DNA of 64,000 bases from Crossaster papposus (Eukaryota > Echinodermata > Asteroidea > Velatida > Solasteridae). Location of the stretch: the NCBI GenBank assembly GCA_037893245.1, contig JBAIAA010000019.1, positions 1,240,001 through 1,304,000 of the forward strand, given 5' to 3'. The position numbers and the translations under genes are program-made. This document shows, piece after piece, positions 1-64,000 of this stretch. The notes below the pieces were generated by a model that worked only from the letters and a program-made list of their open reading frames with translations, ran no database searches and had not been told where the DNA came from. Each line of letters begins with the position of its first letter. The first letter of the stretch is position 1.

Positions 1-167
1 CAAAGTAAGGCGTTTCCTGGTTAAACAGACAATCGAGGAAGTGTCGGCGTAGCTGCAATTCAAATTGATCCATTCGGTTGGGGTCCAATTCATGGGTACA
101 TGGTATCAATTAGAATTTGAAGAGGAGACAATAGGGGAATGGATTGGGGGTCTAGGTTCGGAGTGAA

Positions 168-500
168 GAATCCTTCCACCCATATCTGAACTTAAATGTG
201 GAATCCGGAGTCCGAACAAAGCAGCGATGCAAATAGTTAACAGCTAACTATTTGCATCGCGACGTTGCGGTCGGAGGATCCACATTCACTTGGTGAATCT
301 GGTCACTGTGAGAGAGGACGGTAAGTCGAAGACGCATTTGGTTTGTGGCTCCGAGGACAGGTAAGGTCCCATTTTTTTTTCTCCGCACCTGTCCTATAGA
401 CGGTCCTTCTGTTTGGATTCTAGTTTCTACGCCTGAATCCTTCCACCCATATCTGAACTCAAATGTGGAATCCGGAGTCTGAACAAAGCAGCGATGCAAA
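168..500. repeat. duplicated ~70-bp segment with inverted copy and palindrome
   Basis: The text running from 'ccttccacccatatctgaac' to 'gcagcgatgcaaata' occurs at about 170-238 and again at about 438-500. An inverted, diverged copy starts near 250. At 224-260 GCGATGCAAATAGTTA and its reverse complement form a hairpin with a very short loop. This looks like a small foldback repeat. No protein is supported here. Confidence 0.6.
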
Positions 501-2588
501 TATTTTTATTTTTTAAGTTTACTATTTTTTAAGTTTACTATGGCATAAAGGCGCAACTTTTGAAGAAAACGAAAACGTATCTGTTGCTGACGGTTAGCAT
601 TGCTTGTCTGTGGTTTAACAAGTATTTCGGGCATTCACTGGATCACTGTATTCCTTAAAAACAATTAAGTGCTTATAAGTGCGTTTACTCCCCGGGGTTT
701 GGGCCAAACAGAATGCGATTTTTGGTCAGACTATTATTTCAACTCGCGTTCGAGCAGTGACGTACAATTTCTCTACGTTTGTTGACAAGGATGCGTAGTC
801 ATGCATGCAACAAATACAGTGTTATAAATAATAGGCGACCATACCACCTATAAAACAAAATCTTCTTTACAACTCTCAATGCCAGGAATTACGACTTATT
901 ACGACATTACGACACATTTACGACTTAGTATTCCACATTGCCAACCATTTTTATTAACTTCTAATATGTAGACAAATTATTAGTGTCATCTCTATCTACA
1001 TGCTTTATGAATAATGAGCAAGGCATAATATTATAAGTATGGGCTTTATTCACGAGTCGGCCATATTGAATTGACAGTGAGGCAACAATTTCTTGTTTGC
1101 AACTCGGGGATATGAATGACCTAAAGTTAATTACCAATGAAAAATTGTCTTCTCAGATGAATATTGTTTTTTTGACTAAACATTAACCTTATTGTTTTAT
1201 GCCACATTTAACAAAAAAATATTAAAAGTGAGGCTAAAACGCAGAAATAGTCTGGCACCATCCCATTCAACAGTTCACAATTCATAAAACGCACAAAGGA
1301 AACACAACCAAAATGGCTTCCTCGTGAATATGGCCCATTGCATTTTGAACGTTGTCAAATAAAACTGTTACATTTTCTTCTTTTGTGTAACTACTCTACA
1401 CGCGGTGCATAACAACGGCAATCCAAACAATGAGGTTATGAACTTGATTACTTTATGTTAACCTCTTTTGCAGTTTTCTTGATTAAGTGGTGAATTAATC
1501 TGTCAACAGAATGAGCTATGCTGTTGACGGTAAGATAAACGTAGCTAATACTCCGGCGACCATACTCAATACGTATAGTATTGTACTTCTACGATTTTTT
1601 TTTTTGTCAAACACTTTATTAAAATTATAGTACATTGCTCTTGTAACTTTGACTTCGCTAAATAGTCAATTTAATCATATTAAGTACCACAGCTATTAAT
1701 ATTTGTGCATACATTTAAGATGAACTGGTATAGACGTGCAGAGAAAGATGTTAAAGATAAATATTAATTGTTTGCACGGTACTTACATAATATGTATTTA
1801 TATAAACAAGGGTAATAATGAACTACTGAGTAAGACGATAACATTTTAAACTAAAATGGTTTTAAAGTAACCATTACTCCCAAATGATCTAGACCAACGC
1901 TCATAATCGAAATATAATTTAGACGTCTTGTACAGAAATTAACGTTTTAGAAAATTAATACATCAATATGTTCATTTTCATACAAGATATATCAGCACAT
2001 AACAAAACCATGTTTAAGGGCAGTTATTTTCACCGCAACAAATAGTATACTTTAGTTTTAGTCATATTCTATTTAGTGCCACAATTCGGTAAATTTCGGC
2101 AAATATTTAATCTAATATTTAATCACCGCATCGTTCGGTTTCGCGCGAATTTTAGTGCTGTTCTAAATATTGTTCAATTTCGTTTTCTGATTACGCCAAA
2201 ACAAATACTCTAATTTCAACAAAATAACCATCCAAATTATTATCTGCTCGAACAGCATTTGAATTCGAAGAGAGAATCGATGCTATTCTGAAACTGAGTG
2301 CTTGCCTGTTGTATTACAATGAGGCCTACAAGTCTATTACCAAACTATCCAGAAATAGATCGACTCTGTATGTCAGAGGTGTACTTTGTTTTGCTTTTCA
2401 GCCACAGGATGTTTACCATTGTACATTTTTTTTAAGGTGATGCAAAACATTGCCCTCTGGCTCTGCCATAATGCGTAGAGTCTATAGCGGTTAATTTGAA
2501 TAGTTTGGTAATGAATTTTAGTTAAAACCTAATTTTAATGCAATTTGCAATTAGTACTCAGTTTGAGAATATCATCTATTTAGCCAAA
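501..2588. other. AT-rich intergenic stretch without recognised gene
   Basis: I see no supported exon, RNA gene or mobile element. It is the 3' flank of the minus-strand discoidin gene. A minus-strand AATAAA is present at about 1613-1618 and could be a distant polyadenylation signal, but nothing else supports it. Confidence 0.4.
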
Positions 2589-2735
2589 TTAAGTAGGGCG
2601 ACATCCCAGCAACTCCAATTGCAGACGAACATACCTATTCCAATCAGTAGGCTCGACGCGAACCACAGTCCCCACAACGCTTTCGTCAAACATGTTAATG
2701 ACAGCGTTGAATCTATCGCTGTTACCATTGAACTC
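2589..2735 (-). CDS. terminal exon of mucin-like/discoidin gene: C-terminal end of an F5/8 type C domain
   Basis: On the minus strand a pyrimidine-rich tract ending TTTGTTGCAG precedes an exon that reads EFNGNSDRFN, then VVRVEPTDWN, then LQLELLGC, and stops at TAA (2589-2591). These are the family's final strands: the F-x-GN-x-D motif, the 'VR(V/I)xPxxW' strand, and the closing 'LxLELLGC' whose Cys normally pairs with the first Cys of the domain. The exon begins in phase 0, as required by the preceding exon at 3762-3934. Discoidin domains bind glycans or phospholipids outside the cell; the ligand cannot be told from sequence. Family assignment is strong. Whether this stop is the true gene end depends on no further donor being used. 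Confidence 0.85.
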   Translation of the reverse strand, partial: EFNGNSDRFNAVINMFDESVVGTVVRVEPTDWNRYVRLQLELLGCRPT

Positions 2736-2839
2736 CTGCAACAAAGACACAGATTATACGTTTTATTATTGTTTATAAGCGAGACAATACTGGAAGAGGG
2801 GAAGTAATTCCTCGAAATTATAGGTTTTCCCGGCTATTT

Positions 2840-3375
2840 TAAAACATTTGAAATTCAAATTCACTAAATCTCACACTCAATTTTCGCCACAGAAAAAAGT
2901 CACACGCTTTAAATAAACCAATGCAGTCATTTATCATTCAATTTCAACGTTTGGTCACCCTTTGTAACACCATGTTGATAATATTTGTCATTACAAATCA
3001 AATTGTCTAAGCAACAGCTTAGACGAATTTGATCTGTAATAACGAATATTGCCCGAGTAATTGTTTGAATGGAGTGACCCAACTTTGAAATTCAATGGTA
3101 AATGACTAAATTAAATTGGTGAATTAAAAGCGTGTGAAAAATTTCCTTGGACAAAATGATAGTTCGTGATAGTTCGTAAATTTGAATTAAATTCAAAATT
3201 TGGTCACTCTATTTAAACATTGTCTTAGAAATATTTCTAATTATAGATCGAATTTATCTAAGCTGTTGCAGAAAGGCAGCATTTACAGATCGATTTTGTC
3301 TGAAATTAATGTTAACTGAATTAGTCTGATGTGTGCTTGACTCAATCACACACTGGACCTATTTAGTTAGCATAA
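2840..3375. repeat. palindromic interspersed element, copy 1
   Basis: Left and right halves are imperfect inverted copies ('tcacacgctttaaat' against 'aaaagcgtgtg', 'ctatttagttag' type ends), with the centre near 3010 (TGTCTAAGCAACAGCTTAGAC). A second copy at about 61160-61880 is interrupted by another element. It sits in the 3762-2735 intron of the discoidin gene. Confidence 0.55.
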
Positions 3376-3524
3376 CGTTTAAAATTGATTGATATCAGAC
3401 AAATTTTGTTGGCGGCCTCCCAAATGGTTCGAGGGGCCTACTCATTGCATCCTGGTGTTTATGACTTCCGACTAACGCCCTCAAACAAAGATACTGACAA
3501 TTTGGAAGACCGCAAACATAGGGC

Positions 3525-3595
3525 AGAAAAGCTTGGTATGGCGCTGGTTCGGTATTCAGGAGGTCGCAGGTTCGAGTCCCGCCTTGCCAATTTGT
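3525..3595 (+). repeat. tRNA-like SINE head fragment
   Basis: A B-box-like GGTTCGAGTCCC follows a weak A-box-like stretch. Flanks do not form a tRNA acceptor stem, so this is read as a SINE relic and not a tRNA gene. Confidence 0.45.
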
Positions 3596-3761
3596 TTTGT
3601 TCACTTGGAAATTTCAAGTAAACATTCTTGGTAGTTTTTCCCCATTGGTCAAACTTGATAAAGGCGAAAACTGTTGTGAGGTACGCCGATGCCTTTATTT
3701 TATGATACAAATAAAAGGCAAAATGTTGCGGGTCGAGGCAGCAACATAAAAAGAACATTAC

Positions 3762-3934
3762 CTTGACGTTTCCGATTGCATTAGTCACGTGTTCAGGGGG
3801 AAGATGTAGCATCTGTCTGATAGGCCACCTTGTACTTCGTTACGTATGCATCGTAAACCCAGTAGCATTTTGTGATGACACCAGACACCACTGTACTTTC
3901 TATCAGGTTCACCTGGATCCAGGAATCGTCATTA
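3762..3934 (-). CDS. middle exon of the F5/8 type C domain, with one-base frameshift in a G5 run
   Basis: A pyrimidine-rich tract and CACAG on the minus strand precede NDDSWIQVNL, followed by VVSGVIT, DAYVTKYKVAY and, in a shifted frame, EHVTNAIGNVK, ending at donor AAG|GTAATG. WIQV-(D/N)-L, the 'VxGVIT' strand and the 'VTxYKVxY' strand are core discoidin motifs. The frame is lost at the homopolymer 3796-3800 (GGGGG on the plus strand). With four Gs the exon reads through and the 173-bp exon becomes 172, entering in phase 2 and leaving in phase 0, exactly as its neighbours need. Either the base is a sequence/assembly error, or this allele is a pseudogene. Confidence 0.82.
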
Positions 3935-4046
3935 CTGTGCACCAAGAGTGAAGGGAGATAAGAACAATGACGTGAACACGCTCCGCAATCAAACCCACGT
4001 TGATCAGGAGAGAATTAGAAATTGGCAACAAATTAGAACGAATAAA

Positions 4047-5277
4047 TAGTCAAGGGAAAATACTTAATTTTGTTTTGTTGACCTCACACAAATTGTAATA
4101 GAATATTTGTCACCACAGTGCACTTCTATAACGTCCCTAGAATGACATACTAATAATGTCTAAAAATCCAAGTGGTTAAAATATAACTAGTTTGTTTAAA
4201 TCGTTAATCCCTGCAGCGTATTATGTTTATTCCTATATTTGGGTATATTATTATTATTATTGTTTTTAAAGTTTATTTGGGTGATTCTACTTACACATCT
4301 TTACTTCACTAACATTTTCTGAAGCAAGTGACTGAATAATTATGAAAATATAGTAATGGTCCAAAATGACTACAATTATACCCTATAACTTGCACGCATT
4401 TACCTTGTCTCCAGATATCATCAAGTCGTCAGTATTGACAAGCTTCAAATTCTCCAAGTTGCCTACTGGCACAGTTATCCTATTAAAACCTAACTGAAAA
4501 TCATATGAACAATGATAACACTGTGATATTTAGCCCAGCAAACAAAAACTAGGGGGAAATGGTGTGTCCATAAATTGGGTTAAAAGATAAGTGAAGGGTT
4601 GCCTAAGGTTAGAGACTTGAACAAGTTCAAGGAAACCCCCCAAATTAAAGAATTGTGTTGCTTACAATAATACATATCTACTTTAAAATGTATTTTGGGA
4701 ATTTTCTTGAACTTGTTCAAGTCTCCCATGTTAGGCAACCCTTAACTACTTTTTAGCCCAATTTATGGACACACCATTTTTCCCAGTTTTTGTTTGCTGG
4801 GCTAAATATCACAATGTTATCATTGTCCATATGATTTCCCATAAGGTTTTAATCTGATGACTGTGCCAGTAAGCAACTTGGTGAATTTGAAGCTCACCAA
4901 TACTGACTACTTGATGATATCTGGAGACAGTGTAATGTGCGCACATTTATTGGTTCACGAAGTTGTCATTTTGGATAATTACTATGTTCACATAATTATT
5001 CAGTCACTTATATGCTTTAGAAAATGTTATTGAAGTAAGGATATGCAAGTAAAATCACCAAAATAAACTTTTCAAAAAAGAAATTAATAGACCCAAATAT
5101 AGGAATAAATATATTGAGCGAAAGGGAATAACGATTTATGCAAATTAGTCATATTTCCACCACTTGGATTTTTTTAGATTCTTAGTATGTCATTCTAGGG
5201 ACATTATATAAGTGCACTGTGGTGAAAAATATTTTAATGCAAATTGTGTGAGGTCAAAACCTATTTTCCCTAGACTA
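4047..5277. mobile_element. 1.2-kb foldback element (two ~600-bp inverted arms)
   Basis: The left arm from TAGTCAAGGGAAAATAC and the right arm ending GTATTTTCCC-like ...TAGACTA are inverted copies along nearly their whole length, meeting near 4665. Ends match as TAGTCNAGGGAAAATA. No ORF of note is present. It lies within the discoidin gene intron between exons 5708-5852 and 3762-3934. A half-element (one arm plus the centre) is at 59586-60240. Confidence 0.8.
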
Positions 5278-5707
5278 AAAACTACTGAAGCCTCTTCAAG
5301 ACTTTTGATCTTTCAAGTTTCAATACACTTCATATTATTGGTACCGGTAGTTTTTCTTGTTAGGTTTACTGTCAGTGCTAGTTTGACTTTCCTACGTTAA
5401 CAAGAAAATAATTTTATTTTCTATTTTGTCTCGGACTAAATTGAATGTGCCAGAGTTGAACAAAATTGAATGAAAAATAATTCTGTATAAATAGCTGGGA
5501 CAACCTATACTACAGCAATAGAAAGGTACTAAATTAGGGTAGTCTGAAAAGTAAAACAGAAATGTGGGTGTCTGCGTTTGTCATGCTTAGGCAGTACGGG
5601 GGTCTAAAATATCGGCATTTTGTGCGTACATCATTGGCGACTCCTTTAGTGATGGGTGTTATTAAGCGACGGTTAACAGTTTCCTTATAGTTCCCTTTGA
5701 TACCTAC

Positions 5708-5852
5708 ATCGATGGTCCCCATACACCGTTAAAGTTGAGTCGTCCCTCCCAGGCAGAACAACAGCTACAACTACTGGACGCACTGATCTGATCATCGGTG
5801 ATTGCCTTACTCTCCATTCCCAGAGGCTCTGGGTTCAGACACACAGCTGTTG
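5708..5852 (-). CDS. first exon of the F5/8 type C domain
   Basis: The minus-strand reading is TAVCLNPEPLGMESKAITDD, then QISASS, then AWEGRLNFNGVWGPS. This is the family's opening block, 'C-x-x-PLGMES-x-I-x-DxQIxASS', and the 'GRLNF-x-G-x-W' loop. The acceptor is a long T-rich tract ending TTGGCAG (exon starts 5852, phase 1). The donor is TCGAT|GTAGGT (exon ends 5708, phase 2). Phase 1 matches the donor of the repeat exon at 6267 and phase 2 matches the next exon at 3934. An alternative start is the ATG at 5877-5875, which would give a short hydrophobic leader (MVLFFLLAATAVC) and a stand-alone secreted discoidin; the strong acceptor makes splicing the better reading. Confidence 0.83.
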
Positions 5853-6266
5853 CTGCCAAAAGAAAAAATAAAACCATATCGGTGTATAAATGTAAATTCT
5901 TCCCCCCCCCCCCCCCCCCCCCCACCACCACCACCTCACCTAAACAGACAAACAAATGGGCTCCTAAATTATTATTATCAAATTGCCATACGCAGATAAA
6001 GAATAAAGAATAAACATACAGATTTCAAAACATTCAGGGGATGTCTGGAACTCTCCTAGTCCCCCTCCTCCCCCCCTTTCACTCCCCGAACCCCACACCC
6101 CACCCCACCCTACCCTAACCCACCTAACGCTGAAAGCTTGATATGCGCATGCAACGGAAAGCGTGAGTATCATGGCAACATGTTCTCGGGCCTGAAACGT
6201 AGTCATAATGTTGTAGTCATAATAATAGTATTTTTTTTGTAAACATTGTATTAGATAACATCTTAC

Positions 6267-7019
6267 TGATCGCCGGACTCGCAGTGGCCGCTGGACTGTC
6301 AGGGGTCGCCGGGCTCGCCGTGGTCGCCGGGCTCGCCGTGGTCGCCGGGCTCGCCGTGGTCGCCGGGCTCGCCGTGGTCGCCGGGCTCGCCGTGGTCGCC
6401 GGGCTCGCCGTGGTCGCCGGGCTCGCCGTGGTCGCCGGGCTCGCCGTGGTCGCCGGGCTCGCCGTGGTCGCCGGGCTCGCCGTGGTCGCCGGGCTCGCCG
6501 TGGTCGCCGGGATCGCCGTGGTCGCCGGGATCGCCGTGGTCGCCGGGATCGCCGTGGTCGCCGGGATCGCCGTGGTCGCCGGGATCGCCGTGGTCGCCGG
6601 GATCGCCGTGGTCGCCGGGATCGCCGTGGTCGCCGGGATCGCCGTGGTCGCCGGGATCGCCGTGGTCGCCGGGATCGCCGTGGTCGCCGGGATCGCCGTG
6701 GTCGCCGGGATCGCCGTGGTCGCCGGGATCGCCGTGGTCGCCGGGATCGCCGTGGTCGCCGGGATCGCCGTGGTCGCCGGGATCGCCGTGGTCGCCCGGG
6801 TACAGTTGAAGTAAGCTCGAATTTCGTCGGAGTCCTCGCTGAGTAGAAGCTCGTCCAGGTAGTAGGGCGCTTTTTGCTGGTATGACGAAGCAGGGATGCG
6901 CATCCCGCCCAGACGCACAGCGGTGCATTCGCATGGATCTTTGTACGGTAGGAACCAACGGGGTGGGGTACCAGACTGTGGGTTGTACTCCAATCCAATG
7001 AAGCAGATTTGATGACATG
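6267..7019 (-). CDS. exon with Cys-containing segment and 27 Thr-rich mucin-like repeats
   Basis: The minus-strand acceptor GCTGGCAG opens the exon at 7019 in phase 1. About 70 residues follow, with Cys at several positions (CHQICFIG, KDPCEC, AYFNC) and an acidic, ordinary-looking composition (DELLLSEDSDEI). Next come about 16 TTAIPA and 11 TTASPA repeats, preceded by an N-glycosylation-type NCT. The exon ends ATCA|GTAAG at 6267 in phase 1. Thr/Ser/Pro repeats of this kind are typically O-glycosylated stalks. Splicing to 5852 gives ...SPAITTAVCLNPEPLG in frame, so the repeats would form a stalk before the discoidin domain. The N-terminal Cys segment is not recognised. The same array is open in the other frames (GDHGDP, RRPRRS), but only this frame joins to the discoidin exons. 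N-terminal exons upstream are not located. Confidence 0.72.
6305..6796. repeat. 18-bp coding minisatellite, 27 units
   Basis: The plus-strand unit is GCCGGGCTCGCCGTGGTC (about 11 units) changing to GCCGGGATCGCCGTGGTC (about 16 units), with no intermixing of the two types. It encodes TTASPA/TTAIPA on the minus strand. Being a multiple of 18, length changes keep the frame. Confidence 0.95.
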
Positions 7020-7144
7020 CTGCCAGCACTTACGTAAAAATGCAAATAAATATATATACAAATTATATTAACAATTATGCCACCGGTGTCAACTGACCAA
7101 GAAGAGCAATTCTCATAACGATTTTTGGCAGGGTTTGCACATCT

Positions 7145-7440
7145 AGAGTTGGACAATGTGTGACAGCATTGCAGAATGAGCGGTGGCAGCTTTTTAGGTG
7201 TTGTCATTTTTTTCTTCAAAATGGCCGCCAATATGTTTGTTACCGGATCAATTATGTGGTAACAAGCATTATTGGCGGCCATTAAACAAAACGAAAACGA
7301 TGATAACACTCAAAAAGCTGCCACTGCTGCAATGCTATCACATTTTTTCTAACGAGGGTTCCATTCCTTGCCCCAAAAATATCATGATCATCACTAATTA
7401 AAGCATGCGCAATATGCGCAAAGAGTTCGTATATTATAGA
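7145..7440. repeat. interspersed repeat with ATGGCCGCCAAT inverted ends, copy 1
   Basis: ATGGCCGCCAAT at 7221 faces its reverse complement ending at 7282. The downstream text 'aaaaagctgccact' and 'aagcatgcgcaatat' recurs at 10085-10740, where the internal palindrome spans 10106-10168. Non-coding. Confidence 0.6.
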
Positions 7441-8999
7441 GTCTTTTTTGCAAATTCACGCAAAAAACGGCTCATGCGCCTGGACTTTTGTCGGAAACGA
7501 TCGGAAATTTGTTGATGAAATATCCATACGGCCTGCACAAACTACGCCTACTCGCCTGTGGAGAGCTACGTACAGGGTACAACTGACTATACAGACTATA
7601 GGTAGGCGCTGGGCGCGGCACTGGGGAACGCTGATGAGCTTCGTGCTCTGATTGGATAGTTCTTGTTTGATACTCCGCCTGTGCCGAGTATATAGGTAAT
7701 AAGTGATCTTGGTCTCCACTGTTTTTATAAAGGTTTTTAGATCCTTGTATAACAAAAACACGGTGGCGTGGTTGCAACGTCGGAAACGTTTCCATGCATT
7801 TTCAGCTCAAAAAGCCAGGGAAAAGTGGCTAGGAAGTGCCTCGGATTGAACCACAGGGCATCTAGAATCTAAATTTTCTCGGAGTCTGGTGCCGCCACAT
7901 TCAGGGAACATTATTGTATGCCTTTTAATAGTTAAATCACCTAGAGCGATTACATAAAACAAAGTATACCTGCAAAACAAATTAAAACAAGTTCATTAAG
8001 TTAAAATTGGAAGTTAATTTTAGTGACACTTTGAGGAGAAAATTCAATCGGTCAGGTATAACCGCAACACCACAAATGTCACACTTTGGGACCCATCTTA
8101 TTTAAAGACTGACCCGAATTTCATTGATGTTAGTGCACGTTATTTATTACATGATTGGAATGGTATAAACAGGTTTCTATTCATTATTCGAATGGAGTCG
8201 ATTGGGAACCAGATACCAGATATAACTTTTTTGCTCCATAATTGTTTGATTCACTGCAGCGCGCAGTGCCGAGAATGAATGATTTAAGAGCTTCTTCATG
8301 TTCGTTACTCGTAAACCTACGCCTAACCATCAATCGTCGCATTTAATAAAGGGAACGTATATACTTTTTGCAACTATCCAAAACAAATAACCAACCAAAT
8401 TATTGTTTATCAGCTTACATGGTGTCAAGAATTAAAGACTCCCTGTAAAATTATTCCTTCAGATATGCTGATTTTGAAGAAATAATCAAAAGAAGTTACT
8501 AATAAGAAGTCTAAATCTTATAAATGTTATTTTCTCGAAATATAGACAGCATTCGCAGAGCTAAACCTTCGTCAGGTTAGTTAGATTTGTGAAAACTGGT
8601 GCTGCTTCAAACAATAAACAATCACAACTGACAAATTTTACAATTTTAAGTGCAGTCAGTGACAGATAAGTGTCAAGGGGGGAGGGGGAGGGGGGGGGGG
8701 GGGGGAGGGGGTTTAAATGTCGATGAAAAGGCCAAACATAAAAATCTACCATTACAATTTATAATTCAGTATTCAATGGGGATAATTCACAAAAGAGCAG
8801 CCATTACCAGCCTGCCATCTGCCTCGTCGTTTGGACAAAATTGCCAAATTATGTGTCTAAGCATGAACAGAACTGAATTGATAGTTTTCATTCTTCTATT
8901 AAATTTTCGTTGTGTCCTCCACAGAAGCGCAGCATTCAACGCTGGATATAATTATGTGTCTATGTGTAATAGATACACAAAGGCGAATTCAGAACAAAA
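7441..8999. other. no recognised gene; G-rich tract at 8677-8710
   Basis: No exon with a family match or good splice-site pair was seen. Parts (around 7810-7870) recur at 62630-62700, so at least some of it is repeat. The G-run at 8677-8710 is nearly pure G. Upstream exons of the mucin/discoidin gene might lie here but I could not identify one. Confidence 0.35.
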
Positions 9000-9003
9000 T
9001 TAA

Positions 9004-9326
9004 AGGTAGTATACACCATTGGTCATTGCTTGAATTATCATGAATGAGTAGTTTTACAATCATGGATGCCGAGAAAAGCACGAAAAACAGCGGTTTGTTT
9101 CAACCGGCGTCGAGCAGCTATTCTTATGTTATCTTTGGGTTTTTTTCGCGATCGCCGTCCGGCGATTCTTTATTATAAAATTATATTTTTAGGAATAATT
9201 ACAGGATATCTAGCGCAATCATTTTGCTGGATGCCTAGAATCAACATTTACTTTCAAATGAGTAAGATAATTCTTAATAATTTGGTAGTAGATATTGTTG
9301 ATATCTGCAAATGGTGTATCCTACCT
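9004..9326. mobile_element. TTAA-flanked MITE, AGGTAG family, copy 1
   Basis: Ends AGGTAGTATACACCATT and AATGGTGTATCCTACCT are inverted, and both sides carry TTAA (9000-9003 and 9327-9330). A related copy is at 60286-60658, sharing 'ggatatctagcgcaatcatt'. TTAA duplication is typical of piggyBac- and Kolobok-type transposases; none is encoded here. Confidence 0.75.
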
Positions 9327-9604
9327 TTAAGGCATATAAAACCTTTGCAAAATCAAGATTTGCCGTTCAAATTGCAAAATGTGAAGACAGTGGTTGGTAC
9401 GAGAGGGGGACGCTAGGTAGCGCTAGGTAGCGAGGCGCGATATTTTTTCCTGAACCTTTTGGGCAGATTTAGTAAATTATTCGGTAGTTTGGATGAAAAG
9501 TTATGTATATTCATCGGAATAAAACATGACGTCACAGTATTACTGTTATTTAGTTAACTAGTTACATTAAATCACTTTAAAGAACAGCTGTTGTCGAGCT
9601 GCTT

Positions 9605-9690
9605 GCTATACGTAGTGTAGTGGATTTTGGGAATGTTTATGAATCAAAGATCCCTGGTTCGAATCCTGTTGTAGTTCACCCTGTTTTTTT
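9605..9690 (+). repeat. tRNA-like SINE head fragment
   Basis: GTGTAGTGG resembles an A box and GGTTCGAATCC is a clear B box, but acceptor-stem pairing is absent. Read as a SINE relic. Confidence 0.45.
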
Positions 9691-10084
9691 GTCTAGTCAA
9701 ATTGATATCTTTGGAGCATTTTTAATTTAAGGGGAAAAAGAGACCTAGAACCTAAGTGTTGTAGAGTGATCAAGGCAACTACTGAATAACTTGATTTAAC
9801 CTTTGGCCCAAGTTGTTAACAAAAGTCAGTGGTAGGTGGATACCACGATACAAGCATGAAATTTGACTCGGAGTATATGAGAAAGATATTTGGCTGTAGG
9901 GCCATCGCAGATATGACCTTTGAAAATATAGGTAGAATAATATAGAATGGCAGCCATTTTGATTTGTTTTTTGAATTGCCTATTCTGACCGCAAATCTGC
10001 AAAATTATCCCTATCAACCCCAAGACATTACACGGGCTTTGGTTTGCACAGTTTGGGGCCTAACGTGTTCAGTTAATTACCAGG

Positions 10085-10740
10085 CACTACCACAATCTAA
10101 AAACTATGGCCGCCAATTTTGATTGTTTCTGGATTAATTATGTGGTCACAAGCATTGTTGGCGGCCATTTTAAACAACACAAAAACGATGATATAACTCA
10201 AAAAGCTGCCACTCTTGAATTGCCATCACATATTTTCTAACGAAGGCCCCCCCCCCCCCCCACTCCCCAGCTGATGGCCTATCAGGGGGACGGCGTATGA
10301 CGCAAACCATTCGACTCTGCCGTGCAACACTGTAATAACATAATGTGTAATTTTACCCAAAAAACGCTGACAACACAGTTGTCTGTTATTTCATTTAACT
10401 GATGTGTAAAATATAATCACATATTTTTGTGTAATTATAAAAAAAAAAAAAAAAAGGTTGTTATCGTTAATAACATACTAATTTATTTTAGCAAAATACA
10501 GAGAAACCGTAACATTTTAACGGCCTCCATTTTGTCTGTTTACAGAACGGATTATTTAATTGGGACCGCGTGCAGGGCCCTAGAACACACGCCGTACGGT
10601 AATTGGCTTCGCACTACGTACTCGCTGGAGTCAAGTTTGGTAGGTTAAAACCGTACAACCATGGTGACCGTTCACTCTCCTAAATATCATAATCGTCACT
10701 AATTAAGCATGCGCAATATAATGAGTCCGTAATAATGCTA
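10085..10740. repeat. interspersed repeat with ATGGCCGCCAAT inverted ends, copy 2
   Basis: Matches 7145-7440 in the inverted ends, in 'aaaaagctgccact' and in the 'aagcatgcgcaatat' block. Contains a poly-C run at about 10247-10261 and a poly-A run at about 10440-10455. Confidence 0.55.
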
Positions 10741-10849
10741 AAATGATAATGCCTGGACTAATGACCTGTGGCGATGTTGTTATCTCGTATTAGTTGGCAT
10801 CTTGTATTAGTTGCATTGTCAAAATAGGAATATAGACTGGTTTGATTTT

Positions 10850-11370
10850 GAGAAAATATGACTGCATGATGCATTTTTGAGGAAAAGCAAACAATTAGGT
10901 GATTCAGAACTGTAATTTTGTGCTGAATCTGAATATCTTGTTTGTGTTTCTCAAAATTGTCTAATTAGGTCAGTAATTAAGGTCAAAGGTCAGTAAGTGC
11001 AAATTATTTTTTTTCACAAGAAATGGTTTATTTTACCTTTTGTATACAATGGTGTAAATAATTTTGCAATTTCTCTTATAATAAATCACGCACAGCATAT
11101 CAAAATATCTAAAATAATAGAAATTGTTAAAGAATTATTCACTTCGTTTGCAAATATCTCCGTAACCATTGGACTTTCTCTTTTTCTCCACGGGATGAGT
11201 TTGTACCTGCTTTTCACACCTAAATGCACTTTTGATCAGTGTTATCTGGCTGATTTACATTGTTGTTGGTATTGAAGGACAGGAATATGATATTTGGTTT
11301 CATACATTATTATAATTAGGACGGTAATTAGAGCCAAGGGTCAATTAGTGCAGAATACCCAATTTTAAGG
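10850..11370 (+). repeat. left ~500-bp inverted arm
   Basis: From 'gcatttttgaggaaaagcaa' to 'attagagccaagggtcaatt', this is the reverse complement of about 15640-16145, at perhaps 85-90% by eye. Together the arms enclose about 4.3 kb containing the CCAAT element and the Penelope-like relic. Confidence 0.75.
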
Positions 11371-11572
11371 GAATTCCTTTTATGTCCATTTTTGGTTTGG
11401 AGAGAGGGATGGCACTATCCCATTCAGTGACACTTTTACTCTGTGACCTGTGTGGCTTAAACAAATTAATTTTAAGCATGACTTAGACCTAGTCTTTGCC
11501 GGTTATGTCCGATTGAAATGTAGGTGAGCGGACATAAGAGATTGAGTGACTATGATAGGTGGAATAATCAAA

Positions 11573-12719
11573 CACTCTAAAAAAAAGATTGGTTGAAAAT
11601 AACCAATATATTTGTCGATTGCAACCAATCCAGTTGGTAGATATGTGGATAACCAAAATATTGGTTAAAATAACCAATCTGATATTGGTTACCTATTACC
11701 AATCCATATTGGTTATAACACTAACCAATGCAATGTTGGTTAATTTAACCAATCCACAATGGTAGGACTCCAACCAATTTGCATTGGTTACCACGTTACC
11801 AATCCATGTTGGTTATAGCACTAACCAATACATAATAGTAGGGCTGCAATCAATTCATATTGGTTAACACTTAACCAATTGCATTGCTTATAACAAATGC
11901 CAAAATACAATATTGGTTAATTCAACCAATTTATAATGTTTAGGCTACAACCAATATGTATTGGTTCCTACGTGGACAAATTACGTAATGAAATAATACC
12001 AATGGAATTAATTTATTACACATTGCAATTACGCATACATACAATAATAACCTAGATATTACCTACATAGCACTTACTACAAACTTAGCTAATGTCGTTG
12101 TTAGTTTTATAGTTCGCTTTTTTGTCCACGACTAAGTCACAGCTAGTTTTTTATGAACAATGTCAAATTTTGAATACGAATGAAATTTAATGTGAATTGT
12201 TCACTATGTTTGCACAAATATCTATATTCAATCTATATAATTTTGAATAATTACATATTATGGTAAAACAAATGCATTTTGGTATAAATACTACAATTTA
12301 ACATCGACTATTGTCAAAACAAATTTCCTCACTTCTGATTGGTCAGTTGATGTAGGTACATTTCCTACAAGCTCAACCAATATGACTGGTTGAAGGACAA
12401 CCAATATATTGGCAATAGATTGGTTAATACAGGCTCAACCAATATGACTAGTTAAAGGACAACCAATATATTGGTTATGATTAAACAATAGATTGGTTGA
12501 TACCTTAGTTGCAAGCTCAACCAATATAACTGGTTGAAGGACAATCAATATATTGGTTATAAATGACCAATAGATTGGTTGATACCTTCAACCAATATGA
12601 CTGTTTGACAGACATCTAACGCATTGGTTACGCTTTAACCAACACATTGGTTAAAAACAACCAATATTGGGTCAACCAATTAGATTGGTTGGTCTTTTAA
12701 CCAAACTGTTTTTAGAGTG
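11573..12719. mobile_element. 1.15-kb TIR element filled with CCAAT/ATTGG palindromes
   Basis: The left end CACTCTAAAAA and right end TTTTTAGAGTG are inverted. The interior consists largely of AACCAAT and ATTGGTT blocks at ~15-30 bp spacing, split by an AT-rich core at about 12000-12350. No ORF. An element at 49501-49690 begins with the same CACTCTAAAAAC end but has a different repeated motif. No convincing target duplication. Confidence 0.7.
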
Positions 12720-12729
12720 AATGTCATTG

Positions 12730-14345
12730 GTGGTGCGAGCATGCAGAGGATTATGTTCGCAAATCCTCTTGCTAGCAATATAACATACTTTCGTACCTTG
12801 CTGTTTGGGCACTCTTCAGTCGCAAATAGGTGATTCAAAAAGGAATCGAGGCTGACTCGTGGACAAGTTGTGGCTGGGATTGGGTATAGTCCAATTATGT
12901 AAGTTTGGTTTGATCCATATGTTTTTTTAGTCGGTTTCAAATTGTTCGTCCAGTAGGGAGAGCAATATGTTGAGGGTTTCGTCTGAATCAATTTGTTGTT
13001 CGAAAAAGCCAGAGTCTGTTGGGAGTGGTTCGAGCTTTTGATTTTGCTGTGGTAGTTTAGCTCTTATTAGTTTCTCCCGAATGTTTTGGGCTTTTTTGAA
13101 GGCAATGAATGGAGGTTTCGGAAATAGTTCCGAAAGTATTTGATTGCCTTGGATTAAGTTCCAGTGTTTGTTTAAGTTCCATTATTGTTAAATTTTCTGG
13201 AGAAAGAACTTATTTCCGAATTGGAAACAGTTGCGGCCAAGAATGAGTTTTATAAGTTTTTGGGTGTAAAGTCGAGGGCGGTTTTGTGATCGGATCTTTA
13301 TGGTTTGTGTTTTCGAGGGCATTGCAAACGCATTTGATTGCTTCCGTCTACCGGACATTTGTGTACATAGAAACAAAATCGATACTTGTAATTAAGACAT
13401 CTTGTGGAAATTGTCTTTCTTCCAGTTTGCGCAAAATGTCTGCTGTGTCGCGAACATAATGTGGGCTGTGCGGTTATTATGGGAAGAAAAAAATAGTCTA
13501 TGTATTCTGAAATGTTGGCCGTAGGGCTGGTACATCCACTTATAATTGGTTGTCCAACAAAATGTTCTCCCGGTGGCAGAGTTTTGTGTATTTTGGGGAG
13601 AAAATACATGGTTGGACATGTTTGACAGTTTTGTGGAAGTAGTAGGTCGAGTATCGTTGTCGATGTGTTTGTTGTTTCTCATTTCAATTAGTGTGTTGTG
13701 AACCATCATAGTAGTTTGTGGGGTAATGTTTTGGTCCAGTTGGGTATAATGATGGGACTCGAGGTGGTGGTAACCCACTTGTAGATAGTCTGAGTGGTTC
13801 ATAATGCAGATGCCTCTGCCTTTGTCACAATGGTTTGACTACGATGTCAGGATTGTTTTTAAGTTTGTTTATGGCCGATAGTTCTTGTGCATGTGGTCAT
13901 GTTTTCTTCCGATTCCTTAGCCTGATGTGGGCCAGTTCGAATTTTTTGGCTTCCAAATATTCTTCTAGTGTTGCACTAGGGGATGATTTTGGTTGCCAGT
14001 TTGATGGTGGTTTGAAAGGATGGTTTTGGAGCGTTTGTTACGCATTAAGAATGCAATTCTTAGTCTTCGATTGAAGGTATTTATGTCACTTACAAGTAAA
14101 ATGCGGTTTGGTTTAGCAGGAGTGGGTATACGGAGTTTAAACCTTTTCCTAAAGCAATTATTACAGTTTGCGATAGTGTTGCTTTCGATAGGTTCGTTAT
14201 GAAGGATTGACATTGTTCTGCTAGTGAGCGCAAATGTTTGGAGTTGGCTCGTTTGGTTTTCGATTTGCATTTGTTAGAGAAATGGTTAGATTTCGATTGA
14301 CTTAGGGATCCCTTGGCTTCTTTGTTGAGTTTTCTTCTTGCCATG
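12730..14345 (-). pseudogene. Penelope-like element reverse transcriptase relic
   Basis: On the minus strand, frames broken by stops and shifts show successive Penelope-type RT blocks: KATLSQTVIIALGKGLN near 14150, INTFNRRLRIAFLMRNKR near 14050, a MNHSDYLQVGYHH block near 13800, YFLPKIHKTLPPG followed by RPIISGC-like text near 13600, and LIKLILGRNCFQFGNKFF near 13260. YFLPKIHK and 'NxFxF-G' are recognisable family signatures. At least four frame changes are needed, so it is inactive. No GIY-YIG endonuclease was identified; it would lie toward 12700. It sits between ~500-bp inverted arms. Confidence 0.8.
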
Positions 14346-14719
14346 GTAGTTGAAAGATTTTTAGTTTGAATATAACGGATAAGGTATAGGGTGGGTTATA
14401 TTCAAGTTTATTTATTATAATTATTATATTACAGATGACGGATTTATCTCTTTTGAGAAGGTGTGGTGGTCCTGAAAAGGACCGTTTGGGTTTGTGGTTA
14501 GAGATCGACTAGTGTTGTCGGTTTTCTTTGATGCCTATTGTTGGTTGATAGGGTCTTGTGAAGAAGCTCATGAGTTGTTTAGCAGTGGGATGATCTTGAC
14601 CCTGGAAGTCTTGAGCAAGCTTTTCTTGGGCTAAGCTCCTGGCGTTGGTCAGCTGGGCGATAGTATTTTTCCAGCGTAATTATTGTAAAGAGCAGCGATG
14701 TTCTTTTCTGGAGATTGCT

Positions 14720-15214
14720 TTAGCGATTATGGAATGACCCCTGGAATTTCAGAGATCGGTGTGGACGTGGTGGCCGTATGTTTACCTCGACATAGGGTGG
14801 TGGTGTGCTAGTCTCGATTGACCGGGAAAGGAGTCGTATTTGGCGGGTGATGTGTTCCTTGACAGATGTCAAAATGTAGACGTTGACTGCAAGGAGTTTC
14901 ACCAGTTTGAAGTTTTCCTCGGATAATTTGTGTGAGACCGTGGTTGGTGTGGTTCTTGATGTGGACGGGCCAGAGTCTAGTTCACAGGATAGAAGAAGTG
15001 ACTCATCGTCGCTTGGAATGCTGTTTAGGGACCGTTGACCGCACGGGATGCTGGATGAAATAGAGCTAGATGAAGATGGTGGAGGCTGGCTGGACTTGCT
15101 CTTCTTGTGTGAGTTGGACTTGCTAAACTTGATGCAACTGTGCAACCGGTTTATTAATCTGTTGGTGCGCCCACTATTTGATAGGAACTTCACAGAAGTT
15201 GCCGATACAACCAA
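14720..15214 (-). pseudogene. Ser/Pro-rich ORF upstream of the Penelope-like RT
   Basis: An open frame of 164 residues is colinear with and upstream of the RT relic. It has an N-terminal basic part (RLINRLHSCIKFSKSN), a Ser/Pro tract and a C-terminal LTSVKEHITRQIRLLSRSI. I take it as the N-terminal portion of the Penelope-like element because of position and strand only. The gap 14345-14720 holds broken frames. It starts next to a poly-G tract (15223-15239). Confidence 0.4.
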
Positions 15215-15369
15215 ATTTGTAGGGGGGGGGGGGGGGGGGTCATAAATCTAACTGTTACATGTTCATTATGTATGCCTATCCATATCCACATATAGGCCTA
15301 CTATCATTATACAGTATACTGCTGGGCTTTGTTTTGTATTATTAGTGCAATTATTACTACATTTTCATT

Positions 15370-15520
15370 GCCGGTCTTGGCACCGAGACCCGAGACCAGA
15401 CATCCGAGACCAAGACCGAGTCATTAAGATTCGAAACCAAGACCGGCTAGCCGAGACCGAGACAAGGCCCCGAGACCGGTCTCGAGACCGAGACTGGTCT
15501 CGAGTACTACATCACTGATT
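15370..15520. repeat. GAGACC-rich minisatellite
   Basis: Repeated GAGACC/GAGACCGAGACC words with interspersed 'aagaccg'. Irregular period, no coding signal. Confidence 0.7.
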
Positions 15521-15619
15521 CAGACAGTAGGTAGGGATTCCCACACCGTATATTTAACAAAAGCATGTGAGGTATTGTATAGAGGCGCCTACCACAGCAC
15601 CAGCATTGTGTAGGGATGC

Positions 15620-16150
15620 ACACAAATGAAATTTCCTAATAATTTGTATTTTGCACTAATTGAACTTTGGCTCTAATTACCGTCCTAATTATAATAATTT
15701 ATGAAACCAAATACCATATTCCTGTCCCTCAGTACCCCAAATAATGTAAATCAGCCAGAGAACACCGATCAAACGTGCATAATTATGTTTGAAAAACAGC
15801 CTGTAGAAACTCATCCCGTGGTGAAAAAGAGAAAGTGCAATGGTTAAGGAGATATTGTCAAAAGAAGTGAATAATTCTTTAACAATTTCCATTCATTTCG
15901 ATATTTTGACATGCTGTGTATGATTTATTAAAAAAGGAATTGCAAAATTATCAACATCATAGTATTTAGGAGGTAAAATAAACCATTTCTTGTGAAAAAC
16001 TGAAATTTGCACTTAATGACCTTTGACCTTAATTACTGACCTAATTAGGCAATTTTGAGAAACACAAACAAGATATTCATATTCAGCACAAAATTATCTT
16101 TCAGAATCATCTATTTGTTTGCTTTTCCTCAAAAATGCCTTATGCAACTT
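15620..16150 (-). repeat. right ~500-bp inverted arm
   Basis: Inverted partner of 10850-11370, ending 'ttgcttttcctcaaaaatgc'. Confidence 0.75.
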
Positions 16151-17394
16151 AAATAGGCACATTTCTGGATTTGTTGCCTAGACTAACCTAGAGAATTAAA
16201 AAAAAGCAAAATCTGAAAAACTAAAAAGTCGACTTTGTCCGGGTTTCGTTGGAACAGGTCACATTTGCTTCCTACCTTTTTACGATTGATTTAATTACCT
16301 AAACCTTTTTTAGACAAGAATGATTTCCTCAAGAGCGTTATATTCAAAATGGCCGCCGACGCCATTTTGAAAAAAACATAACTTTCAACATTTCAGGTAG
16401 AAATACAAATGAGGTGTCTTGTTCTACCGAGCACATCATCTTTTTCTGTTTGGCGTATCATTTCATACATAAGGTGCGTGTATGCTTGTAACTGTATGCT
16501 TGCTTGTAACTGTATGCTTGTAACTGTATGCATGTACATGTACATGTACATGTACATGTATGGGTACACCAGTGACGACAAGCCTCGACTGCAACTTACA
16601 TTGTATACAATGTATACGCTGTTCAATACCACTATCCCCTAATCCATGGAAAGACTCCATTGGTGATGATTTTGTTTGGTGTGTCAGTTATTTGTTAACC
16701 TAACCTACTGAACCCTGTGTCATTATGCACTGCGTGTACACGTATTAGGTAACGCGTGATATATCCTGAATATATCGCTGATGAAAGGTGGTCATGTTTA
16801 CCTCAACACCACGGCAATCGCTTTTGGTTTTTAAAGTCTGTCTATGAACGTAACCCATCGGAACATGTCATACATTACAAAATAAGACGATATGTACTGG
16901 TAGTCTATATTGCGATCCAAGTACATGTACATGTTAATGTCATTTGACATAAAATGTACAACAAGTTTTTGACAGATTTGCCACTATGTGTATTAATATA
17001 CCCTATAATATTCACCTCTAGTTCATCATTGAAGTCTTTAACATTTAGACTGACTTTAACTCGATACACGGAACAAACACACGAGGAAGATAAATTGGAT
17101 GTGTCAATTAGTATTTGTGAGACAAAATGATACCGTGTCCATAGATCGTTTAATTTCATTACATGTAGGCTATTTGACATTTTAGTCCATGAGGCAGCTA
17201 TAAATTATCAGTACCATTTTGAGGGACGAATCCCAATATGATTTTTGCAATAGAGAAAAATATGAAAAGTACAGCAACATATGATAGACTTCTGACTAGT
17301 TTTAGAAAGATTTTTAACATAAATGTTAAAGTTCTGACAGCCTCTTACAGTCACGCAACGTACGGCTGTTTGAGGAATCGGTCAATGTTGCACA

Positions 17395-17674
17395 TGGGTG
17401 AGTTTTTAGGGTTTAACGCCGTACCAGCATCAATGGCCATATTCACGGCGGGAACAAATTTCATTCAACAATTTGTTATTTCATTCAACAATTAATGTGA
17501 AGAAGTTACAGTTTTAGAGGTGGGAGGAAAACCCCAGAAGAATATCCTGGGAAAAAACCCACGGAGTCAGGCAGGGACTGAAAACCCAATCCACATATTG
17601 GCCCAGGCCGGATTCGAACCCGGGTCATGGTGGTGGAAGGCGAGGAAAGAACCACTACACCAACCCGACTCCCC
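17395..17674 (-). mobile_element. tRNA-derived SINE with 9-bp target duplication
   Basis: On the minus strand the head GGGTTGGTGTAGTGG (A box) and GGGTTCGAATCC (B box) are followed by the GGAAAACC-type body. TGTTGCACA flanks it at 17386-17394 and 17675-17683. The paralogous blocks at 26318 and 43457 have a single TGTTGCACA, i.e. the empty site. Confidence 0.85.
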
Positions 17675-17686
17675 TGTTGCACAGTA

Positions 17687-17822
17687 CACGCTTAAAACTA
17701 TACTGTTGACTCAACCTATTAAGTGTGCGGTCTGTGACTACTCTTGGAATTCCAACTTTTAAAGAGTAATCACGGACCGAACTTAGATATACATTCGATT
17801 CAACACTTTAGTTTTAAGCGTG
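17687..17822. mobile_element. TA-flanked MITE, CACGCTTAAAAC family, copy A
   Basis: CACGCTTAAAACT and AGTTTTAAGCGTG ends with TA on both sides (17685-17686, 17823-17824), as in Tc1/mariner-type insertion. Same position in all three beta copies, so the insertion predates the duplication. Confidence 0.75.
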
Positions 17823-18522
17823 TATAGTTTCATGTGTTAAAGAACTACTAGCCAACAGTAAACAGCCGTAGTTCGATGTGTGCTGTGTCCGTGACATGCT
17901 TACGTTGAGCAGATGAGAAAGGTCAAGATGAAATACTCTGAAATGCCCGAGTGTTTCATGATAGATTGAAAAGTTTAGAGTATTTAACAGGTCAGTAATG
18001 GATTTGGAAGTATTTAGGGCTTGATTTGGTGTGCTTGTATAGGTGTACTTGATTGTATCACCACCGCCGTATGCACTGATTAATGTAACTTCACGTGTGT
18101 GGCTGGTCGCTTCGTATGTTGGTAGTACGTAGGCCTACGCACGGTTGGTTCTTTATTTATGTTTTGGGGTGATATTGTACTAGTTCGGACTCTTCGGACG
18201 GAGACTGGTTATTCTTACTCGGGAATGTGTTGTGTCTGCCTCTATAGTCTAGATTCGGCCTTGTTAGCTGGGCCCATCCATGGAGGTATTTCTATCGAGT
18301 TCTAGCCCCATCTGTACCGTGCTGGGTGAATGGTCTGAACTGCATACGCTGGTGAAATGCTTACGTATGGTCAACTATAATCAGTTGCTATCTCCATAAA
18401 TCCGTGGTCCCACTATTCTACTGTAATATAGATTAATTTGTAATGAATTATATATGTCTCCTGCACTTCTTACACTTCGTCTAGTCCAGAACCAAATGCT
18501 TGGCTAGTGTCGCGTTTGTGGC

Positions 18523-18756
18523 ATGACATCGTTTCGATCTATTTCATGTAAAAAGTATGTCACTGCTGTTGCAAATGGGGAAGAACTCACTTTTGTCCAT
18601 AATTTGTCGGGGTTACTCTTCAAGTGGCGAGCATTTCTTTGCACCACAAACGAAATGTCACAAAAGGAAAGTGAGACAACAATGCAGAACTTGTACGCCC
18701 CAAATATTTGTCTTCATGGGTCATACTACTTAATGCTGCACAACCCGTGCCTTTGA
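18523..18756 (+). other. short open frame shared by two beta copies, coding status doubtful
   Basis: A 77-residue frame (contains VANGEELTFVHNLSG and LYAPNICLHGSYY) is also open at 44350-44586. Differences between copies are mostly replacements plus one 3-base indel, so there is no sign of purifying selection. No family recognised. Confidence 0.2.
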
Positions 18757-19029
18757 GCCCATTCAGCAGGTTTTATCATTGGATACATCTGTCCCAGACT
18801 TATATTATCATAAGAATTGTAGAAGTACATTTACACTAAAAACAAAGGTCTTGACGGTGTGCCTCTGTTTACATCTGTATTCAAATGTGCCCGTCAATTT
18901 GCGCATGAATCATGTTTTACATAAATTTGGTTTAGAGATGACATCAGAGGTCACATAATTCAAAGGCGATCTGACCTGCGACGTCAGTCTTTAAGCAAAT
19001 TTCATGTAAAACACGATGGGTGCGCATCC

Positions 19030-19390
19030 ATAATACTTTGACAAATTAAGTTTTAAAGAGGTCATGAGCAACAGGTGGATACAATATTATGGATTACCAT
19101 GACAAGTTGTTCCAAATTGTACTTTACAATCACTAAATAAACTGTTGATTAGAAATTACAAGTTGTGGTTCATAACTATTTTGTTTGCTATTATTTTCAG
19201 TTTACATTCAGCAGTTTAAATGAGAGAAAATAGGGCATATTAGAGTAATGTATAACTATTAAGTTTATTGTATTTTCTTTTAATATTCAACAGTTTAATG
19301 AGACAAAACTGTTGCTCAGAATTCACAAGTTGTGGTTCATAACCATTTGGTTTGCTTATATTAATTTATTTTAACAAACTAATAATGAGA
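19030..19390. repeat. AAACTGTTGxT/CACAAGTTGTGGTTC repeat
   Basis: Two internal tandem units sharing 'acaagttgtggttcataac'. The same arrangement is at about 45530-45860. Non-coding. Confidence 0.6.
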
Positions 19391-20040
19391 CTAAACTGTT
19401 GATAAAAAACACAATTCAGTATTTACATCTAGGGTAAAGAGTCTCAAAAAAACATTTCTAAGAACAGTTATACGCAATATAATAGTTTGTGCACTGTTTT
19501 GATTTATTTTTGAATATGGCGAACCTGCCCCAACGGGATGGGTGTGGGGTAAGTTGTCGTTCCAAAAAAATGTAGTGGTATTTAGCCAAGACATAGTATG
19601 GCTTTCTAGCCTTTAAATTTACATCTCTAAACCAGTGAGAAAGAACATGGGGCGGACTAGCCACACTCTCCCCTATATTATGGGTTTCCTCCAAGTCTAA
19701 TACTGTTAGTAGTAATTTAAGGATTGCAGTTTTGGTTTTCTTTGATTGGCCCCAACACCCAAACAAAATGTAGTAAGCTGTTCAAAAAAACAGTGCAGAG
19801 AATCGTATAATGCAAATATATTTAAATTAAATAAATGCTTGATTGAATTTTGGTTTTAAGAAACGCCCAGTATGTGGGCTGATATAGGCACTACCATCTC
19901 ATCCTGTGTGGTGTGTGCATCGATAGTCAACCTGTGTGTGTGTGTTCTTGCAGCGATATGTGTGCCCTTACACAGCGCAAAGTTATCACGCACCACTACT
20001 GGTACGCGTGTACAGCACATGGTACCAGTCAGTCCGCAGC
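19391..20040. other. no recognised gene
   Basis: Contains 'ggcgaacctgccccaacggg', a motif of the same type as in 45290-45360. Otherwise nothing identified. Confidence 0.3.
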
Positions 20041-20059
20041 GCACGCGTTAATGAGGTCA

Positions 20060-20186
20060 TATCCCGAACTTTATTTGCAGGGCCGGCGTCGCAAATCGGC
20101 CACGAGATTTACGCGAGTAATTGCGAGAGTTCGACCGCTTTGTTTTCACGAGCTACACGTTGCAAACGAAGCAGTGATTCTCCAAG
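20060..20186 (+). promoter_or_regulatory. CpG-rich putative promoter/5'UTR
   Basis: A locally CpG-rich stretch (ggccggcgtcgcaaatcgg, cgcgagtaattgcgag) stands out from the AT-rich surroundings and leads directly into AAGATGGCG. Suggestive of a TATA-less housekeeping-type promoter. No experimental signal can be seen from sequence. Confidence 0.35.
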
Positions 20187-20194
20187 ATGGCGTG
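20187..20194 (+). CDS. candidate first coding exon (Met-Ala-Trp...)
   Basis: ATG in a good initiation context (CCAAGATGGCG) is followed after eight bases by a consensus donor, GTG|GTAAGT at 20195. The exon would end in phase 2. I could not find the continuing exon, so the gene is unidentified. A 82-residue frame at about 20312-20560 follows an acceptor-like GTGTGTTTAG and is the nearest possible continuation, but it matches nothing I recognise. Confidence 0.3.
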
Positions 20195-20954
20195 GTAAGT
20201 GGAAAGCGAACGATTTTCTGAATCGAATGATATAAAATATGACGAGATTCAGTGTGTTTTTGGCAGAATTTTGTATAATTAGAGTATAATTTAAAAAAAT
20301 GTTTTTGTCGTGTGTTTAGTTTCTGCGCACTGACTGGACTAACACAAATTGCCAACAATGATCACTACACATCGATAAAGGAAGCAATGATCTTTCGTTT
20401 GATATACAATTTAGCCTGTGGCGACATTTTTTTCATGTATTTTGCGACGATTTTCGTGCGCGCGATTTCAACTTTTTCGGCCATGTCTTTTGGCTTTACG
20501 CAGAACGTGTATTTCATAATGCACACAAGCACATGTGTACATGTGCTGGATATGCACTAGGTGGTGATTGCACAGTAGCCAACAGAAACGGAATTAATTT
20601 TTTTGTTTTGTGTGGCTTTATTTATATGATAAAGTTAGGTTTCTGCCTTCATGTCATGCATACGAAATAGATTTTTCTTTCATGTATAAAAACGACTTAG
20701 GCCTATGTTTTTGTTCCATGTGGCTTACCAAATTATTGATTTGGACATTTCTGAAATCTGCCTATGGTTTTCAAGACAATGGTACTCAGTTACCAATGAC
20801 CGTAGGCCTGCGATGTAGGTGTCAGAAGAAAGCTTATAGCTCCTACTTTCTGATATTGACCTCAGTTTTTCCATGAAATATATACTTTCGGGATTATGGC
20901 CATTTTCCGGTGGGTTTTGTTTTTTTAGGTTCACCCTGTAGAACACAATATTGG

Positions 20955-21103
20955 TTCGAGTGTCAAGCACTCGCATTTTGTTCGGTCCATTTTCTCAATG
21001 ACCGATTAAAGTGGCACATGGGTACGGACTGTATGTTGTATTTTCGATCGCGGCCGTTTTGGAAAGTAGGCCAAAAGAAATATCTCGGGGCTTGACACTC
21101 GAA
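20955..21103. repeat. 149-bp inverted-repeat element
   Basis: TTCGAGTGTCAAGC at 20955-20968 and GCTTGACACTCGAA at 21090-21103 are exact inverted copies. Confidence 0.65.
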
Positions 21104-21789
21104 TCGAACATTCGAATCAACTCGAAATTGTTCTATAGACCGTACCCTTACCTGCAAAATAGTAGGAAAACAAAATTTTTACGGCAAAAATATAAGAACC
21201 ATAACAACAACAAAAAAGACGCCCTTATACAGACAATATTGCAGGCGCCCACAATCGGAATATTGTTATCATTCAAACAACACAACGAACATTCATTAAC
21301 CTAATTGAATATTCGTTATTATAATATTTTAGAGCATGGGTTATGCATCCTGAGTAATTGCGTACTTTGTAAGCAAACATAATATTCTTCCAGTAACTTT
21401 TGGACTTTTAGGTTATAATGTAGCAATAATGTTTCAGGCAATAATTGTCTACACAATTTTATGATTAGGGTTGAAGCTTCACCTTTTCCCTCAAAATCGT
21501 GTGCATGTTTTGAAAAGAGTAATGCTCACATCAACACACACATACACGTTTGTTTATGGTGTAAATCGAGAGGTTTCCTTTGTTCCTCTCGGAAATTTCC
21601 TTTGTTTCCTTTCCTTTTCTTTTTCCGACGGCTCTCATTGGTTTTGTACACGAATCTCAATCGAGGTCGTCCTCGATCCTAACTCTAACCCCAATTCACC
21701 TTCGTGTCGCCAGGTATGTGTCCTCCAATTACACCATAAACAATCGCACGCTATAGTACATGGTCTTTATACACACAACTTTTTTTAAA

Positions 21790-22540
21790 GAAATCGTTCA
21801 TAACAAGTGCGTCATACAAATTCCAGGATAACCAGAAAAATAGTACAATTTCATTGCCTCATTTGTATTGCCTACGACAGTTCATTTGACTCACGCCTAC
21901 TCTCTAAAAAAATATAAAAAATAATGACAATTGGCAAAATGTCTACGAGTGACAAACAAGAGAAAGACAATAGGAGTTCCACAATTAAAGGCGTTTACAC
22001 ACTTGTGTACGAACCTTTTTTCCTTATACTGTGACCTTTGAACACAAGATTTCCACAGGATACGAGAAGAAGTTACGGATTGTAGACTTGCACACGTCCA
22101 AAGTCCGTTCTATCCTCTCTGAACAAAGGGAACACTGTCTTGATGGGCCCGAAATCACAATTAAGAGTTGATTTTTTGTTTTTGAGCGTGAATTCGCTAA
22201 CCGTTTTCTTAACTACACGAATACAAAGAAATGTTCACGGTATGCATGGAACGTAATTGTGAACATGCATGAACTAGGCAGCAACGTATTTTGTGAGAGC
22301 GTACAATTCGTAAAACAAAATAAACACCCGACAGGACTGACAAAACCTTTCTCATTTTACAGACCTTTGTTCGGCCAAGGATGTTACGCAAGCGGAACAC
22401 ATCTCTATATACGTGAACTGTAGCACCTGTTGCGCATGCGTGCGAACCTTTTCCGAAGGGTTGATAAAGGACAAAAGCTGCGTCAACCACAGCTGGATTT
22501 ATCGAGACGTGTCGGTGTGTGTGCCGCCTGGCACAGAGCA
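21790..22540. repeat. diverged copy of block 'alpha'
   Basis: Matches 23270-23960 and 40630-41140 (gttcggccaagg, acgcaagcggaacacatctc, ggacaaaagctgc) but is more diverged. It is cut at 22540 by the G-tract element. Confidence 0.65.
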
Positions 22541-22930
22541 GGCCCGCACGCAGGATTTTGTTAGGGGGAGGGGAGGGGGGGGGGGGGGGGGGGGGAGGGG
22601 AGGGGGGGGGGGGGGGGAGGGGGGGGGGAGGGGGGGGGGGGGGTGCGAATTTGTACTGATGGAACCAAAAATGGAACGAAATATTTTCGTGTGCCAGTAG
22701 CGTTATTTATACGTCAAAATACCATTATTTACCCCGGAAAATGTGGACCTTTTGGTAATTCAGGGGGCGAATTTGAACTGATGGGACCAAAAATGGGACC
22801 AATGTTGTTTGTGTGCTTGCCAGTACAGTTATGTGTACATCAAATAATCATTATTTACCCCGGAAAATGTGCAGAGTATTACATGTTAACAACAAAACAG
22901 GGCAGTTTAATAATATTTGCTGTAAAAAAC
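22541..22930 (+). mobile_element. G-tract element (GCCCGCACGCAGGATTTTG...)
   Basis: GCCCGCACGCAGGATTTTG, then about 80 nearly uninterrupted G/A bases (22563-22643), then two tandem ~110-bp units containing 'ccattatttaccccggaaaa'. An inverted copy with a poly-C run is at 37130-37410. Non-coding. Confidence 0.7.
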
Positions 22931-23860
22931 TAACCCCCCGAAAAGCCTATCCATCCATTTCTGAAAATTTAAGCAAAAGCAAATGTTGTATACGATCTAT
23001 AAAGGCACTTTGTTTCACATTTCAAATATTCCATGTTTTTTTGTCAAACAACGGAGGGTGCTTTAAAAGTGTGCCTTACTTACATCGCTATACTGTACCG
23101 AATGACAGGGAAATTGAGTCAAGAAATTGTCACATTAACCCGGACACATTTTGTTTACCCCTTGCGAACATTTTGACAACTACTCGCGAGCACTTGGTTA
23201 CTCGCGAGTAATTTCTTTGCGAGTACTCGAGTGGGAAAAATCACTACTCGCCCAGCACTACTTGTTTTTTACGAATTCGTTCATACCAAGTGCGTCAGAG
23301 AAATTCAAGGATAACCAGAAAAAGAGTACGTTTTCATTATCTCATTTGTATTGCCAACGACAGTTCATTTGACTCACGCCTACTCTCTAAAAATAAATAA
23401 AATCATTGACAATTGACAACAATGTCTTCAGTGACAAACAAAAGAAGGGCAATAAAAGTTCCACAGTTAAAGGCGTTCACACACTTGTGTAGGAACCTTC
23501 CATAATTATACTGTGAGCTTTGAACATAAGATTTCCACAAGATGCGAGAAAAAGTTACGGATTGTAGACTTGCACACGTCCAAAGTCCGTTTTATCCTCT
23601 CTTGAAAAAGGGGAACACTTGATGGGTTCAGGAAACTTGCCGCGAATGGTAATCTCTCTCTTATCCTATTCACGTGGAACTCATTTTCAGAGCAGCCATT
23701 ACACCCTTGACACATAAATAATTGCATGAGGAATATTTCCCCTTAAGTTTATTTGTATTTCTCATTTGAGTAAACAGACATTTGTTCGGCCAAGGGAGTT
23801 ACGCAAGCGGAACACATCTCTATACGTGAACTGCGGCACTTGTTGCGTGCGAACAACATT

Positions 23861-23951
23861 TATAAAGGACAAAAGCTGCTTCAACAATAGCTGGATTTAT
23901 TGAGACGTGTCGGTTTGTGTACCGTCTGGCACAGAGTATTACATTAGTCAG
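23861..23951 (+). promoter_or_regulatory. TATA-like box plus possible non-coding first exon (alpha copy B)
   Basis: TATAAAGG at 23861 is followed ~80 bp downstream by a donor-like GTCAG|GTTAGT (23951/23952). Both features are kept at 41052 and 41141. In the older copy at 22540 the donor part is replaced. Suggests a duplicated promoter and leader exon; unproven. Confidence 0.3.
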
Positions 23952-24421
23952 GTTAGTATTTAAAGTTTCGTTCACCTTTTTGGCAGATTTGCTAAACTAT
24001 ACATTTTCGGAAACGTTAGGATACAGTTAACATGAAAACCAATGTTTACATTTGTTGTAAGGTTCTTTGTGGTTCTTTTTTTCACAATTGTGTGCATATG
24101 TCTATGACCCAATAAACATAACAAGAATTTAAAATGTATTATGATATGTTGATGAGATATGACTTAAAGGTCCAAAAATTAAACAAAATCATAATAAATC
24201 ACATGATGACGTCATCATGATGTCACTTTAATTTGTATCCATAACACATTCCGCCATACCTGCATACCAAGGTTAAATCTAATCGGACGTATACTTCCAG
24301 AGAAATAGGCATTAAAACAAAACTACACTTTAATAATGTGACACCCAATGACTTTTGATGTGTCGCGTCACATTAAAGGTCAATTTTTTTCAATGCCCTA
24401 TATCTCTGGAAGTATGAGTCC

Positions 24422-24527
24422 GATTACCATCAATTACAATTACCATCTCTTTCCTCACAGGTACCCATTTACTCCTTGGTGGAGAGCAGCAATGAGTGAC
24501 AAAGTACCTTGCTCAAGGGCACATGCA
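24422..24527 (-). repeat. SINE body fragment
   Basis: The reverse complement reads CTTGAGCAAGGTACTTTGTC and AGTAAATGGGTACCTGTGAG, the same body as the SINEs at 62040 and 63070. Also present at 41596-41698. Confidence 0.75.
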
Positions 24528-26333
24528 TCCAGCTACACACACGTTATGCACACATGTTATGCAAACACGTTGGTGGTAGTATACACAATATTTGAAACAT
24601 GAATCGTAATGATTGGAAATACATATATATATATATTTGTGTTTGAAATAAAGTTGTAAAATTAGTGGCGAATTAAAACTATTACTTTTTCTTCTTTTTT
24701 GTATTTTAGCACAAAAATCTGTTCGTTATAACCACAGAAAGTAAGAGTATTGCTTTATTCACATGCAAGTTGTTCATTATTTGGGGTATGAACCTAAATC
24801 TGTAAAAACTGAAATAACTATCTGTACTTTATGGAATATACCCTTGTATGACGAAATTTGAAGTTTTGCAAGGTAAAAAGAGCAATAAGATCCCTCCGGT
24901 TGTTTTCAAAACCACACAAACTCACAACAGGGAATGACCACATAATATGGTGCTACCACAAACAATTTATCTTATTCCCTGGTTTTACCCTTAGTCCTCT
25001 GAAGTCTAATTACATTTTCCTAAAGGTATTTTATGGTTATTATAAATAATGCAAAGAATTCTGGTTTAATTCGTCTTTGGTCATGGAGGGATGTTTTCCT
25101 CAAAGTAATACAAAAACACGAATAAACGGTTAAGAATGGCTTAACAAATTCGAACTGTTAACTTGTTGTCAAGCAGTCATTTTGTTTTTAATAACTTTTA
25201 TGTGTAGCCCTTAAACAGTAGTGTCATATCCCTAGACCCCGTGACCATTTGCTTCCTACCTTTTTTTACGATTGATTTAATTACCTAAACCTTTTTTAGA
25301 CAAGAATGAGCTCCTCAAGAGCATTATATTCAAAATGGCCGCCGACGCCATTTTGAAAAAAACTTGTTCTACCGAGCACATCATCTTTTTCTGTTTGGCG
25401 TATCATTAACATAAGGCGCGTGTATGCTTGTAACTGTATATGTGTACATGTACATGTACATGTACATGTACATGTATGGGTACACCAGTGATGACAAGCC
25501 TCGACTGCAACTTACATTGTATACATTGTATACGCTGTTCAATACCATTACCCCCCTAATCCATGGAAAGACTCCATCGGTGATGATTTTGTTTGGTGTG
25601 TGAGTTATTGTTAACCTAACCTACTGAACCCTGTGTCATTATGCACTGCGTGTACACGTATTAGGTAACGCGTGATATATTCTGAATATATCGCAGATGA
25701 AAGGTGGTAATTTTTACCTCAACAACATGGCAATCGCTTTTGGTTTTTAAAGTCTGTCTATGAACGTAACCCATCGGAACATGCCATACATTACAAACTA
25801 AGACGATGTGTACTGGTAGTCTCTATTGCTATCCAAGTACATGTACATGTTAATGTCATTTGACATAACATGTCATTTGACATAACATGTACAACATGTT
25901 TTTGACAGATTCGCCACTATGTGTATTAACATATCCTATAATATTCACCTCTAGTTCATCATTGAAGTCTTTGGGTCATAACATTAAGACTGACTTTAAC
26001 TCGATACACGGAACAAACACACGAGGAAGATAAAATGGATGTGTCAATTAGTATTTGTGAGACAAAATGATACCGTGTCCATAGATCGTTTAATTTCCTT
26101 ACATGTATTTGACATTTTAGTCCATGAGGCAGCTATAAATTATCGGTACCATTTTGAGGGACGAATCCCAATATGATTTTTGCAATAGAGAAAAATATGA
26201 AAAGTACAGCAAAATATGATAAACTTATGACTAGTTTTTGAAAGATTTGTAACGTAAATGTTAAAGTTCTGACAGCCTCTTACTTTCACGCAACATACGG
26301 CTGTTTGAGGAATCTGTCAAATGTTGCACAGTA

Positions 26334-26544
26334 CACGCTTAAAACTAAACTGTTGACTCAACCTATTAGGTGTGCGGTCAGTAACTACTCTTTAAAAGTT
26401 GGAATTTCAACCATTAAACTGATGAATTAAACACATTGAGTGTTAAATTTATGAGTTTTATGTATGGAATTCCAACTTTTAAAGAGTATAGTCACTGACC
26501 GAACACTTATATACGTTCGATTCAACACTTCAGTTTTAAGCGTG
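26334..26544. mobile_element. TA-flanked MITE, CACGCTTAAAAC family, copy B (long form)
   Basis: Same ends and TA flanks as at 17687-17822, but 75 bases longer: an inner palindrome around GGAATTCCAACTTTTAAAGAG is intact here and deleted in the other two copies. Confidence 0.75.
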
Positions 26545-26616
26545 TATAGTTTCATGTGTTGAAGAAATTTAACTAGCCAATAGTAAACAGCCGTAGTGCA
26601 ATGTGTGCTGTGTCAA

Positions 26617-26620
26617 TAAC

Positions 26621-26662
<42 letters not shown>

Positions 26663-26981
26663 TGGGGAGGTTAATCATCCTTACTCGCAGTTGGTGTGTT
26701 GAATTACGAAGGACGCGGCTACAACGTAGTCGAGCCGCTGGCACGTAAAGGCACCTATGGCAGCCGGCCACATCGGCTCATTATATGACTACGGAGCACA
26801 GCCTGAGATGGAAAGTGTTTGATTTTTTAGGAGGGAGGAAAACCGGATGACCTGGAGAAAAACCCTCGTGGCACAGGAGAGAACCAACGCACAACTCTAC
26901 TCACATATGGTCCGGCCGGGAATCGAACCCAGGCCACATTGGTGAGAGGCAAGCGCTCTACACACAAGCCACCCATGCCAT
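26617..26981 (-). mobile_element. full tRNA-derived SINE with ATT tail
   Basis: On the minus strand a tRNA-like head with GGGTTCGATTCCC (B box), a ~270-bp body with GGTTTTCCTCCCTCC, and a TTATTATT tail (plus-strand 26617-26660 ATA repeats). Absent at this site from the two other beta copies, which read straight through. Confidence 0.85.
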
Positions 26982-27079
26982 GTTCACGTTGAGCATGCAG
27001 ATGAGAAAGGTTGAGATGAAATATTCTAAAATGCCGGAGTGTTTCATGATAGATTAGGAAGTATAGTCCGGGAGCTCAG

Positions 27080-27598
27080 CCAGGTTTAATCATAATTTTG
27101 AGTGCAAAAGGTTTGAAGTGTGGGATATGTAGGGGTGACTGCATGGAACAACTGCAAAATGGGTTTTCTTAAATTTGGCGAGTGGTGCGTTGGGAGGAGA
27201 GGAGGCACTGACAGACCCCCAAAATCATAATCATAATCTTGAGTGCAAACATAATTTCTTCATGTGTCGAAAGTTTATCGCCGGTGTACTGAATAGGATT
27301 TGTATACTTAAGGTAAATATAATTGGTGCTAAGTACATTTAAGAAGGTCTTTAATTAGTGCTAATTACACGTTTAAATTATAATTACGAGTGAAAAGATA
27401 AAACAAGTGTCAGTGTGTAGCTGACATCTTGCTGGAGCAAAGTTCGCCACTTAAGAAAGTTTAAAGTGTTGCCATCCCTAATTAAGAAAGGGTCAAAGGT
27501 CATCATAATCATTAAACATCGATAATTATAACGTTGAGTGCAACTTGCATTTATGTGTATATCAACAGTTTATCATAGACCGATCACTGATCACAAGC
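27080..27598. repeat. degenerate ~170-bp tandem repeats, left of composite
   Basis: Units carry 'taatcataattttgagtgca' and 'ggtcaaaggtca'. The last (27345-27540) is directly repeated at 34815-35020 on the other side of the composite element. Confidence 0.55.
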
Positions 27599-28264
27599 TT
27601 AAGCCCTGTCACATTTGTCCGAATCGTCACTCCGTTCATGTTCCGAATGTGGAATCGGTGTTTAATCGGTTTGAACTGAACTCAAACGAATTTCCCTGGG
27701 TTTCCCTCGGCTTTCCAACGCTATAATTATACTCGTGTACGTTCGGTGATGCACTGAGGAACTCTGAGAAATTATTGAACCTGTTTAATAATTTTCCGAA
27801 TTGTCGCGGCAACCTCAAAAAGGACGGTATCTGGTATACACACGGAATATGCACGGAATGCACGGAATATACACTGTACTCATTCGTTGCCATTCGTTGC
27901 AATCCGGAATATGTACGGAAGAGTACGGAACAGGCCTCCGATTCCGATCGATAACTGTATGTATTCAGAGTTCATTCCGAACCCACACCATTGTAATGCC
28001 GATCAAAAACGGACGCACCGAATTGGAGGCCACTAAATCCGATGACATAACGCATTACCACGATGTAATACCGCATATTAAACGAACATTATACCATATT
28101 TATTTATAACTATCATAACGAATAAATTCCGGGTCAGCGGGAAATCCAGAGACGGCAAAATTGCTATAAAAGCGGTCGGTCTTGAGATCAATGCATTTGT
28201 CAAAGTTTGGCATGTCCAGTGTGATCGTAGAGGTTCTGAAAATAGACGGGTTGCAATCGGAATA

Positions 28265-28409
28265 TGCCATTTCTTTTCGGTATCGAACGACAGGTGGGCT
28301 CAATAGAGCCGTTACATAACGTTTTCGTTGCGCCCCAATGCTCTTAGCTTATAAAAGCGGGCATTGCATTCAATGCCTTTCTTCTCGGTCTAAGCATTCG
28401 AACCTCGCT
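28265..28409 (+). repeat. direct repeat A1 with promoter elements
   Basis: 145 bp, apparently identical to A2 at 33910-34054. It carries CCAAT (28335-28339), TATAAAA (28350-28356) and a GGCATTG/CAATGCC hairpin (28360-28377) just where transcription would start. Confidence 0.9.
28335..28380 (+). promoter_or_regulatory. CCAAT/TATA promoter ahead of CCHC ORF copy 1
   Basis: TATAAAA lies 133 bp before the ATG at 28489. Expected start near 28380. The same promoter in A2 (TATA at 33995) precedes an unrelated non-coding-looking segment. Confidence 0.6.
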
Positions 28410-28444
28410 CACCATCCATAGTCTCTGTTGCAACTACCTACCTG

Positions 28445-28474
28445 GTGTGGGGTTTTAAGACCAAAACCCCACAC
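28445..28474 (+). promoter_or_regulatory. perfect 12-bp 5'UTR hairpin
   Basis: GTGTGGGGTTTT, loop AAGACC, AAAACCCCACAC, ending 14 nt before the ATG. Repeated at 30539-30568. Possible translational or packaging signal. Confidence 0.75.
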
Positions 28475-28488
28475 TCAACAACTTCAAC

Positions 28489-30009
28489 ATGGACCTGAAG
28501 CGGGATCTGACGGCGTTCCTCCATCTAGAGGAGAACTGCAGCTACACGATGGTGTGTAATGTCATCGGCAAGACGATGGGTGAAGACGGTGTGGCGTGCG
28601 TACAGCAGCTTTCCGATCTACGATGGTGTGTGACGGCCAAGAACACGGAAGCGCGTGACAAGCTCACAGACAACGGGCTTATCATCAATGAGCGAGTGGT
28701 TGAAATCGTCCCTGCCTATAAAAAAGTGTTTTTTGTGAAGATTAAGAACGCCCCCTTTGAGTTAGAAGACAGAGCCATCATCACAGCGCTATCCAACTAC
28801 GGGACCGTCCACGGCATCCGGCGTGGGCACTGGCAGTTACACCCCCTGTGGCAGAACGGTGATCGTCACGCCAGAATGGAACTGAAGCGGGATATCCCAT
28901 CCTATCTACGCATTGGTGGGTTTCAATTAGCCATCCAATACCCCGGTCAGCAGGAGACGTGCCGGCGGTGCGGAGGACCGGGACACAAGGCAGCCCAATG
29001 CCCCACCATGGCCTGCTTTAACTGCGGCGATCTTGGGCACCGCATCGCCGAGTGTAAACAACCGCTCCGCTGTCGGCAGTGCGGCAGGGAGGGACATACG
29101 TCTCGTGGGTGCATGAACTCCTACGCCAACCAAGTGAGAGGACCGCACCAAGACAAACCCAATGCGACACCACCAGCAACTATGTCTTTTCCCCCGCCTG
29201 CGGAAGGTAGAGCTAGTCTTTCGGACGCCCCTACGTTGGTCATCCCACCCGGGATGACAGTCGCCAAGCGTGAGCGTGAGCGTGAGCGTATCCGTAAGGA
29301 CATAAAGGTAGCTATAAAGCAGAAGGACTATAATCTACTCAAAAAGACTATCGAGGAACGTAAGAAAGCCAAGCTAGCTGACACTGAAGGAGAACCCAGT
29401 ACCCCAAGTGAGCACCGATCCACCAAGTCGCCCGACCTCCACGCCGCCAAGTCGCCCGACCTCCACGCCGCCAAGTCGCCCGACCTCCACGCCGCCAAGT
29501 CGCCCGACCTCCACGCCGCCAAGTCGCCCGACCTCCACGCCGCCAAGTCGCCCGACCTCCACGCCGCCAAGTCGCCCAACCTCCACGCCGCCAAGTCGCC
29601 CAACCTCCACGCCGCCAAGTCGCCCAACCTCCACGCCGCCAAGTCGCCCAACCTCCACGCCGCCAAGCCGCCCCACCGTCACACCGCCGCCATTTCGCGC
29701 ACGCTGGAGTGGGCAAAAGCGGTTAGAACATCTAACCCATTCGACGGGCTGGAGGACCAACTGGCCCAGGAAGCGGCCGAGGTGTTCCACGGCAAATCTG
29801 AGGCCACGGATGGGGACTCGGACTCCGGTTCGGACTCGGGTTCGGACTCGGTTTCGGACTCGGGTTCGGACTCCGGGTCCAACACGTCAGTCGTCTCCGT
29901 CGCCAGCGCGGCCAGCATTACCAGTACCGCGAGTAGTAAACGGGGGCACTCCCCGGACGAGTACGACAGAAGGTGGACAATCAAAGAAGGGAAAACGAGA
30001 AAGAACTGA
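28489..30009 (+). CDS. 506-residue CCHC zinc-knuckle (gag-like, ZCCHC3-like) protein, copy 1
   Basis: Likely an RNA- or nucleic-acid-binding gag-type protein of a retroelement. Residues 1-75 and 76-155 resemble the two N-terminal folds seen before zinc knuckles in ZCCHC3-like proteins (KVFFVKIKNAPFELEDRAII, an RRM-like strand and helix). Three CCHC knuckles follow: C158-C161-H166-C171, C176-C179-H184-C189 and C195-C198-H203-C208. Then a basic, charged helix (about 260-298), ten KSP(D/N)LHAA repeats (313-392; six D, then four N), an acidic/Ser tail (SDSGSD) and a basic end. No reverse transcriptase, protease or integrase follows. The ATG is the first after the TATA box and hairpin. Codon use is GC-rich, unlike its AT-rich surroundings. 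A cellular domesticated gene is the alternative, but the setting inside nested repeats favours an element protein. Confidence 0.88.
   Translation: MDLKRDLTAFLHLEENCSYTMVCNVIGKTMGEDGVACVQQLSDLRWCVTAKNTEARDKLTDNGLIINERVVEIVPAYKKVFFVKIKNAPFELEDRAIITALSNYGTVHGIRRGHWQLHPLWQNGDRHARMELKRDIPSYLRIGGFQLAIQYPGQQETCRRCGGPGHKAAQCPTMACFNCGDLGHRIAECKQPLRCRQCGREGHTSRGCMNSYANQVRGPHQDKPNATPPATMSFPPPAEGRASLSDAPTLVIPPGMTVAKRERERERIRKDIKVAIKQKDYNLLKKTIEERKKAKLADTEGEPSTPSEHRSTKSPDLHAAKSPDLHAAKSPDLHAAKSPDLHAAKSPDLHAAKSPDLHAAKSPNLHAAKSPNLHAAKSPNLHAAKSPNLHAAKPPHRHTAAISRTLEWAKAVRTSNPFDGLEDQLAQEAAEVFHGKSEATDGDSDSGSDSGSDSVSDSGSDSGSNTSVVSVASAASITSTASSKRGHSPDEYDRRWTIKEGKTRKN
29427..29666. repeat. 24-bp coding minisatellite in CCHC ORF copy 1
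   Basis: Ten units of AAGTCGCCC(G/A)ACCTCCACG plus CCGCC, encoding KSP(D/N)LHAA. As in the 6.3-kb minisatellite the two unit types are segregated in blocks. Same array at 31521-31760. Long open frames on other strands here are by-products of the repeat. Confidence 0.95.
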
Positions 30010-30505
30010 ACTGTTATCTTGTTCAAATAGTTTTCTGGGTGGTGGGTAAAGTTTAAATTAAGTAAAGCAGATAAGTGTGTTTTTTTTGCGAAAGAGATTC
30101 TGTATTGTCTTTTTTTTGTTGATGGTGGGTATAGAGTTTTCTACATAAAGTCAGTTTTTCTGAATAGTTTACTTGGTTGTGGGTACAGTTTAAGTAAAGC
30201 AGATAAGGTGATTTTCGTGAACGTTTTAATTTAAAGAGATTCTATTCGTGTCTTAAAAGGTTGTATTCTTTTATATGTGTTCACTTAATAGAGTTTTCTA
30301 CATAAAGTCAGTTTTTCTGAATAGTTTACTTGGTGGTGGGTACAGTTTAAGTAAAGTAGATAAGGTGATTTTTCGTGAACGTTTTAATTTAAAGAGATTC
30401 TATTCGTGTCTTAAAAAGTTGTATTCTTTTATTCTTGTATATATGTTCACTTAAGTGACGTGTAAATGTATGGATTATTCGTATGAATAAACCACTTTAG
30501 AAAAA
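30010..30505 (+). other. 3'UTR of unit 1 with internal ~160-bp repeats and poly(A) signal
   Basis: 'gagttttctacataaagtca' occurs at 30134 and 30293. AATAAA at 30486-30491. The unit ends in AAAAA, as an mRNA-derived copy would. Confidence 0.7.
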
Positions 30506-32599
30506 CCATCCATAGTCTCTGTTGCAACTACCTACGTGGTGTGGGGTTTTAAGACCAAAACCCCACACTCAACAACTTCAACATGGACCTGAAGCGGGAT
30601 CTGACGGCGTTCCTCCATCTAGAGGAGAACTGCAGCTACACGATGGTGTGTAATGTCATCGGCAAGACGATGGGTGAAGACGGTGTGGCGTGCGTACAGC
30701 AGCTTTCCGATCTACGATGGTGTGTGACGGCCAAGAACACGGAAGCGCGTGACAAGCTCACAGACAACGGGCTTATCATCAATGAGCGAGTGGTTGAAAT
30801 CGTCCCTGCCTATAAAAAAGTGTTTTTTGTGAAGATTAAGAACGCCCCCTTTGAGTTAGAAGACAGAGCCATCATCACAGCGCTATCCAACTACGGGACC
30901 GTCCACGGCATCCGGCGTGGGCACTGGCAGTCACACCCCCTGTGGCAGAACGGTGATCGTCACGCCAGAATGGAACTGAAGCGGGATATCCCATCCTATC
31001 TACGCATTGGTGGGTTTCAATTAGCCATCCAATACCCCGGTCAGCAGGAGACGTGCCGGCGGTGCGGAGGACCGGGACACAAGGCAGCCCAATGCCCCAC
31101 CATGGCCTGCTTTAACTGCGGCGATCTTGGGCACCGCATCGCCGAGTGTAAACAACCGCTCCGCTGTCGGCAGTGCGGCAGGGAGGGACATACGTCTCGT
31201 GGGTGCATGAACTCCTACGCCAACCAAGTAAGAGGACCGCACCAAGACAAACCCAATGCGACACCACCAGCAACTATGTCTTTTCCCCCGCCTGCGGAAG
31301 GTAGAGCTAGTCTTTCGGACGCCCCTACGTTGGTCATCCCACCCGGGATGACAGTCGCCAAGCGTGAGCGTGAGCGTGAGCGTATCCGTAAGGACATAAA
31401 GGTAGCTATAAAGCAGAAGGACTATAATCTACTCAAAAAGTCTATCGAGGAACGTAAGAAAGCCAAGCTAGCTGACACTGAAGGAGAACCCAGTACCCCA
31501 AGTGAGCACCGATCCACCAAGTCGCCCGACCTCCACGCCGCCAAGTCGCCCGACCTCCACGCCGCCAAGTCGCCCGACCTCCACGCCGCCAAGTCGCCCG
31601 ACCTCCACGCCGCCAAGTCGCCCGACCTCCACGCCGCCAAGTCGCCCGACCTCCACGCCGCCAAGTCGCCCAACCTCCACGCCGCCAAGTCGCCCAACCT
31701 CCACGCCGCCAAGTCGCCCAACCTCCACGCCGCCAAGTCGCCCAACCTCCACGCCGCCAAGCCGCCCCACCGTCACACCGCCGCCATTTCGCGCACGCTG
31801 GAGTGGGCAAAAGCGGTTAGAACATCTAACCCATTCGACGGGCTGGAGGACCAACTGGCCCAGGAAGCGGCCGAGGTGTTCCACGGCAAATCTGAGGCCA
31901 CGGATGGGGACTCGGACTCCGGTTCGGACTCGGGTTCGGACTCGGTTTCGGACTCGGGTTCGGACTCCGGGTCCAACACGTCAGTCGTCTCCGTCGCCAG
32001 CGCGGCCAGCATTACCAGTACCGCGAGTAGTAAACGGGGGCACTCCCCGGACGAGTACGACAGAAGGTGGACAATCAAAGAAGGGAAAACGAGAAAGAAC
32101 TGAACTGTTATCTTGTTCAAATAGTTTTCTGGGTGGTGGGTAAAGTTTAAATTAAGTAAAGCAGATAAGTGTGTTTTTTTTGCGAAAGAGATTCTGTATT
32201 GTCTTTTTTTTGTTGATGGTGGGTATAGAGTTTTCTACATAAAGTCAGTTTTTCTGAATAGTTTACTTGGTTGTGGGTACAGTTTAAGTAAAGCAGATAA
32301 GGTGATTTTCGTGAACGTTTTAATTTAAAGAGATTCTATTCGTGTCTTAAAAGGTTGTATTCTTTTATATGTGTTCACTTAATAGAGTTTTCTACATAAA
32401 GTCAGTTTTTCTGAATAGTTTACTTGGTGGTGGGTACAGTTTAAGTAAAGTAGATAAGGTGATTTTTCGTGAACGTTTTAATTTAAAGAGATTCTATTCG
32501 TGTCTTAAAAAGTTGTATTCTTTTATTCTTGTATATATGTTCACTTAAGTGACGTGTAAATGTATGGATTATTCGTATGAATAAACCACTTTAGAAAAA
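30506..32599 (+). repeat. 2,094-bp tandem unit 2
   Basis: Direct continuation of unit 1, followed by CCATAGG. CCAT is shared by the start and end junctions (28412 and 32600), a 4-bp microhomology. It lacks its own TATA box, because A1 is not part of the unit. Confidence 0.95.
30583..32103 (+). CDS. 506-residue CCHC zinc-knuckle protein, copy 2
   Basis: Same architecture as copy 1. Differs at residue 117 (Ser for Leu) and 287 (Ser for Thr), with one silent change at the Val/Arg region near 31228. The preceding hairpin is intact. Upstream promoter is the 3'UTR of copy 1, so it may be silent or expressed only as part of a longer transcript. Poly(A) signal at 32580-32585. Confidence 0.85.
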   Translation: MDLKRDLTAFLHLEENCSYTMVCNVIGKTMGEDGVACVQQLSDLRWCVTAKNTEARDKLTDNGLIINERVVEIVPAYKKVFFVKIKNAPFELEDRAIITALSNYGTVHGIRRGHWQSHPLWQNGDRHARMELKRDIPSYLRIGGFQLAIQYPGQQETCRRCGGPGHKAAQCPTMACFNCGDLGHRIAECKQPLRCRQCGREGHTSRGCMNSYANQVRGPHQDKPNATPPATMSFPPPAEGRASLSDAPTLVIPPGMTVAKRERERERIRKDIKVAIKQKDYNLLKKSIEERKKAKLADTEGEPSTPSEHRSTKSPDLHAAKSPDLHAAKSPDLHAAKSPDLHAAKSPDLHAAKSPDLHAAKSPNLHAAKSPNLHAAKSPNLHAAKSPNLHAAKPPHRHTAAISRTLEWAKAVRTSNPFDGLEDQLAQEAAEVFHGKSEATDGDSDSGSDSGSDSVSDSGSDSGSNTSVVSVASAASITSTASSKRGHSPDEYDRRWTIKEGKTRKN

Positions 32600-32889
32600 C
32601 CATAGGATTCGTACGTCTTGCCGATATATGTACTATACGATATATACGATATATACGATATATGTACTTTATATTTACTGTACCTTTGCGATAACACTTT
32701 AGGGCCTACTCCTATTAAGTCCATGATGTTCGACGATTAACAGACCAGCAATAGCAATATATTGTCGGCAATCAATTATCCCCAAAATAAGATAGCTCCA
32801 ACCAATATGAAACAGAAACCGTCGGAGAATTCGACGCCTCTCGATCAAGAGCGACGACAACCGCGAACAATTTGAGCACTATGAGAAGT

Positions 32890-33168
32890 TAAAGACTTCA
32901 CCGAATCTGCATTGGGTCTACGGAGGACGACGACGACCCTTCTGCCAAGGACAGCCTTACTGAAGCTTTGGATCTGGTAAAGAAACAACGAAAGCTCATC
33001 AAGTTGCCCGACAGATCCCCTCACGGCTGTTGTACCTTCAAGGAAAATGTCGCCGACAATCTGACTGAAGACTCTGAAGACAAGAAACATCTTCGCAAAG
33101 CCGAAAAGTCGACCACCGCCAAGACAGAACAGTTTTGTTATTATGTAATTCGTAAGTCAATAGGCTAA
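32890..33168 (+). pseudogene. relic of a second gag-like ORF
   Basis: The frame GSTEDDDDPSAKDSLTEALD, then LVKKQRKLIKLPDRS, then LTEDSEDKKHLRKAEKS, is open for about 85 codons after an in-frame stop. The pattern 'KLIKxxDxS...EDSEDxKxLxKAEK' recalls the N-terminal block of gag-like proteins in tyrosine-recombinase retroelements; this is from memory and uncertain. It ends at TAG after KSIG. If right, it is what remains of the parent element's own coding region. Confidence 0.35.
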
Positions 33169-33299
33169 TTTATCACCAGATGAATCGCACCCAACACGGC
33201 AATTTGACTCCCATATTTAATTGTATTAGCACACCCCGTAAATTTAAAGGGAATCCTTAACCTTTGATCTCGATTATTGCAAATCGAGTATCACTTGAT

Positions 33300-33690
33300 T
33301 AGTGCATGCAAATACTGAACTTGGCCCCAAAGAGAACTTTGTTTTCCATCGAGACGCAATTTGTAAGACGGTCAGGCTGATTTTAGCTTTGCATTATCGG
33401 TCGATTGAGTACCGAGTGACATTGAATTGTGTTCCAACATTATTTGGCAATCAAACAAGTTTGTTTAGTCATGGAGCAACTGCTCCATGGTTTAGTCGAG
33501 TATCCCTTGAGTGTTGCATGTAAATACTGAACTTGGCCCCAAGAGGAAACATTGTTTCCTGTTGAGACGCAATTTGTAAGACGTCAAGCTGATTTGTAGC
33601 TTAGCATTATCGGTCGATTGAGTACCGAATGGACACCTGAATTGTGTTCCAAAAGTATTTTGCAATCGAACAAGACTGTTTAGTCAAAAA
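33300..33690. repeat. two diverged ~185-bp tandem copies
   Basis: 'aatactgaacttggccccaa', 'gagacgcaatttgtaagacg' and 'attatcggtcgattgagtac' occur in both 33300-33480 and 33505-33690. Confidence 0.8.
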
Positions 33691-33753
33691 CAAAACAAAA
33701 AACCAACACCCAATTTGACGGCCAATCTAAGTTCTCTTTCTTTGGCGTTTCTC

Positions 33754-33909
33754 ATGAGCGAGTTCCAGTGCTCTACCATCCCAACATGTTCACCAAATCA
33801 TTGTTGTTTTTTTTTCTTTTCTTTCGGTTTATGAACTCTATAAATAGTATTGCATGAGGAAGATATAGAAAAGAAATTAATTTTCTGACGTAGGAACGTA
33901 GGAAGAAAA
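33754..33909 (+). repeat. direct repeat B1
   Basis: 156 bp from ATGAGCGAGTTCCAGTGCTC to GGAAGAAAA, matching B2 (34486-34640) except in a T/C run. It contains TATAAATAG at about 33840. It abuts A2 with no spacer. Confidence 0.9.
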
Positions 33910-34054
33910 TGCCATTTCTTTTCGGTATCGAACGACAGGTGGGCTCAATAGAGCCGTTACATAACGTTTTCGTTGCGCCCCAATGCTCTTAGCTTATAAA
34001 AGCGGGCATTGCATTCAATGCCTTTCTTCTCGGTCTAAGCATTCGAACCTCGCT
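33910..34054 (+). repeat. direct repeat A2 with promoter elements
   Basis: Apparently identical to A1, including the TATAAAA at 33995-34001. After 34054 sequence differs completely from what follows A1. Confidence 0.9.
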
Positions 34055-34485
34055 TGCCCTCCCTCCCGCCCGACTTAAGCCCATAATTAATAGTATTAAC
34101 GGTATTAATAATAATGACTAACCGCGGGGAACAGGGAGTGCACCCTCGATCGGTGTCCTAGGATGCAACCACGTTTCCTCTTAAAAATAAGAGGTTTTTC
34201 GTGGCCTCCGAGTGCCTGCAGAAATGCAGGACCGTGGCACCGATCGCCCTGCCTTATTCACTTTCTATATCGAGACAATTTCCTGTTTTTTGGCGTTGTA
34301 TTGTGTATAGATTTTTTGACCATCATTCCTTCCAAACCTATCGGCAATTAGGACCTGTGTGTCCAACTGATATAAATATATCCATATACATGTACTATAA
34401 GAGATTGTAACTCTGGTAACACACGCAGTTGTGTTCAAAATGTACCCAGATTCCAGGGTTTGTCTAAACAATGTATACAAATAAA
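34055..34485 (+). ncRNA. possible structured transcript downstream of A2 promoter
   Basis: Begins ~55 bp after TATAAAA and ends at an ATAAA-type signal (34480-34485), so it could be a transcription unit of ~450 nt. No convincing ORF. Within 34147-34246 three helices nest: 34147-34155/34238-34246 (CGATCGGTG/CACCGATCG) closes a junction holding 34169-34204 (CCACG...CCTCTTA AAAA TAAGAGG...CGTGG) and 34215-34230 (CCTGCA GAAA TGCAGG). The last is capped by a GNRA-type tetraloop. Hammerhead core bases are missing. Function unknown. Confidence 0.4.
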
Positions 34486-34640
34486 ATGAGCGAGTTCCAG
34501 TGCTCTACCATCCCAACATGTTCACCAAATCATTGTTGTCTTTTTCCTTTTCTTTCGGTTTATGAACTCTATAAATAGTATTGCATGAGGAAGATATAGA
34601 AAAGAAATTAATTTTCTGACGTAGGAACGTAGGAAGAAAA
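34486..34640 (+). repeat. direct repeat B2
   Basis: 155-bp copy of B1. Ends GGAAGAAAA, then the right arm of the outer TIR element resumes at 34641. Confidence 0.9.
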
Positions 34641-34814
34641 GCAACTTATTAGATCCGGAATAAGTCCGGATTATGATCGGTGTATTTTCATTTCTGGCTG
34701 GTTTTTTGACATTTCTCTCCGAACGTGTCCGAATTAATAATATTTCAGATCGGTTTATGAACGGAATTATAGATTCGGACAAGTGTGACAGGGGCTTTAA
34801 GAACATAATAGTGT

Positions 34815-35020
34815 AAATTCCAATTAAGGTCTTTAATTAGTGCTAATTACACGTTTAATCATAATTACAAGTGCAACAAAAACACCACGTGTCAATGTGT
34901 ACCTTACACTGTAATGGAGCAAAATGTGTCAATTAAGAACATTCCAAATTGTGCCATTCCTTCTTAAGAAATAGTCAAAGGTGACCAGGGTTCCGAATTA
35001 TCGTAATACAGTTGAGTTTT
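34815..35020. repeat. repeat unit matching 27345-27540, right of composite
   Basis: Shares 'aggtctttaattagtgctaa' and 'ttacacgttta' with the left flank. Shows the composite landed in a tandemly repeated family. Confidence 0.65.
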
Positions 35021-35630
35021 GTATGCATTCGAGGAATTAACAAACACCTTGTCAGGGCCGTATGATACATTTCGTGACACGATGGGGATCTTGTATCAAA
35101 GCGAGCCCCCACAGGCCTTTTCTGCACAACCACTGAACACTGTTTCTTGCAAATCGGGAAAGAGAAAGCTTGAAATGAACTACTGAGGTAGGCCTACCTC
35201 TTGAACCGTACAGGAAAGTTCCCAAAATGTCAGTATTCACAAGTGTAGATATCTGAAATCTGCCAGACGTTGACAAGCACGGGCACAAGTTGGACCTCAT
35301 AGTTTATAGATGATGCAGCATTAATTAACGGGTCGAAAATATCCAGATGTGGGCTGGTTTTATTGCGAAATACTATGTTGACAACCTCCCCAAGCAAATT
35401 TATGTATTTATTTATTTACACAAAAATACAAACAGGATATTTACAGGAATACAAAACATTGATACTTAGGCAAATTCTGATTTAAGGGGGGGGGGGGGAG
35501 GGGAGGAGAGATTCCATGCCGGCTCCACACTATCATACTATCATCGCGAATCATACTGTAACTGTAAGTGGTGTAAACATATATTTGTTATGTACAAAGG
35601 AGGACTTTTGAAGACAAGGATAGCATTTTG
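35021..35630. other. no recognised gene; G-tract at about 35485-35500
   Basis: AT-rich with a GGGGG tract. Nothing further identified. Confidence 0.3.
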
Positions 35631-35638
35631 GGGCTTAA

Positions 35639-36013
35639 AGGGATCGTATACGTTTGGTAATTGGAACCCACTGTTTGTTTCATTCCTATATAGTTATAGA
35701 TATATACCATAAAACTAACCTGTAAAAATGTATTTCAAAAGGTGGTAGCGATTATGAGATATTGCCGAAATCTGGAGTGGTTATGTCCACGCAGGAATAA
35801 TAATCTGCATTGGAATACACAATCTGAGAAACGTCACTGCAGTAACGCTTCTCAGATTCAAATTTTTGGGGATAAAAAGTGATATCGTTTTCCATAACCG
35901 CAGTGAAAAGTTTATACAAATGCATTGTACTATCCAAAGCTGCTGTACTTCTTACCAAGTAAGTTTGTATTGCCATACATTTTTTGAGTAATTACCAAAC
36001 GTATACGATCCCT
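35639..36013. mobile_element. TTAA-flanked MITE with perfect terminal repeats
   Basis: AGGGATCGTATACGTTTGGT and its exact reverse complement form the ends. TTAA at 35635-35638 and 36014-36017. The ends resemble those of the MITEs at 9004 and 60286 (AGGTAGGATACACCATTGG). It is inserted beside or in the LINE relic at 36018. Confidence 0.88.
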
Positions 36014-36017
36014 TTAA

Positions 36018-36800
36018 CTCTTTAAAAAGGAGCCCAATTAAGACGAGCAAACATACCATCTGAAGAGGCTAGAAGGAACTACTGAGATTTATAAACACAC
36101 TGCCTGTGCCTGTAATTTCTCTATTTTCCATGGCCTCAAAACACTTGTTTCTTAAGTCGATTAGGGTGCTTTCAGTTGAGTGCAGGGGTCTAAATCCTGA
36201 CTGGCAACTAGGAATCAGATTGTTTTAATCAAGGTATCTATATACCGATGTGTGCACCTATCTTTCACAAATCTTAGAGATGATTGGCAGTATAGAAATA
36301 GGCCGATAGTTACCTGTACTACATTTATATCCCCCCTTATTAATTGGTGTTACTAAAGCATGTTTCTAATTTTTAGGGTATCGCTCACATCTTATAGACA
36401 TGTTAAAAATACAAGTTAAATATTTAATGATATAAGGTGAAGCAATTTTTATCATTTTAACACTAATGTCATCCAGACCTGTTGCTTTCTCAACCGACAT
36501 ACCGCTAGATGATATTTGCTTTTAAACAAACTCTTCTGTAACATTAGGTACAGTACTATGCATTCTTTATCAAGAGAATCATTGGTAGAGTCGTCAGTAT
36601 TGTCATCTATTTCAAGTTCACGCAAAGTGTAATTACCAGTACGCTTGCCGATTGTTAAAAAGTGTTTATTTAATGCATTAGCAATGTCGGCGGAATCGTC
36701 AATATTTCCTCATTTGGGGAAGTAATCGAATTTGGTACAGTTCAGTTGTCTGTTTAGTAGGGAGTACCTCCTGCAGAGTTTTCCACATCATAGGTTAATT
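36018..36800 (-). pseudogene. non-LTR retrotransposon (CR1/Jockey-like) RT relic
   Basis: The minus-strand translation gives EKATGLDDISVKMIKIASP, then TPINKGG, then NYRPISILPIISKICER, then QSGFRPLHSTESTLIDL. These are the classic RT domain blocks of LINEs. Several stops interrupt it. At 36018-36060 it jumps to text also found at 38045-38080 (gatgtttgctcgtcttaatt), so the middle, including the catalytic box, is deleted. Confidence 0.85.
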
Positions 36801-37129
36801 GCTTTTGATTTCTTCTAAGGCGGATGTGTGAGTGTTCACTTTTTTCTACTGCGGATCGTATTAGTTAACATTGTGCCGCAGGTTTTTGTATTTGAATCCC
36901 AACGGATTTGTGAGCCTGTGCGCTTTGCAATTTTGTGTACACGATCGCGCTGCTGCATACGTTTAGAATTTCGCTATCGAGCCACGGTACTAAGGCACAA
37001 CGTAACGTAACTTCGTACTCCAAAGCAGCTCATCAGCCAATGTTATTGATATCATCACAATAAAGTTCTCAATATTGACTGGTCAGCTATAATCAGTACG
37101 CATCCTCCCAACCCCTCCTAATTAAGAAA

Positions 37130-37410
37130 AGGTCATCATTTTCCGGGGTAAATAATTGTATTTTGATGTAGAGATGGCAGTAATGGCAGACGAACATTAT
37201 TGGTCTCATTTTGGGTCCCATCAATACAAATTCGCCCCCAAATTACCAAAAGGTCCACATTTTCCGGGGTAAATAATGGTATTTTGATGTAGAAATAACG
37301 GTACTGGCACACACAATTGTTTTGTTTCTATTTTTGATCCCATCAGTACAAATTCGCACCCCCCCCCCCCCCCCCCCCCCCCAACAAAAAATCCTGCGTA
37401 CGGGCCTGGT
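37130..37410 (-). mobile_element. G-tract element, inverted copy
   Basis: Reverse complement of 22541-22930, two 'ttttccggggtaaataat' units followed by a poly-C run at 37360-37382 and CCTGCGTACGGGC. Confidence 0.75.
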
Positions 37411-37639
37411 AGTGTGAACTCTAGTCTAAACAGGTCACCAAGTAGGTCTGAACAGTGACTGTTTAAGGTGTATGGGAAACGGCTGGGAAATTCAGCCCAT
37501 TACCTAAAGTTAATGATCACAGGAGTGTGGCATAATTCGTTGACGTAGTTTGTATATAGTAATGTTTTCCTTTTATTCAATGTACACAATAGAGTTTTGT
37601 TAATGTAATACATTTATTGTGATTTTGGATATCTGGTCT

Positions 37640-38330
37640 TCCATGAGTGATTACCTACTGCCAGACTTCTTATAGGAGACATTTCCTATGTTTCACTGAG
37701 GGGAAAGTCGGACCCTAATGTATGCAATGCTGGTAGTCGTATTTAAAATGTGAAGTCTTATAAATGTCTGGGTGTAATTATTGACGAGGCATTAAGTTGG
37801 GGCCCATGCCGAATACATAATTAAAAATGTCGTGTCTAAATTATGTATACTAGGCAGAATCCGTGATTGTGTTCCTCAACACAGCCTGCAAACAATATTT
37901 GTAAGTTATGCCAACATTGGAGTATTGTTGTACTGTGTGGGGAGGAAGGTACAATGTACATATCTCACGATAATGTTAAACAAATGTCTTAAAAGAGCCG
38001 CCCGGATAATACCAAAATGTACCTTCCTCACCCCTTCTGAGGATGTTTGCTCGTCTTAATTGGGCTCCTTTTTCAAAAGTCTCAACAAAATGACTCCTTT
38101 GTACATGACAAATATTTTCAAACCACTTACAGTTATTCGCGAAACAAGACAATCAACCCACACGGCACTTGAAAGTTTCTTTCGCGAAAAAAGAATGCTA
38201 CGCCACAAGTTTCGCTTTGAGTGGTGCAAATATTTGGAATAATCTGCCAGAACAATTGCGAACACTGGACTCATTAAGCACATTTAAATCGGAGCTCCGA
38301 CATGTCATCCGTTAGATATTATGCCTATTG
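37640..38330 (+). pseudogene. LINE C-terminal relic
   Basis: Plus-strand frames give YKCLGVIIDE then LSWGPHAEYI (the 'YLGxxLD...W-x-xH' block after the RT palm), CLKRAARII, and GANIWNNLPEQLR then STFKSELR, with a stop at 38313 region. Typical LINE 3' coding end. Frameshifted near 38040 and 38210. Opposite orientation to the relic at 36018. Confidence 0.82.
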
Positions 38331-38509
38331 CGCTGATCTACGGAGTTATAACTGGCTGGTTGCCACTATGTTGAATATAATGCGGGTTTTCGCCTATCTC
38401 GTAAATCAGAATTAGTATCAATGCTTTGAATTCCTGTAAATATCCTTGTATTTATATGTACTGTTATTTTATTTGATGATGTATGCAGGGCCCCAATGAA
38501 ATCCGAAGA

Positions 38510-38750
38510 CCAGAGACAAAATCTCGATAGAACCAAATACAAATTAAGGGAGATGATGAAAACCGTCCTTGTCTCGTGCCTTTACAAATATTCATTTTCC
38601 TGCCGATGTTGTTGTTCCATTCAACTTTCACTGTCAAGTTAGTATACCACGAGCATCTCCACCAGTCATTACCAATGTTATCACATAACTTATCGAAAAT
38701 GATACATGACTCGACTCGACTCGAGTCACAACAATTAGTAACTTGTTACA
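38510..38750 (-). pseudogene. LINE RT fragment, second copy
   Basis: Matches 47022-47290 ('tgcctttacaaatattcatt', 'acttatcgaaaatgatacat'). Minus-strand reading contains KGTRQG, the start of the RT template-grip block. Confidence 0.65.
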
Positions 38751-38760
38751 ACTTTTAAGC

Positions 38761-39355
38761 GCCGGTCACAACCCACCGTGTGTGTTTTCAGTCCGTATGA
38801 TTTTTTGGGGGGCCACGGCCGCCACGTTTTTCTGAAAACTTGTGGAGGGAGTGCCAAAAGCAGGGAGGGAATACGTCAACGCACGCCACCCGCACGGTTG
38901 CGCAATGTGTAAGTACGTGGCCCGCACGCCACGCCTGGCCGTGAGCGGTTGCGTGCATCGTACGTTGCGCAAGTGGTGAGTTGTACGTGCTTACAACGTG
39001 CTTACAACGTACGATCTCCGTGCGATTGCCACGTTATTGTACGGAGGCCGTACTTACACGTACTGCTCACGTACGGTGTCCTTACTCACTCGCACGTGAA
39101 AAATTTAAAAGGCTCACGGAGTCAGTGCGTTGTGCGCCCAATTGGCTATAGAGGGCACGCGCGTCACCCGTACTGGGGGTGAATCCGTAGCCCGAACGCA
39201 GCGAAAGTTCCTCGTGCACTAAAAGTGCTACGGCGTGTCTGCGTGCTCCCAAATCCGTACTGCGGCGGTATTCACCACGTACGGATCCCCACATTTTGCC
39301 CACGTTGTTGCAAGTAGACAGCACGCACTTGCAAGTACAGCGGGTTGTGACCGGC
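38761..39355. mobile_element. 595-bp TIR element, GCCGGTCACAACCC ends
   Basis: GCCGGTCACAACCC at 38761 and GGGTTGTGACCGGC ending 39355. Flanks CTTTTAAGC and GTTTTACAC agree at 6 of 9 positions. The paralogous locus at about 47300 lacks it. CpG/ACGT-rich, with many ACGTAC words. Confidence 0.78.
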
Positions 39356-39429
39356 GTTTTACACAAGCTTCTCCTCTCGAAAAAAAAAACCAACTTTTTT
39401 TAGAAGCATATTATTACAGTGACAGTTAG

Positions 39430-39640
39430 GAAATCCAAAATCAACTTCACTGAGAACGTAATGATAATATGTTCAATAAACACTGAAACTTACCTATGTC
39501 TTTCTTCTCCCTCTTGAAGATATCGCTTTGGAACGAGACAATTTCGTACTGAAAAGTGGTGTTTTTCCAAGCTCAGTAGACTCGCTATTGAACAAATCAG
39601 TGAAAACCAAATATATATATACACGGTTGCAGATTGATTC
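39430..39640 (-). pseudogene. LINE-linked segment shared with 47333-47560
   Basis: Shares 'gaaatccaaaatcaacttca' and 'ttcttctccctctt' with 47333-47560. Lies upstream (minus strand) of the RT fragment in both places. Confidence 0.5.
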
Positions 39641-39683
39641 GTCACCGCAGGATTTTTGGTTGCGATTCATTGATATTTTGTGT

Positions 39684-40031
39684 AAAGCCATGTTCCCATT
39701 GGACTTAATTTTGTTAGAGTACCGCGACTTTTCTTTAGAATGACAAAATTAAATCCAATGGGGATGCACGGTAAACTGACCTCCCTGTCAATTTACCGCG
39801 ACCGTGATGTAAAATGAACAGGCCGAAAGAGGTCGCGAAAGACTTCCGCGCAGCCACGGTAAATGATCAGGGCCGCAATGTGTGACATTCTGCCAGTCTC
39901 GAACAGCGAATGAACCGTTCCGTCGCGGAATATAAGTCCAGGTGGGAACGCGTGGTAGATTCACGCTAAGGAATGCCGCGGTAAGTTTCCGCGTGGCCGC
40001 GGAAGAAAAAGTCCAATGGGAACACGGCTTT
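39684..40031. mobile_element. 348-bp TIR MITE, AAAGCC(A/G)TGTTCCC family
   Basis: AAAGCCATGTTCCCATTGG and CCAATGGGAACACGGCTTT are inverted ends with one mismatch. Interior has 'cggtaaa' and 'accgcg' palindromes. Related ends occur at 61296. Confidence 0.82.
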
Positions 40032-40139
40032 AGAAAGAGATAATACTGCACGCGCTGTTGACTGTAAAGGGGAACAAAAGACGATCAACGGTCGACTGGC
40101 TGCCAAACTGGGTGCAGGATGCCTTGAGTACTTTAAATT

Positions 40140-40215
40140 TTTCGACTCATATGAAGCGCGATATGTGGCAGAGAACCCCCCCCCCCCCCCTCCTCTTTTG
40201 TGTTGACCATTGTGT
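40140..40215 (+). repeat. poly-C repeat segment, inverted copy at 48540-48612
   Basis: 'atatgaagcgcgatatgtgg' followed by a C-run and 'ttttgtgttgaccattgtgt'. The reverse complement with a G-run is at 48540-48612. Confidence 0.75.
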
Positions 40216-40629
40216 TCCTAGTTTAGCCCTGGACCCTTGTGTTATTTCGGCGCCCACGCGCGCAGATTCGTTAACGCTGTCTCTTTTTCAAATCCCGGCT
40301 TCGTGTGCGTTCTGGTCTCACACATGCGTAGTTTACAAAATGCTGCTGGATTCATATTCGCACTGGAGCCGACGTTTGACAAACGTACATGATTTTGGAT
40401 TCCCCAAAGGGTCTAGCACTAGTTGGAAAGCAATTGTTAACTTTAACCCAGGGGGTGGGGGGGGGGGGGGGGGGGGGGGGGGCCTTCGAGGCTGTGATTG
40501 CGAAACGCTGTGGTACCGTCCATTCTCAAAATAGGGGGGACCAATTTGTTTTTCTCATCCAATGACACCGTTGATGCACGTGTGCGCATGTGCGCATGTG
40601 CAGTGGAAATGCAGCGGAATACCGAACTC

Positions 40630-42411
40630 GCTTATTAAAGGCGCTCACACACTTGTGTAGGAACCTTCCATACTTATACTATGAGCTTTGAACATAAGAT
40701 TTCCACAAGATGCGAGAAGAAGTTACGGATTGTAGACTTGCACATGCACGTCCAAAGTCCGTTTTATCCTCTCTTGAAAAAGGGGAACACTTGATGGGCT
40801 CAGGGTTCAGAAAACTTCCCGCGAATGGTAATCTCTCTCTTATTCTATTCACGTGGAACTCATTTTCAGAGCAGCCATTACACCCTTGACACACAAATAA
40901 TTGCATGAGGAATATTTTCCCTCAAGTTTATTTGTATTTCTCATTTTAGTAAACAGACATTTGTTCGGCCAAGGGAGTTACGCAAGCGGAACACATCTCT
41001 ATACGTGAACTGCGGCACTTGTTAATTGCGTGCGAACACTTTCTAAAAATGTATAAAGGACAAAAGCTGCTTCAACAATAGCTGGATTTATTGAGACGTG
41101 TCGGTTTGTGTACCGTCTGGCACAGAGTATTACATAGTCAGGTTAGTATTTAAAGTTTCGTTCACCTTTTTGGTAGATTTGCTAAACTATACATTTTCGG
41201 AAACGTTAGGATATAGTTAACATGAAAACCAATGTTTACATTTGTTGTAAGGTTCTTTATGGTTCTTTTTTCACAATTGTGTGCATATATCTATGACCCA
41301 ATAAACATAACAACAAGAATTTAAAATGTATTATGATATGTTGATGAGATATGACTTAAAGGTCCAAAAATTAAACAAAATCATAATAAATCACATGATG
41401 ACGTCATCATGATGTCACTTTAATTTGTATCCATAACACATTCCGCCATACCTGCATACCAAGGTTAAATCTAATCTAATAGGCATTAAAACAAAACTAC
41501 ACTTTAATAATGTGACACCCAATGACTTTTGATGTGTCACGTCACATTAAAGGTCAATTTGTTTCAATGCCCTATATCTCTGGAAGTATGAGTCCGATTA
41601 CCATCAATTACAATTACCATCTCTTTCCTCACAGGTACCCATTTACTCCTTGGTGGAGAGCAGCAATGAGTGACAAAGTACCTTGCTCAATGGCACATGC
41701 ATCCAGCTACACACACGTTATGCACACATGTTATGCAAACACGTTGGGGGTAGTTTCCCAATATTTGAAACATGAATCGTAATGATTGGAAATACATATA
41801 TATATTTGTGTTTGAAATAAAGTTGTAAAATCAGTGGTGGATTGAAACTATTACGTTTTCTTCTTTTTTGTATTTCAGCAGAAAAATCTGTTCGTTATAA
41901 CCACAGAAAGTAAGAGTACTGCTTTATTCACATGCAAGTTGTTCATTATTTGGGGTATGAACCTAAATCTGTAAAAACTGAAATTAGTACCTGTACTTCA
42001 TGGAATATACCCTTGTATGACGAAAATTGAAGTTTTGCAAGGTAAAAAGAGCAATAAGATCCCTCCGGTTGTTTTCAAAACCACTCAAACTCACAACAGG
42101 GAATGACCACATAATATGGTGCTACCACAAACAATTTATCTTATTCCCTGGTTTTACCCTTAGTCCTCTGAAGTCTAATTACATTTTCTTAAAGGTATTT
42201 TATGGTTATTATAAATAATGCAAATAATTCTGGTTTAATTCGTCTTTGGTCATGGAGGGATGTTTTCCTCAAAGTAATACAAAAACACGAATAAACGGTT
42301 AAGAATGGCTTAACAAATTCTAACTGTTAACTTGTTGTCAAGCAGTCATTTTGTTTTTAATAACTTTTATGTGTAGCCCTTAAACAGTAGGGTCATATCC
42401 CTAGACCCCGT
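40630..42411. repeat. duplicated block 'alpha', copy C
   Basis: Near-copy of 23480-25242. Includes TATAAAGG (41052), donor-like GTCAG|GTTAGT (41141) and the SINE fragment (41596-41698, minus). Confidence 0.85.
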
Positions 42412-44690
42412 GACCATTTGCTTCCTACCTTTTTACGATTGATTTAATTACCTAAACCTTTTTTAGACAAGAATGAGCTCCTCAAGAGCGTTATATTCAA
42501 AATGGCCGCCGACGCCATTTTGAAAAAAACATAACTTTCAACATTTCAGGTAGAAATACAAATGAGGTGTCTTGTTCTACCGAGCACATCATCTTTTTCT
42601 GTATGCATGTACATGTACATGTACATGTATGGGTACATGTATGATGACAAGCCTCGACTGCAACTTACATTGTATACATTGTATACGCTGTTCAATACCA
42701 TTATCCCCCTAATCCATGGAAAGACTCCATTGGTGATGATTTTGTTTGGTGTGTCAGTTATTTGTTAACATAACCTACTGAACCCTGTGTCATTATGCAC
42801 TGCGTATACACGTATTAGGTAACGCGTGATATATTCTGAATATATCGCAGATGAAAGGTGGTAATTTTTACCTCAACAACATGGCAATCGCTTTTGGTTT
42901 TTAAAGTCTGTCTATGAACGTAACCCATCGGAACATGTCATACATTACAAAATAAGACGATATGTACTGGTAGTCTATATTGCTATCCAAGTACATGTAC
43001 ATGTTAATGTCATTTGACATAAAATGTACAACATGTTTTTGACAGATTCGCCACTATGTGTATTAACATATCCTATACTATCCACCTCTAGTTCATCATT
43101 GAAGTCTTTGGGTCATAACATTAAGACTGACTTTAACTCGATACACGGAACAAACACACGAGGAAGATAAAATGGATGTGTCAATTAGTATTTGTGAGAC
43201 AAAATGATACCGTGTCCATAGATCGTTTAATTTCATTACATGTATTTGACATTTTAGTCCATGAGGCAGCTATAAATTATCAGTACCATTTTGAGGGACG
43301 AATCCCAATATGATTTTCGCAATAGAGAAAAATATGAAAAGTACAGCAAAATATGATAGACTTATGACTAGTTTTTGAAAGATTTTTAACATAAATGTTA
43401 AAGTTCTGACAGCCTCTTACAGTCACGCAACGTACGGCTGTTTGAGGAATCTGTCAAATGTTGCACAGTACACGCTTAAAACTAAACTGTTGACTCAACC
43501 TATTAAGTGTGCGGTCAGTGACTACTCTTGGAATTCCAACTTTTAAAGAGTAGTCACTGACCGAACTTAGATATACGTTCGATTCAACACTTTAGTTTTA
43601 AGCGCGTATAATTTCATGTGTTCAAGAAATGTAACTAGCCAACAGTAAACATCCGTAGTTCAATGTGTGCTGTGTCAGTGACATGTTTACGTTGAGCAGA
43701 TGAAAAAGGTCGAGATGAAATACTCTAAAATGCCAGAGTGTTTCATGATAGATTGAAAGGTTCAGAGTATTTAACAGGTCAGTAATGGATTTGGAAGTAT
43801 TTAGGGCTTGATTTGGTGTGCTTGTATATGTGTACTTGATTGTATCACCACCGCCATATATGCACTGATCAATGTAACTTCACGTGTGTGGCTGGTCGCT
43901 TCGTATATTGTTAGTACGTACGCACGGTTGGTTCTTTATTTTTCCCGTGAACAAAACAACATAACTTGGCTTTTATTTAAATCTATATGTTTTGGGGTGA
44001 TATTGTACTAGTTCGGACTCTTCGGACGGAGACTGGTTATTCTTACTCGGGAATTTGTTGTGTTTGCCTCTATAGTCTAGATTAGGCCTTGTTAGCTGGG
44101 CCCATGCATCCATGGAGGTATTTCTACCGAGTTCATGGCCCCATCTGTACTCTGGGTGAATGGTCTGAACTGCATACGCTGGTGAAATGCTTACGTATGG
44201 TCAGCTATAATCAGTTGCTATCTCCATAAATCCGTGGTCCCACTATTCTACTGTAATATATATTAATTTGCAATGAATTATATATGTCTCCTGCATTTAT
44301 TACATGACTAGTCCAGAACCAAATGCTTGGCTAGTGTCGCGTTTGTGGCATGACATCATTTCGATCTTTTTCATGTAAAAAGTGTAATGTCACTGCTGTT
44401 GCAAATGGGGAAGAACTCACTTTTGTCCATAATTTGTCGGGGTTACTCTTCAGGTGGCGAGCATTTCTTTGCACCACAAACGAAATGTCCCAAAAGGAAA
44501 GTGAGACAATAATGCAGAACTTGTACGCCCCAAATATTTGTCTTCATGGGTCATACTACTTAATGCTGCACAACCCGTGTCTTTGAGCCCATTCAGCAGG
44601 TTTCATCATTGGATACATCTGTCCCAGACTTATATTATCATACGAATTGTAGAAGTACATTTACACTGAAAACAAAGGTCTTTGCACTAT
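42412..44690. repeat. duplicated block 'beta', copy C
   Basis: Colinear with 16254-18870 but without the SINE at 17395. Contains the MITE at 43471-43606 and the short open frame 44350-44586. Confidence 0.85.
43471..43606. mobile_element. TA-flanked MITE, CACGCTTAAAAC family, copy C
   Basis: Same ends as the copies at 17687 and 26334, with one change in the right end (AAGCGCG). Confidence 0.7.
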
Positions 44691-45530
44691 ACTGTCCATA
44701 GTTGAGAGTGATAATGGTTTGGCAGGCTGTAGTACAGAGCAGAGGAGGTATACAATTACAAGTACAAGGGAACAACTTATTACCAAATCACGTGTTTATC
44801 AGATCACGTGTTTGTGCATTTTTTTGTGTGACAAAAGCAGAAAATACATGAAGCGTTGCCGAACCGAAGTCAGATGTACGTAAACGCAACAAAATCATAT
44901 TTAATTATCAAGAAGACCAACAATTACTTAATTTTGTTTTCTATGAAAACTCACATTTTCTGTGCTGTGAATTATGTACTCACAGTAATTTTATTGAAAG
45001 ACGTGTGCACCTTTTTATATATCAGATAATGTAAGCCATTTAGATATCTTTGTCATTGTGATCTAATAGTCACAGGTTTTTTTTTAAAATAAAACCTGTT
45101 TTACATGTCACGTAAGTCGTTTCTTGCATCGATAATAGTGTATAAACCCCAAGACATAAAAAAGATGGTTTTATAGTGGCTGTCATTTAGAACAAACTTT
45201 CTAAAATAATTATGCAGTTATGAACTCTGTTTACTGTGTTAATGATGCATACGACGTGGTAAAACACAAGATGAGCCCTTGGGCACGTTCTCCCTGTATA
45301 AAGTGGGGCAGGTTCGCCCTGTGGCGGACTCACTTCACGATGGTGGGCGGACTTGCCCCATCAAATTTATATGCCTATTATTTATTTAAACAAACTACCT
45401 TTTTATATTTTAAGGTGAAATAAACACATATAGAGAGATATTCTTTTATTTATTAATGTCAGGTTGCAAAACTAGCACTCGTTTACATACTATGTTAATG
45501 AAACCAGAATACTTTGATAAATAAAGTTTT
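44691..45530. other. no recognised gene
   Basis: Contains 'gggcaggttcgccctgtggc' and 'gggcggacttgccccatc', low-copy repeat motifs. Nothing coding supported. Confidence 0.3.
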
Positions 45531-45860
45531 AAAAAGGTTATAAGCATAACATATTATGGATTACCATGACAAGTTGTTCCAAGTTGTACTTTACAATCAC
45601 TAAATAAACTGTTGATTAGAAATTACAAGTTGTGGTTCATGACTATTTTGTTTGTTAGTATTTTCAGTTTACATTTAGCAGTTTAAATATGAGAAAATAT
45701 TAGAGAATTTAATAACTATTAAGTTTAAAGCATTATCGTTTAATATTCAACAGTTTAATGAGACAAAACTGTTGCTCAGAAATCACAAGTTGTGGTTCAT
45801 AACCATTTGGTTTGCTTCTATTAATTTATTTTAACAAACTAATAACGAGACTGAACTACA
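45530..45860. repeat. second copy of the 19030-19390 repeat
   Basis: Same tandem 'acaagttgtggttcat' arrangement. It follows beta copy C as the other follows copy A, so the duplication probably extended this far. Confidence 0.6.
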
Positions 45861-45948
45861 TGTGTATATACAGCTACATATGCATGTGTTCTGTACGTAG
45901 GGCGTGACCCTCAAGCCAGAGCCAGTTTGCCAAAAGTTGACTTAAATT

Positions 45949-46043
45949 AAATAAGTTTAGGGCCTAATATTTCGATCTTAACAAGATCTTCTACAGAGAC
46001 GAAGATCTTGTTAAGATCGAAATATTAGGCCCTAAACTTATTT
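45949..46043. repeat. perfect 43-bp-stem hairpin
   Basis: Left stem 45949-45991 and right stem 46001-46043 are exact reverse complements; the loop is TACAGAGAC. Includes TTAGGGCCTAATATTTCG and GAAGATCTTGTTAAGATCG. Confidence 0.95.
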
Positions 46044-46459
46044 GATTTGTATATTTATAGTCATTCCAGTCAGTAAGCAGTTTGCAGCAGTTTTAATCTT
46101 ATTCATGTTTTATTCAAATTATTAGTAATATTTGCTTTTGTTTTTAATGTCTTATTCTACATAAAAAGATTATAAGGGACATCTTTGGAGAAATATATTT
46201 AAAAAAATACCAACATGCAGTTGTGGGAAATAGCTTAATCTGATTGGACATTGGATTGGCTTTTGTGGAAATTATTTGTGGAAATTGGAAAATCATTAGG
46301 TTCGGAGTAAACCAAGTTATTTGTGAACAAGACCCTGCTCAGGATTCAAGACATACGTCTGCCACAGTCTTCTGAGGGACCAACAGTTAGCTGTGGATTC
46401 GTCACGAAAATACGGTTTGCTGTAGACTCGTAAAAATAATCTATACTTTCAACATAGTA

Positions 46460-47290
46460 TGGCGTCACAGAAACAGATCAATTATGAAGATACGTGGCAG
46501 CTGTAACAGGCTTTCCCTGTGTTTTATTTTCAAGATTTTGAAAAGACCCAGTATTAACATGCAAACACTGGCACCCATAAATAAGAACTGGTGTTTGAAC
46601 TGTGTTCCAAACATGGATTTTAACACACGTTGAGCTGCCATTTTTACACATGCCAATACATTGCAGAGAGTAATACGCCTTTTGACCTTTTACAAATTCT
46701 CTCCTCGATATGCAAATTAGACTTCAGGTTCTTTGACAGAACAACGCCTAAATAGGTAATAGAGTGTGTGATATTAATTTTACTTCCATTCAGAACCCAG
46801 AATGGGTTCAAAGATAATGTGTTCTCATCAAAAATAGTACAAGTGGTTTTACTGGGATTGAGACGCAGACCATGTGATGTGATATATAATCATTATCATA
46901 ATCAATAAGCTTTTCAAGACCAGTGATGGTTAAACTAGATAACAACAAATCATCAACATAGCAACAAACATTATAAGTGAATTGAGCAATAACAATGCCA
47001 CATTCTAGGGCACTAAGACCAGAGACAAGATCTCAATAGAACCAAAATAAAATTGAAGGGAGATGAAAATCCTCCTTGTCTTGTGCCTTTACAAATATTC
47101 ATTTTCCTGCCGATTTGTTCGAGTCCATTTAACTTTCACTGCCAAGTTAGTATACGAGCATCACCACCAGTCTTTACCAATGTTCTCACATAACTTATCG
47201 AAAATGATACATGACTCGACTCGACTTGACCTTCTTGACCTAATGACTCAACTAGACTCGACTCGACTCGAGTCACAACAATCAGTGACT
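46460..47290 (-). pseudogene. non-LTR RT relic with template-grip and YVDD boxes
   Basis: On the minus strand KGTRQGGFSSP (47070-47090), then in a shifted frame DLVSGLSALECGIVI, CCYVDDLLLSSLTITGLEKL (46949-46965 for YVDD), then CVKIHVWNTVQTPVLIYGC. The order GTRQGG-SP then (Y/F)xDD is that of RT motifs B and C. Two or more frameshifts and stops. Separate from the LINE at 36018. Confidence 0.8.
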
Positions 47291-47559
47291 GGTTAAAACT
47301 CTTACACAAGCTTTTAGTGAATTATAGTGGGGAAATCCAAAATCAACTTCACTGAGCCCGTAATGATAATCTGTCCAGTAAGCACTTCAATAAACTTACC
47401 CAGATATTTCTTCTCCCTCTTAAATATAATGCTGTGCGGCGAAAAATGTTCGTACTGAATCCTGCAGTGTTTCCTCAAGCTAGACTCACAATTAAACAAA
47501 TCAGTATCAAACCATACACTATATATATTACAGGTTTAGTCGTCACCGTTTTTCAACTG

Positions 47560-48540
47560 TCGGGACGACAACGTATAATATCTAATCAAAAGCCAAGGTG
47601 GACAATAGCCCCCGTATACCGAGGCTGCTCCAATCATGTGTCGGTACCAAGCTAGAAACACGCCCAGTGTTTGCATATTTTTTTACTAATGAATATCGCC
47701 TATTGCATATATACTTTCACGCCTCATTTCAAATTCCTAAGACCACGCACGTGGGTCTTATTAAGTGAGAATGCGCTTGGAAGTTGTGCACAATGAAAAG
47801 ACAGCTAAGGGGGCGTTTTATTGTTGGTTGCTTTAAATACAAGATGTTAGAATGTCATTACAATGAACGTGAACTGTCGTTTTATATTGGCACGTGGATC
47901 GTGATTTCGTTTAGTGCTTATTGTTTGGGCAAACAAGAAGCTGCTTATAAGCCGTACAATAAAGTATCTATATTCAATTAGAGGTAGCCACCTTTACAAA
48001 GACATTGGTGAAGACATTTCTTGGTAAGGAATTTATTCCCAGATTTGCCAGAAATCTGATAATATTCCCTGACTAAAATATAAAAGAGTAAAAAGACAAT
48101 TTGGGCCCGTGACGTCGGTGATATTTTGTCGGTCTGCGGGTTTTATAAGGAACATCTTGCAGAGTAAAACACTAGGAATTTGTGTAAAGCATGGTATTAC
48201 TGCTAGAGTTATGGCCGAGGTTCATTGCTTTTAGGGTTTTATTCGCCTACTGTGATTATACAGGATGCCGTAGGCGTGTTCCTGGCAATACAAAGGGCAC
48301 AACTTGTGATGGTTGGCCGGACATGGTCGGCTGGACATGGTTGGCTACACACATTTTCCGTACTGGTAACTTGTTTACTTTGTACTGCCAGCAACAATTA
48401 TACCCAGCACGATATGTATACCTAGCACGATATGTGGCAGAGAGGGTACCCCCCTCTTATCACTATACTTTATACGCACTCAACACTATTGTAACCTAAC
48501 CCATCCCCCTTGAAACCTAAAAGGAATTCCTGAGATTCCG
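47560..48540. other. no recognised gene
   Basis: No exon or element with support. 'cacgatatgtggcagag' at 48427 is a partial match to the poly-C repeat. Confidence 0.3.
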
Positions 48541-49239
48541 GAAACACAATGGTCAACACAAAAGAGGGGGGGGGGGGGGGGGGGTTTCTCTGCCACATAT
48601 CGCGCTTCATATGGCAACAATTTATTCGCCATGGGTACTGTCCCCGATGATGAGAGGTCAGGAACTTCGCGGTGCGACGTCGGCGTAAAAAAACTGCTCT
48701 CACGCGGTACAACCAAAATGTCCGCGACTGCTGAAAAACGGACTAGTATAGGCCGCTGAGAACTGTTGAGCGTGTGGCTCCCTTGTTCATTGTTGACTTA
48801 AAGTGACGTACACACTACTTGTACAAGTATTTTCAAATTACATGTAAGAATAAGGGTTTCTAATTGATTTATATCCGTTAACTTGCACGTGAATTTCTTT
48901 TGACTGCATTATTTGGAAAATTAAATTTTATAACTTGCATGTGAGCATTTGTTTATGTTAATTGTTTTCCCTGTAGCATGCCTCATGGAAAATTTGCATG
49001 TGATTTAATACAATTACGTTGCTTTTCTTTGTTATTTCCCTTTTGGTCGATTTTTATTCATTTATTTAAATATTAATTGGTTTAGTAATTTAATTCAGTT
49101 GTTTACTTATTTATTAAATAATTATTTCAATTCATTTTCATTTTACTGCTCTTTCTCGATTGTGTTTTTCTTTCCTGGGGTGAGCTAGAGTCCTAAAGTT
49201 GTTTACCACATGGCAGTCGTCCTGTGGTCCAATTCACAG

Positions 49240-49960
49240 CTGGCGTGTGTGACTGCATGGCAGTGTGTGACATAACTATACTGCGTACGCAGTTCCATAT
49301 AGAGTAAACACGAAAGATGGCGTCGCTTATAGTCGAATTGGTCGAGAAACACGTTATTGACCGAAAACAGTCAGAATGTCACTTGCTCGAGGCGACTTAC
49401 ACAAACTGAGTTAACCGTTAACACAAACGGTGTACGATAAACACATAAGATTAAATAACTCGGCAGACACAGTTGAAGTTAACTCTGATACATGGGTATA
49501 CACTCTAAAAACTGTGTTTAGCGAGGAAACACTATGATCAGTTTGTAAACATGTTTAGAAGCTAAATGCATGCATCCAATTCCTAAACATCAACGTTTAA
49601 TGGCTAAACACAAGCCGTCCTCATGCTAAACATGTTTAGCATTTAAACATGTTTACAAACTGATAGCAAAGTGTGAACTGGTAGTGTGTGACACGGCGAT
49701 ATACTGTAATTGCTGCGTACGCAGTTACATATAGAGTAAACACAAACGATGGCGTCGCTTAGTCGAATTGCTCGAGAAACACGTTGACCCAAAACAGTCA
49801 GAATGTCACTTTCTCGAGGCGACTTAGTTGTTGTACTCTACACAAACTGGGTTATTGTTTAATAAAACAAATCCTAGTAACAAGATTTACGGTGTACGTT
49901 AAGATTAAATAACTCGGCAGACAAAAATCACGGTTGAAGTTAACTCTGACACATGGGTAC
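49240..49960. repeat. tandem duplication with ATGGCGTCGCTTA
   Basis: 'ctgcgtacgcagtt', 'catatagagtaaacac' and 'gatggcgtcgctta' occur near 49280-49330 and 49715-49760. The two copies are separated by the element at 49501. In-frame stops soon follow the ATGs, so coding is not supported. Confidence 0.65.
49501..49690. mobile_element. CACTCTAAAAAC element with GTTTA palindromes
   Basis: The left end CACTCTAAAAACTGTGTTTAG matches the end of the element at 11573. An interior palindrome AGTTTGTAAACATGTTTA ... reverse complement spans 49538-49670. The right end is lost. Confidence 0.55.
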
Positions 49961-49999
49961 GGCGAGAAAGTGGGCACGGAAAGAACTCACATTTTACAC

Positions 50000-52445
50000 A
50001 AAAAACAACGTAAACTGACAACTAACAATGATACATATAAATACAACAACGTTTACACACAAATACAAAGCGAATAGACGTACTTTAACAGGAATATACA
50101 GCATGGTACTGTGAGGTATTTATGTACATTAACTTTTAGAACAGTCCTGTTTAAGGCCAATTCTGATTTACGGGATGGGCGAAAACCCGCAAAACAAAAC
50201 CTATTTAGGGGGGAAGACAAGGGGAAATTCCCATCCCAGGCCTTGAATTTGCCATTGTTGGGGGCAAGGCCACTTTGTTTTTAAATGAAGCAAAATTATG
50301 GAGGGCACCAAAGCCAGTATGTATAGGACACCAATACTAAACAAATTCTGGAGAAAGGGCACGGAGGCTAAAATGAGAAATGTTTGCAATGCAACCCTAA
50401 CTCCCTAATGGTGTGTGGACAATCATGTTGGAATTGAAGGATTCAGGACTGTTGGAGCTAAATTAGACTGTAGACTGCATGATCAGGAATGAGATGGTCA
50501 TCACTGTAAGTGCTTGATGCATCAGAGTCAAGATATGGGGCAGCCATGTCAGATGCTATCATGTATTGCGGAATATACTTTTTGCCTGGCGGGTGGCAGT
50601 ACATTGCTGTGGCTGGAGAAATTGGAGAAAAACCACCATTTTATTTCACAACAGTATGACGCTATTTTCCATTTCTGTTTACTTATTTAACCTGGCATAT
50701 CAAGCTTCCATAGCAAACAATGGAACGTACTGGTTCGCTGGGCCCAGGCACCGGGAAGCACTGATGCGATTCGCGCTACGTGCATTTCGAAAGGTCACGG
50801 TGCGGTATATACGCTACCCGCCAGAGAATGCCGTGTGTAAAGCTGCACCAGCGCTTCCCATGCAGCGCCCAGTATGAGCGGTGTGACCGAGCGAAAGTAC
50901 TGGTTACTAATTTGTGGGAACGAAATAGCCGAGGCCCAAAAACCATTACCACCCTGCCCCTTCCTGGGCTTCATTATAATCGTGATGACGATTAGACTGT
51001 ACTATTAGACAATGGGCCGAGTCTGATTATTGTGTTCGTTCTACGTGAACTTTATTTTGATAGGCCATCAAAACATCAATGTTCATTGGAGCTGTTGTTG
51101 CTAAATACCAAAATAAATGTTCGCTCTTGAAGAAGTGTCAATAATGTGTATTTTTCGCGAAAATATGAACCGATAATTTATTTTTACCAAACTGGCCGTT
51201 CCTTAAACCCCGGCTTCGGACCGTGTACGGCTCCAGCGTTATTGTCAAACTGCATCACTGAAGCCAAGCTGAAACAAAGTTCCGTTTGAAAAAAAACGGC
51301 ACTCACGTGACTATTAAAACCTAAATTGTGACCAATCAAAAATAATTGTGCATACAATTCACCATTTCTGTCATTTCAAATGGTATTGCAACATTAACTT
51401 TAATCACAATAAACAATTCAGTATGCCCAGTAAGATTACAGATCCAGTGTAAAATAAAATAAAACTGTAGGGTGGGGCGGGCTAAGAAAATAGCGAATAA
51501 TTTTGTCTGGTTGCGACATTACATTTCTTTATCCACTATTAAATAAAATTTAATCCAAAATAAATAGCAAAAAACAACGTAAACTGACAACTAACAATAA
51601 AACATATAAATACAACAACATTTACACACAAATACACAGCGAATAGACGTACAAGGATATTAACATGAATATACAGCATGGTACTGTGAGGTATTTCTGT
51701 ACATTAACTTTTAGAACAGTCCTGTTTAAGGCCAATTCTGATTTACGGGATGGGCGAAAACCCGCAAAACAAAACCTATTTAGGGGGGAAGACAAGGGGA
51801 AATTCCCATCCCAGGCCTTGAATTTGCCATTGTTGGGGACAAGGCCACTTTGTTCTTGAATGAAGCAAAATTATGGAGGGCACCAAAGCCAGTATGTATA
51901 GGACACCAATACTAAACAAATTCTGGAGAAAGGGCACGGAGGCTAAAATGAGAAATGTTTGCAATGCAACCCTAACTCCCTAATGGGTGTGTGGACAATC
52001 ATGTTGAAATTTGAGGATACAGGACTGTTGGCGCTAAATTAGACTGTAGACTGCTCGATCAGGAATGAGATGGTCATCACTGTAAGTGCTTGATGCATCA
52101 GAGTCAAGATATGGGGCAGCCATGTCAGATGCTATCATGTATTGCGGAATATACTTTTTGCCTGGCTGGTGGCAGTATATTGCTGTGGCTGGAGGAATTG
52201 GAGAAAAACACCCTTCCATTTCTGTTTACTATATCAAGCTCTCGTAGCAAACAATGGATGGAAATTGATGGTTCGCTGGGCCTGCAAACACCGGGAAGCG
52301 CTGATGCGATTCGCGCTACGTGCATTTCGAAAGGTCACGGCGCGGTATATACGCTACCTGCCAGAGAATGCCGTGTGCAAAGCTGCATCAGTGCTTTCCA
52401 TGCAGCGCCCAGTATGGGCGGTGTGACCGAGCGAAAGTACTAGGT
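50000..52445. repeat. tandem segmental duplication, ~1.57-kb offset
   Basis: 50000-50880 and 51567-52440 are colinear and highly similar (aaaacaacgtaaactgacaa; gcgattcgcgctacgtgcat). On the minus strand each copy has TATATA (near 50815 and 52350) in a CpG-rich stretch, followed by ATGATAGCATCTGACATG and a short acidic frame (AAPYLDSDASSTYSDDH) ending at a stop. This looks like a promoter and truncated 5' end of an unidentified gene or element. Confidence 0.7.
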
Positions 52446-52574
52446 ACTAATTCGACAAACAATAGACATATAGTGTGGATTTTATTTTGTTAATGTATTT
52501 CATTATTATGTATTTCATTACAAGCTCGCCTTACGTGAAACCAATTAAAAGTGCCCCTTTAAACAAAATAGCTG

Positions 52575-52650
52575 TTTAACCCCCCCCCCCCCTAAAAATA
52601 AATAAATAAATAAAATAAAAAAAAAAATAAAAATAAAAAAAAAAATATTG
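52575..52650. repeat. poly-C and A/T low-complexity tract
   Basis: A C-run followed by AAATA repeats. Confidence 0.9.
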
Positions 52651-52659
52651 CAGATCAAT

Positions 52660-54530
52660 TTGGGCACCAATCAAGCCAAAGGTAATGATTTACATGTAAA
52701 CAGGGGTAAACAGTTCATATTGCCACCAACAACTTTGTCATGAGATTAACATATGGGGCGAGTTAGCTCGAGTCAATACAACCTTAGGTGGGAAAAAAAT
52801 GTATGGGGCAAAGTAGCTTAGGGGTGACGTTTTTTTGAAAACAAAGTGAGAACAAACAACTCGTCCCGTGCAATTTTCGCCCCATCAACTTTGTTAATGT
52901 GAAATAACTCTCCAAAGTGCCACTTTCGCAAAAATGAACATTCTAAATTGTTAAGTATGCCCTAAATATCAATTCGTGAACTACCAAGGCGAAGATCACC
53001 AAAATGACTTTCTAAAAGGATTATATATAAAGTGAGGACTTTGTGCTATAAGTCGTTTTTTTTTAAATACGGCCAAAGAACCATGTTTTGGTCGGAACAG
53101 GTACGGCACTACACCCACAAAAACGATCAACCAATGACCGAAGCCATAACATGTACATTTGTGGTAATGAATAACGGTCACGAAACTGGCCCCTGTACAA
53201 TATGGATTTTGGAAGTCTCGTTTTTCGCCCCGTCAAACTAGACTTGATCTATAAGTCGGGAATCTGTAGTGACATGGTCGGTCCGTGTTCCGTGTATGTA
53301 GGCCTAAGATCGGTGCCCACATCCACATCGAGCGCCGTCACCACAGACATAAACGCATAGACCGCCAGCTAGCCGTGTGTACAAAACCGTGATTAGAAAA
53401 GTATGGGCAAAACGACGCGTCGGTGGTGGTTGCGCGTAAGGAGGACACTTTATGTGTGTGTGAATTACACCTATCATATTGAGGACACGACACTAAAATG
53501 CTGGCTGTCCATTGGTTTCATATTGATGTGCATTCTAAAGTCATCATTGTGATTGCAAATTCCAAATAGTCAAGTACTCTGACGCATCCGTAGGCCTACA
53601 TGTATGTGAACTGACGAAACACCCTGCTTAGCTTTGATGAAGCTTCATTTTGTTCCGATAAAAGTCTTTGATGTTCCTCCAGCTTCGTGTCTGCAGTGCC
53701 ACAGGACAGGATGTTTCGATGTCTCGTTTGCCAGGAATCTTCTTCAGCAGAAAGAATTTATGCAAACCCTTCGTAACGTCTCCCTTCTCCCCGGCAGTCC
53801 AGGGACGACGTTTCACTCGTCTCGAGTTGTTCAGAGATGCCAGACTTCCAGATGGAGCCTGTCGAGAACCTAATGTCACATAGGAAACATTATGCTAATA
53901 AATTAAGCTGACCTTTATAGTCGTTTTCTTATTGGTCGATCGTTGCGTAGAAACTGCATAACTTGAGCTAGCGGTGAAAGGTCATAGCTATCTCGCAAGT
54001 GTTTACGAACACCGCCATCGTTGACATAATATTTTATCAGAGAAAGTTGAGTGATTTTTACGTAGGCTTGTATGAATTACACATGAAGATTTGAACTGTC
54101 TTGCTTGATTGGTGAGGGACATGTGATTGTTTGTAACAAAAATCTTCAAGATGAAGCACGTAAACAATTAGTTGAAAGCCATATTATAGGAATATAATTA
54201 TTTGTTTTCCCAAACTTGTCTACCTGATCTAAATGGAGGACACATGCATGCTAATTAGGCTTGGTTGTAATGTCAGGCAGGATGATTTTGTTAACTTCAT
54301 GATAGTAATACTAATATCAATCAAAATACTCGAAAAAATAAGATGACACTTTCATCTACTATCTAGGCCTACATGTATCATCATGTGGTAACTTACCCAA
54401 GTACTAGTAGACAAGGCGGTACGGCAAGTTCGTAAAGAGAGAAATGTAACCGGACATGTGATTTTTTCTACTTCCTTAAAGCACGTAATCCGTATGTTTA
54501 CGTACATGTACATGTACATGTGTTATGGTA
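52660..54530. other. no recognised gene
   Basis: Both strands are open around 53634-53880 (plus: FLQLRVCSATGQDVSM; minus: KHPVLWHC-type frames) but neither matches a family I recognise. Otherwise no support. Confidence 0.3.
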
Positions 54531-54543
54531 TACGAAGACTACG

Positions 54544-54580
54544 CACGTGGTGCAGTGTACATTGTGTACTGCACCACGTG
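54544..54580. repeat. 13-bp stem hairpin with CACGTG ends
   Basis: CACGTGGTGCAGT and ACTGCACCACGTG, 11-nt loop. Next to CATGTA microsatellite and tandem ATTGTGAATATGC. Confidence 0.85.
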
Positions 54581-54713
54581 GCAATGTATACATTGTGAAT
54601 ATGCATTGTGAATATGCATCTAACGTATGATTGGCTCAACTAGATTGTGTACATGTACACGTACGTCAACAAGGTTGGTCGGGTTTATGCCTCATCGGTC
54701 TTTTTTCATCGAT

Positions 54714-55035
54714 CGGTCGATGGCAACGACCGATCGGTCGATGTAAAAGACCGATCGGTAGAAAGAAAGACCGATCGCTCGATGTAAAAGACCGATCGGT
54801 CGATGTAAAAGACCGATCGGTAGAAAGACCGATCGGTCGATGTAAAAGACCGATCGGTCGATGTAAAAGACCGATCGGTCGATGTAAAAGACCGATCGGT
54901 AGAAAGTCCGATCGGTTGATGTAAAAGACCGATCGGTCGATGTAAAAGACCGATCGGTAGAAAGACCGATCGGTCGATGTAAAAAACCGATCGGTCGATG
55001 TACAAGACCGATCGGTCGATGTAAAAGACCGATCG
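54714..55035. repeat. 21-bp minisatellite of GACCGATCGGTCGATGTAAAA
   Basis: About 11 long units mixed with a short form ending GGTAGAAA. The core CGACCGATCGGTCG is self-complementary. Open on both strands in places (DRSFTST), which follows from the repeat. Confidence 0.95.
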
Positions 55036-55324
55036 ATGCGTTGAACGGGGTTTATGCCTCTTTGGCGTTCCATAAATTATGGCTGTCAACGTCGTTGGTC
55101 TTCATACGTTCCCACGTATCAAAATCGATTCGTATTGAAGCGCGCGCTTTGGTCTCCATTCAAGTCGCCCAATTCGAATGAAACGGGCAAATTGACGCGT
55201 TAGTGGTACGGAGAAAAAAAATCGCGGTCCGGGTGCGATGTTTTTTTCGATACCACTATCTGAGCTGACGTTTATAGTTCCGCACAAAATCCTCCAAACC
55301 ACAAATTAGTACAAAGAAAATGTT

Positions 55325-55563
55325 GCAAATGATCATGGGATTCGATCTCGCGCCTCTAGATCCTGTGCATTATCCACAGTACAGCATTGCTTGTTCGCGT
55401 TTGTATGTAGTGATTCGAGGGCGTCCTCTATATTAATACTGGCTTCGAGCCCAAGAGCAGTAACTTCGTTCAACGATAGTCGGATAGTCGGTTAACGAGT
55501 CGGATTCGAACCACAGACCTTTCGATCCACAGCTCTCCTCTCTACCAACTATGCTATTGGCGA
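55325..55563 (-). mobile_element. tRNA-derived SINE-like element
   Basis: Minus-strand TAGTTGGTAGAG (A box) and GTGGTTCGAATCC (B box) at about 55500-55555. Confidence 0.55.
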
Positions 55564-55788
55564 ATTAGTTCTTTGTCATTCTTTAAATGTATATGATGCT
55601 TGTTTGCAAAACGACAATGGCGATTTGCAGTGGGCGTAGGCCGCCGATGCGGAGGCCCAACCTACGTAAACCACGTCAATACCCTCGAATAGGTCGTCTG
55701 GTCTATCTCCACTAATCGCTTGAAAAATTCAGAGCAAAATTATGTGGCATTTGCATGCGCGTGTGACGTTTCGTGCATAATTACGTAA

Positions 55789-56908
55789 TGGCCGTTTTAG
55801 GCCAACGCGTGAGTAGCGCGTTAAAAATAGTTGATACGCTGGCAAACGCTGAACTTCCACAGAAAAGTCAAGTGGAACCGTGATTTCAGCGTGTCCGTAA
55901 CGCGTTGATAACGGGTTCATAGCGTTCGCCAGCGCGTGAGTAACACGTTAGTAACGCGCTCGACGACTGATGAACGACTGCCCAGCGCGTAAGTAGCGCG
56001 GTTCCAACGCGCGCCAGCGTACTGCAACGACCACATGATTAGTTGTGTGAAAAGCCGACGCGCTACTACAGTAATGGCCCTCTCACACCAGAACGTTTTA
56101 GGCCAACGCGTGAGTAACATGTTGGAATTTCGGCAACACGCGGGTAAACGTTGACCAACGCTAGGCCAGCGTTCGCAACACGCTGAAACACGCTGTCACA
56201 CGCTGAGGCAAAAATACATTTTTCAACATTCCTAACATTTTCAGCGTTTGCCAGCGTGTGACTGCACACGCTGGCGGCGCGCAGGAAGTTCGTTACTCAC
56301 GCGTCGAATGCGCTAGACGATCGTTACCAACCCACTACTCACACGCTGGGGACCCGCTGTCGTATTTTTACTATAAATCAGTGATGCGTTCCTCACACGC
56401 TGAGCGCGTTCCTCACACGCTACTCACGCGCTGGCATACGCTATGAACCCGTTATCAACCTGTATGGACACGCTGAAATCACGGTTCCACTTGACTTTTT
56501 CTGTGAAAGTTCAGCGATTGCCAGCGTATCAACTATTTTTAACGCGCTACTCATGGATTGGCCTAAAACGTTCTGGTGGGACAGGGCCATGACCATGCGT
56601 GTCGCCAGCGTACGCCAGCGTGTGAGCAGCGGGTTGATAACGATCGTCTAGCGTGTTCGACGCGTGAGTAACGAACTTCCAATGTGCCGCCAGCGTGTGC
56701 ATCCACACGCTGGCAAACGCTAGAAATTGTAGGTATGTTGAAAAAAATATGTTTTCCTCAGCATGTGACAGCGTGTCCCAGCGTGTGAGTAACGCGCTCA
56801 GCGCGTTGCTAACGCTGGTCTAGCGTTGGTCAGCGTTTGCCAGCGTGTTGCCATAATTAAAACACGTTTCCACGCGTTGGCCTAAAACGCTCTGGTGTGA
56901 CAGGGCCA
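55789..56908. mobile_element. two interleaved palindromic TIR elements (X and Y)
   Basis: X runs 55789-56589 and Y 56075-56908. Both end TGGCCCTGTCACACC-like / GGTGTGACAGGGCCA and read GTTTTAGGCCAACGCG just inside. TAA flanks Y on both sides (56072-56074, 56909-56911), as in PIF/Harbinger insertion. The interior is dense in CAGCGTGTGAGTAACGCG-type words. Order is X-left, Y-left, X-right, Y-right, not nested. Confidence 0.75.
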
Positions 56909-57049
56909 TAACAGAAGCTTGGTTGCGAGGAAAAAGAGTGAACTTGATGGTTCTGTCGAAGGAATAATGTGATTAGTGAAAGTCGGCACTGGTCCAGAGG
57001 AAAAGTACATCAATTATTTTTCGTTGGTCCAAGTTTCATTAGGCGCCAA

Positions 57050-57480
57050 TGTCACTGAAGGGAGGAGTCGTTTGTCATGCCTTTATAGCCAGGAATATGG
57101 AACAGGCACGAATACCTTCTTCGTGTGGAATGTTCGTGTACAAGAATGAGACGTCAATCGTCCCACTGATGGCCGTGCTGGGAATCTGGTCCTTGAATCC
57201 TTTGAACATGTGCACGAAGTCTGTGTCATGGATGTATGATGGAATCTTAGGGACGAGGGGTTTAAGAAAACTATCAACGAACAGGGAGATGTGTTCCGTT
57301 ACCCGAGACGGTGGGACTACCAGGGTTACCAGTCTTGTGACTGGTCTTGTGACTTTTAAATTTGGCCAACAAAATACAATTTCTCGAAACTTGCTTGAAA
57401 GATGTCTAAGAGACTTAAGAATACAATCCAATTTGATTTAGGGGTAATTGTGGTTTTTAAACGAGAATTTCGTCAGGAAT
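57050..57480 (-). pseudogene. Penelope-like RT relic, second copy
   Basis: The minus strand has EHISLFVDSFLKPLVPKIPS, then DTDFVHMFKGFKDQIP, then IDVSFLYTNIPHEEGI. 'SLYTNIPHEEGI' is the Penelope-type RT motif A region. In another frame GNPGSPTVSGNGT matches the upstream 'GRPIVSGNGT' block, so a frameshift lies between. Only the start of the palm is left. Confidence 0.85.
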
Positions 57481-57679
57481 TTGGGGTTAAATCGGTGAAA
57501 ATTATTATAAAACATTAATGATTTTTGCCCAAATCTTCAATATTTTTGGTGTTTAAATATTGATGCTCCTCTAGCTCTACCTACCAGTGAAATTTCTTGG
57601 TTAAAAAATGTCTAACATAATGTTACATACCGGTAAGTCCGACAATTAAATGTACTTTTTTGTTCGACGTCAGACTTAT

Positions 57680-58035
57680 AGGCCTTGGATTTAGGAGGCC
57701 TCGGACTTAGGAGGCCTTTAAAATTAGGAGGCCTCGGACTTATGGAGGTCTTGGACTTAGGAGGCCTCGGACTTGCATGTAGAAGGCCTCGGACTTGGAA
57801 GCCTCAGACTCACGAGTCCTCAGACTCACGAGTCCTTGGACTAACGAGTCCTCGGACTAACGAGTCCTCGGACTCTCGAGTCCTCGGACTCTCGAGTCCT
57901 CGGACTCTCGAGGCCTCGGACTCACGATGCCTCGGACCCACGAGTCCTCGGACTCACGAGTCCTCGGACTTTCGAGGCCTAAGAATTGGGAGGCCTCGGA
58001 CTTTCGAGGCCTCGGACCTTCGAGGCCTCTCTGTC
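57680..58035. repeat. ~16-bp minisatellite of (G)AGTCCTCGGACTCxC / GGCCTCGGACTT
   Basis: About 22 degenerate units, first GGAGGCCTCGGACTTA type, then GAGTCCTCGGACTCxC. The period is not a multiple of three, so long open frames here are incidental. Confidence 0.9.
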
Positions 58036-58194
58036 CCAAAAGCAACCTTTACTAAGCGACTGATTTCAACAAAGGTTTCATCTCCGTTTCATCTAGCTGG
58101 TAAACGGAACCAGCCCCGTTTGGATGATGACGGACAATGTAAGCTTATCAATGTAGTGATGCGCTTTTAACCAAGTCGCATCAGAATTATTTTG

Positions 58195-58400
58195 ACACTG
58201 ACCGGGCACAGGCGCGGGATTATTTTCCAAGAATCTCGATCAAAGAAGAGTTCAGGCCGGCATCTGCGGGTAATTTTCGGCCTTGAGCGCAGCGAGTCGA
58301 TCGCTGACATATATTTGCCGGCCTTGATCGTGACGTGTTTATCTGTCGTACATTTTGAATTCGGGAAAAAAAACTTTGCGTGTATGCACGTCCTCCGATG
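58195..58400 (+). repeat. ~200-bp interspersed repeat, copy 1
   Basis: 'ggcgcgggattattttccaa', 'gctgacatatatttgccggc' type text recurs at 60760-60975 with ~75% identity by eye. Confidence 0.55.
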
Positions 58401-58519
58401 CGAACTGTTTATTTTAAATACAACAATAAATTACACACAAAAAACATAAATATATAGACAATTACAAAATATTTGTACAGGCCTACAGTATTAGTACGAG
58501 ATTTCTTTTGTTTCAAGAG

Positions 58520-58640
58520 CCAGCTAGCCCAATCAGATAAGCTCAGGATTGCAGTGTGGAATGGTCCTGGGTTCAAACCCAGGTGGTGCCTTCCTTATAA
58601 CTTGAAAAAGGATAAATGAAAAACGATAGTCCCAGGACTG
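58520..58640 (+). repeat. tRNA-like SINE head
   Basis: GCCCAATCAGATAAGCTC (A-box region) and GGGTTCAAACCC (B box). Partial body only. Confidence 0.55.
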
Positions 58641-59585
58641 TAGTGCGGTTAAAGCACAGACAGAGGGTCCTCAGGAGAGGCAAGGTCGGGTCCTAAATAT
58701 AAGCCACAAGTCATAAATATCTCCAAAACTCAATTTTTTGAAGATTTGGGCATAGGTTTTCCTCCCATGGGTGGGATTCCTAGTACTTAGGGTTATACTC
58801 TGAAAGTAACTTTAAAGAACATAACAATACATACCATGACTTTATTTATTTATTTCACCATTTTGCTACAAAAAATCATTGAACAAGTTACAAACAGTTC
58901 ATTACAAGTTTCCCTTATTAAAGGTTTTACAATACAGCAAATTAAACTGACTCTGAATGTGTACCAGGCAATCAAAATATACTCCTGCTAAACTTGTAAT
59001 TTTAATTTTAATTAGGTAAAATGTTAATCAAAAGTGTGATTTTTGTGAAAAATTAATTGTAAGGGGATAACCTTGCTTTTTTTTCTAAATTCGGCCAAAT
59101 AAAAAAATTCGGTAACAAATGTAATTTGATCAAATTTGAACATATTAAATTGTTAAAGGTTAACTTTGCTTTGTTATTTAAATGTGAATTTTTCAAAAAA
59201 AAAGACATTTGTATTAAGGGGATAAACTGTACAATTAACACAGGTTCAGTAATTATTGGTACTGAACCTAATAGTACTAAACCTGCCGGCCAAACTCAAA
59301 TAGGCGTAGTTTGATCGACTTGGTCAAGATGGGTCTATGCATTCTTCAGTATCAGTGCAGTGATGACTGGCCATTGGTATTATACGCGGGAACACACAGA
59401 AATGGTGTAGATTTACACAGTTGACCAGGAACTGTGTCGTGACCAGTCGTGGGCAACCCACAAATAAATACCTGTGCATTCCCCCAAACTCCAACGTTTT
59501 TACAAGTCTTATGCCTTTCTGTCCTGAACCTCACATAATTCAACAGGGTCTTCCTGATGGGCCTTTTGTACCGAATTAAACAAAT

Positions 59586-60240
59586 AGTCCAGGGAAAATA
59601 CATAATTTGGTTTTGTTGACCTCACACAAATTGCAACAGAATATCTTTCACCACAGTGCACTTCTCTAAGGTCCCTATAATGACATACTAAAAATCTACA
59701 AAAATCCAAGTGTTGGAAATATGACTAATTTGCATAAATCGTTAATCCCTGCCGCGTACTTATTCTATTATTTTGGTATATTATTTTATTTATTTTTTTG
59801 AAAAGTTTATTTTGGTGATTCTACTTACATATCCTTACTTCAATAACATTTTTTAAAGCTTATAAGTGACTGAATAATTATGTGAACATAGTAACTATCC
59901 AAAATGACAACTTCGTGAACCAATAAATGTGCGCACATTACACTGTCTCCAGATATCATCTAGTAGTCAGTATTGGTGAGCTTTAAATTCACCAAGTTGC
60001 TTACTGGCACGGTTATCATATCAACAATGATAACATTGTGATATTTAGCCCAGCAAACAAAAAATGGGGGAAATGGTGTGTCCATAAATTGGGCGAAAAT
60101 GTAGTTAAAGGGTTGCCTAACATGGGAGACTTGAACAAGTTCAAGAAAGTCCCCAAAATACTGTAAGCAACACCAATCTTTGATTTTGGGGGTTTCCTTG
60201 AACTTGTTCAAGTCTCTCACCTTAGGAAACCCTTCACCTA
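59586..60240. mobile_element. half-copy of the foldback element at 4047
   Basis: From TAGTCCAGGGAAAATAC through the left arm and the central inner palindrome (60060-60240), then stops. Right arm missing. Confidence 0.8.
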
Positions 60241-60285
60241 TCCCTTAGCCTAATTGTTGTGGTCAGATAACTAATTGAGTCTTAA

Positions 60286-60658
60286 AGGTAGGATACACCA
60301 TTGGTAATTGCCTAAATTATCGTGATTTTGGGGGTTGTATTTTATAGTAACTATCATTTAACTGACCTGTTTGAAGTTTTACAATCATGGATGCTGAGAA
60401 AGGCACGAAAAAAAAAAAAATTGTTTTCAACCGGCTTCAGGCAGATATTCTTATGTTATTATTGTTGTTTTCGCGATCGCCGGACGTCGATCGCAGTTTT
60501 GTTTAATACAATTATTTGTTTGCGGAATAATTACAGGATATCTAGCGCAATCATTTTGCTGGATGCCTAGAATCATTATTTACTTTCAAATAAGTATGAT
60601 ATTTCTTACAAATTCGGTAGTAAATATTTTCGATATCTGCAAATGGTGTATCTTACCT
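60286..60658. mobile_element. TTAA-flanked MITE, AGGTAG family, copy 2
   Basis: TTAA at 60282-60285 and 60659-60662. Same ends as the element at 9004, with 50 extra bases near the left end. Confidence 0.78.
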
Positions 60659-61159
60659 TTAAACCCAACAGAGCGCAATGTTGTGACTATTTGCATTAGG
60701 CAGGCTCATGTTAGCTTGCCAATTAACCAGTACGCGCCGGGATTTTTTTAACATCACCGAGCTGAGGCGCGGGATTATTTTTACGAAACTCGATCTTTGG
60801 CGGGTTCAAGCCGATAGTACCGGGAAGCACACCCACGCATTCCCGGCCTTGCTCGTTGCTGACAGACATTTCCGGCCTTGCTCGAGACGTGTTTTACATG
60901 TATGCGTCATCTGTTTTGAATCTGGGGAAAACTTTGCGTATTTATAAGTCCTCCAGCGCGAACTGGTTAACAAGAGTGCTTGCATTCAACTTCTTGGCAT
61001 TTATTGTCAAGAGAACGTCAAGTGGGATAATCAAATTGATTTGGTGTAAATCTTTTAACTGATAATTTTAATATACCAGTTTGTGACCTCAAAATCATCC
61101 AATACACAAACCAGTCTGGTTTTCTGAACTAAAATAACAACTCTATATTGCCTGGAGAA

Positions 61160-61880
61160 ACTTCAAAAGAAGGTTTTCCGTACAATATAGGTTTACCCGG
61201 CTATTTTAAAACACGTTTTATTCAAATTTACCAACTCTCGCATTAATTCAGTTTCATCCGAGGAAAAATTGTACACGCTTTTACCCAACCAATTAAAGCC
61301 CTGTTCGCATTGGACTTAATTTGGGCAAACTAACCGAGCCAATGGGTAACTTACCCATTTCAAGTCCAGTGCGAACAGCCTGGGTAAATTTCCTCACAGG
61401 TAACTTACCCACGCCGCGTGGTGCCCAGGAAGATTGGCCAGGTCAGTTTAACCGAGCCAGAAAATCCAGTGCGGACGCGACGTCTCGGTTAAATCTTCCA
61501 TCACCCGGTGATGGAAGATTTAATGTTGAGAGCTATAGTCGGGAACAGACGAACCGGTCGTCAAGTCGCGGTCACAGGTCACGCAGGGCGCCCTCTTTAT
61601 TGTTTTGGAGCCAGCTCGGTTAGTTTACCCATGGTCTCGGCAGTTCTATACCCGCGTCAATAACTCCAAGTGCGGCGGTGGGAAGATTAACCCATCGGAA
61701 TGTTACCCGGCGTCATGGTACAGTTACCCAAAATGTTACCCAACACGGCTTGAGTCACTTATCTTTCAATTTCAATGTTTAGGTAGATTTTTAAAACTAG
61801 GTCAACAATATTTGCCATTAGGCCTACAGATCAAATTCGTCAGAGCAACAGCTCAGCAACGATGAATATTCTTGATCAAA
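61160..61880. repeat. palindromic element copy 2, interrupted at 61296-61747
   Basis: Flanking parts match 2820-3050 ('cccggctattttaaaaca', 'caatttcaa(t/c)gttt', 'caacagct(t/c)ag'). The centre is split by a TIR element. Confidence 0.6.
61296..61747. mobile_element. AAAGCCCTGTTCGCATTGG element with internal GGGTAA palindromes
   Basis: Left end like that of 39684. The right end AACACGGCTT is worn. Multiple GGGTAACTTACCC-type words inside. Inserted in the element above. Confidence 0.6.
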
Positions 61881-62044
61881 TGTTAAATTAGTTTTTTTTC
61901 TTCAAATCTCGCGACTCATCATCACTCGGATTCCGTGTTATTTTTTTAGCTGATCCCCAGAGCGTGATTTGTTTTAGCACGCAATTTTGAGATATCCAAC
62001 TTTGAGATATCCAACTGGCTTATTGTAGCATAAAAAAAAGAATG

Positions 62045-62420
62045 CTTATGCCGTGGCCTCGTGGTCTGGATCATTGAATTTGTAATCTGTAGGTAAAGCT
62101 ACAGGTTGTGGGTTCGAGTCCGGCCTGGGACTATGGTGCGTGTGCCCTTGGGCAAGGCACTTTGTCACCCATTGCTTCTCTTCACCCAGGAGTAAATGGG
62201 TACCTTTGAGGGCAGAGATGGTTATTGTGGTTGATTTAGCTGCTTTGCGCCGAAATTGCAGCATCGAGCTGTATACTTCCCAGGGAGCTGATGAGAGGGC
62301 ATTTGGAATGTTTCATAGGCCCAATGACCGGGGTAATAATGTTAAGTGCTTTGAGACTTTGGTGATAAAGCGCTATATAAGCACCGAACATTATATTATT
62401 ATTATTATTATTATTATTTA
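62045..62420 (+). mobile_element. full tRNA-derived SINE with ATT tail
   Basis: GTGGCCTCGTGGTCTGG (A-box area), GGGTTCGAGTCC (B box), body 'gggcaaggcactttgtcacc' and 'gagtaaatgggtacc', then 'aagcgctatataagc' and (ATT)n. Confidence 0.9.
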
Positions 62421-63069
62421 GACACAATATTTGCAGGGCAGTTAGGTAGATTGGTGTAAACATTGTTCAATAAAATGATAAAAGCATGAACAGTCATTGT
62501 GTCATGGGAAAGATATTTGGCTATAGAGACATCTCAGATGACTTTTGAAGAAAAAAAGTATAGGTAGAATAACAAGCAATTTACCAATTTTTTTTTAAAT
62601 GGCTGACATATTCGAAAATGTACGTAATTGTTGAGGAAAGTGGCCAGGAATCACCTCAGATTGCACCACAGAGCATCTAGATCCTACGCAGTAATTGGCT
62701 TCACGCTACGCAATTGCTGGAGACACATTTGGTTGATGAATGCCCCCCCCCCCCTCCCCAAATAAAATGCTAAATCCACCTTAGTCTTTTCATAAGACCA
62801 CTGCATTCGACACGATTTATATTCTCATTAGCTCACTTGATCATGCAGTGACCTTTTCATGCAAATTCAACCATTCGAATATAGGCACAGCATCTGTACG
62901 CAGTCAACTACCATTCAACGGTCACGCTGGCCTACGTTGCATATCTAATTAGCGCTGCTTCACAAAGGAATTGTGTGCGTGCACGTAGTACGTTTTGATA
63001 ATTGCAGTTCATCCTAGTGGCACCCTAGGAAAGCCTGCGAAGAAATAAGAAAAAAGTTAAACAGCTAGG

Positions 63070-63353
63070 ATCAATTGCTGTGGTCCAGTGGTTACGGTGT
63101 TTGACTCCTGTACTGTGGTACATGGGTTTGAACCCTGGCAGGGAACATGGTGTTGTGTTCTTGGGCAAGACACTTTGCCACAATTGCCTCTCCCCACTCA
63201 GGAGTAATGGGTACCTGTGTAGGTAGAGACCACATGCGCTAATCTGAAGCTGCTGCAAAAATGGTCTAGTTTCTAGTGAACAGGGATAATAATTGTAAAG
63301 CGCTTTGATACACCCACATTATGGGAGTCTAAAGCGCTTATTAAGAACTAACA
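63070..63353 (+). mobile_element. tRNA-derived SINE, second copy
   Basis: Head with GTGGTCCAGTGGTTACGG and GGGTTTGAACCC, same body and core ('gtaaagcgctttga') as at 62045. Tail lost. Confidence 0.85.
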
Positions 63354-64000
63354 TTAATTTTAAAAGACGCATGCATGAGCAAGGGAGCTGGTCTATTATC
63401 GTGTCGTTAGCAGGCGCACTGTGTACACAAAATACGCAACCTACATGATCGGTCAAATGCATTCGTCTTTGGCAAAGACTAGATCCGCCTATGCATAAAG
63501 CCAAATATCTTTCTCATGACATACTCTGTGTACCAAATGTGACCTCTATTAAAACACGGATAAAGTTTAAATTTTGTGTGTGTATATATTTTTTTTTTTC
63601 AGTTTCTCTAGGTTCTCAGCTATAAAATGATGTATCATTTACATATGTACCCCCACCCTACAGGTATCTCCCCTGGGGGAAGGATTTAGTGATAAAACCC
63701 GGACAACCAAATTATGAGATAAACAGCTTTAAAAAAGCATATTAATTCTATACACAATACAAAAAAACACACTTCTAAGTAACTGATTATGTTCACATTT
63801 GGGGAGATTGCAGGTTAATAGTTCGTGATTCAGGAAAATTTAAATATAAAAATGGTAAAATCCACTCCGAAATGACTTCACGAGTACATTGTTATTAAAC
63901 ACATTGTGTGACTTTGTCCGGGTTTCGTTGGAACAGGTCACAAATGTCATGCTTTTATCATCAAGTGAGCAATTCTATAATAGTTAGCACCAGTCAGCCC
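63354..64000. other. no recognised gene; repeat boundary at 63910
   Basis: 63910-63943 repeats the text at 16233-16264 ('gtccgggtttcgttggaaca'). Otherwise nothing identified. Confidence 0.4.

Follow-up and report, generated by a model that had tools for sequence, protein, structure and literature searches.

A non-autonomous retroelement of PAT layout in Crossaster papposus and the site-specific LINE found inside it

Positions 28265 to 34640 of a 64,000-nucleotide stretch of the Crossaster papposus genome (hereafter the window, whose coordinates and forward strand apply to all features below) combine split direct repeats with two zinc-knuckle genes and no visible reverse transcriptase (RT). 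What kind of element is this, and are the two genes its own? The original prediction proposed either a non-autonomous relative of tyrosine-recombinase (YR) retroelements, with two gag-like genes, or a head-to-tail dimer of a 5.6-kb and a 0.73-kb element. We approached the question through the repeats, the fuller relatives, the copies elsewhere in the genome and the genes themselves.

Layout of the element and its fuller relatives

Repeat alignment bore out the predicted order, A1-body-B1|A2-middle-B2, with B1 adjoining A2 exactly. The claim that the paired repeats are equal held for A, the copies of which (28265-28409 and 33910-34054) are identical at 145/145 positions, and failed for B, where B1 and B2 are 98.1% identical and differ in length (156 versus 155 bp) by one indel. 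The element boundaries were moved by one base, to 28264-34639: the end is placed at 34639 because loci with a right flank not starting in A stop at ...GAAGAAA, and the start at 28264 because the base preceding TG is part of A in a relative, L037. With these sharp ends, which are common to other loci, the whole element, LINE copies included, reads ATGCC...GAAGAAA between a left flank triplet AAT and the right flank AGCAACTT, at a locus lacking an empty paralogue. Comparison of repeats and genome copies places A1 at 28264-28409, with a predicted promoter (TATAAAA) at 28350, and A2 at 33909-34054; B1 spans 33754-33908 and B2, by repeat comparison, 34486-34639. The 3' portion of the body carries an old tandem duplication (33284-33686, 86%). 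A tracrRNA hit within A (E 0.98) was dismissed as chance, and a repeat at 27344-27500 and 34826-34982, considered as the termini of a larger element, was set aside as too diverged (78%).

Upstream of that duplication, at 32838-33111, lies a decayed PAT gag in two frames, recognized by its 60% amino acid identity to the gag of a second relative, L038, over 65 residues (tblastn, E 4e-20) and its 67% nucleotide identity to the gag region of a third, L043; the CCHC motif of PAT gag has been lost from it. The predicted lack of RT was confirmed: the window copy has none among its ORFs and shows no similarity to the L037 and L038 RTs, and it is non-autonomous because RT is absent. A YR gene is likewise absent from it.

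Fuller relatives in the same genome carry gag and RT between A1 and B1, then the B1|A2 junction, then a YR gene. In L037, A1 and A2 are 99% identical over 163 nt, and B1, which abuts A2, is 100% identical to B2 over 132 nt. Its RT lies in the A1-B1 part (Pfam RVT_1, 3e-16; 5e-21 for that of L038), and the ORF between A2 and B2, although without a Pfam match, matches Cre (E 6e-6) and features an HSLR motif followed later by a Y. L043 is closer to the window copy: its B1 is 77% identical over the full length, its A 78-82% over about 50 bp, and a middle stretch 80%. It presents A1, the B1|A2 junction and, downstream of A2, a YR gene with an interrupted frame. We found no B2 in L043 and no second A in L038. 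A CCHC motif is visible in the gag of all three, while Pfam zinc-finger matches in gag (0.013 in L037, 0.004 in L038) fall below the cut-off, as do those to a methyltransferase (Dam; 0.0038 in L038, 0.071 in L037, curated cut-off) and to RNase H (0.0012 in L038, none in L037). The expectation of a full relative was thus satisfied as regards RT, YR and split repeats, and not as regards ends: no helper was found whose A/B ends come close to identity with those of the window copy, L043 being the nearest.

The middle (34055-34485) resembles both L043 and L037. Its positions 34133-34255 are 80% identical to an L043 stretch lying upstream of the YR ORF, and it matches L037 at 72% over 72 bases. Because the fuller relatives carry their YR gene after the B1|A2 junction, we read the middle as a shrunken YR compartment, and the whole, judged by layout and homology, as an internally deleted, non-autonomous YR retroelement of PAT layout. 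A Ngaro/VIPER reading was rejected, since it requires B1|A2 downstream of the YR ORF, whereas in L037 and L043 the junction lies upstream.

Copies across the genome and their insertion sites

The split-repeat architecture is found again at many unlinked places in the 1.02-Gb genome, with complete copies in the same order in 13/20 fetched regions, plus the window. Chance is excluded because numerous loci repeat this arrangement of A and B. The two are not unrelated dispersed repeats, and both the A...B elements and the B|A junctions that the original prediction looked for elsewhere are present. Scoring 40 of 244 candidates placed the B|A junction at 40 places with ≥98% identity across the full 60 bases, and one 33-base piece was found besides. 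Repeats resemble each other more within one element than from element to element, with 1.9 versus 5.2 differences for B and 0.5 versus 0.9 for A.

Each unit can also stand alone, A-middle-B at L018, L020 and L025/L028 and A-body-B at L035, and trimers occur, L041 being body|body|middle and L042 body|middle|middle. Such solos and trimers lend substance to the idea of a dimer, in which A-body-B and A-middle-B would be independent cassettes with common ends, the circle of one integrating at the end of the other. Random joining, however, predicts middle-then-body about equally often, and a middle-B|A-body order was found at none of the 40 scored junctions. Upstream of these lies the body in 37 cases (by distance) and the middle in one, two being unresolved, and a body lies downstream in 1/40; this test uses the coordinates of the scored junctions and detects only bodies near a listed gag relic. 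L037, moreover, has the same split layout with the YR in its second part, so that its A2-middle-B2 is the YR compartment and a dimer is unneeded. We regard the dimer as unlikely, and retain the internally deleted YR retroelement.

The polarity itself is a puzzle, in that copies at the junctions examined run body-then-middle and not the other way round, and simple circle models do not predict this. Were the two B|A junctions of a circle equal substrates, half of the inserts should be middle-then-body, against 0/40 junctions observed.

Joining the flanks of 21 copies for comparison yielded two empty paralogues, and at both the insertion is clean, without duplication or deletion. At L017 the joined flanks restore a tRNA-Ser(aga), and at L015 they match a 92% empty paralogue with the joint unbroken. 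One tandem tRNA copy in the L017 comparison lacks a base at the joint. The left flank ends in a triplet with a central A (N-A-N) at 22/24 loci, the exceptions being L035 (GTA) and L039 (AGT); a 3-bp target duplication was rejected, as the left triplet is not repeated in the right flank. The original prediction had named a flanking target duplication as evidence against its reading, and none appears at the two testable loci. DIRS1-like elements integrate without target duplication (PMC3266345). The long identical repeats and tandem arrangements bear a superficial likeness to LTR-type or Penelope-like elements whose terminal repeats are partial, but given the two empty sites without duplication and a relative, L037, which has split repeats and encodes a Cre-like recombinase, we consider that origin extremely unlikely. 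The proposal of a PAT-like non-autonomous relative therefore stands, drawing on the recurrence of A, B and B|A, the fuller split-repeat relatives and the clean insertions.

A LINE between A1 and the decayed gag

The two zinc-knuckle genes are where the original prediction requires revision: they are not genes of the outer element but ORF1 of an L1/Tx1-type LINE that sits downstream of A1 and ahead of the decayed gag belonging to the element itself. An ORF1-only copy of this LINE, with the 3' end TTTAGAAAA, occupies 28416-30504 and a second, 99.8% identical, 30510-32598. The 506-aa ORF1 of the first (28489-30009), on which the CCHC scan was run, has three zinc knuckles, and that of the second (30583-32103; 506 aa) equals it except for single substitutions; both lie within a 2094-bp tandem duplication with four differences in 2093 aligned bases. 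ACCAT precedes the first copy (28411-28415), separates the two (30505-30509) and follows the second (32599-32603), where AGGATTC comes next. Comparison with LINE-free copies (e.g. L009, L013, L016, L019), which read CACCAT|AGGATTC, marks the outer two as the 5' and 3' copies of a target duplication.

The window copies lack endonuclease (EN) and RT, of which longer copies in L023, L027 and L040 carry one or both. The L023 copy matches Exo_endo_phos (2e-18) and zf-RVT (3e-7) and the RT of the L040 copy RVT_1 (1.6e-36), and the nearest solved structures of LINE RT and EN are those of LINE-1. The ORF1-only copies were probably moved by full-length relatives; the only full-length copy read, C251, has broken frames. 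The C-terminal repeat region of the ORF1-only LINE is unlike the ORF1 of the long copies. An apparent 75-82-bp insertion at LINE position 856 (L012, L015, L027) was rejected as an intron lost through RNA, having no GT..AG ends and encoding residues.

Among 30 LINE 3' ends, from 40 of 70 candidates scored, 23 lie at the element site, seven at the next LINE in an array and none elsewhere. At the 5' ends there are 18 A-LINE junctions and ten more, seven in arrays and three downstream of an A. For the 5' ends at C59, C208 and C246, element membership rests on a same-strand A located 0.4, 1.7 and 10 kb upstream. These searches would miss LINE places of less than about 86% identity. Within that range the only detected home of this LINE is a YR retroelement, which suggests a new form of known kinds.

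That 3' ends are found at one position, and that certain LINE-bearing hosts cluster, L014 and L017 for example, could indicate a single LINE insertion that the outer element then took with it as it multiplied. Hosts with and without a LINE are, however, intermixed in each of three host groups, and LINE presence, found in 8/21 host bodies, changes six times by parsimony on a weakly resolved host tree (10/18 inner branches open). Divergences of host and LINE are also discordant, at 0.003 and 0.061 for L012-L023, 0.036 and 0.008 for L012-L040, and 0.011 and 0.109 even for L014-L017, and longer and ORF1-only LINEs share the one site, both within a single array at C251. We find a single insertion very unlikely and favor repeated, site-specific insertion. 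LINE distance is not above host distance in 9/28 pairs.

Proposed mechanism and known systems

We thus read the stretch as two nested retroelements, an outer non-autonomous YR retroelement of PAT layout and an inner site-specific LINE of L1/Tx1 type, with a probability of roughly 0.9. No circle or RNA was observed. Transcription of the outer element would be driven by the TATA box of A1 and its RNA copied by the RT of a relative, the internal B1|A2 copy would supply the rebuilt ends, and the element would close into a B2|A1 circle, which the YR of a relative may integrate by joining the AAA triplet to a genomic triplet, usually N-A-N. The LINE endonuclease would cut CACCAT|AGGATTC just past A1, in the putative target duplex CACCATAGGATTC, and target-primed reverse transcription would duplicate ACCAT, leaving a usable site 3' of the LINE. 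Regeneration of the site on that side would explain why LINEs stack head to tail.

A cooperation of the two, which strikes us as a long shot, may also be imagined: the zinc-knuckle protein of the ORF1-only LINE, made from the A1 promoter, would be a substitute gag packaging the outer RNA, and the outer element would supply landing sites. The outer element, its own gag lost, would then carry the LINE as a replacement, and the polarity would mean that only the rebuilt B2|A1 junction, and not the identical internal B1|A2, is competent to integrate. Viral-contig scans with ORF1 and the A pattern found no relative.

The outer family shares the split direct repeats A1-B1|A2-B2 of the nematode form of PAT (DIRS order), as described in PMC4157794, and a candidate counterpart of the PAT zinc-knuckle motif is visible in the gag of its fuller relatives. 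The window copy differs in having lost RT and YR and keeping the gag relic alone; the PAT assignment of the relatives follows layout and domains, with their methyltransferase domain weakly supported. The placement of the internal repeats, after pol and before the YR gene, is likewise that described for nematode-form Pat1 and Kangaroo (PMC4157794). Unlike that of Kangaroo, the L037 YR is not inverted. SIRE, a short non-autonomous derivative of VIPER, corresponds to its A2-B2 part and resembles our solo A-middle-B copies, its origin being left open in that account (PMC6681497); here, by contrast, a two-unit form exists with both solo kinds, and inserted cleanly at two loci. The family may inform the poorly known PAT-type reaction through its clean insertion (two testable loci), central-A triplet, solos, trimers and polarity.

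Known homes of target-specific LINEs are rRNA, snRNA and tRNA genes and satellites, with transposons a rarer target; Tx1L inserts in Tx1D, and Tx1 ORF1 carries CCHC knuckles. Mammals have ORF1-only LINE-1 derivatives, HAL1. An APE endonuclease, a CCHC ORF1 and a lone target site lying within a mobile element are common to Tx1-clade LINEs and ours. Transposons are named as targets of LINEs (PMC4640811). Our LINE, a putative member of the clade, differs in targeting a YR retroelement and in having many ORF1-only derivatives. As in HAL1, ORF1 is kept and ORF2 missing, whereas our LINE is site-specific, and its ORF1 bears zinc knuckles and ends in a C-terminal repeat region unlike the ORF1 of long copies. 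Every detected copy of one LINE lies inside a YR retroelement, and one parasite therefore seems dependent on the copy number of another. The window copy looks recent (A1 equals A2 exactly and the LINE copies are 99.8% alike), so that the LINE/host pair may be usable to test target reading by APE LINEs. Sister LINE families have RT identities of 79%, 75% and 71%.

The window element and its relatives

The element at 28264-34639 of the window (forward strand) is a non-autonomous tyrosine-recombinase (YR) retroelement of PAT layout, carrying a nested, site-specific LINE. Its split repeats stand as first described, with A1 and A2 the same at 145 of 145 bases and A2 starting directly where B1 stops; B1 and B2, originally called equal, are near-identical (98%). 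The system is a variant of kinds already known, and its interest lies in the pairing of YR element and LINE and in the integration data. A direct repeat of 78% identity flanks the element on both sides (27344-27500 and 34826-34982).

A peptide from 32.9-33.1 kb of the window, within a gag relic (32838-33111), has at least 150 matches in the genome (150 of 463 candidates scored), some of them within longer gag ORFs. A fuller relative, with RT and a Cre-like recombinase between split repeats of its own, is locus L037. This is an element of PAT layout: A1 (769-931) and A2 (4078-4240) agree at 99%, B1 (3946-4077) and B2 (5766-5897) at 100%, B1 and A2 abut, the A1-B1 part holds gag and RT (RVT_1, 3e-16), and the A2-B2 part a 351-aa ORF. 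The ORF matches Cre recombinase (E 6e-6) and, marginally, a PHROGs integrase (0.032), while a Pfam search gave no match; as a query it has at least 117 matches in the genome, many stop-free (116 of 1473 candidates scored). In the nearest relative, L043, B2 was sought and not found, the YR frame runs into a minisatellite, and a further insertion lies downstream of A2. L043 is closer to the window than L037: its A1 and A2 match the window A at 78-82% over about 50 bp, B1 matches the window B at 77% over its full length, gag matches the relic at 67% (DNA level), and positions 79-201 of the window middle agree at 80% with DNA that precedes the L043 YR ORF. At L038, where a second A was sought and not found, identity to the relic is 60% in amino acids (E 4e-20). 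From these three relatives we read the window body as the probable remainder of a deleted gag-pol part and the middle as that of a deleted YR part. Internal repeats between MT and YR, the placement seen here, are described for nematode-form Pat1 and Kangaroo in PMC4157794.

As RNA the middle (34055-34290) folds unusually well (z of -3.9, with 0 of 200 shuffles equally good). The L043 and L037 leaders have most of its core in common with it, including GGAGTGCACC and CCACGTTTCC...TTTTTCGTGGCC of that core. Judged from sequence, this stretch is a possible regulatory RNA preceding the YR gene.

Copies, polarity and integration

Further elements bounded by A and B and further B|A junctions, through which the original prediction proposed to check its reading, both occur in the genome (1.02 Gb in 1841 contigs searched). 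The A repeat has at least 40 matches, all at 99% or more (40 of 278 first-look candidates scored). The junction recurs at no fewer than 40 full-length places (at least 98% over 60 bases) and as one 33-base piece (40 of 244 candidates scored). Twenty regions of 10 kb each were fetched around A copies. Thirteen contain a complete A1-body-B1|A2-middle-B2 element, four a solo A-middle-B unit of 725 bp (L025 and L028 among them have common flanks), and the remaining three (L023, L024, L027) A1 and LINE, with no complete 3' part within the fetched stretch. L035 is a solo A-body-B, while L041 has the order body|body|middle and L042 body|middle|middle. A precedent for the solos is SIRE, equated with the A2-B2 part of VIPER in PMC6681497. 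The A1 and A2 of a single element show 0-2 differences (mean 0.5, 16 comparisons) vs 0.9 between elements, and its B1 and B2 show 0-8 (mean 1.9, 17 comparisons) vs 5.2. One copy (L033, 1134-2670) is cut short at position 107 of A, 21 bp beyond the point where TATAAAA begins, with its B end intact, and could be the product of RNA begun at the predicted transcription start.

A circle with two identical B|A junctions, integrating via either, should yield both orders of body and middle. By coordinates, a listed gag relic stands no more than 2.5 kb upstream of 38 of the 40 junctions scored; at C398:309027 a middle lies immediately upstream (L042) despite the relic nearby, so that 37 of 40 are counted as body-preceded. 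Two (C800 and C321) fall in neither class, and on C704 one junction is followed by body. The order middle-B|A-body was found at 0 of the 40 scored junctions (by coordinates; 244 candidates in all), and we take this to suggest integration through the newly closed B2|A1 junction alone.

Copies whose ends could be read follow a flanking triplet, begin with ATGCC and end with GAAGAAA (GTAGAAA at L020). At 22 of 24 loci the middle base of the left triplet is A (L028 omitted as a duplicate of L025; exceptions, GTA at L035 and AGT at L039), with a probability from base composition of about 3e-10 by hand (1e-10 for 21 of 22); that of L037 is GAG. Comparison of the joined flanks of 21 elements (including L037, L025 and L028) with all fetched DNA gave paralogous empty sites at two loci. 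The empty neighbour of L015 reads CTGTAATATACACG with no break. The joined flanks of L017 rebuild a tRNA-Ser(aga), the sole tRNA among the 21, within a tandem tRNA array. Several copies of the array are continuous across the joint, where one other copy is a base short. A flanking target duplication, named at the outset as evidence for another chemistry, is absent from L015 and from the restored L017 tRNA, with 0 bases duplicated and 0 lost. In the model set out in PMC3266345, DIRS1-like circles recombine with the genome via a 3-bp junction, without target duplication. A reaction of this kind, which the YR would carry out, fits both the AAA triplet at the junction and the N-A-N target here.

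The nested LINE and its target

The two "gag-like genes" of the original prediction must be reassigned, as the zinc-knuckle ORF belongs to the nested LINE: its counterpart at L023 precedes an ORF with Exo_endo_phos (2e-18) and, further on, zf-RVT. In the window, a 2094-bp tandem duplication (4 differences in 2093 aligned bases) contains both 506-aa ORFs, the first of which, on scanning, has three CCHC knuckle stretches. A 24-bp minisatellite in this ORF1 (SPDLHAAK repeats; 29408-29700 and 31502-31790) varies in copy number by locus. An array on contig C251 (L027 and L040) comprises two ORF1-only copies and a long one, in which ORF1, endonuclease and RT (RVT_1 1.6e-36) are present in broken frames. 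The nearest solved structures to the LINE proteins are the LINE-1 endonuclease and ORF2p.

Elements that lack a LINE have GCTCACCAT|AGGATTC or a slight variant of it, and LINE-filled ones typically CACCAT|CCATAGTCTC...TTTAGAAAA|ACCATAGGATTC; in arrays ACCAT recurs between LINEs, with variants at C251. A survey of LINE 5' ends (40 rows; 40 of 256 candidates scored) gave at least 18 A-LINE junctions, 12 A ends without LINE, and 10 LINE ends without A, seven of these immediately after another LINE; ends at C59, C208 and C246 have a same-strand A 0.4, 1.7 and 10 kb upstream, respectively. At the 3' end (45 rows; 40 of 70 candidates scored) there were at least 23 LINE-to-element and at least 7 LINE-to-LINE junctions, the other rows being nine element-only and six further pieces no more than 0.6 kb from a listed LINE. 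Among the matches listed, from which LINEs below about 86% identity escape, no LINE 3' end lay at any other site. The RT of this family occurs at two places among the matches listed, C251 and C783 (98% over 178 aa; 138 of 5431 candidates scored), and among the sister families at 79, 75 and 71% RT identity there are ORF2 frames about 1120 aa long. Some sister RTs at 46-48% are listed in very long open frames of up to 37,810 codons (C1455, C1563, C1571, C1033, C424, C541), which looks like insertion into satellite arrays that have no stops; masked N runs could look alike.

The LINE insertions are probably independent of one another. LINE-bearing and LINE-free hosts occur together in three host groups, and by parsimony over 21 host bodies (8 with LINE) the presence of the LINE changes 6 times; of the 18 inner branches of the tree used, 10 are open. 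The distances between hosts do not agree with those between their LINEs, the LINE distance being the greater in 19 of 28 pairs of LINE-bearing loci: 0.003 for host vs 0.061 for LINE in L012-L023, 0.011 vs 0.109 in L014-L017, and 0.036 vs 0.008 in L012-L040. Over the first 250 codons of ORF1, pN/pS is 0.25 in 9 of 12 copies (long and ORF1-only pooled; three with early stops excluded), a ratio that shows the LINE lineage to be constrained, though the ORF1-only copies need not be. Tx1L in Tx1D is a case of target-specific insertion by a Tx1-clade LINE. In PMC4640811 transposons figure among the targets of LINEs, and the Tx1 clade is given as a target-specific one. No LINE targeting a YR retroelement was found in titles and abstract openings, a coverage outside which most subscription journals fall.

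Other features of the window

A histone 3' UTR stem-loop (Rfam, 39.9 bits) occupies minus-strand positions 14442-14488. Three stretches (16262-19397, 23467-26615 and 40635-45857) are related to one another over up to 3 kb, in pieces mostly about 89-99% alike, and are apparently another repeat family, and a local duplication joins 49999-50912 and 51568-52452 at 89-95% identity.
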